Source: Pigmentibacter sp. JX0631
GTDB taxonomy: Bacteria > Bdellovibrionota_B > Oligoflexia > Silvanigrellales > Silvanigrellaceae
Reading direction: 5' to 3'
DNA: 64,000 bases
Assembly (NCBI RefSeq): GCF_029873255.1
Contig: NZ_CP123622.1
Coordinates: 1,452,501 to 1,516,500 of the forward strand
Shown: one piece after another, positions 1 through 64,000 of the stretch
Layout of the letters: each line of letters opens with the position of its first letter
How positions within the stretch are numbered: position 1 is the stretch's first letter
The notes under the pieces: model-generated
The model's input: only the letters and a program-made list of their open reading frames with translations
What the model was told of the DNA's origin: nothing
The model's database searches: none
Position numbers and translations under genes: made by a program

Positions 1-70
1 TTTTTATTTACTAGATATGCAAAATTTAATTTGATAAAGCATCGTCACTAGTTTTGATTAGCGACTATAA

Positions 71-1630
<1,560 letters not shown>

Positions 1631-1668
1631 TTGATTAGTTAAATAAAATACTAAAAAAAGGAAAAATC

Positions 1669-3234
1669 ATGATACTTGTTATTGATTTCGGCTCACAATT
1701 TACTCAATTAGTCGCAAGAAGAATTAGAGAAATTTCTGTTTACTCTGAAATAGTCCCATTTAGTAAAGCAGAATCAAGAATTATTGAATTACAAAAACAG
1801 AACTTACTTTCAGGAATTATTTTTTCTGGTGGGCCACATAGTGTTTATGAAGAAAACTCACCAAAAATTAATCTAGATCTAGAGAAAATTGGAGTACCAA
1901 TTCTTGGTATATGCTACGGACTACAATTAATTAATTATATGCTTGGAGGCGTTGTATCACCAGCAAAAAATAGAGAATATGGCTTCGAAAAAATATTAAT
2001 TTCAGGGAATATTGGGAAAAATAATCCATTATATTCTGTTAAAGGCATCGAAGAAAACATTGTTTGGATGAGTCATGGAGATGAAATTACTGAGCTTTCT
2101 GACAAATTAGAAATAGATTCTAAAACTAGAAATAATGTTGTTTCTTCATTTCACCATAAAAATTTACCAATTTTTGGTGTTCAATTTCATCCCGAAGTGG
2201 AACATTCAAAATATGGGAAAGAAATTATAAAATATTTCGTAGAAGAAATTTGTAACGATAAAAAAGTCTGGAACAGCAATTTGCAAATCGAAAGAGCTGT
2301 TGAATTAATACGTGAAAAAGTAGACGAAGAAGGGCCTGACACACAAGTTATATGTGCATTAAGTGGCGGTGTTGATTCTTGTGTAGCTGCAGTTTTAACA
2401 CAAAAAGCAGTTGGTAATAAATTATTGTGTTTATTTATTAATAATGGCCTTTTAAGAAAAAATGAATACGATGAAGTTTTAGAAAGATTCCAAAAAGATT
2501 TAAATTTAAATGTAAAAGGAGTTGATGCTTCAGAGTTATTCTTATCAAGATTAGCTGGGGTATCAGACCCAGAAACTAAACGTAAAATAATTGGAAATAC
2601 CTTTATAGATGTTTTTGAATCAGAAACTAAACATCTTCCAAATGCTAAATTCTTAGTACAAGGAACTTTATATCCTGATGTTATAGAATCTATTTCACTT
2701 CATGGCACAAGTGTTACGATAAAAACTCATCATAATGTTGGTGGTTTGCCCGAAAAAATGAAATTTAAATTGATTGAACCATTACGTGAGCTATTTAAAG
2801 ATGAAGTAAGAAAATTAGGTGCTGAATTAAATATTCCATATGATATGCTTCAACGACATCCATTTCCAGGACCAGGATTAGGAATTAGAGTTTTAGGCGA
2901 AGTAACAAAAGAAAAATTAAGTATCTTAAGAGAAGCTGATTCTATTTTTATCCAAGAATTAAAAAAGAACAACTTATATCATTCAACTTGGCAAGCTTTC
3001 GTAGTATTATTGCCCGTAAATTCGGTAGGAGTAATGGGTGATGGACGTACGTATGAAAATGTTGCGGCTATTCGATGCGTTAGCGCTACAGATGGAATGA
3101 CTGCAGATTGGAGTAAATTACCTTACGACTTCCTTGCACATGTTTCTTCTAGGATAATTAATGAGGTAAAAGGTATTAATAGAGTTGTTTATGATATAAG
3201 TACAAAACCACCAGCAACAATTGAGTGGGAATAG
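1669..3234 (+). CDS. guaA: GMP synthase (glutamine-hydrolysing)
   Basis: Amidates XMP to GMP using glutamine and ATP. The N-terminal class I glutamine amidotransferase shows the nucleophile Cys82 in GICYGLQ and the His174/Glu176 pair in QFHPEVEHS. The ATP-pyrophosphatase domain carries the P-loop SGGVDS at 232-237. The dimerisation domain ends with the family's typical TKPPATIEWE. At 521 residues it is full length. A purine-rich AAGGAAAAATC precedes the ATG. It directly follows guaB and forms a GMP-synthesis pair; the next gene starts about 20 bases after its stop. Confidence 0.97.
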   Translation: MILVIDFGSQFTQLVARRIREISVYSEIVPFSKAESRIIELQKQNLLSGIIFSGGPHSVYEENSPKINLDLEKIGVPILGICYGLQLINYMLGGVVSPAKNREYGFEKILISGNIGKNNPLYSVKGIEENIVWMSHGDEITELSDKLEIDSKTRNNVVSSFHHKNLPIFGVQFHPEVEHSKYGKEIIKYFVEEICNDKKVWNSNLQIERAVELIREKVDEEGPDTQVICALSGGVDSCVAAVLTQKAVGNKLLCLFINNGLLRKNEYDEVLERFQKDLNLNVKGVDASELFLSRLAGVSDPETKRKIIGNTFIDVFESETKHLPNAKFLVQGTLYPDVIESISLHGTSVTIKTHHNVGGLPEKMKFKLIEPLRELFKDEVRKLGAELNIPYDMLQRHPFPGPGLGIRVLGEVTKEKLSILREADSIFIQELKKNNLYHSTWQAFVVLLPVNSVGVMGDGRTYENVAAIRCVSATDGMTADWSKLPYDFLAHVSSRIINEVKGINRVVYDISTKPPATIEWE

Positions 3235-3253
3235 TTTAAGCAAAGAATTTATT

Positions 3254-4087
3254 ATGAATATTTATGATTTTGCTAATTTTGTTCCGGAAAAAGAAAAATT
3301 AACCGCAGTAATCATTACTTTGAATGAAGAAAGAAATATTGCGCGATGCATTAGATCTTTAAAATTTGTTAATGAAATTATTTTAATTGATTCAGGAAGC
3401 ACTGATAAAACTGTTGAAATTGCAAATACTTTTAGCAATGTTACGATAATTTCTACTGAATGGTTTGGTTTTGTTGAAAATAAGCAAATAGGCATAGACC
3501 ATGCAAGTCATGACTGGATTTTATGGGTTGATGCTGATGAAGAAGTTCCTGAGGCTCTAGCAGAGGAATGGATCACTAGAATTAATGCAGGGACTTTTCA
3601 TGAAACAGCAGCAATTGATTTCCCTAGAAAAACTTTTTTCTTAGGGCACTGGGTTAAACACTCTGGTTGGTATCCTGGAAGAGTTATCCGTTTTTTTCAT
3701 AAAAGAAGAGCTTATTTGAGCCAAAATATTCTTCATGAAGGAGTTATTCCTAAACCTGGATATACAATTGAGCATTTTAAGACTGATCTTTTGCATTATT
3801 CATATACATCTCTTTACCAATATTTTGATAAAATGAATAAATATGGACTTGCAGGTGCGAAAGAAATAGTTAGAAAGAAAAAAATAGTTTTTTTACCACA
3901 AATAATTTTGCAACCAATATGGACCTTTTTTAGATTTTATTTCCTAAAAAAAGGCTTTTTAGATGGAAGAATTGGTTTAATTATTTGTATAGGATCTGCT
4001 TTTTCAAATTTTATAAAATATTCTAACTACTTTTTTATGAAAAAATACAAATATGTTGATTTATATAATAAAAAAAATCTAACCTAG
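3254..4087 (+). CDS. Family 2 glycosyltransferase (WaaE/KdtX-like)
   Basis: An inverting GT-A glycosyltransferase, probably adding a sugar to the lipopolysaccharide core at the cytoplasmic face of the inner membrane. It starts with AVIITLNEERNI, contains IDSGSTDKT, and has the metal-binding WVDADEEVPEAL, the pattern of the LPS-core WaaE/KdtX group. A hydrophobic stretch near the C-terminus suggests membrane association. The reading frame extends upstream to a TTG at 3221 inside guaA, but the ATG at 3254 gives the normal family start, so 277 residues are proposed; its RBS is weak (AAAG). The next gene begins 8 bases downstream and is also a glycosyltransferase. Donor and acceptor sugars cannot be read from sequence. 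Confidence 0.85.
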   Translation: MNIYDFANFVPEKEKLTAVIITLNEERNIARCIRSLKFVNEIILIDSGSTDKTVEIANTFSNVTIISTEWFGFVENKQIGIDHASHDWILWVDADEEVPEALAEEWITRINAGTFHETAAIDFPRKTFFLGHWVKHSGWYPGRVIRFFHKRRAYLSQNILHEGVIPKPGYTIEHFKTDLLHYSYTSLYQYFDKMNKYGLAGAKEIVRKKKIVFLPQIILQPIWTFFRFYFLKKGFLDGRIGLIICIGSAFSNFIKYSNYFFMKKYKYVDLYNKKNLT

Positions 4088-4095
4088 GATAGTTC

Positions 4096-5139
4096 ATGGA
4101 TGAAACAAAGCTTATTAGAAATGTAGTAATCAGCAGAACAGATAATATAGGAGATGTTGTTCTTACGTTACCTTTGGCAGGAATATTAAAAGAATATATT
4201 CCTGAAGTAAAAATTTTTTTCCTTGGAAAAAAATATACTGAACCTATTATTTCAGCTTCTAAACATATTGATCATTTTTTAAATTGGGACCTTTTAAAAG
4301 ATTCTAAAAATTTAGCTTCAGAATTCAATAAAAACAAAATTGATACTATTTTTCACGTTTTTCCAAATAGAGAAATTGCTAAGGCCGCTTTCACTGCTAA
4401 AGTTAAGAATAGAATAGGAACCAACAGACGAATTTTTCATTGGCTTTATTGTAACAAAAAAGTTAACTTAACTAGAAAAAATTCTCAATTACATGAATCT
4501 CAATTAAATACAATTTTATTATCTCCTATAAACATTACAAAAGCATTTTCTCTTAGTGATCTTTCTAGTTACTATGGTTTATCAAAATTTAAATCTCTTA
4601 ACAGAAATTTCATAAATTTAATTGATTCATCTAAATTTAATTTAATTTTGCATCCTAAATCAAAAGGTAGTGCTAGAGAATGGTCTAAAAAAAATTTTAT
4701 TGATTTAGCAAATTCACTTTCAGGAAAGGAATATCAAATATTTTTTTCTGGTAGTAAAGAAGAACAACCATTTATAGAAAATGAAATTATACCATATTGT
4801 AATTCTAGCAAAAGTATAGCTGGAATATTTGATTTACCAGAATTTATATCGTTTATTAATTTATGTGATGGACTTATAGCAAATAGCACTGGGCCATTAC
4901 ACATTGCATCAGCCCTTGGCAAAAAAACAATTGGTTTATATCCACCAATTAAATCCATGACACCACAACGCTGGGCGCCAGTTGGTTTTAATGCAAATTT
5001 CATTGTTGGAAAAAGCAGTATTGAAAATCAAAATTGTCAAAATCCCTGTTTAGTAACACAAAATTGTGTTTGCATGAATTCTATACTACCAAAAAATGTA
5101 ATAGATATTATTTCAACTTGGAGAAAAAATTTAGAATAG
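4096..5139 (+). CDS. Family 9 glycosyltransferase (heptosyltransferase-like)
   Basis: A GT-B enzyme of the WaaC/WaaF/WaaQ heptosyltransferase family, expected to transfer heptose to the LPS inner core. The N-terminus reads ISRTDNIGDVVLTLPLAG, the canonical GT9 opening. The C-terminal half carries the nucleotide-sugar region LIANSTGPLHIASALG followed by TIGLYPP. The length of 347 residues is typical. Late cysteines (NCQNPCLVTQNCVC) resemble the C-terminal cysteine cluster seen in some heptosyltransferases. It is 8 bases behind the GT2 gene and forms an LPS-core pair with it. A small hairpin overlaps its stop codon. Confidence 0.87.
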   Translation: MDETKLIRNVVISRTDNIGDVVLTLPLAGILKEYIPEVKIFFLGKKYTEPIISASKHIDHFLNWDLLKDSKNLASEFNKNKIDTIFHVFPNREIAKAAFTAKVKNRIGTNRRIFHWLYCNKKVNLTRKNSQLHESQLNTILLSPINITKAFSLSDLSSYYGLSKFKSLNRNFINLIDSSKFNLILHPKSKGSAREWSKKNFIDLANSLSGKEYQIFFSGSKEEQPFIENEIIPYCNSSKSIAGIFDLPEFISFINLCDGLIANSTGPLHIASALGKKTIGLYPPIKSMTPQRWAPVGFNANFIVGKSSIENQNCQNPCLVTQNCVCMNSILPKNVIDIISTWRKNLE

Positions 5140-5154
5140 TTGCCTTAAGCAACT
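5138..5154 (+). terminator. Short hairpin at the end of the glycosyltransferase pair
   Basis: AGTTGC and GCAACT form a perfect 6-bp stem around CTTAA, starting inside the stop codon of the GT9 gene. It is followed by CCTTTCC and not by a proper T-run, so termination here is uncertain. Confidence 0.3.
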
Positions 5155-5177
5155 CCTTTCCGTAATATTAAATTATT

Positions 5178-5199
5178 AAGTATAAATTATTTTATACTT
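5178..5199. repeat. 8-bp perfect inverted repeat in the ahcY leader
   Basis: AAGTATAA, a 6-base spacer and TTATACTT sit about 45 bases upstream of the ahcY start. The arms are A/T-rich. It may be an operator or weak hairpin, or chance in AT-rich DNA; nothing here resembles a known SAH riboswitch. Confidence 0.3.
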
Positions 5200-5241
5200 A
5201 AATTATAAAATCTAAAATTTTCTTGCTATCTGGAGATAAAA

Positions 5242-6534
5242 ATGGATTATAAAATTAAAGATATTTCTCTTGCTGATTTAGGTAGAAAACAAATAGAACT
5301 TGCAGAAAAAGAAATGCCTGGTTTAATGACTCTCAGAGAAAGATATTCTCATTCAAAACCATTAAAAGGTTCAAGAATTGCTGGCAGTTTGCATATGACA
5401 GTAGAAACTGCAGTATTAATTGAAACACTAACACTTCTGGGCGCTGAAGTTCGTTGGTCAAGTTGCAATATATTTTCGACTGTTGATGCCGCCGCCGCTG
5501 CAATTGCAGCAAAAGGTATTCCTGTATTTGCATGGAAAGGTGAAACAGAAGAAGAATATATTTGGTGTATTGAACAAACTTTAAAATTTGCAAATAACCA
5601 AGGTCCAAATCTTTTATTAGATGATGGTGGAGACTTAACAAGCCTAGTCCATAAAAGATTTCCACATTTGTTAAAAGACATTAAAGGCGTTTCAGAAGAA
5701 ACTACTACAGGAGTTCACCATCTTTATTTAATGGCACAAAAAGGTGAATTAAAAATCCCTGCAATTAACGTAAATGATAGCGTAACTAAAAGTAAATTTG
5801 ACAACTTATATGGTTGTAGAGAATCTCTCCCTGATGGAATAAAACGGGCAACAGATATTATGATAGCGGGCAAAACTGTATTAGTTGCGGGATATGGCGA
5901 TGTTGGAAAAGGCAGCGCGCATTCAATGCGTTCACATGGTGCTCGTGTACTGATAACTGAAGTAGATCCAATAAATGCTCTTCAAGCAGCTATGGAAGGT
6001 TACCAAGTCGTTCGCATTGAAGATGTTATTAAAGATGTTCATATTTTTGTTACTGCTACTGGATGCTGTGATATAATAACTGCAAATCATATGGCTCAAA
6101 TGCGAGATCAAGCCTTAGTTCTCAATATTGGACATTTCGATATAGAAATTGATGTTGCTGGGTTAAAAGCATTCAAAGGAATTCAACAGATAAACATTAA
6201 GCCACAAGTTGATAAATATCGTTTTCCAGATGGGCATGAAATTATATTATTAGCAGAAGGTAGATTAGCAAATTTAGGATGTGCAACAGGTCACCCTGCT
6301 TTTGTAATGAGTAATAGCTTTACGAATCAAGTTTTAGCACAACTTGAGCTATGGCAAAATACAAGTAACTATAAAGTTGGTGTATATACTCTTCCAAAAA
6401 AATTAGATGAAGAAGTTGCTCGTTTACATTTAGAAAAATTAGGGGCAAATCTTACTCGCTTATCAAATAAACAGGCTGAGTATTTAAATATCTCGATAGA
6501 TGGGCCATATAAATCAGAAAACTATCGTTACTAA
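5242..6534 (+). CDS. ahcY: Adenosylhomocysteinase
   Basis: Hydrolyses S-adenosylhomocysteine to adenosine and homocysteine, recycling the by-product of methyl transfer. The 430-residue protein contains [15 protein letters not shown] near residue 50, the [17 protein letters not shown] segment, and the NAD-binding loop [12 protein letters not shown] near residue 215. It ends in PYKSENYRY, typical of the family. The ATG follows TCTGGAGATAAAA, a good ribosome-binding site. It appears to stand alone between the LPS genes and the gene-poor stretch downstream. It is the SAHH route rather than the Pfs/LuxS route, although LuxS could be elsewhere. Confidence 0.97.
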
Positions 6535-6876
6535 AATTTCGATGATAGATTGTGAGATTAATTTCTCTTTTAATAAATGAATCTTAAAAAACTTCTCATT
6601 TAAATAAATAACATGTTATTGAATTGATATGTTTACTTAATTGATAACACCCCTCTTATTCAAATCTGGGGTAAAATCTAATTACAAAAATGAAGCCTTA
6701 ATAAAGCCTCCCATTGCTAAAAATCAGAATATTTTATTTTAAATATTGAGTAATTCTTAAATACTTAAAATTAATTTCACAAAAGTAAGAAAAATATAAG
6801 TTTAAAAATCGGTAAAAAAATTAAAGCTATGGAAAAACTTACTTTAAATAACTCATAAAAAGCAATTAAAGATAAT
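6535..6876. other. 342-base gene-free stretch between ahcY and the DMT permease
   Basis: No convincing open reading frame or RNA gene was found. It holds a 14-bp palindrome at 6607-6620, a loose ACCCC/GGGGT pair around 6650-6675, and the terminator-like hairpin of the minus-strand permease gene at its right edge. The two flanking genes are convergent, so little regulatory content is expected. Confidence 0.6.
6607..6620. repeat. 14-bp perfect palindrome AATAACATGTTATT
   Basis: A perfect dyad located about 73 bases after the ahcY stop. It lacks a T-run and is not in a promoter position, so it is recorded only as a symmetric sequence. Confidence 0.3.
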
Positions 6877-6887
6877 TTACTTGCTTT
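6859..6887 (-). terminator. Terminator-like hairpin at the end of the permease gene
   Basis: Read on the minus strand, AAAGCAA and TTGCTTT pair over a 15-base loop and are followed by further T residues (TTGCTTTTTATG). The upstream arm overlaps the last codons of the permease gene. The stem has only two G-C pairs, so confidence is moderate. Confidence 0.45.
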
Positions 6888-7773
6888 CTTTTTTTGTTAC
6901 TAAAATAATTGCTAATAAAATCAAGAAAACAGATAGCCACTCAATAGGTTTGATGTTTTCATTAAAAATAACGTAACCCCAAAACAAACCTGCTAAAGCA
7001 ACAATACAACCAACAAGACTATAAAATACCGGTCCAGCAATTCGAAGTAATTCGAAAAAAAGAATATATCCAATACTTGATAAAAATATTTCAATTAGAA
7101 TAAATAAATCTGGCGTATTAAGCGGGAACGCAATAGGATGAAATGCTTTTGAAGAAATTACTAAAGGCAAAATAAGTATCGTTGAAGCAAAGAGCATCCC
7201 TGAAGATAATTCAATGGATGAAGTTTTGGTAGGTCGAAATTTTACCATGAAAATAGTACAAGATGCTAACAGAATTGGAGTGAATAATGAAAAAAGCATC
7301 CACTTATATTCAGAATAACTTGATAATTTTGGGAGAAATAAAATAAATAATCCTATAAAACCTATTAATATACCACTCAATCTTTGCCATGAATATTTTT
7401 CAATTAAAAAAATTAATGAAAATACATATGTTATTATTGGGGAAGTATTAACTATTAACCCCAGAATTCCAGATGGAACATGGGTTGCCGAAAAATACAT
7501 AGTTAAATTTGGTAAAGCTATTCCAAGTAAACCACAAATAAAGTAAAATATAATATGTTTAATATTAGTTGGTGGAATTTTTTTATTCTTGATTATCGCA
7601 AAAATAAAAACAAGAACTGCAGGGCCCAAACTTTGCCAAAACGAATAACCCAAAGGAGTTATTCCACTTTCCATAGCAAATTTAGCTATGGAAAAGCTTG
7701 TACCCCATGTAAAACCCAAACAAAATAACAAAAAAATAGCGTAAAAAGAATTTTTTGAAATAGAAAAAATCAT
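6877..7773 (-). CDS. EamA-family (DMT superfamily) transporter
   Basis: An inner-membrane permease of the drug/metabolite transporter superfamily with about ten predicted transmembrane helices in two five-helix halves. The first half starts FLLFCLGFTWGTSFSIAKFA and the second half contains LFWGYVIFNENI followed by the terminal helix LSVFLILLAIILV; both are typical EamA signatures. The length of 298 residues is standard. AAGGA precedes the ATG on the minus strand. The gene lies 9 bases downstream of sfsA and is probably the last gene of an hslO-sfsA-permease operon. The substrate cannot be inferred. Confidence 0.88.
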   Translation of the reverse strand: MIFSISKNSFYAIFLLFCLGFTWGTSFSIAKFAMESGITPLGYSFWQSLGPAVLVFIFAIIKNKKIPPTNIKHIIFYFICGLLGIALPNLTMYFSATHVPSGILGLIVNTSPIITYVFSLIFLIEKYSWQRLSGILIGFIGLFILFLPKLSSYSEYKWMLFSLFTPILLASCTIFMVKFRPTKTSSIELSSGMLFASTILILPLVISSKAFHPIAFPLNTPDLFILIEIFLSSIGYILFFELLRIAGPVFYSLVGCIVALAGLFWGYVIFNENIKPIEWLSVFLILLAIILVTKKESK

Positions 7774-7782
7774 TTATATCCT

Positions 7783-8556
7783 TCAATTTAAAAGATAAAA
7801 CTTTCTTAATGAAAAACCTGTGGGTGATATTCCCGGAATAACTAAGGCTATTTTTACACCACTTTTTCTAGCTTCAAGCAATAATTTAGAATAATTAGAA
7901 TCTATTTCATGCGCAACTCGAAAACCGTTTTTCAAAATTTCAGGTTCTATTTCAGAACCTCGCATTAAGACAAAAAATAACCAAGAATCATCTCCATTTT
8001 TTTTTGCGAGCATTAACTCTTGTAAATGTTTTTGTCCTCTTTCTGTTACGGCATCAGGAAAAGCCCAGGTATTTTCTGATAACTTTAAGCTAACACTTTT
8101 AACTTCTACCCAGCATTTTCTTACTTGTTCTTTTGCTGATAAACAAAAATCAAATCTTGTTTTGGAATTAAATTTTACTTCTTTTTTAAATTCATTCCAA
8201 TCCAAAAATAATTCATATGGAAATTCAGCGTTTAGTATTTCTTTATTTTTTTCTTTGCCAATAGTATTTGTAAATAATTCGTTGATAAAGTGATTTGCTC
8301 TTGAAGTATTTAAACATGCATATCCATCATCTAAAGAGAGCAGTTCTAAAGAATATTGAAGTTTTCTTTCAGGATTTTTCGAATCTAAAATATAAGCAGT
8401 AGAGTTTTCTATTAAACAACTTTTCATACTACCGCTATTTGCACAATGTACAGTTTTTAAATTACCCTCGGAATCTTTAACATCAACAAAAAATCGTTTA
8501 TATCTAGAAAGAAACTTCACTTCTTCTAATTTAGATTGGTAACTTAATAGTTCCAT
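7783..8556 (-). CDS. sfsA: SfsA family nuclease (sugar fermentation stimulation protein)
   Basis: Member of the SfsA family, named for a sugar-fermentation phenotype in E. coli and described as a DNA/RNA-binding nuclease. The N-terminal OB-like part contains VHCANSGSMKSCL. The C-terminal PD-(D/E)xK-like part has TRFDFCL followed by WVEVKSVSL, then FPDAVTERGQKHLQEL, the strongest family signature. At 257 residues it is slightly longer than the usual 230-240. It ends 9 bases before the permease gene and starts 1 base after the hslO stop codon. Confidence 0.92.
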   Translation of the reverse strand: MELLSYQSKLEEVKFLSRYKRFFVDVKDSEGNLKTVHCANSGSMKSCLIENSTAYILDSKNPERKLQYSLELLSLDDGYACLNTSRANHFINELFTNTIGKEKNKEILNAEFPYELFLDWNEFKKEVKFNSKTRFDFCLSAKEQVRKCWVEVKSVSLKLSENTWAFPDAVTERGQKHLQELMLAKKNGDDSWLFFVLMRGSEIEPEILKNGFRVAHEIDSNYSKLLLEARKSGVKIALVIPGISPTGFSLRKFYLLN

Positions 8557-8557
8557 A

Positions 8558-9460
8558 TTAATTCATTTCATTTGAATTAGTTGAATTTACTTGGTTACGG
8601 CTTGCATAAATTTGTGTTATTGTTTGCATTGAAACAATATAATTTTTATTACAATAGTGACATTTCATCTCTAAATCTTCAGCTTTATTTAATATATCTG
8701 AAAGCTCACTGAGAGGTAATGTTACAATAACATTTTCAACTCTTTCTTGTGAACAAGAGCAAACAAACTTAGGATTAATACTTTTAACGGCTTTAGTAAT
8801 ATCTGGGATGAGTTTTTTAGATAAAACATCAGCGTCGTTATCAAGTAAAAATAATTCTTTCATTGATGGTAAAGAATCGATGTGCTTCTTTAATTTAATA
8901 GATACTTCTTCTGGAATATCAGGTAATTCTTGATAAATAACTCCAAAAGCATTCAGCTTTCCACTTACAGAATCTATCCAACTGCTTATTTTTAAGACAG
9001 TATTCATTTGATAACTTGCTGCCAAATGTTCGTTTAAAGCCTTTTCTAAAGAATTCGCTTTTGTAGAAGTAAGGCCTTCAAATAAGTTAGGTTTTTTTCT
9101 TTGTGAACGCATTGAGCGTACTTGAAATTCGGGAATAATATTGTTTCCAAGATCTAATTGTTTAACAACTTCAGAATTTTCGTTGCATTCAATATATCCC
9201 CGCGTTTCTGCTTGAAAAGAAGTTTCTGTACCAATAGTAAAGTCACCATTGCAGTGAAACCGCAGATTTACGCGTTCTTCATAATCTAAAATTGAAGACA
9301 AAAGAACACTTCCTAGTAAGGCATCTGACAAAAGAAGAGCTCTGTTTGTATTTAGATTATGTAATTGTTTGGCTTCTTCAACTAAGTGGCTCAAATGCAG
9401 CATTCTATAACTGTAATGAACTTTTGTATCCACCCCAAAAAAAAGATAGTCTTGAAACAT
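8558..9460 (-). CDS. hslO: Hsp33 redox-regulated chaperonin
   Basis: A cytosolic holdase activated by oxidation. The body reads through SDALLGSVLLSSIL and the C-terminal redox switch is present as CSC followed about 30 residues later by CHYC, the CxC...CxxC zinc motif. The frame runs on upstream to an ATG at 9520, adding a hydrophobic 20-residue stretch that does not belong on a cytosolic chaperone. The ATG at 9460 follows AGGGG at good distance and gives 300 residues, close to the family length, so it is chosen. It heads the hslO-sfsA-permease operon and diverges from galE. Confidence 0.9.
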   Translation of the reverse strand: MFQDYLFFGVDTKVHYSYRMLHLSHLVEEAKQLHNLNTNRALLLSDALLGSVLLSSILDYEERVNLRFHCNGDFTIGTETSFQAETRGYIECNENSEVVKQLDLGNNIIPEFQVRSMRSQRKKPNLFEGLTSTKANSLEKALNEHLAASYQMNTVLKISSWIDSVSGKLNAFGVIYQELPDIPEEVSIKLKKHIDSLPSMKELFLLDNDADVLSKKLIPDITKAVKSINPKFVCSCSQERVENVIVTLPLSELSDILNKAEDLEMKCHYCNKNYIVSMQTITQIYASRNQVNSTNSNEMN

Positions 9461-9642
9461 AAAAAGAACCCCTATATATGCTAAAAAGAGTAAAGTTACT
9501 CTTTTTTCAGATATTTTCACATATAACAGAATCTGAAAGATTGCGACAAATTATTGAATATGAAGGTGTTTTCTTCAACTGGAAATATTTTCAATATTTT
9601 CATTAAGTTAAATATAATTAACCCTTTGAAAGCGAGTTCCCT

Positions 9643-10644
9643 ATGAAGGTTCTTGTAACAGGTGGCGCTGGATACATTGGAAGTACTATTTGCTCCGCCC
9701 TTGAAGATAATGGCCATACGCCCGTAATTTTGGATTCGTTAATTACCGGCAAAAAAGAATTTGTTGAAAATAGAATATTTTATCATTCTGATATTACAGA
9801 TAAATCAACTTTATTAAAAATCTTTTCAGACCATCCCGATATATCTCATACCATTCACTGTGCAGCACTAATTATTGTCCCAGATAGTGTAAAAAATCCT
9901 TATGAGTATTATAGAGAAAATGTAGCTAAATCCAATGAATTATTCAAAATATTAACTGACTTAAATTGTTGCAAAATAGTATTTAGTAGCTCCGCCTCGA
10001 TTTACGACACTGTTCCAGGATTTAAAGTTGAGGAAAATTCACCTTTAAATCCCTTAAGCCCATATGCAAAAACTAAGTATATGATGGAGCTTATTTTAAA
10101 TGATTTTTGCAGTGCATATTCAAATTTTCAGGCAATTTCTTTAAGATATTTTAATCCCATTGGAGCTGATCCTAAATTAAGAACAGGAATGCATATTAAA
10201 AATCCAAGCCACGTTTTAGCAAAACTAATTGAAACAGCGACAGGAAAAAGTTCAGTTTTTCAAGTCACTGGAACAAATTGGCCTACACGAGATGGAAGCG
10301 GAATAAGAGATTATATTCACGTTTGGGATCTTGCCCTTTCACACGTCAAAGCAGTAGAAAATTTTTCCAAGATATTTTCTGAAACCAACAATAGCTTTCA
10401 AGTAATCAATATAGGTTCAGGAAATGGTGTAACAGTTAAAGAGCTTTTGCAAGCATTTGAAAATGTTTACGAAGCTAAAATAAATACAGTAGAAACTATT
10501 CCTAGACCAGGGGATGTTGCTGGAGCTTTCGCAAGCTGCGATAAAGCAGCAAAATTATTAAATTGGAATACTTCACTAAGCATTGAAGATGCTATTAAAG
10601 ATTCATTAAAATGGAATGAAAAATATCTAAAATTATTTTCGTAA
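9643..10644 (+). CDS. galE: UDP-glucose 4-epimerase
   Basis: Interconverts UDP-glucose and UDP-galactose, supplying galactose units for LPS or other surface glycans. It is an extended short-chain dehydrogenase: NAD-binding GGAGYIG at residues 7-13, and the catalytic YxxxK at Tyr141/Lys145 within SPYAKTKYMME. The later RDYIHVWDLA stretch is typical of GalE. The 333-residue length is normal. GAAAGCGAG lies upstream of the ATG. It stands alone, divergent from hslO and convergent with the LpoA-like gene. A UDP-GlcNAc or UDP-GalNAc preference cannot be excluded. Confidence 0.93.
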   Translation: MKVLVTGGAGYIGSTICSALEDNGHTPVILDSLITGKKEFVENRIFYHSDITDKSTLLKIFSDHPDISHTIHCAALIIVPDSVKNPYEYYRENVAKSNELFKILTDLNCCKIVFSSSASIYDTVPGFKVEENSPLNPLSPYAKTKYMMELILNDFCSAYSNFQAISLRYFNPIGADPKLRTGMHIKNPSHVLAKLIETATGKSSVFQVTGTNWPTRDGSGIRDYIHVWDLALSHVKAVENFSKIFSETNNSFQVINIGSGNGVTVKELLQAFENVYEAKINTVETIPRPGDVAGAFASCDKAAKLLNWNTSLSIEDAIKDSLKWNEKYLKLFS

Positions 10645-10723
10645 AATTCAACTTTAATGATGGGGTTTGTAGAAAAAATATTAAGTATGATACTGATTTT
10701 TTTTCATGTGTAGAATAAATTGC

Positions 10724-12085
10724 TTAATTTACCTTACCTTCATAGGATGAAATACCTTCAACTTTCCAATGCCCTGAATGAATTACTTTATCTAATTCGA
10801 AATTCTGAGAGCTATTTGCTAGATAGTGAATATTTCTTAAAATTATCAAAGCATCAAAAATTTTTTCTTCTTCATTATAGTCATTGTCTTTTGGTTTTAT
10901 TAAGTCTTCAAAGTAGTCTCTAAATTTACCATTTTTTGAAATATATTTAATAGAATTAAAACTACTATTATTGGATGATGAAAAAGACAAATTTTTTCCG
11001 GTATAAATAACTGGAATAGAAAAAATATTTGCTAAATAATTTAAATCATTTTTATCTTTAAAACTTTCAGGAACTATTATTGAATGAACTAAATCTCTAA
11101 AAATTAATTTTTCAGCGGCTTCTGAAAGGCTACCTTCATCAAGATTAGACTCAATTGGAATAATATTATATTTCACTCCATTAACTGCTGGTGACGCCAA
11201 AAAGCTTGATATAGATCGCAAAATATTTTGATTACTTTCCTGTCTATTTTTATTTATTGGAAGAATTATTCCAATTCTCATTTCTAAAGGGTCATCGCTT
11301 ATTAATTTTATAATTCTTGTTCTAATTTTATCATTTGATAAATTTATACCAAAATTTAATAATAAACTATCTCTATTAGAAATAATATTCTTTTCTAATA
11401 TATTTAGAGCAAGCTGTAAATCACCTTCTTTTATTTTTGCAAGCAAAACATTTTCAATAAAATTTGCTTGAAACTCATTGTCAATATTTTTATCAAAATT
11501 TAGAACTGAAAGCCTTGATTCAATATCTTCTACTTTTATCCTTTTATTTGAAGTATTTAACATATTTACTTCTATAAAATTGTTTTTTTTCATGAGAGCA
11601 AGTAATTGTTTTAAAAAATTTATTTCTTGTTCTTTATTTAATGATATTCTAGAAATTTCAGCAGATATTGCTAAAAATTTTGCTAAATAAATAGGTTGTA
11701 AATTTGGTATCCCAATTTTTTTAATTAAGTTTAAGCCATTTTTATAATCACTTTTCATATAATATAACTGTAACAATGCATATGAACAAATCGAATTCAT
11801 TGCAGAAGGAAGAATATCTTCTACCAAAGATTCTTCTAAATATTTTAGATTGAAATCAATGTTTGCATTACTATTATTTATTAAAGCAACTCTACATTTT
11901 GCTATAGCAATTTCTTTTTTAAGAGAAAAATCATTTGAAATAACATTTTTATAAAACAGTGTAGCCTGTTTAAAATCCTTATTATAAAAAAAAGTCTCAG
12001 CTTTTTCAAAAGATGAGACTTGGCCAACAACTATAAGCGGAAAAAGTATAATAGAAATAATAAAAACTTTACTAGTCTGGAGCAC
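10724..12085 (-). CDS. Secreted LpoA-like protein (TPR-like plus periplasmic-binding fold)
   Basis: A probable periplasmic protein of about 453 residues. The proposed GTG start at 12085 opens a signal peptide (VFIISIILFPLIVVGQ). The longer frame from 12148 would place 21 polar and aromatic residues before it and overlap grpE by 77 bases. After the signal comes a helical TPR-like part (FEKAETFFYNKDFKQA), then from about residue 275 MRIGIILPINKN, the opening of a type I periplasmic binding fold as in penicillin-binding-protein activator LpoA and branched-chain amino-acid binding proteins. The second half appears short. It overlaps the grpE end by about 14 bases, so translational coupling is likely. 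Function beyond the fold is uncertain. Confidence 0.6.
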   Translation of the reverse strand: MLQTSKVFIISIILFPLIVVGQVSSFEKAETFFYNKDFKQATLFYKNVISNDFSLKKEIAIAKCRVALINNSNANIDFNLKYLEESLVEDILPSAMNSICSYALLQLYYMKSDYKNGLNLIKKIGIPNLQPIYLAKFLAISAEISRISLNKEQEINFLKQLLALMKKNNFIEVNMLNTSNKRIKVEDIESRLSVLNFDKNIDNEFQANFIENVLLAKIKEGDLQLALNILEKNIISNRDSLLLNFGINLSNDKIRTRIIKLISDDPLEMRIGIILPINKNRQESNQNILRSISSFLASPAVNGVKYNIIPIESNLDEGSLSEAAEKLIFRDLVHSIIVPESFKDKNDLNYLANIFSIPVIYTGKNLSFSSSNNSSFNSIKYISKNGKFRDYFEDLIKPKDNDYNEEEKIFDALIILRNIHYLANSSQNFELDKVIHSGHWKVEGISSYEGKVN

Positions 12086-12689
12086 CAACTCTAACCATAG
12101 CTGTACGCAATATTCTATCGCCAATTTTATAGCCGGCCATAAATTCATCTATCACAGTTTCCTGAGCATAAGTTGAGTCCACTACTTTTGCAATTGCATT
12201 ATGATATGCAGGGTTAAAAGGAGCATTTTTACCAGGAAGTTTTTCAATTCCATGTTTTTTTACAGTGTCCTGGAATACTTTTGAAACAAGCTGAACACCT
12301 TCAACAATTCCTGCTACTTTTTTCCCTTCTTCAGTTTCAAAGTTTATTTGAGAACTTTCAATGGCAGACATTGCCTTATCAAAGGCATCAATGACAGGAA
12401 GAAGATCTTTCGCAAACTCTTGAATTGCATAAAGACGAGTATCTTGTTTCTCTTTTTCCATACGTTTTCTAGTATTTTCAAAATCAGCGGCTATCCGAAG
12501 CATTCTATCATGCGTTTCAGCTAATTTGGCCTGAGTTGAGGCGCATTCTGCCTCCAAAGCTGCTATTTTCTCAGCTTCTTCACCCAATATTTCAGAAGCA
12601 TTTTCTTCGCCATTTTTATTGGGATCGGAAGTTGTATCACCAGATTGAACTTCTTCGGACGTGTAACTTATTTTATTGTGTTTTAACAT
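12072..12689 (-). CDS. grpE: Nucleotide exchange factor GrpE
   Basis: Exchange factor that releases ADP from DnaK. The acidic N-terminus (GEENASEILGEEAEKIAALE) leads into a long coiled coil ending with ADFENTRKRMEKEKQD. The beta-domain contains the family core NPAYHNAIAKV and ends in GYKIGDRILRTAMVRVG. The 205-residue length is normal. GAGGGAA precedes the ATG. Unlike the common hrcA-grpE-dnaK-dnaJ layout it has no chaperone partner next door; it is followed by the LpoA-like gene. It diverges from serS across 179 bases. Confidence 0.95.
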   Translation of the reverse strand: MLKHNKISYTSEEVQSGDTTSDPNKNGEENASEILGEEAEKIAALEAECASTQAKLAETHDRMLRIAADFENTRKRMEKEKQDTRLYAIQEFAKDLLPVIDAFDKAMSAIESSQINFETEEGKKVAGIVEGVQLVSKVFQDTVKKHGIEKLPGKNAPFNPAYHNAIAKVVDSTYAQETVIDEFMAGYKIGDRILRTAMVRVGAPD

Positions 12690-12868
12690 ATTTTATTCCC
12701 TCATCTAGATTATCTTTCACGATCTAAACTGTGATCGTTAAGAGTTTAAACACCGAAAAGCAGTGGTCAACAATAAAAATTTTGAATATAAGCATTTGGT
12801 ACTTGAAAAGTCTTTACCTCTTTATAAGAATGAACAGCGTTTAGGCTTTATTACAGGAAAGGCTTGTT

Positions 12869-14137
12869 ATGCTTGATCCAAAATTTATTAGAGATAATTT
12901 AGAAGAAATAGCTATCGCAGCTAAAAACAAACGCTTTGATTTTAATCCAAATTATTTCAAAGAGTTATACGAAAAAAGGTTGCAACTAATTAAAGATACT
13001 GAAGAATTAAGAAGCAAAAGAAATTCTGGATCAGATGCTGTTAAAAAGGCGAAGAGTAAAGAAGAAAGAGAAATCCTAGTATCTGAGATGAGAAAAATGG
13101 GGCCTTTGCTTGAAGAAGCCGAGAAAAACCTTAGAGAAATAGAAGCTGACTTTGAAAAACTTTTATTAGCGATTCCAAGCATTCCTTCTTCAGACACACC
13201 AGTTGGAGCCTCAGATGCTGATAATGTTGAAATTAGAAAAGTTGGAAATATTCCACATTTTTCTTTTCAAACAAAAGACCATATAGAGTTAGGCAAATCT
13301 TTGGGTATTATTGATTTTGAACGCGGAGCAAATATAGCCGGAAGTAGAAGTTACTTTCTTCTTGGAGCAGGGGCTGAACTGGAAAGAGCTGTTCATTCCT
13401 TAGCTTTAGATCTTTTAAAATCTAGAGGTTACAAACAACTGTCGGTCCCAGTATTAGTAAGAACTTCAGCTATGCAAGGTACCGGTTATCTTCCAGGTGG
13501 AGCTGATCAAGCATATTTTGTGGAAAAAGACGATATGTGGCTTGTAGGAACGTCTGAGGTTCCATTAGCGAGCTACCATCAAAATGAAATTTTGGAAGAA
13601 CAAAGTTTACCAATAAAATATTGCGCTTGGTCTACATGTTTTAGAAGAGAAGCAGGAGCTGCCGGAAAAGACACAAAAGGTCTATATCGAGTGCATCAGT
13701 TTCAAAAAATTGAGCAAGTTGTAATTTGTGAACCAAAGATTGAAACTAGTGACAAATTGCATGCTGAATTGTTAAAAAATGCTGAAGATCTTCTACAGTT
13801 ACTTGAATTACCGTACAGAGTTGTACAAGTCTGCACAGGAGATTTAGGGCAAGGTCAAGTTAAAAAGAATGATGTAGAAACCTGGATGCCAAGCCGTAAT
13901 AATTATGGTGAAACGCATAGCTGCTCAAGTTTCTATGATTTTCAGGCAAGAAGATTGAAAATTCGTACTAAAGATTCCAATGGAAAATTACAGTATTGTT
14001 TTACTTTGAATAATACAGCAATCGCAACTCCAAGAGTGCTCATTCCACTAATTGAAAATCATCAAACAGTTGATGGAAGAATAAAAATACCAAAAGCTCT
14101 GCAAAAATATATGAATGGAGCAGAATACATTGGTTAA
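12869..14137 (+). CDS. serS: Seryl-tRNA synthetase
   Basis: Charges tRNA-Ser (and tRNA-Sec if present) with serine. The N-terminal arm at about residues 30-100 is the long antiparallel coiled coil that grips the tRNA. Motif 2 appears as TCFRREAGAAGKDTKGLYRVHQF and motif 3 as LNNTAIATPRVLIPLIENHQ. The TSEVPLASYH segment is typical. At 422 residues it is full length. AGGAAAGG lies upstream of the ATG. An 84-residue protein follows 13 bases later. Confidence 0.97.
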   Translation: MLDPKFIRDNLEEIAIAAKNKRFDFNPNYFKELYEKRLQLIKDTEELRSKRNSGSDAVKKAKSKEEREILVSEMRKMGPLLEEAEKNLREIEADFEKLLLAIPSIPSSDTPVGASDADNVEIRKVGNIPHFSFQTKDHIELGKSLGIIDFERGANIAGSRSYFLLGAGAELERAVHSLALDLLKSRGYKQLSVPVLVRTSAMQGTGYLPGGADQAYFVEKDDMWLVGTSEVPLASYHQNEILEEQSLPIKYCAWSTCFRREAGAAGKDTKGLYRVHQFQKIEQVVICEPKIETSDKLHAELLKNAEDLLQLLELPYRVVQVCTGDLGQGQVKKNDVETWMPSRNNYGETHSCSSFYDFQARRLKIRTKDSNGKLQYCFTLNNTAIATPRVLIPLIENHQTVDGRIKIPKALQKYMNGAEYIG

Positions 14138-14150
14138 TAAGGGATAAAAA

Positions 14151-14405
14151 ATGCTTGCTTGTATCTGGGATTACTATGGTTCTTCTGCTTTAGGAACGGC
14201 CGAACATTTTGAAAAACATTTGCACGAATTTATTACAGCAAAAAAGGTGATAATAAAGCAAACAGGAGTAGTAAGTAAAGATACACAAGCATTTGTTTGG
14301 TGCGCCGGATTAAAAGCAGATTTAGAACTTATTATTTCAATTTTAAAGCCCAAATATTTTATTGAAGAAAAAGATTTTAAAAATTTTGAGATCTATCTAA
14401 AGTAA
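14151..14405 (+). CDS. Small conserved-looking protein of unknown function behind serS
   Basis: An 84-residue protein that I do not recognise. It has an RBS (AAGGGAT) and starts 13 bases after serS, so it is probably co-transcribed. There is no signal peptide or membrane segment. Composition looks like a compact alpha/beta domain: an N-terminal strand with LACIWDYYGSSALG, a helix rich in His (AEHFEKHLHEF), a strand KVIIKQTGVV, and a C-terminal FIEEKDFKNFEIYLK. The alternating Cys/His do not form a clear metal motif. Its place next to serS hints at translation, but that is only inference. Confidence 0.7.
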   Translation: MLACIWDYYGSSALGTAEHFEKHLHEFITAKKVIIKQTGVVSKDTQAFVWCAGLKADLELIISILKPKYFIEEKDFKNFEIYLK

Positions 14406-14421
14406 TTCTTTAAACTTGTAA

Positions 14422-14435
14422 GCCAAATTTTTGGC
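14422..14435. terminator. Short hairpin after the serS operon
   Basis: GCCAAA/TTTGGC-type symmetry (GCCAAATTTTTGGC) lies 17 bases after the small gene's stop. The stem is short and the following ATCTCATTG is not a T-run, so this is a weak terminator candidate. Confidence 0.3.
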
Positions 14436-14504
14436 AATCTCATTGTTCTTGTAAATTATTAATTTAAAAACATAAAATTATATTATTTTAAATTGGAGTT
14501 TTAA

Positions 14505-15500
14505 ATGAAAAATATATTCGTCCAATTCTTCGTTACTTTATTCTGTGTTTTTATAATTGAAAATGTTTTCCCGTCTTCGAAAGATATTGTTGTCATAGAA
14601 AGCTATAGCAAAAGTCACAAGTGGGATACTGATTACTGCAAAGCTTTATCTGAAAAGCTTGGGAAAAAATATAAACTCACTTTTTTTGAAATGGATACTA
14701 AAAGAATTCCCAAAACTGAACATGAAAAAATGGCTGCAAAGGCATGGGAATTGATTCAACAAATAAAACCAATTTTAGTTATTCTTGGTGATGATGCTGC
14801 CCTAAAATTTGTAGGCCCCAACCTTGAAAATAATAAAATACGTTCAGTGTATTTAGGTATTAACAATAATCCAAGAGCATATTTTGAGAATGCTCCTAAG
14901 TATTTAACTGGAATTTTAGAAAGACCTCTAATTCGAAGATCTGCTCTTTTCATAAAAGAAATTATTCCAACTGCAAAAAATGTACTTATTATGTTTGATA
15001 GCGATAGAACCTCTGAAATAGTATATGAAGACTTTTTTTCCAGCAAACCTTCTGTTGTATTCAGTGGAATAAATTATGATATTTTTTTAAATAAAACTTT
15101 TCTTGAATGGCAAAAACATATAAGCAATGCACCAAAAAAATATGATGCTATTATAACTGGACTTTATCAAAGTATAACAGATAAAAAAGGGAAAAATGCG
15201 GACGAAGATAAAACAATTTCTTGGACATCTCAAAACTCTAAACTTCCTTTGTTTGCTTTTTGGGATGTTACAGTAGGTAAAAACAAAGCACTAGGAGGGC
15301 TTGTTATAACAGGATATACCCAAGGAAAAGCAGCCGCTGAAGTAGCAGAAAAACTTCTAGCCAGTCCAAATTTACTGCCAAGCTCACTTTTTCCAGTTTA
15401 TTTACAAGAAGGTATATTTCTTTTTAGCAATCATGAAGTTAAAAAATTTAATATAAATATCCCTAGTGATATTAAAAAAGATAGTAAATATGTTGATTAA
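14505..15500 (+). CDS. Periplasmic substrate-binding protein, ABC_sub_bind type
   Basis: A 331-residue secreted protein. Residues 1-24 form a signal peptide (FVQFFVTLFCVFIIENVFPSS). The mature part resembles the ABC transporter substrate-binding family PF04392: VVIESYSKSHKWDTDYCKAL at the start, then ILVILGDDAALKFVGP and, near the C-terminus, LGGLVITGYTQGKAAAEVAEKLL, which is the characteristic ending. TTGGAG sits ahead of the ATG. No permease or ATPase gene is next to it, so it may be an orphan receptor or serve a sensor kinase. The ligand is unknown. It overlaps the end of the convergent phosphopantetheinyl transferase gene by 4 bases. Confidence 0.8.
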   Translation: MKNIFVQFFVTLFCVFIIENVFPSSKDIVVIESYSKSHKWDTDYCKALSEKLGKKYKLTFFEMDTKRIPKTEHEKMAAKAWELIQQIKPILVILGDDAALKFVGPNLENNKIRSVYLGINNNPRAYFENAPKYLTGILERPLIRRSALFIKEIIPTAKNVLIMFDSDRTSEIVYEDFFSSKPSVVFSGINYDIFLNKTFLEWQKHISNAPKKYDAIITGLYQSITDKKGKNADEDKTISWTSQNSKLPLFAFWDVTVGKNKALGGLVITGYTQGKAAAEVAEKLLASPNLLPSSLFPVYLQEGIFLFSNHEVKKFNINIPSDIKKDSKYVD

Positions 15501-16273
15501 TAGGAATGATCTAAAAAAATAGTTTCATAATCTTGTATTTCTTCTTTCTGAGAAAAAGCCAAAGCGTAATTATCATTAAAATTAACTATATAATTATTCC
15601 ATTTTGAAAAATTTGATTCTTGATCACAATCAGCTAAATTTAAAATTTTAGGCTGTAATGATTTATTGTTCAAAATACTTAACAAATTAGGAGAAAAAAA
15701 CAATCCAACCCCAATCCCCTTTAAAATTGCTTCTTTTAATGACCAAACTTGATAAAAATAATTTACTTTATCTTGAAATAATAGTAATTTATTAAAGTAT
15801 TGCTCTTCATAATCAGAAAATATTTGAGACTTTAAGGATTCGAAATCAACTAAAGTATCTTTATATTCAATATCAATTCCTATTTCATTAATAAAAGATA
15901 TACCTATTGCCAAATATTCTTTAGAGTGAGATATATTAAAAAATATTTTTTTATTAAATTTATCTATATTAACAAAAGGTTTTTTATATTTACCAGAATA
16001 GAATTCAATTAATTTATAACTTAAATTTAATTCACTAGAAAGTATTTTTTTTATAAAAATTCTTGTCATTAAATACCTGATTGTATCATTTAAAAATAAA
16101 AACTTTTCCGCTTTTATTATTTCATCATCGTTAATATATTCATTAAAATTATTTTTTAATACAATGTTAAACATAAAATTCTTAAACTCAAATTCACTAT
16201 TTTTGAGAAATGGATTCGTATTTAAATATGGTAATTTTATAATAAATATTTTAGACTGTAATAAATTCTTCAC
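15497..16273 (-). CDS. 4'-phosphopantetheinyl transferase superfamily protein (Sfp type)
   Basis: Expected to transfer phosphopantetheine from CoA to a serine of a carrier protein. The double-domain Sfp layout is visible: FFNISHSKEYLAIGI, then the metal-binding GIDIEYKD, and YQVWSLKEAILKGIGVGL, matching the W-x-x-K-E-A motif. The 258-residue length fits Sfp rather than the shorter AcpS. It starts 3 bases after the ammonia-lyase gene, in one operon with it and the sulfur-enzyme fusion. No carrier protein, ketosynthase or NRPS gene is in the window, so its partner is elsewhere. Confidence 0.88.
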   Translation of the reverse strand: MKNLLQSKIFIIKLPYLNTNPFLKNSEFEFKNFMFNIVLKNNFNEYINDDEIIKAEKFLFLNDTIRYLMTRIFIKKILSSELNLSYKLIEFYSGKYKKPFVNIDKFNKKIFFNISHSKEYLAIGISFINEIGIDIEYKDTLVDFESLKSQIFSDYEEQYFNKLLLFQDKVNYFYQVWSLKEAILKGIGVGLFFSPNLLSILNNKSLQPKILNLADCDQESNFSKWNNYIVNFNDNYALAFSQKEEIQDYETIFLDHSY

Positions 16274-16276
16274 AAA

Positions 16277-17788
16277 CTACCTATAGTTTTCAAAAATGAA
16301 ATCTCTTGCAATTTTTATATCGTCCGAAAAAAATCTGTCGCTTTCATAAAACTCAATCTTTGTTCTTAAGTTTTTGTAGATACTTAAAAGTTTTCCTGAA
16401 AATTTCTTAATATTTCTTAAATCACATGCTTGTAAAGCTGCAAGAAATTCAATTGCAACAACATAAGCCGCATTTTCTGTCATATCTAACAATCTATAGG
16501 CAGCATGAGTAGCCATACTAACATGATCTTCCTGATTTGCAGAAGTTGGAATACTATCAACTGAACAAGGAAATGATTTTGATTTATTTTCACTTACCAA
16601 TGCTGCAGCAGTTACTTGAGCTATCATAAATCCCGAATTTAATCCACTATTATTAACTAAAAAAGGCGGTAAACCACTTAAATTCGAGTCTAGTAAGATT
16701 GAAATTCTTCTTTCAGATAGTGATGAAATTTCTGTACAAATAATAGCCAATATGTCTGCAGCGATAGCTACAGGCTCAGCATGAAAATTTCCGCCGGAAA
16801 GAAACTCATTCGATTCAAAAATTGAAATTGGATTATTTGTTACAGCATTTGCTTCTATTTCTAAGGTTTTTTCAATAGCATTTAATTGCTCAAAACAAGC
16901 ACCTAATACTTGTGGAAGACATCGAAAAGAATAAGGATCCTGAATTCTACCAGATTTATTTAAACACTCAATTTCTATCCCGTCAGCAAGAAGATTACGC
17001 ATTTTTTCAGCAATTATTATTTGCCCTTGGTGACCTCTTAATTCATGTATTCTTTTATCAAATGGTTCTGTATTGCCTTCAATAGCTATGAGGGAAAAAG
17101 CGCTTGCTTCTAAACATGCTGACATAATTGTTTGTGTTTTAAATAGAGATATTAAGGCAATTGCTGTCGATACTTGCGTCCCATTTAACAATGATAACCC
17201 TTCAAGCGGTTGCATTTCTAATTTGACTAACTTGCACTCCTCTAAAGCCTGTGACGCAGAAATTATTTTTCCATTTTTTCTAACACTTCCAATCCCTATT
17301 AATGGGGCAACCAAATGAGCTAACGGCGCTAAATCACCAGAAGCGCCTACTGATCCTTTAACTGGAACACAAGGGTAATATTCTTTATTAATTAAAGTTA
17401 AAAGAGAGTCTAAAACCTCAAAACGTATTCCAGAATATCCCCTTGCTAAACTAGAAATTTTCATTAACGCTATTAATCTTACTGACGAATCATCAAAAAA
17501 TTCACCAACTCCTGTGCAATGCGATTTAATTAGGTTATGTTGCAAAGTTGTTAAATCTTTTAATTCTATCCTAGTAGATGCTAATTTACCAAACCCAGTA
17601 TTCACTCCATAAACACTTTTTAAACTATTATTACTTAACAAATTTTTTATATTTTCTACTGACTGATTCATCGAAGTTTTTGCTTCACTACAAAGAACAT
17701 ATTTTTCATATTTACCAAAGTAAATATCTTTTAAATTTGAAATACATAGTTTACCTGGATTAATTATAAAATTATTGCTATTATTCAT
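16277..17788 (-). CDS. hutH: Aromatic amino acid ammonia-lyase, histidine-type
   Basis: Removes ammonia from an aromatic amino acid using an MIO cofactor made from Ala149-Ser150-Gly151 in GSVGASGDLAPLAH. Tyr60 in VYGVNTGFG is the expected catalytic tyrosine. The substrate-selectivity pair in HNLIKSHCTGVG is Ser89-His90, as in histidine ammonia-lyases, which points to histidine-to-urocanate rather than tyrosine. The 503-residue length matches HutH. No hutU, hutI or hutG is adjacent. Instead it lies between the sulfur-enzyme fusion (33 bases upstream) and the phosphopantetheinyl transferase (3 bases downstream). Tyrosine ammonia-lyase remains possible, since such enzymes occur in pigment clusters. 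Confidence 0.85.
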   Translation of the reverse strand: MNNSNNFIINPGKLCISNLKDIYFGKYEKYVLCSEAKTSMNQSVENIKNLLSNNSLKSVYGVNTGFGKLASTRIELKDLTTLQHNLIKSHCTGVGEFFDDSSVRLIALMKISSLARGYSGIRFEVLDSLLTLINKEYYPCVPVKGSVGASGDLAPLAHLVAPLIGIGSVRKNGKIISASQALEECKLVKLEMQPLEGLSLLNGTQVSTAIALISLFKTQTIMSACLEASAFSLIAIEGNTEPFDKRIHELRGHQGQIIIAEKMRNLLADGIEIECLNKSGRIQDPYSFRCLPQVLGACFEQLNAIEKTLEIEANAVTNNPISIFESNEFLSGGNFHAEPVAIAADILAIICTEISSLSERRISILLDSNLSGLPPFLVNNSGLNSGFMIAQVTAAALVSENKSKSFPCSVDSIPTSANQEDHVSMATHAAYRLLDMTENAAYVVAIEFLAALQACDLRNIKKFSGKLLSIYKNLRTKIEFYESDRFFSDDIKIARDFIFENYR

Positions 17789-17821
17789 AGAACCCTCATT
17801 ATATATTTCGCTTTTTTATTA

Positions 17822-20167
17822 TTAATAATTAATTGAATTTTCATACTTAAGTCGTGTCAAAGCAAGTCCACCACTTATACTCCAAACATTTTTGATTCCA
17901 ATCCTTCTTAGACTTTTCGCAATTGCTAGTGAGCGATTACCCGTAGAACAAAGCAAAGCTATAGGTTTATTTTTATTTTCATTATTAATTACATGATTAA
18001 AAAAATTAACAATTTTAGTTAAAGGAATATTTTTTGGAGCTTTTTTAAAATTTAAAATTTTCCAATCTTTAAATAGAATAGATTCAGCATTTTCTCTTAT
18101 ATCAATTATATCGTAAATATTTTCATCTAAGTCATCAATAGTTATAATTGGTAAACTTTTATCTGTTAATACAGAATTATTAATTGTCCCACAAACTAAT
18201 TTTCCTTGGATATCTGTTTCTAAAAGTTGAGAATCTATCAATTTTTTTTCTGTGAAAAAGTCAATTTCATTCATTAAATTTACTGGATCGAATAATTTTT
18301 TTAGCAAGATATTATTTCTTTTTTCGGTACCCCATGTCGTAACAATTGATTGATTATAATCATGTGCTGGGCAAAGAACAGTATTTGCATGAAGCTTATT
18401 ATCAAGATTTCTTAGTGTATCATAAAATAATTTATTATCACTTATGCTAAAATCAGTTCTGCCTAAGCCACCTATGAGAACAGTATCCCCAATAAATACA
18501 CATTCAATTTTTTCATCTATTGAACATTTATTTTTTAAAAAATAGCTAACACTATCTAAAGTATGGCCTGGTGTTTCAAATCTTTCTAATTCCCATGTGC
18601 TTGAGTTAAAATTGAGAATGCATGTCTGTGAATTCCATCCTAAGGGATCAAATGCAGTATCTTTTAGTGATAGTTTTTCTAAAAGAATAGATCTTGCTGA
18701 AAGGTGATCCGCATGGGAATGTGTATCTAAAACAGCTTGTAACTCTAAATTCTTACATTTTATAAAACTAATTAATCTATCAATACTCTCAAAAGTTGGA
18801 TCAATAATGACACAAGATTTTGTATTAATATCAGAAATCAACCATGTATTTGAAGAATCATATTCTAATTGGGTTATTCCATGAATTAAAGAATTTTCAG
18901 ATTGATTTTCTGATTCATCACTAATTTTACAGGTTAAGTTTAAGCATGAATTACGCAAAGCCTTTCCTGCTGCTTGAATATTTTTTATCCCTAGAAATAT
19001 TTCTTCTTGAGAAGTCGTCAATCCAAAAGAAAGTCTAATTGCTGAGGCTTTTCTCCACTCTGGCAAATTCATTGCTTCTAAAACATGACTGTATTCAAGG
19101 GATTTAGAATTACATGCAGAACCTCCACTTAAACTCACTCCTGCAGCATCAAATACCCGCATTAATTCTTTTGATGAAAATCCATAAACTGAAAAATTCA
19201 AAGTAGTTGCAACAGAATTTTCCATGTCTGTATTTATTTCAATAGTTGGAAAAGCTTCCATTAAAGTGTTTAATAATAACTTTCTATAATTTAGTAATTC
19301 ATGATTAGATTTAAAATGAAAATCTATACAGCCATCTTTAATTTTATTTAGCTTTTCCAATATAACACCAAATGCGGCTATTCCTGGATGATTTTCGGTT
19401 CCAGCACGAATTCCTCTTTCTTGTCCTCCTCCAACTATTAATGAACACTGAGGCGCGTTATCTCTCAAATATAAAAATCCGACACCTTTTGGAGCATGTA
19501 CTTTATGTCCACTAAAAGTGGCATAGTCTACACTTAATTCATTAAAATTTAATGATAATTTCCCTAAAGCTTGAACACAATCAACTAACCAAAAAACTTT
19601 ACTAGCTGAACTCCTAATTATTTTTTCTATTTCTTTCAAATTTGTAATTAACCCTGTTTCGTTATTAACCGCCATAGTGCATAAAAAAACAGTTTCATTT
19701 AGATACTCTTTAATTTCATTTAAGTTTACATGTCCTTTGTCATCAACATTAATTTGCATAATTTCAATATTTAAATCTAAAATTTTTTTCCAATGTAATA
19801 TTGAATTATAAACAGCTTTATGTTCTGTTTTTGAAATTAATATTTTCTTTTTTTGAAAAGATACATCTTTTTTAGATTGTTCTTTAATCCAATTTAATAC
19901 AGAAAGAACAGAAATTTGAATAGCTTCTGTTGCACCACTAGTAAAATATATTTCTGATGACTTAACATTTAGCAACTTACTCGCTTGTAACCTTGATTCC
20001 TCTAATATTAATTTAGCTTCTGCTCCTGCAATATGTGAACTACTAGGATTTGCATATACTCTTTCCATTGACCAAAGAGCTGCTTGGCAAGCATCTTTTA
20101 AAATTGGAGCAGTTGCGTTGCAATCAAAATATACTTTTGAATTACCATTAATTTGATTTTTGCTCAT
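17822..20167 (-). CDS. Cysteine desulfurase / persulfide-dioxygenase-like / rhodanese fusion
   Basis: A 781-residue three-domain protein. Residues 1-405 are a class V, PLP-dependent cysteine desulfurase: PLP lysine Lys222 in FSGHKVHAPKG, catalytic Cys352 in SGGSACNS. Residues 428-660 are a metallo-beta-lactamase fold with HSHADH at 483-488, GH at 534-535, D561 (IGDT) and H602 (CPAHDY), as in ETHE1-type persulfide dioxygenases. Residues 675-780 are a rhodanese domain with active Cys740 in LLCSTGNRS. All key residues appear intact. The combination suggests extraction, oxidation and transfer of persulfide sulfur in one chain; this is inference. It heads the operon with the ammonia-lyase and phosphopantetheinyl transferase, and diverges from msrB. 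Confidence 0.88.
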   Translation of the reverse strand: MSKNQINGNSKVYFDCNATAPILKDACQAALWSMERVYANPSSSHIAGAEAKLILEESRLQASKLLNVKSSEIYFTSGATEAIQISVLSVLNWIKEQSKKDVSFQKKKILISKTEHKAVYNSILHWKKILDLNIEIMQINVDDKGHVNLNEIKEYLNETVFLCTMAVNNETGLITNLKEIEKIIRSSASKVFWLVDCVQALGKLSLNFNELSVDYATFSGHKVHAPKGVGFLYLRDNAPQCSLIVGGGQERGIRAGTENHPGIAAFGVILEKLNKIKDGCIDFHFKSNHELLNYRKLLLNTLMEAFPTIEINTDMENSVATTLNFSVYGFSSKELMRVFDAAGVSLSGGSACNSKSLEYSHVLEAMNLPEWRKASAIRLSFGLTTSQEEIFLGIKNIQAAGKALRNSCLNLTCKISDESENQSENSLIHGITQLEYDSSNTWLISDINTKSCVIIDPTFESIDRLISFIKCKNLELQAVLDTHSHADHLSARSILLEKLSLKDTAFDPLGWNSQTCILNFNSSTWELERFETPGHTLDSVSYFLKNKCSIDEKIECVFIGDTVLIGGLGRTDFSISDNKLFYDTLRNLDNKLHANTVLCPAHDYNQSIVTTWGTEKRNNILLKKLFDPVNLMNEIDFFTEKKLIDSQLLETDIQGKLVCGTINNSVLTDKSLPIITIDDLDENIYDIIDIRENAESILFKDWKILNFKKAPKNIPLTKIVNFFNHVINNENKNKPIALLCSTGNRSLAIAKSLRRIGIKNVWSISGGLALTRLKYENSINY

Positions 20168-20406
20168 TATGCCTCCATTTCAATTTTTTATCTAGTCTTT
20201 TTTGATTACCACACATAAGTTAATATTACTATTTAAAATTGTTAATTTAAAAATTTTTATTTAACTATGATTAAAAAATTTTCTAATCTTAAAATTTTTA
20301 CTTTTTAGATTTAATAAAAAATTTATAAAAGTCATTTTTTTGATATCTAATTTCTTTTTTCTAGTGTTATTATAATAAATTACTATATCCTGCAGGAGTT
20401 AAATAA

Positions 20407-20949
20407 ATGATAGATTATCGAAGAATAATTTTTTCTTTTTTAGCTTTTTTTATAATGGTTGGGTATGCTATGGCTGACAAAACAGATTCAAAATATGAAA
20501 ATGTAGATAAAAATAAAAAGATAAAAGAACTTTCACCAATGCAGAGAGAAGTTACTCAAAATAATGGCACTGAAGCTCCCTTTAAGAATGAATATTGGAA
20601 TAACAAAGAGGAAGGAATCTATGTTGATGTTGTTACGGGGGAACCTTTATTTAGTTCTTTAGATAAATTTGATTCTGGGACAGGCTGGCCAAGCTTCACG
20701 AAACCAATTGATAATAAATTTGTCCAATTTAAAGAAGATAAATCTTTAGCCATTGAAACACGGACTGAAGTGAAATCAAAATTTGGAAACTCTCATTTAG
20801 GACATGTATTTGATGATGGTCCAGGGCCAACGAAAAAAAGATATTGCATAAATTCAGCTGCTTTAAAATTCATTCCTGTATCTAATTTAGAAAAAGAAGG
20901 TTATGGACAATATCTTTCCTTATTTAAAAAACTAAAAAAAGAAAAGTAA
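20407..20949 (+). CDS. msrB: Periplasmic peptide-methionine (R)-S-oxide reductase
   Basis: Reduces methionine-R-sulfoxide in proteins. A signal peptide spans residues 1-23 ([10 protein letters not shown] before DK), so it acts outside the cytoplasm. The MsrB core is complete: [31 protein letters not shown] and catalytic Cys147 in [11 protein letters not shown]. The two CxxC zinc pairs of many MsrB proteins are missing, and no clear recycling cysteine is seen. CAGGAG precedes the ATG and a TATAAT lies at 20371-20376. It is divergent from the sulfur-enzyme fusion, a plausible oxidative-stress or sulfur theme, and ends 7 bases from a convergent gene. Confidence 0.93.
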
Positions 20950-20956
20950 TAACTTC

Positions 20957-21652
20957 TTAATTACCACAGATCCAGTATCCATACCCATTAAAATTAAAAT
21001 TTTCAGTTGTTGCTTTTGCTCTAAAGTTTAATTTTATTAAAGAGGATAAATTTGGGTGAGAATAATCAGTCCAAGGTATCGTCTGGTCCCAAACAAACTG
21101 CTGAACTTCTATATTATTTAAATTTTTATATATATTTACACCAATATCTTGTTGAAATGAATACATTTTTATAGGCAAAATTCTTGAAACGACTATTGAA
21201 TTATCAATTTTTACACTATAATTTGTAACAATTTTATTTTCATTAGCCGCTGAAACTGAGGCTAAATTAACAGTATTTATATAAAATTTTTCCCCATTTA
21301 CTTTTTCTAAATTGAATTTCACATACTGCCCAGAAGTAGCTGGATTTTCACTTTTAATTATTAAATATTGATCAGAATTCTCTTCACTTTGTGCAGCATT
21401 AGAAACTTCTAAATTTTGAGATTTAAATCCTTCTTTAATATAAATTGGTTCAACTTTATTTTTTGAACTTACTAAATTATTTGATGAAGCTGCGTTCCCA
21501 TAGATAATTAAAGGTTCTCCACCACCTGTGCAAGGATAGAATATTTTTACTCCATTATCATCAAAGTAACTTCCATTTATGTGCTTTATATTCGCATATA
21601 TATTCCCCGATAGTATTAAAGACAAAGAAATTTTAATTAGTTGATTAAGCAT
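20957..21652 (-). CDS. Secreted protein of unknown function
   Basis: A 231-residue protein I do not recognise. It starts with a signal peptide (LIKISLSLILSGNIYA). The mature part is rich in Asn, Ser and beta-forming residues. It has one Cys near the N-terminus in FYPCTGGGEPL and another near the end in YWICGN, which could form a disulfide linking the two ends of a beta-sandwich. It is alone on its strand and convergent with msrB, 7 bases away. A secreted adhesin or enzyme inhibitor would be compatible, but nothing shows it. Confidence 0.65.
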   Translation of the reverse strand: MLNQLIKISLSLILSGNIYANIKHINGSYFDDNGVKIFYPCTGGGEPLIIYGNAASSNNLVSSKNKVEPIYIKEGFKSQNLEVSNAAQSEENSDQYLIIKSENPATSGQYVKFNLEKVNGEKFYINTVNLASVSAANENKIVTNYSVKIDNSIVVSRILPIKMYSFQQDIGVNIYKNLNNIEVQQFVWDQTIPWTDYSHPNLSSLIKLNFRAKATTENFNFNGYGYWICGN

Positions 21653-21976
21653 AGTAATTCCCTACTTTTAAATATATTTTGAATTTAAGTGATATGTCTC
21701 ACCAAAATATTGTTTGGTCAAGAATGATTTTGAAATTACTAATAATTTATTTATTTTTAAATGATTTTAAAAATACTACATAATAATTATCACTGCTTAA
21801 TATATAAATTTATTTTATTAAATTTAGTTTAACTATTTTATTTCTTTTATAATAAAATATTTTTAAAAAATTTATTGATATTTTTATTAATTCAAAGTAA
21901 GTTTCAAAAGTCCGTAACTAAAAGTTATGCCTTCCATATATAAAATCCAGAATTTTCACAAGGAGTTAATTCCATT
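21653..21976. other. 324-base divergent intergenic region
   Basis: Very AT-rich spacer between two divergently transcribed secreted-protein genes; it must contain both promoters. A small hairpin, TAACT-AAA-AGTTA near 21917-21929, lies about 50 bases before the PqaA-like gene. No reading frame with a ribosome-binding site was seen. Confidence 0.5.
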
Positions 21977-23416
21977 ATGAAACTAGGAATAAAATACTTA
22001 TTTATACTATTCTTCAATATATTATTAACTAATCAGGCCATGACAAAAAACTATTGCCCTCCTGAATTAGATGCTTTAGATTGTATAAAATTTTTAACAG
22101 CAAAATATTCTTTAAATTATTTAAAATTAGGAGAAGAAGTACTTCAAAATGAACTTAAAGTAATCGAGTACGAATTAGTTTCACAAAAATACCCAAACAA
22201 CGAATATTATCCAAGTACAGAATGGAAACATAATTTAAAAATATTTATTCCAAAATCTTATTCAAAAAATACAACACCTATTTTTTATGTAGACATAGAT
22301 ATTAAAAATAAACAGGATGAAGAATTTTTTGTAAATATTTCAAATAATACTTCTTCAATTGTTATAAGATTAACAATGGTTCCAAATCAACCTATAAGTT
22401 TCCCAAATATTGCAAATTTATTTGAAGATGATCTAGTCGCCCACACATGGAAAGTATTTTTAGATGATCCAATTGAAAATAAAACAATGCCCTTACATTT
22501 ACCAATGGCATTGAGTATTATTCGCGCTTTTGATCTTATTCAAGCCGAGTTTTCAGCAGATAACTATAACATGAGTAGTTTTATTTTATCAGGTGCATCC
22601 AAAAGAGGTTGGGCGGCTTGGCTTGCCACACTTGCCGATGAAAGAGTAAAAGCTATTATTCCTATAGTTATTGACGTCTATAATATTAAAAATCAATTTC
22701 TAAAATTAAATAAAGTTTATGCTAACCACTGGCCTATTGCATTGTATCCTTACTATAAAATAAATTTATATAAATATCTTGATGCTGAGAACTTTAACTC
22801 TTTAATTCAAATTGAAGATCCTTTAGCATATAAAAATTCAGGTAAACAAAAAAGATTAGAAATTCCAAAGTATATCGTTAGTTCAAGTGGAGATGATTTC
22901 TTCTTGCCAGATTCAATATATGATAGTTATATTGATATCCCTGGTGAAAATATTTTTCGCTATATCCCAAACTCAACACATTTTATAAATAAGAGTATTA
23001 TTGAAGAAAGTATTATTCAATATGCTAATGCACTAAATTCTAACACTCCTGGTAAAAAATTAAACTTTAAATTTTATGAAGATAAGTTTGGAGAGAAAGT
23101 CAAAATAGTAATTGAGCTTAATAAAAGCATTAAATACATATCACTTTGGGAAGCAATAAATTCTCATGAAAGAGATTTCCGTTACTCTTGTGGAGTTCAA
23201 TATAAGAAAAGAAAATTAGAGATAAAAAACAATGCAAAGTTTTTTTCTATTTGGATAAAAAAACCTAAATTAGGGTGGAAAGCATCGTTCATTGAAATAA
23301 CACATGACAACAATTTTATTCAAACAACTCCTAATATAGTGTTACCTAAAAAAGAATATCCTATGAATATCATAAATAACAAAAGCAAATATTGCAGTTC
23401 TCTTCCATTACATTAA
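21977..23416 (+). CDS. PhoPQ-activated pathogenicity-related (PqaA-type) secreted protein
   Basis: A 479-residue protein with a signal peptide (LFILFFNILLTNQAM). It matches the PhoPQ-related alpha/beta-hydrolase-like family (PF10142): FILSGASKRGWAAWLATLAD with the nucleophile-elbow-like Ser, then VKAIIPIVIDVYN, and SSSGDDFFLPDS followed by RYIPNSTHF, which would hold the Asp and His. The last 120 residues form a beta-rich tail, as in the family. AGGAG precedes the ATG. In Salmonella the founding member is PhoP-regulated and linked to antimicrobial-peptide resistance; that regulation cannot be assumed here. Substrate is unknown. Confidence 0.85.
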   Translation: MKLGIKYLFILFFNILLTNQAMTKNYCPPELDALDCIKFLTAKYSLNYLKLGEEVLQNELKVIEYELVSQKYPNNEYYPSTEWKHNLKIFIPKSYSKNTTPIFYVDIDIKNKQDEEFFVNISNNTSSIVIRLTMVPNQPISFPNIANLFEDDLVAHTWKVFLDDPIENKTMPLHLPMALSIIRAFDLIQAEFSADNYNMSSFILSGASKRGWAAWLATLADERVKAIIPIVIDVYNIKNQFLKLNKVYANHWPIALYPYYKINLYKYLDAENFNSLIQIEDPLAYKNSGKQKRLEIPKYIVSSSGDDFFLPDSIYDSYIDIPGENIFRYIPNSTHFINKSIIEESIIQYANALNSNTPGKKLNFKFYEDKFGEKVKIVIELNKSIKYISLWEAINSHERDFRYSCGVQYKKRKLEIKNNAKFFSIWIKKPKLGWKASFIEITHDNNFIQTTPNIVLPKKEYPMNIINNKSKYCSSLPLH

Positions 23417-23694
23417 AATAAAATATTTTGGATCAATAAATTAAAGATATTTAAAAATAATAAATATTCATATTAGTTAAATTATATTTAAACCTTTACC
23501 AACAGTATAGTTATAATTAAATTAGTATACCTAGTTATTATTTATTAAGAAATTTATATACTTTATATATTTGTACTAAATTATTAATTGCACTTTTCAA
23601 CTATTAAAGAATGTTGCTTTTTTTAAATTTAAAATTTAAATAAAAATTGTTTTTATTATTTTTAAAAACAATTGAAATTTTAATAGGAGAGTTT

Positions 23695-24514
23695 ATGATT
23701 AGTAAAAAATTTATTTATAATTTTTAGTTCTTTATTTTTTACACCAATATTTGCAACAGAATCTAAGTTATACAATAAAAATATAAATTTAAATAACAAT
23801 ACTGAGCATTTAATAGATTCAAAAATTAACAATTTAGTCAATAATGATTCTCAGGAATCACTTAAAGATAAATATCCTATTGATAATAATAAAATATACT
23901 TTTTTGAAATGGAAAAATCTAAAGAATTTCGAAAAAAAATTTCAGTATCTTTTGACAAAGCTTATTTAGAAACAGAAAATTTAAATAAAATAAAATATTA
24001 TGAAGAAATTTCTGAATATTATAAAAGATGTGATATTAAAAATGGAAAATTTAACATAATTCAACTTAATCAAATTAAAAGTTTAAGCTTAGAAATTGGT
24101 GATGAAATTAGCAAGATGACAAGTAAGATATACGAAATTAAAAAAGAAATCACAGAAAAACCTACTAGAGTTGAATTATATGTTCAATACTATATCAATT
24201 ATAATTTACTTATTCTTATGAAAAATGCTTATTATGCCACCTACAATGCTGCACCACCCTATAAATTTGCTGAAAATGCAAAATCTGCGGCTGCAATTTA
24301 TAATAATAATTCCAAGGCTGATTATGCAAGAGAACTAAGAAAAAAAGCTGATGAGGCTTACAAATTAGTTGATAAAGCATATAAACTATATGCTGGTGCT
24401 GATAAAAGTAATAAGAATGAATTTTTAGAATTAAGAAAAAGATTCTATGAAGCTGAAGATCTTGCTAGAAAATTAGATGATGAAGCAGACTTTGCATTTA
24501 ATTCTATAAGGTAA
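23695..24514 (+). pseudogene. Secreted helical protein interrupted by a frameshift in its signal peptide
   Basis: The ATG at 23695 follows a strong AGGAGA and reads MISKKFIYNF before a TAG at 23725. Dropping one T from the five-T run at 23721-23725 continues without a stop as SSLFFTPIFATESKL and into the open frame ending at 24514. The corrected product of about 273 residues has a signal peptide (cleavage after IFA) and a long charged helical C-terminal region rich in Ala, Lys, Tyr and Glu (ADYARELRKKADEAYKLVDK). Without the shift, only a leaderless 201-residue piece starting at 23909 is open, and it has no RBS. This could be a real mutation, a phase-variable tract or a sequencing error. Function unknown. 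Confidence 0.7.
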
Positions 24515-24710
24515 TGATTTAAATCAAATTAAATATCCAAGTTGAAATTTGTTGAATAGCATCTTTTTACTTACCATACCATTAAACATTTTCTCAATTA
24601 AGACATATGTAAGTCTATCATTGCAAGACAGTAAGTAACTAATAAATACATTTTTTGACTTGTATCATATTCATGTAAAAAAATCTTATAATTTCTATCA
24701 TTTTAAACTT

Positions 24711-27700
24711 TTATAAAGAATTTTTCTTATTTAGATGAAATTTTAAAGAATTTAAAGTATGCAACATAAAAGCATTTGATTTTTCTTCATTTTCTTTACT
24801 AATTCCTATTAATCTATTAGATTGCATATGTATAAAACTTACAATAATCCTATTTCTATCATTATAAATCTGTTTCAACTCAATATTTTTAAATAATTGA
24901 TTTGAGTATTTAATTATTTCATTTCTTCTTTTTTGAATTAACTCTTCTAAATTTGAAAATATTTTATCCTTATACCAATGTAAATTATTTTTCATAAATA
25001 AATCTATAATATATTTTCTACTTTTTCTAAATTCTTCGATAAATTTATTTTTATCATTTCTTAACATCAACCAATTTAATTTTTCATCAAAATTAAAAGA
25101 AAAATTCTCTAAAATTTCTAAAGCTAAAAAACTGTTAATATGAATTAAAAGGTACTCTTTCTCAATTACTTTTTTATTTTTAATTAATAAACAAGCTATT
25201 TCGCTATCATACATAAATATTTTTTCTGCAAGGTGAATTAAATCAGGACCTCCATATCTTTCAATTTCAGGTTCGTAAGAATCTATACAACATGAGTTAA
25301 GAATACCATTTTTAGACACTTCATCAAAATATGAATTATATTTTTCCAATAATTCATTAGAGTATTTTTTATCTTTCAATAAAATACGAAGTCTGATATG
25401 TTTTTTTGGATCTTGATACCTAATAAAAAACCAAGTTTCAATTTCTATTTCTTTCTTAACTTCTTGAATAAAATTAACAATACATTTAGAAATAAATTCA
25501 TCTTCTCTATAACTATTGAAGTACAATTTTGAATAAAACCATTCACCACCAGGTATAAATTTACGAGTACAATTCAGAGAATTAAATTTTCTAATAATTT
25601 CTATTGATTTATCAGTTTTTTTGTTAGATTTCAAAGGAGATACTATTTCATAACTAAATACATTTTTTAGCCCATAGGAATTCATAAAAGAAATTTCTAA
25701 GTTTTCCTGTAGTAATAGTTTTCCATGCCGAATAAACTCTTTTTTTAGCTCTTTTACGTGATCTTCTTTTTTTAAATCTAATAAAATTTTATTATCAGCA
25801 TGAATCAAATTGATGTAATCTGGGACATTCCAAAATTTTTTCCATGCACAAAAAATTAAGAGAAAATCTTTTTCTAGATCATATTCTTGTTTAAATTGTT
25901 TTAAAGATACTAAAGAAAGGTTCCAGGATTTTGGATAAATTATTATGTTTTCATACTCTATTCTCGGCACAAAAGTTAAATTACTAAATTCAGTTAAAGG
26001 TATGCGATTCCAAAGAGTAAATCTTTCAAAACTAACTTCTCTCAGAAAGCGGACAATATTAGGCGCATTCTTAAAATTAAGCATATTCGATGCAACAAAA
26101 ACAACTTCTTTTTGATACTTCAAAGATTTGAAGTATAGTCTTTTTCTATTAGCACAAACAACAATATCGTTTAGATATAAATTGGAATTATTTTTTTCTT
26201 GAAAAGTATCCAAATGAAGCTGATAACTCCAATAACTTTTACCAAGAACAACATTAGCTCCTCTAGAATTTTGAGGTGAAAATATTAGCTCGCAAAATAT
26301 TATTTCAGGATACTTATCTTCAAAATTTTTTATATGAGAAGATAGATCTGATATATTTTCCTCTGAAAATAAATTTGTAAATCTACCAAAACTTGCACAA
26401 ACGCTATATGAATTTTGAATTGAAGAAAGATATATTTTTAAATTGTTATTATCTTCACCATTAATTATTTGAAAATATACTTCTATAGAATCTGGAATAT
26501 TATCAGTATTTATATTTTGATCTTGAATAAATTTTAAATCTTTTCCTGATAATGTTATGCATTCTGTTTTTTCTTGATATGAATAGAAAATTTTATCATA
26601 TAAAAATTTTATTCTATCTTCACTTTCTGCATCTTTAGTTATTTTTTTTCTACTACTCTGTGGAAATTTATAGTCTGCTGGAGCTCCTAATCCCAGATTT
26701 TCATCAAGTAATTCCAGAATTCCCACTTCCTTTGCAAAACCATATTTAATTAAAAATTCTTCATGATACTTTCGTATTTCGTTAAATCCTAGATATAATT
26801 TAGTAAAAGATATAAAAAATTCTGATACTCTACTTAAATTCAATTTAAATGCATTTTCTAGTGAAATTTTTTTATTGATTGAAGTACTTAAATCTATTTG
26901 TAAAGGGCTTTTAACATAATTACTTTTTTGCATTTCCTCAATAATAATATTTAGTTCATTTATACCTTCACCAATTTCTAATTTTTCATATATATCAATC
27001 TGCTTTTTTAATTTCAGTAAGTACTTATAATTTTCTTCTTGCTCTGGCCAATAAGAAAGTTTTAAAATCAATTCAGACAAAATATCAAATTTTCCTAAAA
27101 TTGGTTTAATTTCAGTTATAATGAATTCATTATTAATTAATTCTTGAAGATATTCATATATATTCACATTATTATTCAATTTAAAATTATTTTTTATCTT
27201 CTCAACAAGTTTATTAATCTCAAGTTCATTCTTTAAATTTTCAAAAATAAATTTCATTAGTGAATTTATTTTTATTGACATATCTTTATCAAAATTTAAT
27301 TTTTTTTCCCCTTGTTCAGTATTTATTACACTATTAGAGGAGTAAGAAAGATAAATTCTATCACCATTTTCATATGCTATTGGACTAAATTTTATTTTTA
27401 TATTTGGAGTCTTAGTGATATCTTCTTCTATCTTTTTTACAAATTTATATATCCACTCCATATCAGGTCGAACTGCTTTGTAATACTTAGAATTATCAGT
27501 AGTCAAGTTTTGTACATCAGAGTAATATCCCATATTAACTGCAGCGAAATATCCATATGGAGTTGCTCTAGTGCACGAACGAGAAAAATATTTTAAAATA
27601 CCTGATTTTAATTGATCTATTTTTTTTAAATCTTTTATTTTTTCTTTTTCAAATAATTCTAAACTATTATAAAGTGATTTACTTGATGCTAAAATTGCTT

Positions 27701-27833
27701 CTTTAAATTTCCCATAATATTTTTGCTTCAATAAATATTCCAATATATCTTCATTACTATTTAAATAATCAATAAAGTAATTATTTGGAAAAAGAGGCGT
27801 TCTTAGCATAAAAAATGAATTTGCACTATACAT
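24711..27833 (-). CDS. Class I lanthipeptide dehydratase (LanB, full length)
   Basis: A 1040-residue LanB-type enzyme. Family members use glutamyl-tRNA to glutamylate Ser/Thr of a precursor peptide and then eliminate glutamate to give dehydroamino acids. The N-terminal glutamylation region shows the hallmark R85-S-C-T-R-A-T-P-Y-G and, near residue 640, IPLTEFSNLTFVPRIEYEN. The C-terminal elimination (SpaB-C/thiopeptide-type) domain begins near residue 760, with RYQDPKKHIRLRI near 804 and YEPEIERYGGPD near 860. Length and motifs indicate an intact two-function enzyme, not a split form. RBS is weak (TTGGAT). No LanC, protease or exporter is adjacent. It diverges across 583 bases from a small-peptide/oxygenase gene set, the likely partner locus. 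Confidence 0.88.
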   Translation of the reverse strand: MYSANSFFMLRTPLFPNNYFIDYLNSNEDILEYLLKQKYYGKFKEAILASSKSLYNSLELFEKEKIKDLKKIDQLKSGILKYFSRSCTRATPYGYFAAVNMGYYSDVQNLTTDNSKYYKAVRPDMEWIYKFVKKIEEDITKTPNIKIKFSPIAYENGDRIYLSYSSNSVINTEQGEKKLNFDKDMSIKINSLMKFIFENLKNELEINKLVEKIKNNFKLNNNVNIYEYLQELINNEFIITEIKPILGKFDILSELILKLSYWPEQEENYKYLLKLKKQIDIYEKLEIGEGINELNIIIEEMQKSNYVKSPLQIDLSTSINKKISLENAFKLNLSRVSEFFISFTKLYLGFNEIRKYHEEFLIKYGFAKEVGILELLDENLGLGAPADYKFPQSSRKKITKDAESEDRIKFLYDKIFYSYQEKTECITLSGKDLKFIQDQNINTDNIPDSIEVYFQIINGEDNNNLKIYLSSIQNSYSVCASFGRFTNLFSEENISDLSSHIKNFEDKYPEIIFCELIFSPQNSRGANVVLGKSYWSYQLHLDTFQEKNNSNLYLNDIVVCANRKRLYFKSLKYQKEVVFVASNMLNFKNAPNIVRFLREVSFERFTLWNRIPLTEFSNLTFVPRIEYENIIIYPKSWNLSLVSLKQFKQEYDLEKDFLLIFCAWKKFWNVPDYINLIHADNKILLDLKKEDHVKELKKEFIRHGKLLLQENLEISFMNSYGLKNVFSYEIVSPLKSNKKTDKSIEIIRKFNSLNCTRKFIPGGEWFYSKLYFNSYREDEFISKCIVNFIQEVKKEIEIETWFFIRYQDPKKHIRLRILLKDKKYSNELLEKYNSYFDEVSKNGILNSCCIDSYEPEIERYGGPDLIHLAEKIFMYDSEIACLLIKNKKVIEKEYLLIHINSFLALEILENFSFNFDEKLNWLMLRNDKNKFIEEFRKSRKYIIDLFMKNNLHWYKDKIFSNLEELIQKRRNEIIKYSNQLFKNIELKQIYNDRNRIIVSFIHMQSNRLIGISKENEEKSNAFMLHTLNSLKFHLNKKNSL

Positions 27834-28334
27834 GTTTTAAATCCAAGTTAAAAATTAATATAAAAAATTAATATGTATACTAAAACAGAAGAATACTTGA
27901 TTTTTTTGATGTTCTCAACAAGAATCGCATACTAAGTTTACATAAAGAAAACGTGTTAAGCTTTTTATTAACTGAAGAAAGCTATCCCCATAACTTTAAA
28001 AAATAATTTTATGACACTTCTATTTTTAAAAATTTCAAAATTTATTCCATAGTTCAATCACCGAATAAAAATTATACTAAATTTTTAAGCATAATAATAT
28101 TATTAATGCATACCAACAAAAATTCAACTAGCAAAATTTTTAAATTACTTGCTATTTTTATATTTTTTGTTAAATTTTATTTCAATCCAAAAATTAATTT
28201 TAGACTATTTTTAGCGAAACAAGTTTTTGTAATTTTTTTCCTAGAAAAAATTCATATATTAAATATTATTTTTTAAAAATATCTATATTTCAAAGTATAC
28301 TACAGTTTAGTAACAAATTATTTATTCTATAGTA

Positions 28335-28363
28335 TTGACAGCAAAAAATTTTTTTGTAATAAT
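28335..28363 (+). promoter_or_regulatory. Sigma70-type promoter of the small-peptide operon
   Basis: A perfect TTGACA at 28335-28340 is followed after 17 bases by AATAAT at 28358-28363 (or after 16 by TAATAA). The predicted transcript starts near 28370, leaving a leader of about 45 bases before the peptide's ATG. A perfect -35 box stands out, though the -10 is imperfect. Confidence 0.6.
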
Positions 28364-28405
28364 TTTTAAAATTTCGTGTACGTGTGTTTAAATAAAATTT
28401 GCAAC

Positions 28406-28412
28406 AAGGAGG
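28406..28412 (+). promoter_or_regulatory. Consensus Shine-Dalgarno site AAGGAGG
   Basis: A full seven-base match to the anti-Shine-Dalgarno sequence, 4 bases before the ATG at 28417. It decides the start of the small peptide: an upstream in-frame TTG at 28399 lies before this site and cannot use it. It implies strong translation. Confidence 0.8.
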
Positions 28413-28416
28413 AATT

Positions 28417-28635
28417 ATGAGTAGTCAAGTCATGGTTTTGGATGATATCAATTCGCTAAGATCTGAATTAAATAAAATCCCAAGAGCAAAACTTCAATTT
28501 TCAAAAACGGTGATAGATTTATTGAGTTCTTACAATATTAGTGTAACAGGTGATCTACTCGGTAAACTGACACTAGCTACTTGTAATGAGATAGTTAGCA
28601 GTGACGATGACGTTCGCACAGTTTGGACAAACTAA
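28417..28635 (+). CDS. 72-residue peptide, candidate RiPP precursor
   Basis: A small acidic peptide with an ideal RBS and promoter. The first half is helical and leader-like (VLDDINSLRSELNKIPRAKL, then FSKTVIDLLSSYNISV). The last 30 residues are rich in Thr, Ser and Asp with a single Cys: LTLATCNEIVSSDD then VRTVWTN. It matches no family I know. Its stop codon is 2 bases from the oxygenase start, and a LanB dehydratase is divergent upstream, so a modified-peptide precursor is a natural reading: Ser/Thr for dehydration, Asp/Asn/Pro for hydroxylation. There is no Gly-Gly cleavage site in the tail (only single Gly residues near GDLLGK). It could instead be a small structural or regulatory partner of the oxygenase. 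Confidence 0.6.
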   Translation: MSSQVMVLDDINSLRSELNKIPRAKLQFSKTVIDLLSSYNISVTGDLLGKLTLATCNEIVSSDDDVRTVWTN

Positions 28636-28637
28636 CA

Positions 28638-29285
28638 ATGAATCTTTCAGGTTCAGAACTTGAAGGAAGATTTAAAGAAGTTGCAAAATCGATTTATATT
28701 GGTGAATTAATATCTGAGTCATTTTGCAACGATCTTCTTTTAGAGATTCGTGATTTTCAGGATTGGAAACAAGCAAAAATTGCAATTTCAAGAAAAAATA
28801 ATGAAGGAATAAGTGAAATACTTGAAGTTATAGATACCAATCACCGAAGCGCGAATAGTATAAGACTTTCTGATTTAAATTCAAATGAAATACCTATAAT
28901 TGTTCAGTCTTTAAAAAAAATTCAAACCTTAGTCGGGGAATTTGCTACAAAGGAATTTGGATTAACTTTCAATGAATTTGGAGATGCTGAACTCATTCGC
29001 TATAATGTAGGTGGTTTGTTTAAACCTCATACAGATGCACATAACGAGAATTCTCACAGAGCCCTGACAGTAATAACTTATCTTAATGATAATTATACTG
29101 GAGGAGAGACTTATTTTCCCGATCAAAATTATAAATGCATTCCTAAAACGGGACGTGTTTTATTTTTTCTTTCAAGTGAATTACATGCAAGTTTACCTAT
29201 AATAGAAGGAAATAAAAATATTATCGTTTTTTGGGCATTTTATCCAGGCTCAATTGGGCGTAAAAATATTAAAAGCTTTCCTTAA
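28638..29285 (+). CDS. 2-oxoglutarate/Fe(II) oxygenase, prolyl-4-hydroxylase-like
   Basis: A 215-residue member of the P4H-like 2OG-Fe(II) dioxygenase fold, which hydroxylates a peptide residue using 2-oxoglutarate and O2. The iron triad is His131-x-Asp133 in FKPHTDAH and His183 in SSELHASLPI, with Lys193 ten residues later as the 2OG anchor. The beta-barrel markers LTVITYLND and GGETYFPD are present. The ATG at 28638 is preferred to an in-frame TTG at 28623 that lies within the previous gene. It begins 2 bases after the small peptide's stop, so translation is probably coupled. The substrate is unknown; the neighbouring peptide is the obvious candidate. Confidence 0.88.
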   Translation: MNLSGSELEGRFKEVAKSIYIGELISESFCNDLLLEIRDFQDWKQAKIAISRKNNEGISEILEVIDTNHRSANSIRLSDLNSNEIPIIVQSLKKIQTLVGEFATKEFGLTFNEFGDAELIRYNVGGLFKPHTDAHNENSHRALTVITYLNDNYTGGETYFPDQNYKCIPKTGRVLFFLSSELHASLPIIEGNKNIIVFWAFYPGSIGRKNIKSFP

Positions 29286-29323
29286 AAAATATAATTATTT
29301 CTAAACAAAAAAAGTGCAGAGAT

Positions 29324-29339
29324 TCTCAAGTTTTTGAGA
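29324..29339 (+). promoter_or_regulatory. Hairpin just upstream of the next gene's RBS
   Basis: TCTCAA-GTTT-TTGAGA forms a perfect 6-bp stem and tetraloop, 4 bases ahead of AAAGGAG. Without a T-run it is more likely a processing, stability or translation-tuning element within the operon than a terminator. Confidence 0.4.
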
Positions 29340-29355
29340 CCTCAAAGGAGTTGAT

Positions 29356-30426
29356 TTGACAAAATTATGCTCAACTTACATTCCAAAATTCATTCCAAAA
29401 TTCATTCCAAAAAAAATACTGAAAGCTATGCGAGCAAATCTATCCCCATGGCTCGGAGCTAATAATTACGATAATTGGTTAAATATTATCAGCTTAATGC
29501 CGGAAACTAGTCGTTTATATTTAGAAGTGCATCCTTTTTCAAAAAAACCAAGATGTGATATCATAGTGAGCATTTTGCAATCTGATGGTTCATTATCAAG
29601 TTGGTTAAATCACTCTAAATCTAAAAGATCTCTTAACTGGCAAAAGACGTCCTCACTTTTAGAGAAATGGCAGGATCAAATAAATTCAAAAGAAGGCAAT
29701 TTGCGAACAATTTGTTTTCTTTTATGGCTAGAATTTGATATTTTTGCTGACCAAACCGATATTGGTGATCCTTCGCTTTTTATTTCACTAACACCAAAAG
29801 ACAATATCAATGACCTTAAAGAGGAAATAAAAGTTTATCCTGAACTCTATGAAGCATTTTTAAATTTCCAAGAAACTATACAAAATAGTACTGAATTGTA
29901 TGAAAAAGTTATGAGATACAATCCAATAGCATTAGGAAATATTGGTCTTATGGCTTCACGACAAATTAAAAATGAAGCACTCCCACTAAGAAGTTGTTGG
30001 CGTTGTGATAATATTGACCATTTTTTTTATATTCTGAAAATAGCAAAAGTACAAATACAAAGTTCAATGTTAGCTTCAGAATTATGCTGGTTACAAAATA
30101 TAAGAGAATATATAAACTCTTATATGCTTCATTTAGATAATTATAAAAATTTTTCAGATGACTTTTCTTTAGAAGTAAATGTATTTCATCCTAATTTTAG
30201 TTTATCTGAAAAGAGAGAAAAAGCTATTTTAGATGAAGTAGAAAAACTCGGATTTTTGACTAATGAACAGAAGATTACTTTATTAAATTTCAGTAATTGT
30301 AATATAATTGATAATGAATTTAAATATTATTGTTCTCTTCATCACATAAAAATAAAAATAACGATGTATAAGATACAAGAAATAAAATGTTACTGGTTAG
30401 TAAGACCAAGTAGTGTAAAATTATAA
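29356..30426 (+). CDS. Unknown protein in the peptide/oxygenase operon
   Basis: A 356-residue soluble-looking protein that I cannot assign. The TTG start is supported by AAAGGAG five bases upstream; the first ATG lies 23 codons in, beyond a tandem IPKF-IPKF-IPKK stretch. The first domain contains RLYLEVHPFSKKPRCDIIVSI and a Trp-rich segment (SSWLNH, LNWQK, LEKWQDQ). The middle has RTICFLLWLEFDIFAD and NPIALGNIGLMASRQI. A late CWRCDN and YYCSLHHIKI do not give the zinc ligands of a LanC cyclase. Spacing to the oxygenase (70 bases) and to the GNAT (17 bases) puts it in the same operon. It may be a substrate-recognition or tailoring protein. Confidence 0.7.
   Translation: MTKLCSTYIPKFIPKFIPKKILKAMRANLSPWLGANNYDNWLNIISLMPETSRLYLEVHPFSKKPRCDIIVSILQSDGSLSSWLNHSKSKRSLNWQKTSSLLEKWQDQINSKEGNLRTICFLLWLEFDIFADQTDIGDPSLFISLTPKDNINDLKEEIKVYPELYEAFLNFQETIQNSTELYEKVMRYNPIALGNIGLMASRQIKNEALPLRSCWRCDNIDHFFYILKIAKVQIQSSMLASELCWLQNIREYINSYMLHLDNYKNFSDDFSLEVNVFHPNFSLSEKREKAILDEVEKLGFLTNEQKITLLNFSNCNIIDNEFKYYCSLHHIKIKITMYKIQEIKCYWLVRPSSVKL
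29380..29415 (+). repeat. 12-bp tandem repeat encoding IPKF-IPKF-IPKK
   Basis: ATTCCAAAATTC occurs twice in perfect tandem (29380-29391, 29392-29403) with a third, partly diverged unit ATTCCAAAAAAA. It is in frame near the N-terminus, so copy-number change by slippage would add or remove four residues without breaking the gene. Confidence 0.75.
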
Positions 30427-30443
30427 AATAAGGAATATTCAAT

Positions 30444-31226
30444 ATGAATAATTTGCCCATTGGATTAAGGTCGGATATTTTATTTTTTAATTTTAGAAAT
30501 AATGTAATAGAGAAAAATGACTACATAGTATTGTATACTTTAAATAATCTAGATTTTTTTTGGGGTAATTACTTGATTTTGAAAAATCCTTTATCAATTG
30601 GAGATTTTGAAAAATGGACAAAATATTATCAAAATGAATTTTCAAATATTTCTAGTAATAAACAAATGTGTTTTAGTTGGCCTGGTGATCTGAGTTATAT
30701 TGAACTGAATAAATTTAAAGAAAATAATTTCATTTTTTTTGACAGATTAACAATGACTGCGAGAAAAAAAGATATCAAATGTAAATATTATAACAATGAA
30801 GTTCTCTGTAAGAGAATGGTAACAAATGATGATTGGGAACAAGTTTTAAATTTTCAATTTAAAATTAATGAATTTTTAAATAAAAAAAAATCTAAATCAT
30901 ATATAGAAAAAAGAGTTTTTGAATTTAAATCTTATACCGATAATAACCACGGATATTGGTATGCAGCATTTTTAAATGGTGAAATTATTTCAGATGTAGG
31001 ATTATACTGGAATGATGAGTTTGCTCGTTTACAAAATTTAAAAACATTAAAAGAATATAGAAAATTAGGAGTTGCACAAACATTAATAAAATATGCAATT
31101 GAAGATTCAAATCAGGAGTTTTTTACTCTTGAAGCAGAAGAAAATGGTTTGGCAATAAATATGTATAAATCAATAGGATTTACAGTTCAGGAAAAGAAAT
31201 ATGGTTTATATAGTTCTAGTATTTAA
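30444..31226 (+). CDS. GNAT-family N-acetyltransferase
   Basis: A 260-residue acetyltransferase with a GNAT fold in the C-terminal half: GYWYAAFLNGEIISDVGLY, then the acetyl-CoA pyrophosphate loop YRKLGVAQTLI, and the ending AEENGLAINMYKSIGFTVQ. The N-terminal half looks like a second, degenerate GNAT-like unit. The ATG follows AAGGAAT. As the last gene of the small-peptide operon it may acetylate the modified peptide or confer self-protection. These are inferences from position. Confidence 0.85.
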   Translation: MNNLPIGLRSDILFFNFRNNVIEKNDYIVLYTLNNLDFFWGNYLILKNPLSIGDFEKWTKYYQNEFSNISSNKQMCFSWPGDLSYIELNKFKENNFIFFDRLTMTARKKDIKCKYYNNEVLCKRMVTNDDWEQVLNFQFKINEFLNKKKSKSYIEKRVFEFKSYTDNNHGYWYAAFLNGEIISDVGLYWNDEFARLQNLKTLKEYRKLGVAQTLIKYAIEDSNQEFFTLEAEENGLAINMYKSIGFTVQEKKYGLYSSSI

Positions 31227-31267
31227 AAATGTAAGGATAAGTTATAAATATTTTGTTTATTAAAAAA

Positions 31268-31307
31268 GAATTACTAAAATAGTATTATAATATTTCAGCA
31301 GTAATTC
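31268..31307 (-). terminator. Rho-independent terminator (second) downstream of groEL
   Basis: Inverted repeat GAATTACT...AGTAATTC with additional AAATA/TATTT pairing inside the loop. Read on the minus strand it is followed by a run of six T (AGTAATTCTTTTTTAA), which gives it direction. Confidence 0.65.
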
Positions 31308-31341
31308 AAAAATATAAATGAAAAATTGGATTTTAAAAGAA

Positions 31342-31373
31342 AAGACCTACTTTTATTTCTAAACGTAGGTCTT
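31342..31373 (-). terminator. Rho-independent terminator (first) downstream of groEL
   Basis: A perfect 9-bp stem AAGACCTAC/GTAGGTCTT over 14 bases, followed on the minus strand by TTCTTTT. It lies 29 bases past the groEL stop. It may also act on the plus strand for the GNAT operon. Confidence 0.75.
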
Positions 31374-31402
31374 AAAGATATTCAGTTCTATCTGATTATA
31401 TA

Positions 31403-33049
<1,647 letters not shown>

Positions 33050-33074
33050 CTAATATTACAAATTAATTTAAAAA

Positions 33075-33362
33075 TTAACCAATGACGCCAAGAACATCAT
33101 CTTCACGCAAAATAAGGTGTTCTTCACCATCAACTTTGATTTCAGTACCGCTGTACTTACTAAATAAAACTCTATCGCCTACTTTAATGTCTATTTGACG
33201 AACTTGCCCATCAGCAAGAACTTTTCCATTTCCAACAGCTACAACTGTTGCTTCCACTGGCTTTTCTTTTGCATTGTCTGGAATGAGAATGCCGCCAGCA
33301 GTTTTAGTCTCTTCCGCAACACGCTTAACCAAGATACGATCTGAAAGTGGACGAATCTTCAT
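33075..33362 (-). CDS. groES: Co-chaperonin GroES
   Basis: The 10-kDa lid of the GroEL chamber, 95 residues from the ATG at 33362. That start begins [14 protein letters not shown] and follows a strong GGAGGTTC. The frame extends 17 codons upstream, but those residues ([12 protein letters not shown]) are not GroES. The mobile loop ([20 protein letters not shown]) and the ending [21 protein letters not shown] are typical. It heads the groESL operon. Confidence 0.97.
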
Positions 33363-33453
33363 ATTGAACCTCCAAAAAGAAGAGTGGATGAAAACCACAT
33401 AATGATAAGACATAGAAAATTGAGGGTCTTTTTGCCCCCGAAAACCTTACCTG

Positions 33454-33482
33454 GAAAGTAAACAGTGCTTTGAAAGTGTCAA
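33454..33482 (-). promoter_or_regulatory. Possible groESL promoter
   Basis: On the minus strand, CTTGACA with TTGACA at 33482-33477 lies about 120 bases upstream of the groES start. The downstream box at 17 bases (ACTTTC) or 16 bases (TACTTT) is poor for sigma70 and does not match the C-rich -10 of a classical heat-shock promoter. Only the -35 half is persuasive. No CIRCE operator is present. Confidence 0.35.
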
Positions 33483-33513
33483 GACTTTATTTTTATCTTA
33501 AAAAAGGATTTGC

Positions 33514-34032
33514 CTATTTGAAGCTTAAACCAACCGTTTCTATAGAAATATCATGGTGAGATTCTTTATTTACTGAATAAAGAATACCTTTTTCATCTTT
33601 TATCAAGGCAACTGGAATATCTTTACTTTTCCAGTAGGCAGCAACAAGGCTACCTTTTACTACTGAATTTTTAAATTGATCTAACACGGGTTCAAATAAA
33701 TCAATAGAATAGCCTAATTTTTGTAGTTTTTTATTCGTAGTCAATAGAAAGAGTTTGTCTTCACATTTGATAAGCATTTTTGGGATATAAATATGCTGTT
33801 TTTCAATAAAAAGTAATTGCAAAGGCTGATAAATACCTTTGTTTTCCTTCAAAATTTTATCAAAGTTTTCAAAATTTTTTGACAATTCTTCTCTTGGTAA
33901 TCTATAATCTGAATTATCAAGTGAATTGGATCGCGTATTTATAAGAATAAAACTGGAACTTTCGAGAGCGTAAGCGTAGTAATTTTTTATTAAAACACTT
34001 ATCAAAAACAAATAGTACAGAGGTTTAATCAT
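33514..34032 (-). CDS. Secreted protein of unknown function
   Basis: A 172-residue protein with a signal peptide (LYYLFLISVLIKNYYAYA before LESS). The mature part contains LPREELSKNFENFDKIL, KMLIKCEDKLFLLTTNKKL and VKGSLVAAYWKSKDIPVALI. I see no catalytic motif or family. It follows the deaminase gene by 92 bases on the same strand and may be the tail of the long trmB-to-deaminase operon. It could be an envelope or secreted accessory protein. Confidence 0.65.
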   Translation of the reverse strand: MIKPLYYLFLISVLIKNYYAYALESSSFILINTRSNSLDNSDYRLPREELSKNFENFDKILKENKGIYQPLQLLFIEKQHIYIPKMLIKCEDKLFLLTTNKKLQKLGYSIDLFEPVLDQFKNSVVKGSLVAAYWKSKDIPVALIKDEKGILYSVNKESHHDISIETVGLSFK

Positions 34033-34124
34033 GAAATATTACACCATAAATATTAACAAAAGTGCACCGCACGCTTCTCATTACCCTAGAATTTTGGTGA
34101 AGGCAATGATCTAAAATTTGGACA

Positions 34125-34625
34125 CTATTCTTCTGTTTGGCGGACAGTTAAACCACAGGATCTGAGAAAATTCATAACAAATTCATAGTCTTCATTTTTA
34201 TATGCCGTACGAAATACAACATTTTTAATACCTGCCGTGATTATTGCCTTTGCACAATCTCGACACGGGCTAAAAGTGCAATATAAAGAAGAATTTCTTA
34301 AATCCTGTCTTGAAGCCGCTATAGCGTTTATTTCAGCATGGACAATAAAAGGATATTTATCAGGGCGAAGATTTGGGAGATTCTTATCATCACTTCCCGG
34401 CGGAAAACCATTATATCCTGTAGCCAATATTCTTTTATTCTCATCAACGAGAACTACTCCTACTTGCGTTTCACCATCATGGCTGCGTTTCGAAACAGCT
34501 TCAGCAATTCCTATAAAGTAATTATCCCATGAAGGGCGTATGATATTTTTTTTATTAGAATAATCTATTTTCAATACTGGATAATGTTTTTTTTCCTCTT
34601 TTGAGAAAATAATTTTATCATTCAT
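34125..34625 (-). CDS. dCMP-deaminase-type cytidine/deoxycytidylate deaminase
   Basis: A 166-residue zinc deaminase. The catalytic motif His96-Ala-Glu98 in VHAEINAI and the zinc cysteines Cys121/Cys124 in [10 protein letters not shown] are intact, with GYNGFPPG before them, as in deoxycytidylate deaminases (ComEB type). The likely reaction is dCMP to dUMP for dTMP synthesis. Its ATG overlaps the mutase stop (ATGA), so the two are translationally coupled. The last segment ([20 protein letters not shown]) is the family's usual ending. Confidence 0.9.
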
Positions 34626-36238
34626 AATATTATATTTTCCTTATATTCACCAAATACTTCGCGTAATATATTGCAGATTTCTCCAATACTTGCATAGGCT
34701 TTTACAGCATTAAGAATGTAAGGCATCAAATTATCCGAACCTTGTGCAGCACTTTTTAATTTTACCAAAGCTTCTTTTACCGCATTTTGATCTCGAGAAT
34801 TTTTTATCTTTTTCAATCTTAAAATTTGATTTTTTTCAACACTTTCATCTATTTTTAAAAGATTTTCGACTGGTTTTTCTTCGATAATAAATTTATTTAC
34901 CCCAACTATAACTCTACTTTGATTTTCAATATCTTGTTGATACTTATAAGCAGACTTTTGAATAGACGCCTGAACGAAACCCTGCTCAATTGCTTTTACC
35001 ATGCCACCAATTTCGTCAATTTTTTTGATAATTTCAATTGCTTCTTTTTCTATTCTATCAGTTGTTGCTTCAACATAATAACTCCCAGCTAAGGGATCTA
35101 CTGTTTCAGCAACACCGCTTTCATATGCAATAACTTGTTGAGTGCGTAAGGCTATTCTTGCAGAGTCTTCAGTAGGTAGAGCCAAAGCTTCATCTTTAGA
35201 ATTTGTATGTAAACTTTGTGTTCCACCCAACACAGCAGCTAATGCTTGAATTGTGACTCTTACTATATTGTTATCTGGCTGTTGAGCCGTAAGAGTTGAG
35301 CCAGCTGTTTGGGTATGAAATCGTAACATCCAACTTTTTGGATTTTTTGCTTGAAATCTTTCGCGCATTATTTTTGCCCAAATTCTTCTAGCTGCTCTAA
35401 ATTTACCAACTTCTTCAAATAAATCAGTAAAGCTATTAAAAAAGAAAGATAATCTTGGAGCAAATTCATCAACATCTAATCCAGATTTTATTGCAGCTTC
35501 AACATAAGCGATACCGTCAGCTAAAGTAAATCCAACTTCCTCAGAGGCAGTGCTACCTGCTTCTCGTATATGATAACCGCTAATAGAAATAGTATTCCAT
35601 AAAGGTACAGATTCTTTACAAAAAGAAAAAATATCTGTAATTATTCGCATAGATTGAGTTGGTGGGTATATATAGGTTCCTCTAGATATATATTCTTTTA
35701 ATATATCATTTTGAATGGTACCTCTCAGTTTATCGCTTTTGACACCTTGTTTCTCAGCTACCGCAATATATAGTGCTAATAAAACAGCTGCTGAAGCATT
35801 AATTGTCATAGAAGTTGAAATTTGTTCTAAAGGAATATCAGCAAATAAGATTTCCATATCTGCTAAAGTGTCTATTGCAACTCCAACTTTTCCAACTTCA
35901 CCAGCGGCTTCAGGACTATCAGAATCATACCCAATTTGTGTTGGCAAATCAAAAGCAACGCTCAGTCCAGTTTGTCCTTGTGCTAATAAATATTTATACC
36001 TTTTATTGCTTTCTTCAGCAGTTGCAAAACCAGCATATTGACGCATGGTCCACAAATTACTTCTATACATTTTGCTGTGAACTCCCCTTGTAAAAGGAAA
36101 TTCACCTGGAGAACCCAATTTTTCTTGATATTCATCTTGTGTATTATTACTTAATGGAAAATAAATTTCATCAATATTAGCACTAGAGGCCGTTAGAAAA
36201 TCTGACTTACGTAATAAATTTTTTTTCTCCTTTGACAT
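34622..36238 (-). CDS. Methylmalonyl-CoA-mutase-type acyl-CoA mutase, large subunit without B12 domain
   Basis: A 538-residue catalytic barrel of the coenzyme-B12-dependent acyl-CoA mutase family. The motifs [17 protein letters not shown] (with the Tyr characteristic of methylmalonyl-CoA specificity) and [16 protein letters not shown] are present, as is [11 protein letters not shown] with the catalytic His. Methylmalonyl-CoA to succinyl-CoA conversion is therefore likely. The C-terminal cobalamin-binding domain (DxHxxG) is absent, so a separate small subunit must exist elsewhere. Two ATGs compete: the first (36244) touches GGAGG, while the second (36238) has six-base spacing and is chosen. 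It overlaps the deaminase gene by 4 bases. Confidence 0.88.
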
Positions 36239-36258
36239 TAACATCCTCCAATAATGTT

Positions 36259-37041
36259 TTATACCTTAGGCTTATTTTTTTGAATTCTTCCTGGAAATCC
36301 TTCCCAAAATTCTTCATTAAAAATTGAAATTAATAGATCATCAATAGTTGGAAAATATTTTTTTTCTGGCGGGTTTTTTAAGGTTACAAATTTGTCTTTC
36401 CCCCAAATTAACTTCCCATTATTTGTATCTACTAGTAAAAGCGAAATTCCGCCATGCAAAACATAAATGTCATTGTTTGAACTTGAATCTAAATTTTTCA
36501 ATACAACTAATAAAGCAGTATCAGCATTTAATACTTTTAAAGCAAGTTTATTTAACTCAGAAATCCATACGCTATCAGGGGCAACACAATAACTATAAAA
36601 TTCCACAAAGTTTTTTCTACTTAAACAGGATGAAGTTATTACTGATCTTATTATTGATTCTCTCGAAGAAAAACGACTTGATATAGCAGTTAATCTTTGA
36701 TTCATGTTATTTAATATATCTGATTTTTCTTTAATAACTACATTATTAACAACACTAAATGAATATCCATTTATATTTGGCTGGTCTTTAAATGCCTCCA
36801 TTACTTTAGCTTCAAGCTTTGGAATAAATTGATGTGTATTAATAATTGCAGGATCAATTACCGCAGCTTTTGAGGGATCTGGTAACACAAATGTAGGAAC
36901 GGCAATAATGGAGGCAGGATTAATAGCTTCATATCCCTCTTGAATTCCTTCATTTAAAGGTTTTAAAGACTGACAGCTACTAACAAACGTAACAAATATT
37001 ATAAAAACAAATAATCTTAAAATAAGATTTTTTAAATACAT
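36259..37041 (-). CDS. Putative lipoprotein of unknown function
   Basis: A 260-residue protein with a lipoprotein signal ending in the lipobox TFVSSC, so it is probably lipid-anchored in the envelope. The mature part contains [12 protein letters not shown], a conserved-looking [12 protein letters not shown] strand and [15 protein letters not shown], a pattern seen in some lipoproteins that assemble or stabilise envelope machines, but I cannot name a family. It lies 28 bases after queG and 20 bases before the mutase start in the same minus-strand operon. Confidence 0.7.
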
Positions 37042-37069
37042 TTTTGTTCCTTCTAAATAAACAAATGAT

Positions 37070-38197
37070 CTAATCTCTACTTATTATTAATCCTTCTAAT
37101 TGTCTAACTGTTTTAAGGATTAACTCATTTTCTGATTTTGCTAGCATCCCCAAAACACTCGATAAATCAGGATCTAAAGTAGCATATAGATGGTATAAAG
37201 CATTTCTTACCAAACCAGAATATTTAGCTCGTGTAGCTGCAGTTCCACCAAACCATTTTTCATATTGAGTTTCATCCATCAAGGCAACCTCTTTTACATT
37301 TATCATCAAAAAAGGAGCATGTACTTGAGAAAATTCTTTGATGATGGGGAAGCCTGTTGTAACAAAATTATATGGGCAAACTTCTTGACAAATATCGCAT
37401 CCATAAATTGTATCTTTGAAATGCGGAAGAAATTCATTGGGCACAATATCTCTATGTTCTATCGTCAAGTAAGATAAACATCGCTTTGCATCCAAAAAGA
37501 AATCAGGCAAGAGCGCCTGTGTGGGGCATGAATCTAAACATTTTGTGCAATCCCCACATGTTAAATTCAGAATAGGATTTAATTTTGATTCACCCCTATC
37601 CAACAATACTTTTGTCGGGATATCGGTAAGTAAAGTCGCAATAAAAAAGAAACTACCCATTCCAGGCCTTATCAGCATTGTATTCTTTCCAATAAACCCT
37701 AATCCAGCTTCCCTAGCATGAGCTCGATCAAAAAAGGGGATTGAATCAATGACTGGTCTAAAATTAAATTTTAAATCCAAATAAAGTTGTAAATTTTTTG
37801 CAATATCAGTAAGATTTTTCTTTAGTATTTTATGATAATCTTTTCCATAAACATAGCGGGAAATAAGTTTTTTACTATATATTGAATTATTTTTACTAAC
37901 TATACTTTTATGATAATTTTCATCTTCAATTTTTCCTCTAATTCTATGTCCATATGAATAAGGAAATAAGAAAATTAATGCTGTTTTACAATTTTCAAGA
38001 ACCAACTGAGGATCTTTTCTAGCTTGAATATTTTTTTGCAGAAAATGCATTTCAGCATGAGCACCAGAATTTAACCAAAAATCAAAAAATTCTTTATCTT
38101 TTGCAAGATTATTATTCTCATTTTCAAATGAAAATAAAGATGAAGCCAATACATTTTTCTCGATTAAAAAATCTTGAATATTTTTTTTTAGTTTCAT
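37070..38197 (-). CDS. queG: Epoxyqueuosine reductase
   Basis: Carries out the last step of queuosine biosynthesis, reducing epoxyqueuosine in tRNA with a cobalamin cofactor and two [4Fe-4S] clusters. FDRAHAREAGLGFIGKNTMLI is the family core. Two ferredoxin-like motifs follow: CGDCTKCLDSCPTQAL and CDICQEVCPYN. Its 375-residue length is normal. It overlaps the CDF transporter gene by 4 bases. The presence of a cobalamin-dependent enzyme and a B12-dependent mutase in one operon means cobalamin supply matters for both. Confidence 0.95.
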   Translation of the reverse strand: MKLKKNIQDFLIEKNVLASSLFSFENENNNLAKDKEFFDFWLNSGAHAEMHFLQKNIQARKDPQLVLENCKTALIFLFPYSYGHRIRGKIEDENYHKSIVSKNNSIYSKKLISRYVYGKDYHKILKKNLTDIAKNLQLYLDLKFNFRPVIDSIPFFDRAHAREAGLGFIGKNTMLIRPGMGSFFFIATLLTDIPTKVLLDRGESKLNPILNLTCGDCTKCLDSCPTQALLPDFFLDAKRCLSYLTIEHRDIVPNEFLPHFKDTIYGCDICQEVCPYNFVTTGFPIIKEFSQVHAPFLMINVKEVALMDETQYEKWFGGTAATRAKYSGLVRNALYHLYATLDPDLSSVLGMLAKSENELILKTVRQLEGLIISRD

Positions 38198-39120
38198 GAT
38201 TTTATTCTAACACTACTGGGATCCGCGTGGACAATAACATCACTATCAAATGAACTTTCTAAGGATTTCTCAATTTTCTCAATTATTAAATGAACTTCAT
38301 TAAATGTTAAGTTATCAGGAAGTGTTACATGAAAATCAAAAAAATATTTGTGCCCACTTTTTCTACCTCTAAATCTATGTATATCTTCTATTCTATTATC
38401 TGTATTTTTTATAATTTCTTTTGCTTTTAACTTAACTTCATCAAGTATATCATGATCCATTAATTCATTAATACTAGTTTTTATTAAACCAAAGGCTCCA
38501 TAAATAATATAAATTGAAAAAACAAAAGCTATTATTGGATCTAAAATTGGATTACCTAAAATGATAACAAAAAAAATAGCTAAACCACTTGCTAAATTTG
38601 TTACTAAGTCAACTTTATAATGCTCCGAATCTGCTAATAGAGCAGGGCTATTTAATTTTTTCCCATTATTTTTTAACAATTTTGTAACAAAAAGACTTAC
38701 TGCTGCTGCAAAACCAAAAAATATTACTTGATTCCAATTTGCGTGAAAGTGTATTTTTACATTGTCAAAAAAGTAATCATAAATTTGTCTACCACTTGAA
38801 GCTATAATACCAATTGCACCACCTATTATTAAGCAACCTTGACCAAGAGCTGCAATACTTTCTACTCTTCCATGCCCATAAGGATGATTATCATCAGCAT
38901 CTAATCTTGAATAGGCAACAATTTTTCTATTTATTAAACTTACAAGCATATCCATTGCACTATCCCAAGCAGATAATGCTACGACTAGAGATCCTGATAA
39001 GAGAAACAAAGAAAACTTCCCAAGAGCTAAACCTGCTGCACAAAGAGCCGCAATTAGAGCTGTTCTTTGCGCTAATTTTGAATTTAATTGTCCTTTATCT
39101 AGAATGTTATCATTCAACAT
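38194..39120 (-). CDS. Cation diffusion facilitator family transporter
   Basis: A 308-residue inner-membrane metal exporter of the CDF family (FieF/ZitB-like), probably exporting Zn2+, Fe2+ or Mn2+ by proton antiport. About six transmembrane helices are visible. The signature DDNHPYGHGRVESIAALGQG sits between helices 2 and 3, and SWDSAMDMLVSLINRKI contains the helix II metal-site Asp. A cytoplasmic C-terminal domain (IEDIHRFRGRKSGHKYFFDFHV) is present. AAGGA precedes the ATG. It is 14 bases after trmB. Confidence 0.93.
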   Translation of the reverse strand: MLNDNILDKGQLNSKLAQRTALIAALCAAGLALGKFSLFLLSGSLVVALSAWDSAMDMLVSLINRKIVAYSRLDADDNHPYGHGRVESIAALGQGCLIIGGAIGIIASSGRQIYDYFFDNVKIHFHANWNQVIFFGFAAAVSLFVTKLLKNNGKKLNSPALLADSEHYKVDLVTNLASGLAIFFVIILGNPILDPIIAFVFSIYIIYGAFGLIKTSINELMDHDILDEVKLKAKEIIKNTDNRIEDIHRFRGRKSGHKYFFDFHVTLPDNLTFNEVHLIIEKIEKSLESSFDSDVIVHADPSSVRIKS

Positions 39121-39134
39121 TTTGTGAATCCTTA

Positions 39135-39836
39135 TTATTTTTTTAAGTAAACACGTTGATAAAAAGGAATCCCTTTATTTATAAATAATTTTTGAAATGC
39201 TGTCTCGTAAGGCCCTCCAATTATATTTCTTGGTTGAGCCCTAGGTTGGTTGTTATCTAAATCATCTGCAACAAATCCAGAATTTAACAACAAATCATTT
39301 GTCTGAGTAAAATATACTTGATGATCTGATTTAAACCAAAAAAATCCGTTAGGTTTAATTTTTTGATAAACAGCTTGGATAAATTGTTGGTTAAGTAATC
39401 TATTTTTTTCGTGGCGATCTTTCGGCCAAGGATCAGGGAAAAAGACACAAATTCCATCCAAAAATTGTTCAGGTAACAGCTCATTTATTAAGTATCTTGC
39501 ATCACAAATTGCAATCTTGCCATTCGATATATTAAATCTTTTTAGTTTTCGAGCAGACTTAACTACTCTCTTATACGTTATATCAATACCTAGGAAATTC
39601 ATTTTATTGTTTTGTTCCGCAAGTTCAATAACATTTTTTCCCATATAACAACCAACTTCAAGAATGAAAGGATTCTGCATTTCTTGAAAAACATTTGGAA
39701 AAATATTTTGTAGTTCTGATTGGGTAAGTAAATATTCAGATAGTTGCAATGCTTCAGACAAATAAGGATTTTCGTGTCTATCTGGAGCCTTTTCGCCACT
39801 CCGTAAATTGTCAATTATAGTGCCAACTTTTCTCAT
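39135..39836 (-). CDS. trmB: tRNA (guanine-N7-)-methyltransferase
   Basis: Methylates G46 of tRNAs using S-adenosylmethionine. The 233-residue protein has the SAM-binding FILEVGCYMGKNVIELA and the diagnostic FFPDPWPKDRHEKNR motif. The late FKSDHQVYF is typical as well. It appears to head the long operon trmB-CDF-queG-lipoprotein-mutase-deaminase, which joins two tRNA-modification genes with metal export and B12-linked metabolism. AAGG lies upstream of the ATG. Confidence 0.95.
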   Translation of the reverse strand: MRKVGTIIDNLRSGEKAPDRHENPYLSEALQLSEYLLTQSELQNIFPNVFQEMQNPFILEVGCYMGKNVIELAEQNNKMNFLGIDITYKRVVKSARKLKRFNISNGKIAICDARYLINELLPEQFLDGICVFFPDPWPKDRHEKNRLLNQQFIQAVYQKIKPNGFFWFKSDHQVYFTQTNDLLLNSGFVADDLDNNQPRAQPRNIIGGPYETAFQKLFINKGIPFYQRVYLKK

Positions 39837-39889
39837 TTCTATACCTTTTTAAATTCAATTTTTTGACCAATTAAAAACTTGCCCATACT

Positions 39890-39929
39890 GGCACCCGCAG
39901 GTTGCCGAAAAGCTTGCAAGGAATCAAGC
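39890..39929 (+). ncRNA. Two-hairpin structured leader upstream of the OmpA-like gene
   Basis: Two adjacent stems: GGCACC-CGCA-GGTTGCC with one bulged T (39890-39906), and GCTTG-CAAGGAAT-CAAGC (39912-39929). They are joined by GAAAA, 25 bases before the OmpA-like ATG. This patch is clearly more G/C-rich than other spacers of the window. It may be a 5' UTR regulatory element; no known riboswitch consensus was recognised. Confidence 0.35.
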
Positions 39930-39954
39930 CAAAGTTTGGTTTAAAAGGAAATAT

Positions 39955-40881
39955 ATGCAATTCATGTTTGAAAAAAAATTGCAATATCTAAAAATCTTCT
40001 TAACAACATGTTCAGCCATGTTTCAAACGCTTATTTTTGCTTACAAGTTTCCGGAATCATTCCCTTATTCTCCATTATCAAAACGAGAGTATTATACCCA
40101 TAAAACTTACGCTAATGAAGAATGTACTCCAAAAGAAATAGATCCACAGCAAATGAAATTGGCAATTGTAGAAAAGTTAGTAGGGAGTAATGAATATAAA
40201 GTTGGCTGGGATTTTTATACTGGACAAGAAATACCAACATATCTCAGACCTGCAGTTGGAGGAGAAGTACAAATAATGCGTTGTTTGCCTCCTGGTAAAT
40301 GGGTCTTTGTGGGGAAAGGGAATGTAACGGGTGTTAATGGCAATATTGTTGAGGCATTAATTTCCGGCGCTTCGGATATTGAATCTCAGTATGGGAAAAT
40401 CCCTAATGAATATATAACAACTGCGAATATTTATTGGAAACCTATGGTAGGGGATACCATTTTTCCAATTGAAAAACATATAAATAGAAAAATCTCTATC
40501 AGTCCAAGAGTAGAAATTTCTTTTCAAGATCTTTTTATTAGCAGTGATTTAAACCAATTTTCTTATGAAATTTCCAAACAAGGAGAGGATATTTTAAAAG
40601 AAAAATTTAACCAATTTAAAAAATTGAATGGCAGAATTTTAATAGAAGCCTTTATTTTATCTAGTGGAAATAGAGAACAATTACGAATTGAAAGTTTAAT
40701 GAGAGCTCAATCTATATCTAAATACTTAGCTAATTTATATAATATAGAAAGCAATCAAATTGTTACTATAGGATATGGAAACGATTGGATTCAAAGCGGA
40801 TTACAACCTGTAAAAGGTTGGCCAAATAATAATGTAACTAGCGGCATAATTATAAGAATGCTTCCAGCAAATTTTAACTAA
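39955..40881 (+). CDS. OmpA-like C-terminal domain protein
   Basis: A 308-residue exported protein. A signal peptide covers about residues 10-30 (IFLTTCSAMFQTLIFA). A middle domain contains ECTPKEIDPQQMKLAIVEKL and LPPGKWVFVGKGNVTGVNG. The last 100 residues match the OmpA peptidoglycan-binding fold: GRILIEAFILSSGNREQLRIES with RAQSISKYLANLYNI and IVTIGYGND, although the usual Asp/Arg diaminopimelate pair is not obvious. AAGGAAA precedes the ATG. The gene is alone on its strand and overlaps the end of the convergent repeat-protein gene by 4 bases. The role is probably envelope anchoring. Confidence 0.7.
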   Translation: MQFMFEKKLQYLKIFLTTCSAMFQTLIFAYKFPESFPYSPLSKREYYTHKTYANEECTPKEIDPQQMKLAIVEKLVGSNEYKVGWDFYTGQEIPTYLRPAVGGEVQIMRCLPPGKWVFVGKGNVTGVNGNIVEALISGASDIESQYGKIPNEYITTANIYWKPMVGDTIFPIEKHINRKISISPRVEISFQDLFISSDLNQFSYEISKQGEDILKEKFNQFKKLNGRILIEAFILSSGNREQLRIESLMRAQSISKYLANLYNIESNQIVTIGYGNDWIQSGLQPVKGWPNNNVTSGIIIRMLPANFN

Positions 40882-41774
40882 CGCATCTTTCTTAAAACTT
40901 CCGAGCTTTTTATAGATCCTACCTGAGATAAACCTATAGCTTGCTTTACAGTCAATTCTTTTATTCCGCCAAGTTCGTCTGCTTTTCTTTGAATATCAAT
41001 ATTAAAATCTGAAATTGTAAATAATTTACAATCCTGAACAAAGAAAAAACCTTCATGAAAGGCTACGACCTTTCTTTCTAACTTAGCACAGAGTACTTTT
41101 TCTGTAGGTAAATCTGCTAATAAATTTTCTTCAGGTACTTTAATTACTGAATTATCTACCTTCCTAGTAACTTGGATAGGTGTGCCAAATTTAAATCGAT
41201 TTAGAAGTTTTTGATCTACTGAATATATAGGTTTACTTTTAGTTGAAAAAATTTCAATATCACTAAATTTATTAAACTCTCTTTTTTTACAATCTTCAAT
41301 GTAATAAAATTTTTCGTTGTTAGAAGTTAAAACTTCTTTTTCATATTTACTACAAATCATCTGAAAAGATTCGGCATTTTTTGAAGAATAATCTTTATAA
41401 TACTCATCTGAATTGTATTCCTTTCCAATTTCTAGCTGCGCATAAACATGTACTGGAAGGGCAATAATTTTTTTTCGTTGATCTTGAATTAGTTGATTAG
41501 ATACCTCAGCATCTTTAACAAATAATAATTTACAATCTTTAACATAATATATTAAATCAACATAAGTAACTAACTTATTATTTATAAAACTACAAATTTC
41601 ATGTTTACTTTTTTTCTGAGAAAAAAAACTTTCACTATTACCTAAAATCACTAAAGATTTTTTTTCTTTTACTTTTTCATCATCTTCATTAGCAAAACTA
41701 TAAAAAAATGTAAGCATAAAAAAAACTGAAAATAATTTAGTAATTTTTAAAACTGCGGAGATAAAACTTTTCAT
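40878..41774 (-). CDS. Secreted protein with three internal cysteine repeats
   Basis: A 298-residue exported protein with a signal peptide (FSVFFMLTFFYSFA). It contains three spaced copies of a unit that starts with an (I/L)C(S/A)-type cysteine, runs through a Lys-rich strand, and ends in a F/Y-F/Y-(V/I)-x-D-C-K motif: ICSFINNKLV...YYVKDCK, ICSKYEKEVL...YYIEDCK, LCAKLERKVV...FFVQDCK. Each copy could close its own disulfide. The C-terminal 30 residues (ELTVKQAIGLSQVGSI) are helical. The function is unknown; a repeat binding module is possible. It is not in an operon. Confidence 0.75.
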   Translation of the reverse strand: MKSFISAVLKITKLFSVFFMLTFFYSFANEDDEKVKEKKSLVILGNSESFFSQKKSKHEICSFINNKLVTYVDLIYYVKDCKLLFVKDAEVSNQLIQDQRKKIIALPVHVYAQLEIGKEYNSDEYYKDYSSKNAESFQMICSKYEKEVLTSNNEKFYYIEDCKKREFNKFSDIEIFSTKSKPIYSVDQKLLNRFKFGTPIQVTRKVDNSVIKVPEENLLADLPTEKVLCAKLERKVVAFHEGFFFVQDCKLFTISDFNIDIQRKADELGGIKELTVKQAIGLSQVGSIKSSEVLRKMR

Positions 41775-41889
41775 TCAATGTTCTCTTTAATAAAAACACT
41801 TACATATATATAAATGTTTCACAATATTAATATTGCAAAGACATAAATTTCAACCTAAACTCAAATCTACTTTGATTGTAGGAGGATGA

Positions 41890-42651
41890 GTGCAAGCTTC
41901 TGACATAGTTTCTTTGCATAACGTACATCACGCTTTTTTACCTAATAAACCTATTCTGCAAGAATTAGACCTCAAGATACAAAAAGGGGACTCTTTAACC
42001 ATTCTAGGACCTGGAGGATCAGGGAAAAGCACTCTTCTTAAGGTTATCTTAGGTATCATTAAACCGCAATCTGGAACTGTGCAAGTACTAGGTAAAACTA
42101 TAAATAATTTGAAAGATCATGAAAAATCTGAACTATTTAAAAAAATGGGGATGGCTTTCCAACAGGGAGCCTTGTTCGATTTTATGACTGTAAAAGAAAA
42201 TATCTTATTTGCCATGGAAAATATGACTCAATTTTCTAAATTTGAGCAAGAAGATAAAGTAAAACAGTTCTTGTCCCAAGTTCTTCTGGCACATGCTGCT
42301 GATAAAATACCTAGTGAGTTGTCGGGGGGAATGCGCCGAAGAGTTGGATTCATTCGTGCGCTTATCACTAATCCTGAACTTGCATTATTAGACGAACCTA
42401 CGGCAGGTCTTGATCCCGTTACAACAACGATAGTCATAGATATGATTCACAATATTGGACGCAGTATAGGAACAACAATGGTTAGCGTAACATCCAATAT
42501 TGATGTTGCGTTTCGTTTTGCTGACAATGTTGCCATCTTAAAAGATGGTAGAATTGTAGGCAAAGGAACAAAAGAAGAATTACTTTCTTTAAATGATCCT
42601 TGGATTACAAATTTTTTAACTATAAGAAAACACAATTTTGATATTTCTTAA
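41890..42651 (+). CDS. ABC transporter ATPase, MlaF-like
   Basis: A 253-residue ABC ATPase. Walker A GPGGSGKST, Q-loop FQQGALFDFMTVKENI, signature ELSGGMRRRVGFIRAL and Walker B ALLDEPTAGLDP are all intact. The FQ-QGALFDFMTV stretch and GGMRRRVG signature resemble MlaF, the ATPase of the phospholipid-trafficking Mla complex. A stop codon (TGA at 41887) just upstream makes the GTG at 41890 the earliest start, four bases after GGAGG. No MlaE permease or MlaD substrate protein lies next to it. The next gene is the UvrA-like ATPase, 37 bases on. Confidence 0.85.
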   Translation: MQASDIVSLHNVHHAFLPNKPILQELDLKIQKGDSLTILGPGGSGKSTLLKVILGIIKPQSGTVQVLGKTINNLKDHEKSELFKKMGMAFQQGALFDFMTVKENILFAMENMTQFSKFEQEDKVKQFLSQVLLAHAADKIPSELSGGMRRRVGFIRALITNPELALLDEPTAGLDPVTTTIVIDMIHNIGRSIGTTMVSVTSNIDVAFRFADNVAILKDGRIVGKGTKEELLSLNDPWITNFLTIRKHNFDIS

Positions 42652-42688
42652 AAAGTCATAATTGTGTTTTATATGAAAAGATAAAATA

Positions 42689-45475
42689 ATGGATAGTGAT
42701 AATGATGTTTTAAAATGTAGAGGAATAAAAACTCACAATTTAAAGAATATTGATATAGATATTCCATTAAAAAAATGGATTGCAATAACTGGAGTTTCAG
42801 GCAGTGGAAAAAGTAGTCTTGCTTTTGATACTATTTATTCAGAATCACAAAGACGTTTTTTAGAAACTTTAGGAACTTACGAAAGACAATTTCTTCAAGG
42901 ATTGCCTCAAGGAGAATTTGATGAAATAAATAATATCCCTGCCGCTATAGCATTAAAACAGAGCAATAAGTCTAGTGATCCTAGAAGTGTAATTGCTTCG
43001 GCCTGTGATCTATCTGAACCTTTCAGAGCTTTGTTTATTTCTTTGATGGAACCTTCATGCATACAATGCGGATCTCCTGTTTCAATACAACAAGCAAAAG
43101 ATTTATTAAAATACATAAATTCTATCTATGATAAAGAATCATCATTTTTATTAACAGTTCCTTATGAAATATTGAACAAAAAATATATTGAAGATTTAAT
43201 TATTGAGGGATATTCAAGAATAGTATTCAACAAAAATATTGTGGATCTTGAAGATTTCACTAAATTAGAAAAAAAGTATCCTATTCAAATTGATATTATT
43301 CTAGACAGAATTAATAAAAACATTAACTTAAATGAATTGGAAAATAGAATTGAAACTATCTGGTCACAAGTAAAATTTTCACCAAAATTTTACTACATAA
43401 ATTTATTACTAATAGATGATAATTTTAAATTAACTAACCCTAAAAAATTTCATGTCCAACCTTTTTGCAAAAAATGCGAAAAACAAACTACAATCATACA
43501 ACAAAGTGATTTAGACTGGCAATCAGTTTTAGGTGCATGTAAAAAGTGTCAAGGTCTTGGTAATATTCCTGTATTAGATGATAATAAAATTATTCCAAAT
43601 AAAGAATTATCTTTATCAGAAGGAGCAATTAAGCCTTGGACATCTGAAACATTTTCATGGTTGCAGGAAGAATTAATAAAATATAGTAAAAAAAATGATA
43701 TAAATATTAATTTACCATACAAAAACTTGTCAGAAAACCAAAAAAAATTAATTTGGCAATCATCAAATACAAGCAACAATAAAAAAGTAAATAATAAATT
43801 TATTTCAATTTCCGATTTTTTTGAGATATTAGAAGAAGAAAAATATAAAAGCACTTCAAGAATTCTGTTAGCAAAATATAGAAAATATATTTTATGCCCT
43901 GATTGTGAAGGAGCTAGAATAGGAATTGCTGGTAGAAATGCTCTTTGTTTTGGAAAATCTTTTCATGAAATTTTTCAACTCGAAATAAAACATGTATTAA
44001 CTTGGCTTATTCAATTAAAATCAGAGAATAAATACTCTCTGACACTCCAACAAATTTCATATATATATGATGAAGTTTTTAAAAAAGTTAATTTATTAAG
44101 TAAACTTGGTTTAAGTTCAACTCATCTCTTTCGAAGATGCAAAACTCTTTCTGGAGGAGAGTATCAAAGAGTGCTCTTAACCAGAGTTATAGGTAACGGA
44201 TTGACGGATGCTTTATATGTTCTTGATGAACCTAGTATAGGACTTGGAAAAACCGAAATACCTACATTAATAAACTGCTTACAAGAATTAAGAGATTTAG
44301 GAAACACAATTATCATGGTAGAACATGATAAAGAATTAATTTGCGCCGCTGATGTTATCTATGAACTTGGACCTGGAGGTGGCGAAGAAGGCGGTCAATT
44401 ACTAAAATTAAAGAATGGAATTCCTTCTTCTTTTATTACTAATCTCCAAGATAAAAACAAACATGATAAAATCAGTAATGAAAGAATTTCTTCTCAAAAT
44501 ACTTCTATATATTTAAAAAATTTTTCAGCATTAAACTGTGTTAATGTAAATGCAGAAATTCTTCTTCAAAAGTTAAATGTAATAACAGGACCTAGTGGAG
44601 CAGGTAAATCCACATTGTTACAATATGGCATAGATGCAGCATTAGAAAAATTAATAAATTTAAATATATCAAATAATTTATTGACCGATTTGGATGCAAA
44701 AATTGGTCAATGGGATCAAATTATAGTGCCAAAAAATTTTATTGATAATTATGAAATCGTCAGTGTTGAACAAAAAGCATTACATAGGACTTCTACTAGT
44801 GTTCCAGCAACTATTTTGGGATTAATGGATATAATAAGAAAAAACTTTGCGCAAACAAAAGATGCGAAATTAAATAATTTAACGTTATCAGATTTTTCTT
44901 TTAACGGAGCTGGTGCATGCGAAAATTGTAATGGAAAAGGAGTTATTCAAGAAGATCTATTTTTTCTTGGAGAAGTTGAAAAAATTTGTCCTGATTGCAA
45001 CGGAACAAGATATCGTAACGATATATTAAAGATAAAATGGTTAGGAAAAAATATTAATGAGTGGTTAACAACAACGTTACTCGAATGCAGAAATTTACTT
45101 GGAAAAACTCCAGGTTTTGCTAGAAGTTTGACTTTGTGTTGTCAACTTGGCCTAGGCCACATTCCTTTAGGATTAACAACCACATCTATGTCAGGTGGCG
45201 AGGCTCAAAGGTTACGTCTTAGCGCCGCATTAACAAAATCTGCAAAAAAAATATTTTGTATTCTTGATGAACCCACTAGAGGACTGTCAGAAAAAGATGT
45301 CGGAAATCTTTTAGAATCAATATTGCAACTCTGTGTTGAGGGGCATACATTTGTTGTTGTTGAACATCATGAACTATTTCAAACTCAGGCTCACCATCTT
45401 ATAAAATTAGGCCCAGGTAGTGGTGCTGAAGGTGGTAAAATTGTAGAAAGATGGTTGTTGAAAACTAATAGTTAA
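42689..45475 (+). CDS. UvrA-like ABC ATPase, divergent paralogue
   Basis: A 928-residue double ABC protein of the UvrA family. Walker A 1 (GVSGSGKSS, Lys41), signature 1 TLSGGEYQRVLLTRVI, Walker A 2 TGPSGAGKST (near 640) and signature 2 MSGGEAQRLRLSAAL are all intact. Zinc-type cysteine pairs occur at CIQCG, CKKC, GACKKCQGLG, CPDCEG, and GACENCNGKG...CPDCNG. Compared with E. coli UvrA, the middle region and the EQKALHRTSTSVPATILGLM block diverge. It may be a second UvrA (UvrA2-like) involved in damage or drug tolerance rather than the main repair enzyme; whether another uvrA exists cannot be seen here. Confidence 0.85.
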   Translation: MDSDNDVLKCRGIKTHNLKNIDIDIPLKKWIAITGVSGSGKSSLAFDTIYSESQRRFLETLGTYERQFLQGLPQGEFDEINNIPAAIALKQSNKSSDPRSVIASACDLSEPFRALFISLMEPSCIQCGSPVSIQQAKDLLKYINSIYDKESSFLLTVPYEILNKKYIEDLIIEGYSRIVFNKNIVDLEDFTKLEKKYPIQIDIILDRINKNINLNELENRIETIWSQVKFSPKFYYINLLLIDDNFKLTNPKKFHVQPFCKKCEKQTTIIQQSDLDWQSVLGACKKCQGLGNIPVLDDNKIIPNKELSLSEGAIKPWTSETFSWLQEELIKYSKKNDININLPYKNLSENQKKLIWQSSNTSNNKKVNNKFISISDFFEILEEEKYKSTSRILLAKYRKYILCPDCEGARIGIAGRNALCFGKSFHEIFQLEIKHVLTWLIQLKSENKYSLTLQQISYIYDEVFKKVNLLSKLGLSSTHLFRRCKTLSGGEYQRVLLTRVIGNGLTDALYVLDEPSIGLGKTEIPTLINCLQELRDLGNTIIMVEHDKELICAADVIYELGPGGGEEGGQLLKLKNGIPSSFITNLQDKNKHDKISNERISSQNTSIYLKNFSALNCVNVNAEILLQKLNVITGPSGAGKSTLLQYGIDAALEKLINLNISNNLLTDLDAKIGQWDQIIVPKNFIDNYEIVSVEQKALHRTSTSVPATILGLMDIIRKNFAQTKDAKLNNLTLSDFSFNGAGACENCNGKGVIQEDLFFLGEVEKICPDCNGTRYRNDILKIKWLGKNINEWLTTTLLECRNLLGKTPGFARSLTLCCQLGLGHIPLGLTTTSMSGGEAQRLRLSAALTKSAKKIFCILDEPTRGLSEKDVGNLLESILQLCVEGHTFVVVEHHELFQTQAHHLIKLGPGSGAEGGKIVERWLLKTNS

Positions 45476-45514
45476 GAGTTGGTATTCAATTAATTTATTA
45501 GAATCTTTTCAGGG

Positions 45515-46471
45515 ATGACAGAAATGTTAAAATCAATTTTGGGAAATACTACGAAACAAATTGAAGTTGTTAAACGTGGAAATGGTGAAAAGTTCATAGA
45601 AAAAATTTATGGTGAAGACGCTATGAAAGTTTTTTATGGGAGTTCAGCCGGCGCGGTTTTCACTGAAAAATTTCTCACAAATAAATGGTTAAGTAATATT
45701 TATGGTGCTTATAATGACTCAGGAGCAAGTAAACATAAAATTGAAGAATTCGTAAACTCTATGGAAATCAATGTAAGTGAATCTGATAAAGATATATCAG
45801 AATATAATTCATTTAATGATTTTTTTGCAAGAAAACTGCATCCAAGAGCCAGACCCATCAATCGCACTCCTAATGGAATAAATTCTCCTGGTGATGGAAG
45901 ATTACTTGTTTTTCCAAAAATAGATGAGTTTACAATTACATATTTAAAATGGGCGCCTATAAAACTTATTGATTTATTCAATGGCAATGAAAGCCTAGCA
46001 GAAAGATACAAAAATGGTTCTTGTGGGGTATTAAGACTTTGCCCCGCTGATTATCATAGATTTCATTTTCCAGTTTCCGGGAAAGCTGGGGTAACAAAAA
46101 CAATACAAGGTTTATTACATTCGGTAAATCCCTACGCTTTAGAACAAAAAATTCCTGTCTATTGCTTAAATAAACGAACAATTTGTGAATTAGACTCCGA
46201 TCAATTTGGTAAAGTATTGCTTTTAGAAATTGGTGCACTTTTTGTTGGAACAATAGTTCAAACTTATCGCCCAGGAATGCAGGTAGAAAAAGGCGATGAA
46301 AAAGGGTTCTTTAAATTTGGCGGTAGTACCTGTATTTTCTTTTTTGAACATGGAATAATGAATTTCGATAGCGACCTTATCCATTCATCTAAAGAAGGAT
46401 ATGAAACTTTAGTCCAAATGGGTGAAAAAATAGGTACCTTATCCGAAGGAAAAGGACATGTCACAAGTTGA
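45515..46471 (+). CDS. psd: Phosphatidylserine decarboxylase proenzyme
   Basis: Makes phosphatidylethanolamine from phosphatidylserine at the inner membrane. The self-cleavage site is GGST with Ser271, which would become the pyruvoyl group of the alpha chain. CPADYHRFHFPVSG holds the conserved histidines, and NDFFARKL is the family's early motif. At 318 residues it matches the longer bacterial type. Two starts are possible, ATG at 45515 directly after AGGG or ATG at 45524 with better spacing. It overlaps the following GNAT gene by 14 bases. Confidence 0.93.
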   Translation: MTEMLKSILGNTTKQIEVVKRGNGEKFIEKIYGEDAMKVFYGSSAGAVFTEKFLTNKWLSNIYGAYNDSGASKHKIEEFVNSMEINVSESDKDISEYNSFNDFFARKLHPRARPINRTPNGINSPGDGRLLVFPKIDEFTITYLKWAPIKLIDLFNGNESLAERYKNGSCGVLRLCPADYHRFHFPVSGKAGVTKTIQGLLHSVNPYALEQKIPVYCLNKRTICELDSDQFGKVLLLEIGALFVGTIVQTYRPGMQVEKGDEKGFFKFGGSTCIFFFEHGIMNFDSDLIHSSKEGYETLVQMGEKIGTLSEGKGHVTS

Positions 46472-47447
46472 TGTTAGTGTAAAAGCACATCGTGAGTTTA
46501 ACATCAACTTCCAAGATCTACTAGAATTAACTAATACTTGTTTTCAAACGAAAAATTATTTAAATAATTTTCCCCAAGTTTTCAAAGAAGCTTACAAAGA
46601 GTTCTTGTTCCTTTTAAAAAAAAATAAAGAAACTGTTTCTTTTTGCACTCTTTATCCACTCTCATTCATTTTAAACAGTAATCTTAGAATAAGCGCCTAT
46701 TGTATTGGTAGCGTTTGTACTCATCCGAGTTTTAGAAATCAAGGTTTGGCACTTCAAACCATTCAGCTTGCCGAAAAAAAAGCAAAAGAGAATCATGCTG
46801 ATTTTCTTTTACTATTTGCAGATAATAATCAACTTTATGCAAAAATGGGTTTTAATTCTATTGGTAAAACATATCTAGCACCACTAAGTAAATCACTAGA
46901 AAATAAGAATTACTATCAAAATTATTTAAATTTATCTAACAATATTAAATCTCATAATACTAAAAATAGTATTGTTTTTAAGAGTTTTTGTGAATTAGAG
47001 AACCTTAGTGAAGATATTAAAGCTAAAATTTGGCGTTTTATAGTTTTAAATTCACAACAATCAGAATCTATTCTTTCTTATCTTGAATTTAAAGACATAT
47101 TAAAAATTAAAAACATGCTTTTATATACAGCCGAAATAAACAACAATATTGTTGCCACAAGTTTTCTAAATAAGGGTGATGATTTTATAAATGTTATCCA
47201 CGCTAATTACTTTACTGAAAAAAAATATATTTTAAATTTAATATATAATATTTTTATAATTAATAATGAAAAAGATTTAATATTTTTTCCTGGTTCTTTT
47301 CACAATTTATTTAAAGATCTGTTTAGTTATATAAATTTACCATTAATGTCAATTAAATCATTAAATGAGAAAAAATTTCCTATAAAGTCATTAAATAATT
47401 TATGCAGTAATGATTGTTTTTTTGTTAATAGTTTACAGGGCACTTAA
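46458..47447 (+). CDS. GNAT-family N-acetyltransferase
   Basis: A 329-residue protein with an N-terminal GNAT domain: CIGSVCTHPSFRNQGLALQTIQLAE is the acetyl-CoA loop and LLLFADNNQLYAKMGFNSIGK the terminal strand. The arrangement (GNAT plus a roughly 150-residue C-terminal extension) recalls Eis-like acetyltransferases, but the C-terminal part is not clearly recognisable. An RBS (AAGGA) within the end of psd and the 14-base overlap indicate coupling with it. Substrate is unknown. Confidence 0.8.
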   Translation: MSQVDVSVKAHREFNINFQDLLELTNTCFQTKNYLNNFPQVFKEAYKEFLFLLKKNKETVSFCTLYPLSFILNSNLRISAYCIGSVCTHPSFRNQGLALQTIQLAEKKAKENHADFLLLFADNNQLYAKMGFNSIGKTYLAPLSKSLENKNYYQNYLNLSNNIKSHNTKNSIVFKSFCELENLSEDIKAKIWRFIVLNSQQSESILSYLEFKDILKIKNMLLYTAEINNNIVATSFLNKGDDFINVIHANYFTEKKYILNLIYNIFIINNEKDLIFFPGSFHNLFKDLFSYINLPLMSIKSLNEKKFPIKSLNNLCSNDCFFVNSLQGT

Positions 47448-47490
47448 AAGCATACTAAAATAAAAAGATAAAGCTCTTTTGGAGAAATAT

Positions 47491-47964
47491 ATGCTTGAAT
47501 CTAATGCTTTAGAAAATGAAACTTCTATTCAAATGACAATTTTAATGACTCCAGATATGGTAAATTTTTCTGGAAAAGTTCATGGTGGAGCTATATTAAA
47601 ATTACTAGATCAAGTTGCATATGTGTGCGCATCTAGATACTCAGGTCACTATGTTGTTACTCTATCAGTTGATCAGGTTTTTTTTCGCCATCCTATCCAT
47701 GTTGGTGAACTTGTTTCTTTTTTAGCATCTATTAATTTTACAGGCAGATCTTCAATGGAAGTTGGCATTAAAGTTGTATCAGAAGATACTAAGTCAAGGG
47801 TCGTTAACCATGTTCTTTCAAGCTATATTACGATGGTTGCAGTAGACGAAAACGGAAAATCTGTAGAAATTCCTCAAATTAAAATTGTCGCAGAAAAACA
47901 AAAAGAGCGGTATGATTCCGCCCTGCAAAGAAAAAAATTAAGGGAACAGCTTTGGAAGAAGTAG
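47491..47964 (+). CDS. Hotdog-fold acyl-CoA thioesterase
   Basis: A 157-residue single-hotdog thioesterase of the YciA/cytosolic acyl-CoA hydrolase type. MTPDMVNFSGKVHGGAILKLLD carries the conserved active-site HGG and Asp, followed by VDQVFFRHPIHVGELV. The ATG at 47491 follows GGAG by six bases; an in-frame TTG at 47479 lies before that site and is unlikely. It hydrolyses acyl-CoA to free acid and CoA, possibly for lipid turnover next to psd. Its stop overlaps a terminator-like hairpin shared with the convergent lipoprotein gene. Confidence 0.92.
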   Translation: MLESNALENETSIQMTILMTPDMVNFSGKVHGGAILKLLDQVAYVCASRYSGHYVVTLSVDQVFFRHPIHVGELVSFLASINFTGRSSMEVGIKVVSEDTKSRVVNHVLSSYITMVAVDENGKSVEIPQIKIVAEKQKERYDSALQRKKLREQLWKK

Positions 47965-47978
47965 ATTAGTTACTTCTT
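47956..47978. terminator. Bidirectional terminator-like hairpin over two stop codons
   Basis: AAGAAGTA-GATTAGT-TACTTCTT is a perfect 8-bp stem spanning the stops of the thioesterase (47964) and the convergent lipoprotein (47970). The plus-strand exit is TTCTTTATTATATT, U-rich; the minus-strand exit (TTCTTCC) is weaker. Confidence 0.6.
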
Positions 47979-49010
47979 TATTATATTATTAGTATATACA
48001 GAATAACTATAAAAATTTGGAGCTGCATCTAATGATTTAGCAAAAATCACTTTAAAACTAACAGTTCCACTTGACGGAAATAATTGTGGAATACTTCCAT
48101 TTTTTGTAATTTCATATGAAGCAATAGTAATATTATTACTTGATATTGCCTTTATCTTATTCTTTATACTTGGATTTGTATCTGTTTTAATTGCTTTAAA
48201 ATATGCATCAACTTTTTCATAACTTGATAAATCCTTGGATGAATCAACTACTAAATATTCTTGTGCTGGATTTTTTGTATTAATAAAAATGTAGTGACCA
48301 TTATAAAATGTAAATTTATTTGAAAAATCGTGATGTACTTCAAATTTGGTACTATCTACAGAATATACTGGAACTGAATTTACTAAAATATTTCTGTTTG
48401 TATCAATTGTAGGGACAAATATTTCAACCCTTGTAAAAGGAGTTTCATAATTACTAATAACTGTAAATAATTCACTTATAACAATTGATATTATAGGATT
48501 TGCAGAAAAATCTACAGGTGTAATATTAGCAACAGAATAGATTATCGGTGAAAATTCTGCAGAATTAGATTTTAAATTAAAAACAATTGGATTGTCAGAA
48601 AATTTTTGAGTTAATTTCGAACTTTCAGCAGAGACAGTGTACTCGGCAATAACGGAATTACTATTTTTAACAGAAAAGCCTGTTATTTTTAGTTCGCAAT
48701 TTGTATCTCCTTTTTTAATAATTAATCTTTCATTACTCGTATCATCAAGATTCCATTCTTCATTATCAGCCTTACCAAAACAGTTACTATAAGTACCTTT
48801 TAGCACAAATGTATTAGCCTTAATTTTATTATATGTATCTTCAATTTTAATTTTATTTTCTAAATTCATTGAAACTTGAACTTGGCCTACAGAAACAGGA
48901 TCAAAAGTTTCTGTATAGCGATTTTGTTCTCCTGAACCGCCACGTTTACAACTCATAACCAGTGGTATAGACAACAGTGAAACCAAAGATAAACAAACAT
49001 ATTTTTTCAT
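47970..49010 (-). CDS. Putative lipoprotein downstream of the protease operon
   Basis: A 346-residue protein with a lipoprotein signal and lipobox PLVMSC, followed by Lys-Arg-Gly-Gly-Ser. The mature part is beta-rich and Asn/Ser-heavy (FSVKNSNSVIAEYTVSAES, IISIVISELFTVISNYE), with a C23-independent Cys pair (NCFGK, NCELKI). I do not recognise a family. It follows the second propeptide-like gene by 260 bases on the same strand, so it may have its own promoter. An envelope anchor or binding protein associated with the proteases is possible but unproved. Confidence 0.65.
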   Translation of the reverse strand: MKKYVCLSLVSLLSIPLVMSCKRGGSGEQNRYTETFDPVSVGQVQVSMNLENKIKIEDTYNKIKANTFVLKGTYSNCFGKADNEEWNLDDTSNERLIIKKGDTNCELKITGFSVKNSNSVIAEYTVSAESSKLTQKFSDNPIVFNLKSNSAEFSPIIYSVANITPVDFSANPIISIVISELFTVISNYETPFTRVEIFVPTIDTNRNILVNSVPVYSVDSTKFEVHHDFSNKFTFYNGHYIFINTKNPAQEYLVVDSSKDLSSYEKVDAYFKAIKTDTNPSIKNKIKAISSNNITIASYEITKNGSIPQLFPSSGTVSFKVIFAKSLDAAPNFYSYSVYTNNIIKK

Positions 49011-49270
49011 AACAAAACCTCTATTATTTAGTTTTTAAATTGATTTTATTTCATTTGCGCAAAATCAAGCTTTAGCAGCTGGGTGTTTTCATAGAACAAA
49101 AAAAATTTATGATCAAGGTCATTTATTATTAAAATTATTTTATATTTACTTTTATTTTTTTATATTTCACATAAAAACAATAATAACAAAAATAAAATTA
49201 TTGTTTATTAAATTAAATAAAGATAAAAAAGATTACCATAAAATTTTTATTTTTTAATAAAAACAAATAA

Positions 49271-49882
49271 TTATAAAGTTTCTTGAAAATTTTCTATAAC
49301 TTCCACACTAGCTTCAGAAACATAATTTAGTTTTTGCAGAATGCTAAGTGATCTCGATATTGTTAAGTTTTTTGGAATTTTTACTAAATAATAACCAATA
49401 TTTGGGTATCTTTTTATAATTTCAAATGACTTATCTGTAAATTCTAAATTATTTTTTGTTTTAACAATAATAACTCCGCTAAGGATCCCAAAATTTTCGT
49501 TTGAGTTGTTATAAACAACCTGATTTGTATAGCCTAAATTTTTAGCGTTTTTATCCTGAGTAGTTTTATGAATTGAAAAATTTTTAGTCTCAAGAACAAA
49601 CTCACTTTTATCATTTTCAATAGCATTTCCATTTTTTAATTTATTTTTTCTATAATTAGCAATAAGCTCAGGATAAACTGTGTATTTAATTCCCCCTTGT
49701 ACAAAACTTTCACCTTTATTAAATTTTTTTAATAAATCTTTCTCATTAATTGTATAATTGTCATTATTCATATCTTTTTCGTTACTTTTATTTTCTAAAA
49801 TTTTCTCACTTGCATAACTACAAATTTGCGCAGATAAAGGTAAGAAAAAACTTATAATGGTTAAAATTGCTTTGAGTTTCAT
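49271..49882 (-). CDS. Detached subtilisin-propeptide-like secreted protein (copy B)
   Basis: A 203-residue exported protein (signal peptide ending SYA before SEK) placed 33 bases after protease B. Its C-terminal 60 residues, IIKRYPNIGYYLVKIPKNLT then SRSLSILQKLNYVSEASVEV, have the beta-alpha-beta pattern of an I9/subtilisin propeptide, and the end VEVIENFQETL would be the segment that sits in the active-site cleft. The N-terminal part carries ESFVQGGIKYTVY, shared with copy A (NFVQGGMNYTIF). Copy B lacks about 45 residues in the middle relative to copy A. It is proposed to fold and/or inhibit the neighbouring protease in trans. Similarity is judged by eye. Confidence 0.65.
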   Translation of the reverse strand: MKLKAILTIISFFLPLSAQICSYASEKILENKSNEKDMNNDNYTINEKDLLKKFNKGESFVQGGIKYTVYPELIANYRKNKLKNGNAIENDKSEFVLETKNFSIHKTTQDKNAKNLGYTNQVVYNNSNENFGILSGVIIVKTKNNLEFTDKSFEIIKRYPNIGYYLVKIPKNLTISRSLSILQKLNYVSEASVEVIENFQETL

Positions 49883-49915
49883 AATATCTCCATAACATTT
49901 TTAAAGTAAATTAAT

Positions 49916-51883
49916 TCAATGACCAGAAACTTTTAATTTCCAACCTTTAAAAGTTGCATCAATTTTGTGAATACCAGTATTAATTATTCTTAATTTCCAT
50001 TTACCGGCGCTTTCTTCTCCATAAAAAGCGTTTGATTGGAGTTGCATGTCAGTCAAATTTCCATTTTTTGAAAATGCATTAGCTGCATTCCAAATAATAC
50101 TTTTAGTCCCGCTTGGACTAATCAATTCTAAACTATTGTCACCAATATATTTACTATTTAAAGAAACTCTTATTTGTAAACTTTCAATTACTAAAGAATC
50201 TTTTTTATCAATTTGAATTTCGGAAGTAAATCCATTTAAATCACCTGATTTAATTAATTCATTGAAATTCATTCCCACGGGTTTTACCCAATCATTTTCG
50301 ATATAATTTCCTAAAATGCTACTATAATTTTTTGCTAATTTAACAGCTTCTGCTACATTTATTCTGCCAAATCCGTACCAGTTTGAAAAATGAAACCCTG
50401 CCTTATTTGTTACCCAACCTAATTCTGCTTGATAATTGCTACCATTTTCTAATTGAATATTAATTCCATTAAAACTGCTATCAACTTGCGTTGCTGTTTT
50501 AGCTAAAATATATTTTACATCACGCCATGTTAAGTTTGGATTAGCTTCAAGAATTAAAGCTATACTTCCAGACGTAACGGGAGTTGCTGAAGAAGTACCA
50601 TTCATCGAATTTGTATAATTACCATTTTTATTTTCGTTGATATCACAAGCATTAAAAGAATTTCCTATTTGTAAAATAGGATCTTTCTTTGTATAGTCTA
50701 TAACTTTACTTGCGCCATATTCTTTACCACTCACGTCTGTAGTAAATATTGCTGGTTCTCCAAGAGTTGGTCTGTATTTTGACCAATCAATTGTTTCGTT
50801 AATATTTTTTAATTTTTCTTCTATCCAAGCCTTATTTTTTCCAAACTCTCCACCAGGGGCGCTGATCCATAAAGAAGAGCCTGTTGTAGAATATGATGAT
50901 TTTTTTCCCACTGCGTTTAATGCACCAACAGTTATAACTTCAGCCATTGTTGTTTCAAAATTCATATTGGAATTTTGACAAGATAGCTTAAATTTAACTG
51001 CACTTTCACAACTACTATCAGATCCTAAACCAAGACTGCTAAAGCCATTTCCAGCAGCTTTTACATAGATGGCACCTTTTCCATTTCTTAATGTTTTTGT
51101 ACCTAATTTAAATGCTTCAGCAGATGCTTTTACTGAAGGAACATCTTCTTTTAGCTGACTCAAATTATTTGATCCAAAACTCATACTAAAAATATCATTT
51201 CCTTTAGCTGCGTCTGAAGCACCTAAAGAATCTAAAAAATTTTGAAAAGTTTGGCCTTCTCGAGAAATAGTATTATAACCTGCTAAATGTGCTCTTGGTG
51301 CAACTCCTGAACCTCCAAATCCTAAATTACTGCGCATTGCAATTATCCCAGAAACCATTGTTCCATGATCACGATCATCATCGTGCGTTGGAGAAGGATC
51401 ATTTTTGTCAAAACCATTGTTTCTAAAATTAATTGACCAAGTTTTAGATTTATTTATTACATTTTCAATATTTGGAGATAATGAAGGATGTTTAATTTCT
51501 AAACCTGAATCTACAACACCTACATAAACACCATTTCCACTGAGGCATTCATTTTTCAAGACAGAGTAAACATTGATATCTTCTCCTTCTTTAGGACTAT
51601 CTGTAGTAAAGGAGGTACTTCCAGTGTTGTATAAATGCCATTGGTACTTTCCTAAAGGATTTTTACTTTCATCCAAAAGATCTGTACAAAATTTATCAGT
51701 TGAAACAACCGAATCTGGTTTATTATCTTCATCAATCAGCAAATCATTTGATTTATTTTCTTCAGGATATTTATTTTCTGATTTAATGTTTTCACTATCA
51801 TAATCAATATTTTTTTTACAAGATGACAACATAGATATAACTAAAGCAGAAAATAATGCGATATTTTTAAATCTAATTTGCAT
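49916..51883 (-). CDS. S8 subtilisin/kexin-like protease lipoprotein with P-domain (copy B)
   Basis: A 655-residue serine protease. The lipobox MLSSC places the lipidated Cys at 22. The catalytic triad is Asp125 (VVDSGLEI), His173 (RDHGTMVSGI) and Ser431 (NGTSSATP), with oxyanion Asn279 in KAAGNGF. From about residue 545 a P-domain (proprotein-convertase homology) is visible: SKYIGDNSLELISPSGTKSI and ESAGKWKLRIINTG. No propeptide region lies between the signal and the catalytic domain; the first 65 residues are low-complexity linker. It closely resembles copy A across the whole length. It follows propeptide-like A by 46 bases and precedes propeptide-like B. Confidence 0.9.
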   Translation of the reverse strand: MQIRFKNIALFSALVISMLSSCKKNIDYDSENIKSENKYPEENKSNDLLIDEDNKPDSVVSTDKFCTDLLDESKNPLGKYQWHLYNTGSTSFTTDSPKEGEDINVYSVLKNECLSGNGVYVGVVDSGLEIKHPSLSPNIENVINKSKTWSINFRNNGFDKNDPSPTHDDDRDHGTMVSGIIAMRSNLGFGGSGVAPRAHLAGYNTISREGQTFQNFLDSLGASDAAKGNDIFSMSFGSNNLSQLKEDVPSVKASAEAFKLGTKTLRNGKGAIYVKAAGNGFSSLGLGSDSSCESAVKFKLSCQNSNMNFETTMAEVITVGALNAVGKKSSYSTTGSSLWISAPGGEFGKNKAWIEEKLKNINETIDWSKYRPTLGEPAIFTTDVSGKEYGASKVIDYTKKDPILQIGNSFNACDINENKNGNYTNSMNGTSSATPVTSGSIALILEANPNLTWRDVKYILAKTATQVDSSFNGINIQLENGSNYQAELGWVTNKAGFHFSNWYGFGRINVAEAVKLAKNYSSILGNYIENDWVKPVGMNFNELIKSGDLNGFTSEIQIDKKDSLVIESLQIRVSLNSKYIGDNSLELISPSGTKSIIWNAANAFSKNGNLTDMQLQSNAFYGEESAGKWKLRIINTGIHKIDATFKGWKLKVSGH

Positions 51884-51929
51884 TTTTACTCCAAAAAATT
51901 AATTATGAGAGAGAAAATCTAAAATTAAA

Positions 51930-52679
51930 CTACATTGGTTTCTTGAAATTTTCTAAAACTTCAACATTAATAGAAGATTTCTTTTCTCCATCAACTGTAA
52001 CACTTGCTGGATTCAAAGATTTTAATTTATCTGTAGCTTCCTTTATCTGAACATTTTCTGGATACTTAATTACATATAATCCCATATTTTTATATGATTT
52101 TAAAACTTTATAGTTACTATTAGGTACTTTTATTTTACTTACTTCAGGATCTACTTTTAAAATTATATTTCCAGTTATTACTGCAAATTTTTTAGTTTTA
52201 TTATTAAAAGCTACTTTATAGTTTTCATTAATTCTAACATCACCGCTATCATTTTTAGGAGAAATTTTTCTATCTACGGAAACTTTTTGCTTTAATTTTT
52301 TATTATCACTTCCTTCAAAATAAATTTTAAATTCACCTTTATCAAGCAATACAGTTTTTGGAGCGCTGACATTTAAATCAAAAGAATTTTTTCCAGCACT
52401 CTCATCATTAGAAAAATCCCGAAGATCTTCTTTACCAGTTGATGCCTTTAAACCTTTAAATATTGTATAATTCATTCCGCCTTGAACAAAATTTTCTTCT
52501 ACAGCTAAATTCTTTTTAACGCTTTCAATAAATTTTTTCTCTTCAATTTCTTTTGACTTTTCATTATCTGATAAAGACAAATCACTAGAAAAAGAGTTTT
52601 GAGAATTATCAATAGCAAAAGAGTTGCTGCTATATAACAATACTAAACCAGAAAGGAGTAAGAATGACTTAGATTTCAT
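51930..52679 (-). CDS. Detached subtilisin-propeptide-like secreted protein (copy A)
   Basis: A 249-residue exported protein, signal peptide ending NSFA before IDNS, 53 bases after protease A. The C-terminal region reads KVLKSYKNMGLYVIKYPENV, then KEATDKLKSLNPASVTV, and ends VEVLENFKKPM, matching copy B position by position and resembling the fold of a subtilisin propeptide. A central insertion rich in Lys, Asp and Ser (about residues 95-140) is absent in copy B. A trans-acting intramolecular-chaperone-like role, as known for ORF2 of Aeromonas sobria with ASP, is the favoured interpretation. Catalytic motifs are absent. Confidence 0.65.
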   Translation of the reverse strand: MKSKSFLLLSGLVLLYSSNSFAIDNSQNSFSSDLSLSDNEKSKEIEEKKFIESVKKNLAVEENFVQGGMNYTIFKGLKASTGKEDLRDFSNDESAGKNSFDLNVSAPKTVLLDKGEFKIYFEGSDNKKLKQKVSVDRKISPKNDSGDVRINENYKVAFNNKTKKFAVITGNIILKVDPEVSKIKVPNSNYKVLKSYKNMGLYVIKYPENVQIKEATDKLKSLNPASVTVDGEKKSSINVEVLENFKKPM

Positions 52680-52732
52680 AATATTTTCCTCAATTTTATA
52701 TTTTTAAATCAAATTGTTATCCAAAAAATTCT

Positions 52733-54712
52733 TTACAATGGCTGTTTTGAACCAGAAAACTGTAATCGAATTCCTTTAAAAGTAACATTTTTAGAATTTA
52801 ATCCTGCATTTATAATTTTTACAGACCAGTTTCCTGAACTATTTTCCCCATAAAATGCGTTACTTTGTATTGGCATTTTTACTAAATTCCCATTTCCAGC
52901 AAAAGCATTTCCTACATGCCAGATAATACTTTTTGTTCCACTTGGTGAAGTTAATTCTATACCAACATCTCCAATATAATCGCTATCAATAGATACTTCT
53001 GCTCTTACCGATTCTATTTTCATATTATTTGGTTTACTTACAGTAGGTATATTGTAAACAATTCCTTTTGCACCTACAGGCACACTAATCGAAGTTGCAA
53101 ATCCTCTAGCAGGATGCCAAGGAAGTTCAACATAGTTTCCTAAATTAACATTGTAGTATTTTGCTAATTTAACAGCTTCAGCTACATTAATTCTTCCGAA
53201 TCCATACCAGTTTGAAAAATGAAACCCAGCTGCATTTGTTGTCCAACCATCTTCCACTTGATATTCATCTTGATTTGCTAATTTAACTTTTACTCCTACA
53301 AAATCTTTATCAACTTTTGTCGCAGTTTTAGCCATTATATATTTCACATCACGCCAAGTTAGATTTGGATTTGCTTCAAGTATTAATGCTAAACTTCCTG
53401 AAGTAACAGGTGTTGCAGAAGAAGTACCATTCATTGTATTTGTATAATCAAAATTAGGATTTAAAAGATTTCCATCATCATCTGAAGCTGTACCAGCATT
53501 AAATGAATTTCTTATACTGAAAACATCGTCAAGATTAAATTCACTATCTGAATTTACAATTTTGCTCATTCCATATCTTGAGCCCATAACATCAGTTGTT
53601 ACTATAGCTGGTTCACCGAGTGATGGCCTTAAAGTTTTCCAATCGACAGATCTCCCAAATCTTTGATAATTTGCATCTATCCAATCTTTATCAAATCCAA
53701 ATTCTCCTCCCGGAGCACTTATCCAAAGAGATGATCCTGTTGTTGAATAACTAGTTTTCTTTCCATTTGCATTTAATGCGCCTACAGTGATGACTTCTGG
53801 TATAGAATTATCTGTATTCATATTTGAATCTTGGCAAGACACTTTTAACTTAACAGCCATTGAGCATGAAGCTACACTTGCAGGATCTCTTCCTAATTTA
53901 GAAAATCCATTACCAGCAGCCTTAACGTATAAAGCGCCTTTACCATCTCTTAAATGTCTTGTTCCATATTTATATGCAGTTAATGCCCCTAAAGTAATGG
54001 GATCATCAGATGATATTTGCTCAATATTGTTATCTCCATAACTCATATTGAAAATATCATTACCTTTTGAATCATCAGATCCACCAAGTGAATCAACAAA
54101 ATTTTGAAATTGTTGAACTCCAGCTTCTGCTTGAATAATATTGTAGCCAGTAAGTTTCGCTCTAGGAGCAACTCCCGAGCCTCCAAAACCTAAATTACTG
54201 CGCATTGCAATTATTCCACTTACCATTGTTCCATGATCATCATCGTCATCAGCAACTGGGGAAGGATCATTGCTAAGTAAGCGATTATCTCTGAAGTTAA
54301 TTGATCTTGCTTTAGTATTATTTTCAACATTTTTCTTTAAAGATGGATGTGATATTTGTAAGCCAGAATCAACAACTGCAACACTAACTCCTTGTCCACT
54401 GATACAATCATCTTTTAATACTGTATCAACATTAATATCTTCACCTGGAGTACCCGGTGAGGTTGCAAAAGCTTTTTGACCTGTATTTTTCAAGTGCCAT
54501 TGATACTTCCCTAAAGGATTTTTTGACGAATCAGATAAATCAGTACAATGTCTTTCTGTGTCTCCAGCATTTAAAACATTAGAGTTTTGTGTAGAAAGAT
54601 ATTTATCTTCTGCATTATTTGCTGAATTATTTGATTTTCCGCATGATGACAGAAAAGAAACGGCAAAAGCAGATACAGAAAAAAGCGCAAGATATTTGCC
54701 ATTTAAACTCAT
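52733..54712 (-). CDS. S8 subtilisin/kexin-like protease lipoprotein with P-domain (copy A)
   Basis: A 659-residue serine protease, first gene of the operon. Lipobox FLSSC gives Cys24. The triad is Asp115 (VVDSGLQI), His160 (DDHGTMVSGI) and Ser431 (NGTSSATP), with Asn268 in KAAGNGF. A Cys-rich feature (ASCSMAVKLKVSC) matches copy B. The P-domain covers about residues 560-655 (DYIGDVGIELTSPSGTKSI). There is no N-terminal propeptide: the catalytic domain begins about 80 residues after the lipid anchor, preceded by an Asn/Ser linker. GAGG sits ahead of the ATG. Likely a cell-surface or periplasmic protease that relies on a separate chaperone protein. Confidence 0.9.
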   Translation of the reverse strand: MSLNGKYLALFSVSAFAVSFLSSCGKSNNSANNAEDKYLSTQNSNVLNAGDTERHCTDLSDSSKNPLGKYQWHLKNTGQKAFATSPGTPGEDINVDTVLKDDCISGQGVSVAVVDSGLQISHPSLKKNVENNTKARSINFRDNRLLSNDPSPVADDDDDHGTMVSGIIAMRSNLGFGGSGVAPRAKLTGYNIIQAEAGVQQFQNFVDSLGGSDDSKGNDIFNMSYGDNNIEQISSDDPITLGALTAYKYGTRHLRDGKGALYVKAAGNGFSKLGRDPASVASCSMAVKLKVSCQDSNMNTDNSIPEVITVGALNANGKKTSYSTTGSSLWISAPGGEFGFDKDWIDANYQRFGRSVDWKTLRPSLGEPAIVTTDVMGSRYGMSKIVNSDSEFNLDDVFSIRNSFNAGTASDDDGNLLNPNFDYTNTMNGTSSATPVTSGSLALILEANPNLTWRDVKYIMAKTATKVDKDFVGVKVKLANQDEYQVEDGWTTNAAGFHFSNWYGFGRINVAEAVKLAKYYNVNLGNYVELPWHPARGFATSISVPVGAKGIVYNIPTVSKPNNMKIESVRAEVSIDSDYIGDVGIELTSPSGTKSIIWHVGNAFAGNGNLVKMPIQSNAFYGENSSGNWSVKIINAGLNSKNVTFKGIRLQFSGSKQPL

Positions 54713-55067
54713 AAAATTTACCTCATTATTGAGTATCTATTATAATAATATTATTTGTATTGACTGAATAGCCAAATTACAAAAAAGTTTTTTAATTGTC
54801 AAACTTTTTCTTATTTTTATTTAAATATTTTGCTTTATTTTATCTTAAATTTTTGGTAAGCTATTAAATAACAAAAAATGTGAAATCAATATATTATATT
54901 TTACAACACAAAATTGAATATTTAATTTTTAAAAAAACAAAATCGTTTTTAGAAAAGTAAAATTTATTTTTTTGCTCTTTTTTAAAATTAAATATTATAT
55001 TTTACATTTGTTTATTTTAGAGTTTAATTCTCATAAAAATTTTTAATTTTTTCTTTTTTAAAAAATA
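54713..55067. other. 355-base spacer ahead of the protease operon
   Basis: Extremely AT-rich, no reading frame with RBS. It contains a promoter candidate for the protease operon at 54774-54802 on the minus strand and the 3' tail of the minus-strand cyclo-ligase transcript. No clear terminator for the latter was seen. Confidence 0.55.
54774..54802 (-). promoter_or_regulatory. Promoter candidate of the protease operon
   Basis: On the minus strand TTGACA (54802-54797), a 17-base spacer and TAATTT (54779-54774), about 60 bases before the protease A start. The -35 is perfect and the spacing ideal; the -10 matches only partly. Confidence 0.5.
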
Positions 55068-55688
55068 TTACCATACAATTAAGTCTACTTTTTCATCAGT
55101 ACTTTCATTTGGCAGATCATCAAATAAAAATTTCTCAGAAGGAAGACAAAACACTGCCGTGATTTGGTTTCGATTCATATTTAAAAACCTGTCATAATAC
55201 CCTCCTCCATACCCAAGCCGATAACCCTCCCTTGACGCAGCTAATCCCGGGATAAAACACAACATAGGGGGCATAGAATTATTGTATTCAAAACAATGTT
55301 CCTCTTTTTTCTCTAAAATCCCGTACTTATTAGTGTAATAGTTTTCCTTGCCATCACCATAATTGAACCAAAGAAGTTCTTTCCCTTCCCGAACTGCTGG
55401 AAATAACCAATATTCTTCTGCAAATCGCGCTATATCAAGTTCAAATTTAATTGGGAAATAACAAGCTAAGAAAAGTCTTTTAGTTGCCAATTGTTCTTTT
55501 AATTGTTTTTCAGGAATTTTAAGTAATTCTAGAGCCCGAAAGAATTGTTTAGCTCCCCAATTAACATCAGTCGACTGTTTGAATAATTTTTCTCTTTCTA
55601 AAAGCAATATTTTTCTTAATAACTTTTTTTGTTCAGGAATAGGCAAATTAATGTCTTTATCATTTAGAATATCTTTTAATTTTCTCAT
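55068..55688 (-). CDS. 5-formyltetrahydrofolate cyclo-ligase
   Basis: Converts 5-formyl-THF to 5,10-methenyl-THF with ATP, feeding one-carbon metabolism. The family motif GYRLGYGGGYYDRFL is complete near residue 155, with CFIPGLAASREGYRLG before it and ATKRLFLACYFPI as the earlier strand. At 206 residues it is normal. Its start is divergent, 73 bases from the next plus-strand gene. The 6S RNA gene sometimes found near this gene in other bacteria was not seen here. Confidence 0.93.
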   Translation of the reverse strand: MRKLKDILNDKDINLPIPEQKKLLRKILLLEREKLFKQSTDVNWGAKQFFRALELLKIPEKQLKEQLATKRLFLACYFPIKFELDIARFAEEYWLFPAVREGKELLWFNYGDGKENYYTNKYGILEKKEEHCFEYNNSMPPMLCFIPGLAASREGYRLGYGGGYYDRFLNMNRNQITAVFCLPSEKFLFDDLPNESTDEKVDLIVW

Positions 55689-55761
55689 TTTCGTCTTGTC
55701 GCCTCCTTTTAATTAGAATAACCTATATTTCGTTTGTTAACCTGCCCTAAGGAGATAAGCC

Positions 55762-56022
55762 ATGGCTTTATCAGAAACTCTTGTAAAAATGTCACCAGTA
55801 AAAGGTGAGTATTATCTTGTTGAAAGAGAAAAAATTGACGATTTATACCGCAATGCTGGTCATAGTGATGAAGATGAAGTCCCAAATTTTATTACTATTG
55901 ATGGAAAAGAATGTCTTTTTACTGAAAATTTTATAGAAAAAGATGGGAAAGAATATGAAATAGTTATGGTAGCTAATGGCTTCTCCTGGGAAGACATTAT
56001 TATATATGATGAAGATGAGTAA
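55762..56022 (+). CDS. Small acidic protein of unknown function
   Basis: An 86-residue cytosolic-looking protein with AAGGAG ahead of the ATG. It is rich in Asp and Glu (HSDEDEVPNF, and the tail IIIYDEDE) and contains a beta-like run FITIDGKECLFTENFIEKDGKEYEIVMV. No family is recognised. It precedes the envelope operon by about 190 bases and may be monocistronic. Confidence 0.7.
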   Translation: MALSETLVKMSPVKGEYYLVEREKIDDLYRNAGHSDEDEVPNFITIDGKECLFTENFIEKDGKEYEIVMVANGFSWEDIIIYDEDE

Positions 56023-56211
56023 AATCTGCATCATATATTACTTTCCAATTCTCTATTTCCTCTCTTAATATTTGTATAATCTGCAAAAAAAATTACCTAC
56101 AGGCAAAATTTTCTCTTATATTAGTCAAATTTACGTATATTTATTATTGATATTCTTAATTAATAATTCCATAATTCAAGAAATAAATCTACTTTTTTGA
56201 AGATATTGACT

Positions 56212-56520
56212 ATGAAAATGAAATTGCAAGCAAAATCTTATAAGTTAGTAATGACAATAAATCTGTTTACTTTGTTACTTTCAGTAAACTCAGCAGCTAA
56301 TTCAGAAGTAAGTAAGGAAAAAACATCTATCACAATAGATGGTGAAGCAGAACCTGCTAGTTTAGCCGATATTCCGCTACCAAAATTTAATTATGATATT
56401 GACTCATTTGATTCAGGTTTTAATCCCCATAAAGAACTAATTCAACTTTTAGATAGGCCAAACGAATTAACAGGAATGACTGATCTTGATTTTATGTTGG
56501 AGTTTCCAATTGATAAGTAA
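56212..56520 (+). CDS. Small exported protein, first gene of the TolQR-like operon
   Basis: A roughly 102-residue exported protein; the signal peptide runs to about NSAANS. The mature part is acidic and proline-containing (EAEPASLADIPLPKFNYDI) and lacks cysteine. ATG 56212 is chosen; a TTG 15 bases upstream and an ATG at 56218 are alternatives. It stops 9 bases before the TolQ-like gene, so it probably belongs to the same envelope complex, perhaps as a periplasmic subunit. No family is recognised. Confidence 0.65.
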   Translation: MKMKLQAKSYKLVMTINLFTLLLSVNSAANSEVSKEKTSITIDGEAEPASLADIPLPKFNYDIDSFDSGFNPHKELIQLLDRPNELTGMTDLDFMLEFPIDK

Positions 56521-56529
56521 GGAAAGTTT

Positions 56530-57330
56530 ATGCTAAATGACATTTTTTTAATGTACCGAAATGGTGAAATAATTCCTTTTATCATTTTAGCTTTTGTTTC
56601 TGTAGGCTATATAATTATCTTTGAAAAATTTATTATACTTCAATTTGTTTATCGCATTAATTTTGAAAAATTCAATACAACTATAAAAAAAATGCTTGCT
56701 GCAAATGACATGGAAAGAGCTAGAAATTTTACAAAAGCAACTTCAAAAACTGCCGTACCAATGCTCACTTTGAAGGCTATAGATGCATATGAAAATGACC
56801 CTATGCGGGTGAGGGCTACAGTATCGGAAGAAAGTCTCCGTTTTTTCCCAAGAGTGAGAAGAAGAATCAGTCAACTTCCAAATCTGGCGGCAGCGAGCGT
56901 CTTGCTTGGAGCGATTGCAGCAGTTCAAGGGATCTGGAGCTCATTTAGAATGGTTGAGGGATTAGAACTAGGATTAAAAAGCTTTACTTTTTCTAATGGT
57001 CTTTCACATGCGTTACTTCCTTTAGCAATTTCATTAGTTTCTGCAGTTTTACTAATGATCCCATTTGGAATTTTAGATGCAATTGCATGGAGGTTGGAAG
57101 CAGAAATGGAGCACAGTCTTTGTGTTGTTCTAAATATTCTATCTCCTGAAATGCAGCCAATGTTTACTGGTGGTGCTTCAGTAGCAACAAATCAAGAAGA
57201 AGCTGAAAGTTTTTCCAGAAGTAATTTAGATGGTGATGGTGGACACGAAAGAATGGAGTCGAAAGGGAAAAAAGATGATAGTGCCGATGCGGGTCTACAA
57301 GAGGTTCCTGACGAAGAAGAAATTATCTAG
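56530..57330 (+). CDS. MotA/TolQ/ExbB-like proton-channel family protein
   Basis: A 266-residue inner-membrane protein. The first helix is IIPFIILAFVSVGYIIIFEKFIIL; the signature pair LPNLAAASVLLGAIAAVQGIWSSF and LLPLAISLVSAVLLMIPFGI lie at about residues 115-190. The cytoplasmic segment between them and a charged C-terminal tail (DGDGGHERMESKGKKDD) are typical. In TolQ/ExbB the last helix carries a Thr in an ALxxTAxGL context; here the matching stretch is ALLPLAISL. It resembles the AglR-type motor subunit of Myxococcus gliding. AAGGAAAG precedes the ATG. It overlaps the next gene by about 56 bases. Confidence 0.8.
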   Translation: MLNDIFLMYRNGEIIPFIILAFVSVGYIIIFEKFIILQFVYRINFEKFNTTIKKMLAANDMERARNFTKATSKTAVPMLTLKAIDAYENDPMRVRATVSEESLRFFPRVRRRISQLPNLAAASVLLGAIAAVQGIWSSFRMVEGLELGLKSFTFSNGLSHALLPLAISLVSAVLLMIPFGILDAIAWRLEAEMEHSLCVVLNILSPEMQPMFTGGASVATNQEEAESFSRSNLDGDGGHERMESKGKKDDSADAGLQEVPDEEEII

Positions 57331-57841
57331 TTATTCTTGGACATATTGGGGTTTTGCACTCATTACTACGATAGGTATTGGGTTTTTGTTTACAATTGTT
57401 GAGTTAATAAAAACACATGATAGAAAAATAGTTTTTTATAATCTTCGGACATTAAATACTGAAAATAATCGCATAAAAGCAGTTGCTAATGAAACATATT
57501 TATCAAATGATTCGCCTACATTTATTTTTATTCGAGACAATGTCCTTTTCGGTACTTTAAAAAGTGTAGTTGCGCCATTACCAAATAATGACTTATTAAT
57601 TTTAGGAAAAGACTGGAAATATGATTTTCTAAGTAAAATAGGAAGCTATAAGTATAAAAGTAAAATGTTCCCAAGCGGTGTTGTTGGTGTAATGTTTGAT
57701 TCAGAATTTTCAAATAATAAAACGGTCGAAATATTGCAAACAATATATGAAATTATCGAACAACAAAATTTAGCAAACAATTATTCAAATAAAAAATATT
57801 CACCTTCGATAGTTTTATTAGATATGTTTAAAAATAATTGA
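57275..57841 (+). CDS. TolR/ExbD-like inner-membrane protein, first copy
   Basis: A 188-residue protein with one N-terminal transmembrane helix (WTYWGFALITTIGIGFLFTIV) and a periplasmic domain. The ATG at 57275 follows GAAAGGGA and overlaps the end of the TolQ-like gene; another ATG lies at 57287. Its layout (TolQ-like, then two single-TM proteins, then an AgmX/PglI-type protein) supports a TolR/ExbD-type role. The Asp that carries protons in TolR and ExbD, at the start of the helix, is not seen here. Confidence 0.65.
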   Translation: MIVPMRVYKRFLTKKKLSSYSWTYWGFALITTIGIGFLFTIVELIKTHDRKIVFYNLRTLNTENNRIKAVANETYLSNDSPTFIFIRDNVLFGTLKSVVAPLPNNDLLILGKDWKYDFLSKIGSYKYKSKMFPSGVVGVMFDSEFSNNKTVEILQTIYEIIEQQNLANNYSNKKYSPSIVLLDMFKNN

Positions 57842-57848
57842 GGAATAA

Positions 57849-58394
57849 ATGTTTACTCTAGCTACTAAAAAATTTGGGGTTTGGAGAGAAGAAAGAGCAA
57901 TAACAGTTATTAGCTATAAATTAATGTCAAGACAATTTTTATTTTCTCTGGCAATAGCCGCATTTATAAGCTGGACAATTTTTATTATATCTTTGAAAAT
58001 TAGAGAAGAATTTTTCCTGTTTGAATCTGCATCAAAAGCTTACAGCAGTTTAGATAAAATTAAAAAACTCCAAAAAGGATTTTTCGTCCGTGAAAGAAAA
58101 TCAGCTATTACTATTTATTTATCTCATGAACAGGAGACAAATAATTTAAGAATTATTTTTGAAAATGGAAAATCATTTATATTACCTAAAGATGGTCAAA
58201 AATTTCTTGATTATTTTGAGGATAAAAGAAAAAATATCATGTTAACTGCTTTGTTAATAAGAGTCCCTGATCCTGCTATTTCAAGAGTAAAAATATGGTC
58301 AGATAGAACAATCTCATTTCAAGATTTAAAATATATTATGAGAGTTTTTTCTCAATTTGGATATGATGATTTTGATATTGCTGTTGAAAGGTAA
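57849..58394 (+). CDS. TolR/ExbD-like inner-membrane protein, second copy
   Basis: A 181-residue protein with one transmembrane helix (FLFSLAIAAFISWTIFIISL) and a periplasmic ending DRTISFQDLKYIMRVFSQFG, which matches the D-x-x-v-x-x-x-x-V-x-x-v-M-x-x-x-x-x-x-G pattern at the C-terminus of ExbD/TolR. As with the first copy, no Asp is present in or just before the helix. It starts 7 bases after the previous gene and ends 3 bases before the next. Confidence 0.7.
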   Translation: MFTLATKKFGVWREERAITVISYKLMSRQFLFSLAIAAFISWTIFIISLKIREEFFLFESASKAYSSLDKIKKLQKGFFVRERKSAITIYLSHEQETNNLRIIFENGKSFILPKDGQKFLDYFEDKRKNIMLTALLIRVPDPAISRVKIWSDRTISFQDLKYIMRVFSQFGYDDFDIAVER

Positions 58395-58397
58395 CAA

Positions 58398-60125
58398 ATG
58401 CCAAGCAACAAGAAAAAAATATTAAATCAAAACACATTTTTATTTCTCCAAGTTTTTCAAACTGGTGCTTTACAAATTGAAAAAAAAGTTAAAATTGATT
58501 CTTTATTAATGAAAAAAATAAAAATAGGTGATAAACCAAAATGTGATTTATTTATCCCATATGCACGTACGTTACTTGAAATGGTATTATTTAAAATAGG
58601 AAGAAACAAAGTCGATATTATTTTAGACCCAAGACTTGAAGGATTTTTATCAACTGGGAATAAATTTGGAAACTTTAAAGACTTCACTTCACCAAGAGGA
58701 TCACTACTACAACTTACTTCTATAGAAGATCCCTTAGCTGTTTCTTTAGATTATGGTTCTAGAGGAAAAATTCAATTTAATGGTTTTGACATCACCTTTA
58801 AAATTGAAAAAGAAAATACAATAAAATATTCCCCAAAAGTTCAAGGTCTAGAAAGAAATATTTTTCAAATGCCTGAATATGATGTACCAATAGAAAGAAA
58901 GGTAATTCCAATAAGCATTTTAGCAACAGGACTAGCTTTTATACCTATTATTTTTTGGTTGTTAAAAGCGCCTCTTGTTCCTTTTGCAGGTATAATTAAT
59001 TTACCTGATGAAATAGCAATAAAAATAATTTCTCCTGAAAATATAAGATTATTACCATTTGTATACAAAACAAAATACGATGGAAATGATAATAAAAAAT
59101 TAGCGATATTTTGGATTTTTGAACTGATGAAAAGATGGGAAAATGCTGAAATTGGAAAAAGTTCAGAATCGGTAATTCCATTTCTGCAAAATGCACATGA
59201 TTATGTTGATAATTCAAGTAAGATAGAAAATTGGGAAAAAACAATATACGAAAATAATAAAAATTTAGAAATACAAAGAACAGCAAAAGATGCTGATAGA
59301 TACTTTTCTTTTTTAAAAACATATCCCTCCATATCTAGTTCTGTATCTGGACTAAACGGTGGATCTCAATATTCAGTTTTATTAAAAAGAATAGATCAAT
59401 TACAAAAAACTGATCAAGCAATTATTGAATATTTAGATGAAGAACATATTATACTGAAAGAGTTTTATGCAGAAAAATATAAAGCAAGAAAGTTAGGAAT
59501 AGTAGATCCTCCATCAACTGGACAAGTCATTGGACCGCAACCTGATAAATCTTTTATAACGGAATTTAAAAACTTTAAAGATGCTGAAAGAGAAGCTGCT
59601 ATTGCAGAAGAATCAGAATATAGAAAAAAAATGTTAGAAAAGTATAAATTTGACAAAAACAATAAAAATTCAATTATTTGGATATCGCAAAATAGCCTGA
59701 TAATCCCTTCTGATTATAGAAAGAAAAATGATAACTTTAATTTTGATTTACAATACAATAATTTAATGCACAACGCGTATTATTCAGTCGGTATTTTTAA
59801 AATTCCTCCACTTCCTCCTCCAAAAGCGACAATTGACACTCAAATGGTAGATTTTGTTATTTTTAATAAGAAAGAAGAAATAAGATCTTGTTACAATTCA
59901 GCAATTAGAAAGCATCCGGGTTTGCAAGGAACTATGACTATCAGTTGGAAAATACTTGAATCAGGAAAAGCTGCTGATGTTTCAGTAGTTGAATCAAGCA
60001 TTTTTGATAAAAATTTGATAGCTTGTCTTGAATCAAGACTTTTGGTGTGGAATTTTCCAAAACCAAAAAATGGATTTGTAACTGTTACTTATCCTTTTCA
60101 GTTTATTATTACAAAGAACAAATGA
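58398..60125 (+). CDS. AgmX/PglI C-terminal domain (TonB-like) envelope protein
   Basis: A 575-residue bitopic protein. An N-terminal beta-rich domain (residues 10-150; an FHA-like fold is possible from its layout) is followed by one membrane helix near 172-190 (VIPISILATGLAFIPIIFWLL) and a long periplasmic region with coiled-coil stretches. The C-terminal 90 residues match the AgmX/PglI C-terminal domain: IRSCYNSAIRKHPGLQGTMTISWKI, then ESSIFDKNLIACLESRLLVWNFPKP, ending YPFQF; its two Cys are conserved in that domain. In Myxococcus such proteins belong to the Agl-Glt gliding machinery. Here it is the fourth gene of the TolQR-like operon. Confidence 0.82.
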   Translation: MPSNKKKILNQNTFLFLQVFQTGALQIEKKVKIDSLLMKKIKIGDKPKCDLFIPYARTLLEMVLFKIGRNKVDIILDPRLEGFLSTGNKFGNFKDFTSPRGSLLQLTSIEDPLAVSLDYGSRGKIQFNGFDITFKIEKENTIKYSPKVQGLERNIFQMPEYDVPIERKVIPISILATGLAFIPIIFWLLKAPLVPFAGIINLPDEIAIKIISPENIRLLPFVYKTKYDGNDNKKLAIFWIFELMKRWENAEIGKSSESVIPFLQNAHDYVDNSSKIENWEKTIYENNKNLEIQRTAKDADRYFSFLKTYPSISSSVSGLNGGSQYSVLLKRIDQLQKTDQAIIEYLDEEHIILKEFYAEKYKARKLGIVDPPSTGQVIGPQPDKSFITEFKNFKDAEREAAIAEESEYRKKMLEKYKFDKNNKNSIIWISQNSLIIPSDYRKKNDNFNFDLQYNNLMHNAYYSVGIFKIPPLPPPKATIDTQMVDFVIFNKKEEIRSCYNSAIRKHPGLQGTMTISWKILESGKAADVSVVESSIFDKNLIACLESRLLVWNFPKPKNGFVTVTYPFQFIITKNK

Positions 60126-60136
60126 TTGGATTATAA

Positions 60137-61792
60137 ATGGATTCTAATTTTCTTAAAATCATCCCACTTGGAGGTTGTGGTGAAATCGGGATGAATATGA
60201 CAATTTTAAATGTCATAGATAAATTTTATTTTATAGATTGTGGTGCATTATTTCCTGATCCATCAAATGTAGGTGTTGATCTAATTCTGCCTGATACTAA
60301 GTTTATAGAAGAAAACCAAATTCAGCCAGAAGCTTGGCTAATAACCCATGGTCACGAAGATCATATTGGAGCTCTTCCCTTTATTTATAAAAAATTCCCT
60401 GCACCAATTTATGGAACAGAATTTACAATAGAATTAATTAAGTCTAAATTTGAAGAAGCTGAAATTTATGACGCAATATTTAATGTGTGGAATTATTTTG
60501 AGCCCGCATATTTTAGAAATATAAAATTAACAATATTTCCTGTAAATCATAGTATTGCTCAGGCATCAGGATTTTTTATTGAAACCAAATTAGGCAATAT
60601 TCTACATATGGGTGATTTTCGCATCGATAAAAATCCACCTGAAAAAACAATGACTCATGAAAACATAAAAAAAGTAACTGAAGGAAAAACTGTTACTTTA
60701 ATGATGAGTGACAGCACAAATTCTTTCCAATTAGGAACAGACTTCAGCGAAGCAGATGTTTCTCCCCAATTTATTGAATACTTAGAAAAGGAAAAAGGGG
60801 TTGTATTAATAGCAACATTTGCAAGTAATATTTGGAGACTACAAAGTATATTAGAAGCGGCTTATTTAACTGGTAGGAAAGTTGCATTTTTAGGTAAATC
60901 ACTTTTAAAAAATACTGAAATTGCTGGCCGTTTAAATTTACTTAATGTTCATAATAATGTTTTTATTGATATTGCTGACATTAAAAATTTTCCCCGCAAT
61001 GAGGTTTGCTTAATTTGTACAGGTAGTCAGGGCGAATCTTTTTCAGGATTGCATCGTATTGCATGGAATAATATTAATGAATTTAAAATTGATGAGAAAG
61101 ATACTGTTATTTTTTCCTCCAGAATGATTCCAGGGAATGAAAAACAAATTGATAGCCTCATTACCCAATTCACAAGAATTGGCTGCAAAGTAGTTACAGC
61201 AAAAGAAAATAATTCCATTCATGTGAGTGGTCATGGATATCAAGAAGATTTAATTAAATGTATTGAAACAGTTAAGCCAGAAAGTTTTTTACCTGTCCAT
61301 GGTACTTATAGACACCTCAAAAAACACCGAGAAATAGCCGTTTCCTGTGGTGTTGATCCACAAAATGCATATTTAGCTGAAAATGGTGATGTAGTTGTTG
61401 TCGGACCCAAATTAATGGGAGTAGTAGACACCGTAACAAGCGGTAGAGATTATGTCTGTCCAGGTGGAATATTTTCTCAATCTAGTCAAATTTATAAAGA
61501 CAGAATTGCTTTGGCACATGGAGGTATTGTTGTTGTATCTCTGAATTTCGAAGCAAATAACTACAATTTGGTAAGCGATCCTGTTGTTGTTGTGAAAGGC
61601 GTTCCCATTGATAGTAAAGAATTAGCAAAAAAAGTTCCTATGATTTTTAATAATGTTTTTGATCAATGCGCAAAAAAAAGAACTTTTTCTCCTGAGATAC
61701 TCCAAGAAGATATGCGAGTTGCGATTAGACGATTTATAGAAAAACGCTTAAACTTTAAGACAAATGTATTAATAATATTCCAGCACATATAA
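60137..61792 (+). CDS. rnj: Ribonuclease J
   Basis: A 551-residue metallo-beta-lactamase/beta-CASP ribonuclease with 5' exo and endo activity. The metal motif HGHEDH at residues 71-76 is complete. Later signatures include HMGDFRIDKNP, SDSTNSF, SSRMIPGNEKQID and HVSGHGYQEDL. It starts 11 bases after the AgmX/PglI-type gene, so it may be read from the same transcript. It makes RNase J, rather than RNase E alone, an mRNA-decay enzyme in this organism. The start ATG has GGATTATAA upstream, a weak RBS. Confidence 0.96.
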   Translation: MDSNFLKIIPLGGCGEIGMNMTILNVIDKFYFIDCGALFPDPSNVGVDLILPDTKFIEENQIQPEAWLITHGHEDHIGALPFIYKKFPAPIYGTEFTIELIKSKFEEAEIYDAIFNVWNYFEPAYFRNIKLTIFPVNHSIAQASGFFIETKLGNILHMGDFRIDKNPPEKTMTHENIKKVTEGKTVTLMMSDSTNSFQLGTDFSEADVSPQFIEYLEKEKGVVLIATFASNIWRLQSILEAAYLTGRKVAFLGKSLLKNTEIAGRLNLLNVHNNVFIDIADIKNFPRNEVCLICTGSQGESFSGLHRIAWNNINEFKIDEKDTVIFSSRMIPGNEKQIDSLITQFTRIGCKVVTAKENNSIHVSGHGYQEDLIKCIETVKPESFLPVHGTYRHLKKHREIAVSCGVDPQNAYLAENGDVVVVGPKLMGVVDTVTSGRDYVCPGGIFSQSSQIYKDRIALAHGGIVVVSLNFEANNYNLVSDPVVVVKGVPIDSKELAKKVPMIFNNVFDQCAKKRTFSPEILQEDMRVAIRRFIEKRLNFKTNVLIIFQHI

Positions 61793-61802
61793 TTATGGAA
61801 TG

Positions 61803-61839
61803 TTTCTTTTAAATTCCCATTTGCATATATAAAAAGAAA
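61803..61839 (+). terminator. Weak terminator candidate after RNase J
   Basis: TTTCTTTT and AAAAGAAA form an 8-bp stem over a 21-base loop, followed by TTTAATTTTTATGTTTT. The stem has few G-C pairs, so this is weak. Confidence 0.3.
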
Positions 61840-62010
61840 TTTAATTTTTATGTTTTATATATTATAATTAATAACTCCTTCTCTAAAATTATTAAATATT
61901 AATAATAATTAATTATTTTTATTTTAATTAGTTTTTTATTATTGCATTTTTATTTTTTTCAGGTATTTAAAGTATATAATTAAAATTTAATATCAATAAA
62001 AGGATTATTT

Positions 62011-64000
62011 ATGAAAATAAATAACTATAAATTTGTGCTAACTGCTGGTGTTGCATTTTTTATTCTATCGTTTAATTATAATTTTGCATTTGCCAGAAAA
62101 AAATTAAATTTAGAAAATTCATCAACACAATTTTACTCAAATAATAACTACTTAGTCGTCGAAGCTTATTCCGATGATATTATTCATATTGAACTAGGAA
62201 AAGGTGACAAAAATAGTATAAAACTACCCTTATACACTACACCAATGATTTCAAGTTCAACTCTTTTTAGAGGTCCTGAAAAATTTCAAAAAACAAGTAA
62301 CAGTGTAGAAACTAATAGCTTAGCAATAAAAATAAATTCTGATCTTTGCATTAGTTTTTTTAATAAGAAATTGTCTTACTCTCTTGCAAATATATGTCCT
62401 GAAAATTTAGATCAACCAACGAAAGATATTTATATTCAATCTGATCAAAATAGAAATGCTTATGGTTTAGGGCAATATTTTTATGATCCAAATTATGCAA
62501 ATGGTGACTGGATTGGTAGAAAATGGGAGCCGGGTGAATTTGGAAACTCGTTTATAGGTTTTGCAGGTGGAGCCAATTCAAAAATTCAATTTCCTATACT
62601 TTACGCTCTAGGTAACGACAAACAAAATTATGCGATATTTATAGATAATCAATATAAAATGAGTTGGGATTTTACTAATACTTCTAAATGGAAAGTTTCG
62701 ATGTGGGGGGATCAAATTCGTTACTTTATTATCGCTGGAAAAAATTTAGAAGAATTAAGACAAAAATACTTATCTCTTACTGGTAATCCTTTAGTGCCTC
62801 CAAAGAAAATGTTAGGTTTATGGATTAGCGAATACGGATATCATAATTGGGATGAAGTAAACGTAAAACTAGATCATTTACGAAAAAATAACTTTCCGGT
62901 AGATGGTTTCGCATTAGATTTATATTGGTTTGGCGGAACAAAAGGCATGGGCACTGTTTCCTTTGATCCATATTCATTTCCAAATGCAGCACAAAATGTA
63001 AAAAAATACAAAGAGCAAGGGGTAGAATTTATTCCAATACAGGAATCGTATATTTCTGAAAACGCGTTAGCTCCAAGTGAAAATAAAACCGATTATTCTG
63101 AATTACAAAGACAATGTTTTTTAGTTAGAAAAAATAATACAAATTGCACTCCCGTATATTTTAAAGATACTTGGTGGGGAAGTGGAGGAATGATTGATTG
63201 GACAAATCCCCAAGCAGGTGATTACTGGTTTGCCAAAAAAGAAGTTCCTTTAATTCAGATGGGAATTAATCAATTTTGGTTAGATTTAAATGAACCTGAA
63301 ATGTACGATTCAAATGCCTATTACTATGGTTTAAATATTAATGGAGTGCTAAAAAATAGACATGCGGATGTTGCAAATTTATATGCATTTAAATGGATAG
63401 AAAGCATTTATCGTGGTTATTTGACTAAAGCAAGTGATCCAAAATTTCAAACTAGACCTATTTTCATATCTCGCGCAGGTGCTCCTGGCATGCAACGCTT
63501 TGGAGCAGGAATGTGGTCAGGCGACATTGGCGCAAATTTAGGAGCAATAAAAGCACATATTAATAATCAAATGAATGTTTCTTTAAGCGGCATTGATTTT
63601 TATTCAGCAGATACAGGCGGATTCCACAGAAATGCTTTTGACGGAAATGATATACAAAAATTATACACAATGTGGTTTGCAAATGCTGCTCACTTTGATT
63701 TTCCTATTAGACCACATACTTGGATGGGTGAAACAGATAATTCAGAAACAACTCCTTCTTTAATTGGTGATTTTAATTCTAATAAAGAAAACTTACTTCA
63801 AAGATATTCCTTGTCACCTTACTATTATTCACTTTTTTACCGTGCTTATTTGTACGGAGAAGCTGTTATTCCACCTTTAGTATCTGAATTTCAAGATGAT
63901 TTAATGGCCAGAGCAAACAGCAGTGAAAAATTGATTGGAAAATTTTTACTTGCTAGTTCTGTTTATCAATATAATGACCCTATTAGAAAAGATATTTATT
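62011..64000 (+). CDS. Secreted glycoside hydrolase family 31 alpha-glycosidase (partial, runs off window)
   Basis: The 5' 663 codons of a GH31 enzyme. A signal peptide ends AFA before RKK. An N-terminal beta domain is followed by the catalytic barrel: SEYGYHNWDEV, DGFALDLYWFGG, nucleophile Asp425 in FWLDLNEPEM, acid/base Asp505 in WSGDIGAN, and FYSADTGGFH. These fit alpha-glucosidase or alpha-xylosidase type GH31. AAAGGA precedes the ATG. The open frame continues past the last base, so the C-terminal part is not visible. Substrate could be starch-derived oligosaccharides; not decided by the sequence. Confidence 0.9.
   Translation, partial: MKINNYKFVLTAGVAFFILSFNYNFAFARKKLNLENSSTQFYSNNNYLVVEAYSDDIIHIELGKGDKNSIKLPLYTTPMISSSTLFRGPEKFQKTSNSVETNSLAIKINSDLCISFFNKKLSYSLANICPENLDQPTKDIYIQSDQNRNAYGLGQYFYDPNYANGDWIGRKWEPGEFGNSFIGFAGGANSKIQFPILYALGNDKQNYAIFIDNQYKMSWDFTNTSKWKVSMWGDQIRYFIIAGKNLEELRQKYLSLTGNPLVPPKKMLGLWISEYGYHNWDEVNVKLDHLRKNNFPVDGFALDLYWFGGTKGMGTVSFDPYSFPNAAQNVKKYKEQGVEFIPIQESYISENALAPSENKTDYSELQRQCFLVRKNNTNCTPVYFKDTWWGSGGMIDWTNPQAGDYWFAKKEVPLIQMGINQFWLDLNEPEMYDSNAYYYGLNINGVLKNRHADVANLYAFKWIESIYRGYLTKASDPKFQTRPIFISRAGAPGMQRFGAGMWSGDIGANLGAIKAHINNQMNVSLSGIDFYSADTGGFHRNAFDGNDIQKLYTMWFANAAHFDFPIRPHTWMGETDNSETTPSLIGDFNSNKENLLQRYSLSPYYYSLFYRAYLYGEAVIPPLVSEFQDDLMARANSSEKLIGKFLLASSVYQYNDPIRKDIY

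Follow-up and report, generated by a model that had tools for sequence, protein, structure and literature searches.

The window, by which we mean the whole stretch of 64,000 nucleotides analysed here, encodes a real, conserved and apparently undescribed fusion of a cysteine desulfurase (CD), a persulfide dioxygenase (PDO) and a rhodanese (Rhd), a variant of known two-domain fusions. The most likely function of the protein would be that of a cysteine-fed persulfide donor whose built-in PDO clears low-molecular-weight persulfide as sulfite. The significance of the arrangement is that one chain joins the main cellular source of persulfide (the CD) to an enzyme that destroys persulfide, which suggests both that cysteine sulfur could reach sulfite directly and that persulfide could be prevented from leaking. 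The gene and its parts, in window positions, are:

17822-20167, minus strand: triple-fusion gene CD-PDO-Rhd, 781 amino acids (single ORF, Pfam domains, orthologues of equal length)
18953-20167, minus strand: CD domain, residues 1-405, NifS/IscS-like, class I (PF00266; structure match 1ecx, E 2.6e-58)
19502-19504, minus strand: codon of Lys222, the PLP lysine
19112-19114, minus strand: codon of Cys352, the persulfide-forming cysteine of the CD
18218-18886, minus strand: PDO domain, residues 428-650, ETHE1/type I PDO-like (PF00753; 4ysb_A, E 2.2e-23; 5ve3_B, E 4e-22; ETHE1 4chl, E 6.7e-16; ligands match those of AcPDO)
17849-18154, minus strand: Rhd domain, residues 672-773 (PF00581)
17948-17950, minus strand: codon of Cys740, the Rhd active-site cysteine, in the loop CSTGNRS

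The gene reads and translates as one intact open reading frame, with a GGAGG ribosome-binding site upstream of its ATG and 89 stops on the plus strand across the same positions, and its full-length form is single-copy and intact in the window genome (a single contig of 3.65 Mb). Pfam gives the order as Aminotran_5 at residues 12-390 (2.5e-57), Lactamase_B at 437-490 (1.1e-7) and Rhodanese at 680-768 (5.7e-8). The initial annotation was right to place a desulfurase, a PDO-like domain and a rhodanese in one chain, and equally so in its claim that the catalytic residues are kept (Lys222, Cys352, H483/H485/D487/H488 and Cys740). No frameshift joins separate genes: the chain is uninterrupted in four congeneric genomes (G002, G004, G005 and G006, at 55-85% identity), in about 79 contig loci and on three Pseudoalteromonas replicons. 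Measured against the nearest relative, dN/dS is 0.072 for the CD, 0.097 for the PDO and 0.096 for the Rhd, all far below 1, and all three domains are therefore under purifying selection in the window lineage. That chance or faulty assembly had fused separate genes is refuted by the presence of the same chain in some ninety independent assemblies, and these low ratios in each domain also speak against it; we regard the probability of such an artefact as negligible.

Class I cysteine desulfurases are recognised by a PLP lysine, a His, Asp and Gln around the PLP, and a catalytic Cys in an SxGSAC loop. The corresponding residues of the fusion (K222, H116, D196, Q199 and C352) are invariant in all 94 aligned fusion sequences, as is the Rhd cysteine in the 92 that reach it, which places the CD in class I, the NifS/IscS superfamily. 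It resembles the housekeeping IscS and NifS enzymes in its PLP lysine, its persulfide cysteine and this class assignment, but falls well short of all the NifS/IscS equivalog cut-offs: 285.6 against 530.75 bits for NifS (TIGR03402) and 225.2 against 643.2 bits for IscS (TIGR02006). It therefore forms a separate NifS/IscS-like subfamily. Separate SufS and IscS-like enzymes are also encoded in the window genome.

The middle domain has the 2-His-1-Asp iron ligands and second-shell Arg, Asp and His of a type I PDO. H483, H535 and D561, followed by R570, D572 and H602, correspond to H57, H113, D130, R139, D141 and H171 of the A. caldus enzyme AcPDO, a mapping based on motifs and on the intervals that follow the ligand Asp (9, 11 and 41 residues, identical from D561 in the fusion and in D130-R139-D141-H171 of AcPDO). 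Thus all six of the residues tested in AcPDO are present in the window protein, and R139, D141 and H171 are essential there (PMC6060420). Type I PDOs such as AcPDO, MxPDO (4ysb) and human ETHE1 (4chl) share these ligands and second-shell residues with the fusion, but are single-domain proteins. The best solved relatives are MxPDO and BpPRF (5ve3), and the domain reached neither the GloB equivalog (TIGR03413, 70.8 against a cut-off of 200.8 bits) nor the Blh sulfur transferase/dioxygenase (NF040641, 56.4 against 625 bits); by sequence, glyoxalase II is the more distant relative and the persulfide dioxygenases are the nearer. Elsewhere in the window genome, a separate 237-residue PDO/GloB-like protein (L138:4684-5397) is a second candidate PDO.

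The two halves of the protein are each already known from separate fusions. Its C-terminal half is collinear with residues 32-365 of the PDO-rhodanese fusion (PRF) BpPRF (5ve3/5ve4/5ve5), matching PDO, junction and Rhd end to end (E 4e-22); BpPRF lacks a cysteine desulfurase, such that the window protein, with its PDO followed by a C-terminal Rhd, is a PRF with an additional N-terminal CD and can be described as a PRF-like dioxygenase-rhodanese preceded, in the same chain, by a NifS-like desulfurase. In PRF, sulfur from thiosulfate has reportedly been proposed to feed the PDO. This collinearity opens the possibility that the Rhd either combines sulfite from the PDO with a second persulfide or supplies the PDO with sulfur drawn from thiosulfate, and S. 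aureus CstB, a type III PDO with a rhodanese domain, does turn two persulfides into thiosulfate (reviewed in PMC9774590). CstB, compared by description, resembles the fusion in holding a PDO and a sulfurtransferase in one chain, but its PDO is of another type and it has no CD. Such a role in thiosulfate chemistry would leave unexplained both the constant retention of the CD and the persistence of the Rhd in forms with a dead PDO (see below), and the two-domain CD-Rhd protein prefers cysteine over thiosulfate (PMC8931425), so we consider it unlikely. That two-domain protein, from Pseudorhodoferax sp. Leaf274 (WP_056898193.1; PMC8931425, PMC12319549), is the known counterpart of the other half. 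Likened by description, it too has a COG1104 (NifS/IscS-like) CD, then a C-terminal Rhd, and two catalytic cysteines; it differs in having two domains (54 kDa) with no dioxygenase between them, whereas the window protein carries C352 and C740 in one chain with a PDO intervening.

We propose that the protein is a persulfide relay within one chain, fed by cysteine and provided with an oxidative outlet, a reading that we regard as about evenly balanced between right and wrong. By homology, the PLP-dependent CD would take sulfur from L-cysteine, release alanine and hold the sulfur as a persulfide on Cys352, which would then be passed to Cys740 of the Rhd, either within the chain or across a CD dimer. 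From there, the sulfur would go to a thiol, most plausibly glutathione (forming GSSH, with GSH as the presumed acceptor), and/or to a protein acceptor. The PDO would then, as its homologues do, use O2 to oxidise GSSH, yielding GSH and sulfite, such that unused cysteine sulfur would leave as sulfite and not as sulfide or toxic persulfide; any physical channelling of the persulfide between domains is likewise conjectural. There is good support by analogy for the Rhd step, because the Pseudorhodoferax CD-Rhd protein has been shown to pass persulfide from CD to Rhd: this natural fusion moves cysteine sulfur in a manner that needs both cysteines, and hands it on to acceptors, with GSH among the working reductants (PMC8931425, PMC12319549). 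The conversion of GSSH and O2 to GSH and sulfite is the established reaction of PDOs (PMC12856154).

The fusion is carried by about ninety aquatic bacterial genomes among those examined. Three full-length copies, about 38-41% identical, were found by tblastn on large Pseudoalteromonas replicons, and a contig scan using an alignment-based pattern (peptide patterns from the single protein proved lineage-specific and gave no matches) returned 245 relatives of the CD segment, 80 of which were kept and examined. All 80 belong to Alteromonadales-type gammaproteobacteria (Shewanella, Colwellia, Pseudoalteromonas, Paraglaciecola and Psychrobium), and in 79 of them a single long ORF bears the CD signature; nearly all of these ORFs span the three domains, the exceptions being cut by a contig end. 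An even sample of Shewanella's class had the fusion in the centre genome only, among 369 genomes, and the family is thus patchy; in the sample of the window's phylum it occurs in 12 of the 14 genomes of the window's family and in none of the 44 others. In a tree of CD domains, a fully supported branch separates all the fusion members from other desulfurases. The fusion family is, on this tree, one lineage common to two distant groups, which suggests horizontal transfer between the Alteromonadales and the window's family. The initial annotation, which knew of no desulfurase in the same chain and raised the prospect that the architecture was already widespread and characterised, therefore stands in part: the architecture is indeed widespread, in the Alteromonadales and the window's family, and monophyletic, but the literature searched (mainly open-licence articles) yielded no published description or characterisation of a CD-PDO-Rhd fusion. 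In one Colwellia genome that carries the triple fusion, another 364-residue frame (G039:C1:334838-335809), separate from it, matches the PDO-Rhd half only, at 28% identity, and is a candidate stand-alone PRF.

Not all members of the family retain a working dioxygenase site. The PDO iron ligands are lost in two genomes of the window genus (G003 and G007, with a protein of 732 residues), in genus g4 (G010, G012 and G013) and in G011. Pfam did not detect Lactamase_B in either of the two PDO-dead fusions tested (L012 and L122), although their CD and rhodanese domains score normally, and a remnant of the first PDO strands can still be aligned. The window protein is 56% identical to L012 (from G007) in the CD and 44% in the Rhd, but 23% in the PDO. 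On the tree, which was built quickly and has some long branches, the pattern needs three changes of state, from which it appears that the iron site was lost about three times in the window's family with the catalytic residues of the CD and Rhd kept. The most secure of these losses is the one nested inside the window genus, and the least secure is that of G011, because its sequence runs up to a contig edge and its branch is the longest. We considered whether loss of glutathione might account for loss of the PDO and rejected this, as the PDO-dead genomes have a glutathione synthetase. This enzyme is found in 13 of the 14 genomes of the window's family; G009, the one well-covered genome of that family without the fusion, has no glutathione synthetase match.

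Losing the PDO ligands and keeping the CD and Rhd residues points to a conserved core that would run from cysteine through CD-SSH to Rhd-SSH (the first two steps above), with oxidation to sulfite an optional, accessory outlet that some lineages have lost. Read in this way, the same residues imply that channelling from cysteine to sulfite cannot be the family's invariant function. It is, however, chemically coherent and plausible for PDO-intact members. Repeated loss of the PDO with both relay cysteines kept amounts to a natural experiment on which activity is selected, and the pattern also favours a mainly biosynthetic role, in which CD and Rhd feed a specific acceptor (MnmA for tRNA 2-thiouridine, for example) the PDO being either a relic or a safety valve of minor importance. 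Against such a role, nearly all Alteromonadales members keep the iron ligands, and the remaining evidence comes from neighbouring genes and sulfur partners. The window genome has MnmA and no TusA, Pseudoalteromonas THAF3 has a TusA gene two genes upstream of its fusion, and in genus g4 a MnmC2-like methyltransferase gene (PF05430, 5.5e-15; NF033855, 92 bits and near full length, short of the cut-off of 136) overlaps the end of the PDO-dead fusion. However, the MnmC2-like gene adjoins the fusion in that one genus only, and almost all of the class lacks TusA whether or not the fusion is present, which indicates no special need and led us to reject the fusion as a TusA substitute. Thus, we hold a mainly biosynthetic donor to be possible but rather improbable. 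The MnmC2-like genes lie at L121:6109-7203 and L122:9882-10700, and the genomes concerned have another PF05430 gene elsewhere. Within the window's family, the only genome with a clear TusA is G009, which lacks the fusion; it is also the only one of the 58 genomes with a clear TusA, at L142 (G009:C166), near heterodisulfide-reductase-like genes.

Two further genes follow the fusion closely in the window:

16277-17788, minus strand: hutH, histidine ammonia-lyase, probable operon partner, 33 bp downstream of the fusion (TIGR01225, 590.6 bits, cut-off 539)
15497-16273, minus strand: 4'-phosphopantetheinyl transferase (PPTase), 3 bp after hutH (PF01648, 8.1e-15)

Within the window genus the order is fusion-hutH-PPTase in G000, G002 and G006, fusion-hutH in G007 and G003, and fusion-PPTase in G004 and G005, where hutH is absent beside the fusion. 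This tight spacing, and the PPTase adjoining the fusion in G004 and G005 too, would fit an operon that supplies sulfur to a carrier-protein pathway of specialised metabolism, but neither gene lies beside the fusion outside the window genus, the relatives share no neighbourhood, and no NRPS/PKS gene was seen beside the fusion; we consider this very unlikely. Clustering of neighbours across the loci gave genus-level neighbours only, and no operon partner common to all lineages. A divergent TauE/SafE gene (sulfite exporter family) flanks the fusion in the P. piscicida group, an adjacency confined to that group and compatible with sulfite as a product. We rejected TauE as a sign of sulfite production within the window's family, since it is near-universal there irrespective of PDO state. 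The neighbours thus hint at sulfite in one group and at tRNA thiolation in others, and leave the acceptor unsettled, as none is shared. On the other side of the fusion, an MsrB gene (window 20407-20949) is divergent to it, and in G004 and G005 an MsrA-like gene adjoins MsrB near the same place.

For the relay with an oxidative outlet, then, speak the conserved CD and Rhd residues, the AcPDO residues, the collinearity with BpPRF, the purifying selection and the distribution of glutathione synthetase. Against it, the PDO is not needed for the gene's retention in the lineages that lost it, the window genome has its separate 237-residue PDO-like protein, and TauE shows no correlation with PDO state within the family, its adjacency being a feature of one Pseudoalteromonas group. 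Additionally, Alteromonadales versions mostly have GRTNF where PDOs have GRTDF (81 of 94), and Ala in place of the Asp of the GRTD motif inactivated AcPDO (PMC6060420). A stronger form of the proposal is that one polypeptide would carry out the whole path from cysteine and O2 to alanine and sulfite, from CD through Rhd to PDO without release of sulfide. It would then be a self-contained cysteine sulfur oxidase, occurring in the window's family and across the Alteromonadales, and repeated loss of the iron site could turn it into a donor of sulfur only. We put this forward tentatively, as somewhat less than an even prospect. Carriers include culturable Shewanella and Pseudoalteromonas species, so these proposals are directly testable.

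Several other features of the window deserve mention. At 24711-31226, a full-length lantibiotic dehydratase (Lant_dehydr_N, 2.6e-116; Lant_dehydr_C, 6.5e-51) lies near a 2OG-Fe(II) oxygenase, an unassigned 356-residue ORF and a GNAT enzyme in a possible RiPP cluster, and beside it is a 201-residue ORF (23909-24514) with no family match. The ORF at 10724-12148 overlaps grpE by 77 bases if it begins at its listed start, and the true start is probably downstream. Positions 21977-23416 encode a probably secreted protein of the PhoPQ-activated pathogenicity-related family (PF10142, 3.5e-95). Finally, 49271-54712 holds a tandem duplicated pair of subtilases with a P-domain (655 and 659 residues), each followed by a secreted protein of 203 or 249 residues without a Pfam match, possibly a propeptide-like inhibitor.

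Follow-up and report, generated by a model that had tools for sequence, protein, structure and literature searches.

The locus raises the question of how two kexin-like proteases that have no propeptide in their own chain could mature, and whether the small secreted protein encoded beside each of them stands in for that propeptide. The window is the whole stretch of DNA analysed, 64,000 nucleotides from Pigmentibacter sp. JX0631. We read the locus as tandem units of the ASP/ORF2 type, in which the gene adjoining each protease would encode a separate secreted propeptide that folds and silences the enzyme, and put the probability of this reading at about 0.88. The features concerned are as follows.

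52733..54712, minus strand: protease A, 659 aa, kexin-like S8 lipoprotein with a C-terminal P-domain; triad D115/H160/S431
54641..54712, minus strand: signal peptide and lipobox of protease A (LSSC, Cys24), the Cys invariant in 12 relatives
51930..52679, minus strand: partner A, 249 aa, predicted secreted external propeptide/folding chaperone; AlphaFold model whose fold search leads to 3wqb_B, that is, ORF2
52437..52502, minus strand: conserved N-terminal beta-hairpin of partner A, residues 60-81 including NFVQGGMNYT, pLDDT about 90
51933..52223, minus strand: propeptide-like C-terminal domain of partner A, residues 153-249, tail -KKPM-COOH
49916..51883, minus strand: protease B, 655 aa, kexin-like S8 lipoprotein with a P-domain; triad D125/H173/S431
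49271..49882, minus strand: partner B, 203 aa, predicted secreted external propeptide/folding chaperone
49664..49711, minus strand: conserved N-terminal block of partner B (ESFVQGGIKYTVYPEL), residues 58-73
49274..49528, minus strand: propeptide-like C-terminal domain of partner B, residues 119-203, tail -QETL-COOH

We assigned signal peptides, lipoboxes and membrane helices by eye and pattern. The ORF map agrees exactly with the original prediction in the order protease A, partner A, protease B, partner B and in the gaps of 53, 46 and 33 bp. No terminator-like site was found in these three gaps, and promoter-like matches at the tandem are at chance level, so that a single operon is plausible. 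Immediately 3' of partner B, at 47970-49010 on the minus strand, lies a predicted 346-aa lipoprotein that matches no family over cut-off (DUF7591, E = 2e-4); similar-looking lipoproteins occupy the same position in two other loci (L020 and L025).

Proteases A and B are 58% identical end to end, and both match Peptidase_S8 (PF00082; E = 5e-45 for A and 5e-48 for B) and P_proprotein (PF01483; E = 1e-13 and 5e-16) well over the cut-offs. An alignment of 12 relatives shows no variation at the lipobox Cys24 or at the triad D115/H160/S431 (protease A numbering). Lipobox, triad and P-domain are common to both enzymes, as had been claimed from the sequence at the outset. The further claim that neither protease has a propeptide in its own chain also holds: no Pfam propeptide domain was matched at E<=1 in either, and only a variable linker separates the lipobox Cys from the start of the catalytic domain at the conserved QWHL. 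A propeptide would therefore have to be supplied in trans. Among solved structures, ASP of Aeromonas sobria (3hjr; E = 2e-77 for A and 1e-72 for B) is the nearest to both enzymes in sequence, with Kex2 and furin far behind, which supports the choice of ASP as the precedent. Indeed, the ASP/ORF2 system (3HJR, 3WQB; PF18492) likewise combines an S8 domain, a P-domain, the lack of a propeptide and an adjacent downstream partner gene. Assignment of A and B to the canonical kexins/proprotein convertases (S8B) was rejected, because the required N-terminal in-chain propeptide is absent and the enzymes are propeptide-deficient relatives of that group; NCBIfam yielded distant subtilase names only, all below cut-off. 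Lipoprotein proteases are common among the distant relatives, and lipidation is thus not peculiar to the A/B locus.

The genome encodes six S8 proteases, four of them ASP-like and each of those four accompanied by a partner. Hence the unit, originally described as doubled, is doubled in the A/B tandem and not just doubled, since two more ASP-like pairs lie elsewhere in the genome. In pair C (L008) the partner is encoded downstream and is a lipoprotein; in pair D (L007) it is encoded upstream (L007:3955-4677) and has an N-terminal hydrophobic, membrane-like helix. L009 and L010 are the other two S8 genes, and searches with partner profiles gave no further partner match in the genome for either. 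The genus has the D type at five further sites and, additionally, one orphan: genome G006 encodes an intact D-type partner (L163:6647-7258, minus strand) with no S8 protease within the 12 kb examined, which is either a relic left after loss of the protease or a free inhibitor. Upstream partners with an N-terminal transmembrane-like helix were also observed at L055:2934-3653, L068:2760-3506, L071:3114-3917 and L076:2819-3562, the hosts of these and of L007 being Bdellovibrionota and one proteobacterial bin. Judging from their sequences, such helix-bearing partners may be membrane-tethered external propeptides. D-like partners also occur in Bdellovibrionaceae, where they score over the ORF_2_N cut-off, and in Halobacteriovoraceae.

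Partners A and B are 26% identical over 188 aa (E = 3e-14), and the elements that they were said to share, namely, the E(N/S)FVQGG-x-x-YT block, the C-terminal block and the VEV(L/I)ENF ending, are all present in both; the ending is followed by a four-residue tail, -KKPM in partner A and -QETL in partner B. The window partners match neither ORF_2_N (PF18492) nor the Inhibitor_I9 and S8_pro Pfam models at E<=1, single-sequence PDB searches with them returned nothing, and a PDB profile search gave irrelevant matches only. Partner B has a sub-threshold match to Fervidolysin_NPro-like over residues 154-191. Among the 16 relatives in the genus partner alignment, three match ORF_2_N and seven match Fervidolysin_NPro-like, all below the Pfam cut-offs; the best ORF_2_N match in the genus, that of a partner B orthologue, has an E-value of 9.8e-5 and 23.0 of the 29.2 bits of the cut-off. 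Two recruits of the iterated partner profile (L051 and L055) score over the ORF_2_N cut-off, and one of them, L051, also matches the genus partner profile (E = 4e-16), which makes it a bridge; in addition, it has a sub-threshold S8_pro match. Direct profile-profile comparison of the A/B/C partners with classic gammaproteobacterial ORF2 is weak (5-11% probability). The profile of the upstream-type partners, by contrast, matches the A/B/C partners at 96% and classic ORF2 at 93%, and once intermediates are added the A/B/C partners reach classic ORF2 at 74%, compared with at most 0.3% in 20 column-shuffled controls. Thus, the A/B/C partners are linked to ORF2 through intermediates and fold.

In the AlphaFold model of partner A, the C-terminal domain is confident (pLDDT about 72-93 for the block from residue 151) and the VQGG-x-x-YT block forms a confident N-terminal hairpin. 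Where the propeptide fold has its first helix, the model shows a loop, which sets it apart from ORF2. A fold search against 350,542 PDB chains nevertheless ranked ORF2 in its complex with ASP (3wqb_B) first with a probability of 1.00, in line with the propeptide-like fold originally proposed for the partners; the E-value of this match is modest (0.0099), with a TM-score of 0.60 on ORF2, and the subtilisin propeptides 2z56-2z58 appear lower down the list. The model of the D partner has the complete beta-alpha-beta-beta-alpha-beta order of a full S8-propeptide fold. ORF2 is again first among the 350,542 chains (TM-score 0.67), followed by PC1/3 prodomains bound to furin (0.77), and the top six include the subtilisin BPN' prosegment (0.71). 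Furin, Kex2 and PC1/3 (S8B) resemble the present enzymes in joining an S8 domain to a P-domain, whereas their prodomain is part of the same chain and here the propeptide would be a separate protein. ORF2 and the partners described here share an N-terminal extension, a central body and a C-terminal tail of the x-P-x type.

Each of the seven well-assembled genus genomes (that of the window and six others) carries the four-gene tandem at the same locus, so that the arrangement is more than chance; it is missing only from one further genome of the genus, a draft of 72% completeness. In all seven, the upstream neighbour encodes a 206-aa protein that is by sequence a 5-formyltetrahydrofolate cyclo-ligase. 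Two of the matching loci are labelled Spirobacillus cienkowskii and Fluviispira multicolorata, the latter a member of Silvanigrellaceae. Strict pairing stands for the A/B/C type, with 16/16 proteins found by the partner profile in 56 genomes adjoining a protease, and fails for the D type in the single orphan. The protease and partner trees are concordant, both with the topology D | (C,(A,B)); the A clade is supported in the protease tree (99) and the B clade in the partner tree (95), the other A/B nodes being unresolved without contradiction between the two trees. Gene order, family, fold match, pairing and concordant history are direct observations. Concordant trees, together with a tandem that is present across the genus, indicate that A/B is an old whole-unit duplication in which both genes were copied before the genus radiated, as the original prediction had supposed of the duplication as such.

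Beyond the genus, the iterated profile recruits partners beside ASP-like proteases in Gallionellaceae, Woeseiaceae, Thiomicrorhabdus, Halobacteriovoraceae, Bdellovibrionaceae, a SAR324 bin and an acidobacterial bin, with taxonomy as given in the record titles and several of the loci being metagenome bins. Tandem protease-partner arrays are found in the Thiomicrorhabdus bin (L100:1002-6121) and the SAR324 bin (L066:3788-9898). They arose independently, and the duplication in Thiomicrorhabdus is recent, since its copies lie close together in the trees. Two further loci, from genomes of the same taxonomic class (L018 and L019, in G023 and G047), encode ASP-like proteases at 33-36% identity, next to genes for proteins of 220 aa and 159 aa in which the partner profile recognised no partner.

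The C-terminal tails bear on how partner and protease might fit together. In the structure of the ASP-ORF2 complex, ORF2 places its final Gln-Pro-Lys at the active site of ASP, which prefers Lys at P1, the C-terminal residue of ORF2 being Lys (PMC5638518). The window partners end in Lys-Pro-Met (A) and Glu-Thr-Leu (B), termini of the x-Pro-x type are frequent throughout the set, and the window C-termini resemble the Q-P-K tail in sequence. Unlike in ASP/ORF2, the A/B tails end in Met or Leu (11/12) and not in Lys, and the Asp of the SNxD motif, which we take from Kex2 and furin to be the acidic S1 residue of kexins, is replaced by Asn in 12/12 A and B proteases. Together, these substitutions suggest that A/B specificity may have shifted away from basic P1 residues. 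A partner sub-family ending in ...WW....R/K was observed at L082, L083, L086, L087, L096, L100 and L104, and the proteases of these loci keep the kexin S1 Asp. All pairs of this Trp-Trp type, from Thiomicrorhabdus and others, combine Asp at S1 with an R/K tail, which would fit a basic tail residue at P1. A clean rule linking a basic partner C-terminus to the S1 Asp was rejected as only partial, being broken by L055, L068 and G003_A.

Compatible with the tandem ASP/ORF2 reading, and concerning specificity only, is the proposal that the two partners are interchangeable and that the tandem provides gene dosage or redundancy. Within genomes, partners A and B are 23-33% identical and diverge much faster than the proteases they serve (54-59%), so the fit may not need to be tight, and the propeptides of Bacillus subtilisins are promiscuous (PMC10580911). 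Moreover, the correlation of evolutionary distances shows no preference for the adjacent pairing of A and B with their neighbours (r = 0.86) over a full swap (r = 0.90), so that partners are assigned to proteases by gene order only. Mixed swaps between genomes, on the other hand, abolish the correlation (down to -0.05), both partners are retained in every well-assembled genome, and the third residue from the end is Glu in all B tails and in no A tail. Interchangeability is somewhat less likely than not. A more specific proposal, which we advance tentatively and at less than even odds, is that the genus holds insulated protease/external-propeptide pairs, kept apart by divergence of the x-P-x tail and the S1-S4 pocket, and that the D partner would be a membrane-tethered, upstream-encoded foldase derived from a subtilase propeptide, with a lipoprotein as its client. 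The latter would work like the lipase-specific foldases Lif/LipH, which are described as membrane-anchored steric chaperones of a separately encoded secreted enzyme (PMC7046727, PMC13381987); those serve lipases, and the likeness is one of working principle only.

For the A/B units we infer complex formation, chaperoning, inhibition and localisation along the following lines. Each lipoprotein protease would be made without a propeptide, and the neighbouring gene would supply one as a secreted protein. In the periplasm, the ferredoxin-like C-terminal domain of the partner would pack on the catalytic domain and template its folding, with the conserved N-terminal hairpin (VQGG-x-x-YT) providing extra contacts. 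The last residues of the partner (x-P-M or x-T-L) would occupy the active-site cleft as a propeptide does after cleavage, holding the enzyme inactive until release or degradation of the partner yields an active lipid-anchored protease, probably at the outer membrane or cell surface. Given the position of the ORF2 tail at the ASP active site and the likeness of the window tails, the partner is by analogy likely to fold the protease, after which its tail would stay in the cleft and inhibit the enzyme as a reaction product does.

The same fold and cleft-binding tail would equally serve inhibition, and the small proteins could accordingly be no folding chaperones but immunity proteins or stand-alone inhibitors of propeptide-like fold, which would protect the cell envelope by silencing proteases that had already folded unaided. 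ASP is also inhibited by ORF2 (PMC5638518), and malaria parasites have a stand-alone propeptide-like inhibitor of SUB1, a separate protein of propeptide fold that binds a subtilase (PMC6993865). A and B have no propeptide of their own, and each partner gene is conserved beside its protease; the N-terminal block, outside the propeptide domain, likewise stays conserved. Stand-alone inhibitors of this kind are, by contrast, known to target proteases that retain their own propeptide, and a purely inhibitory role is therefore improbable. It is hardly credible that the small proteins belong to the envelope without any relation to the proteases and share an operon with them by coincidence, for although the N-terminal halves of the small proteins are short and of low complexity and single-sequence database matches are weak, ORF2 is the top fold match twice (partner A and the D partner), partners adjoin ASP-like proteases across several phyla, and the trees are concordant.

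The tandem ASP/ORF2 reading places the locus in a known kind of system, and its novelty is that of a variant and not of a new category. A 2022 survey still names ASP as the one exception among subtilases to having a propeptide of their own (PMC9549277), and asp/orf2 operons were described in five named genera in 2017 (PMC5638518). Different from ASP/ORF2 are the lipidation of the proteases, the tandem duplication and the presence of two additional ASP-like pairs elsewhere in the genome, one with a predicted membrane-anchored upstream partner and another with a lipoprotein partner. New here are thus multi-paralogue, lipidated units and tethered upstream partners; no description of a membrane-tethered upstream partner was found in the literature searched. 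External propeptides would now extend to Bdellovibrionota and, on metagenome contigs, to SAR324, an acidobacterial bin, Gallionellaceae and Thiomicrorhabdus. Furthermore, four paralogous pairs within a single genome, conserved across species, offer a natural experiment on the specificity of propeptides acting in trans.
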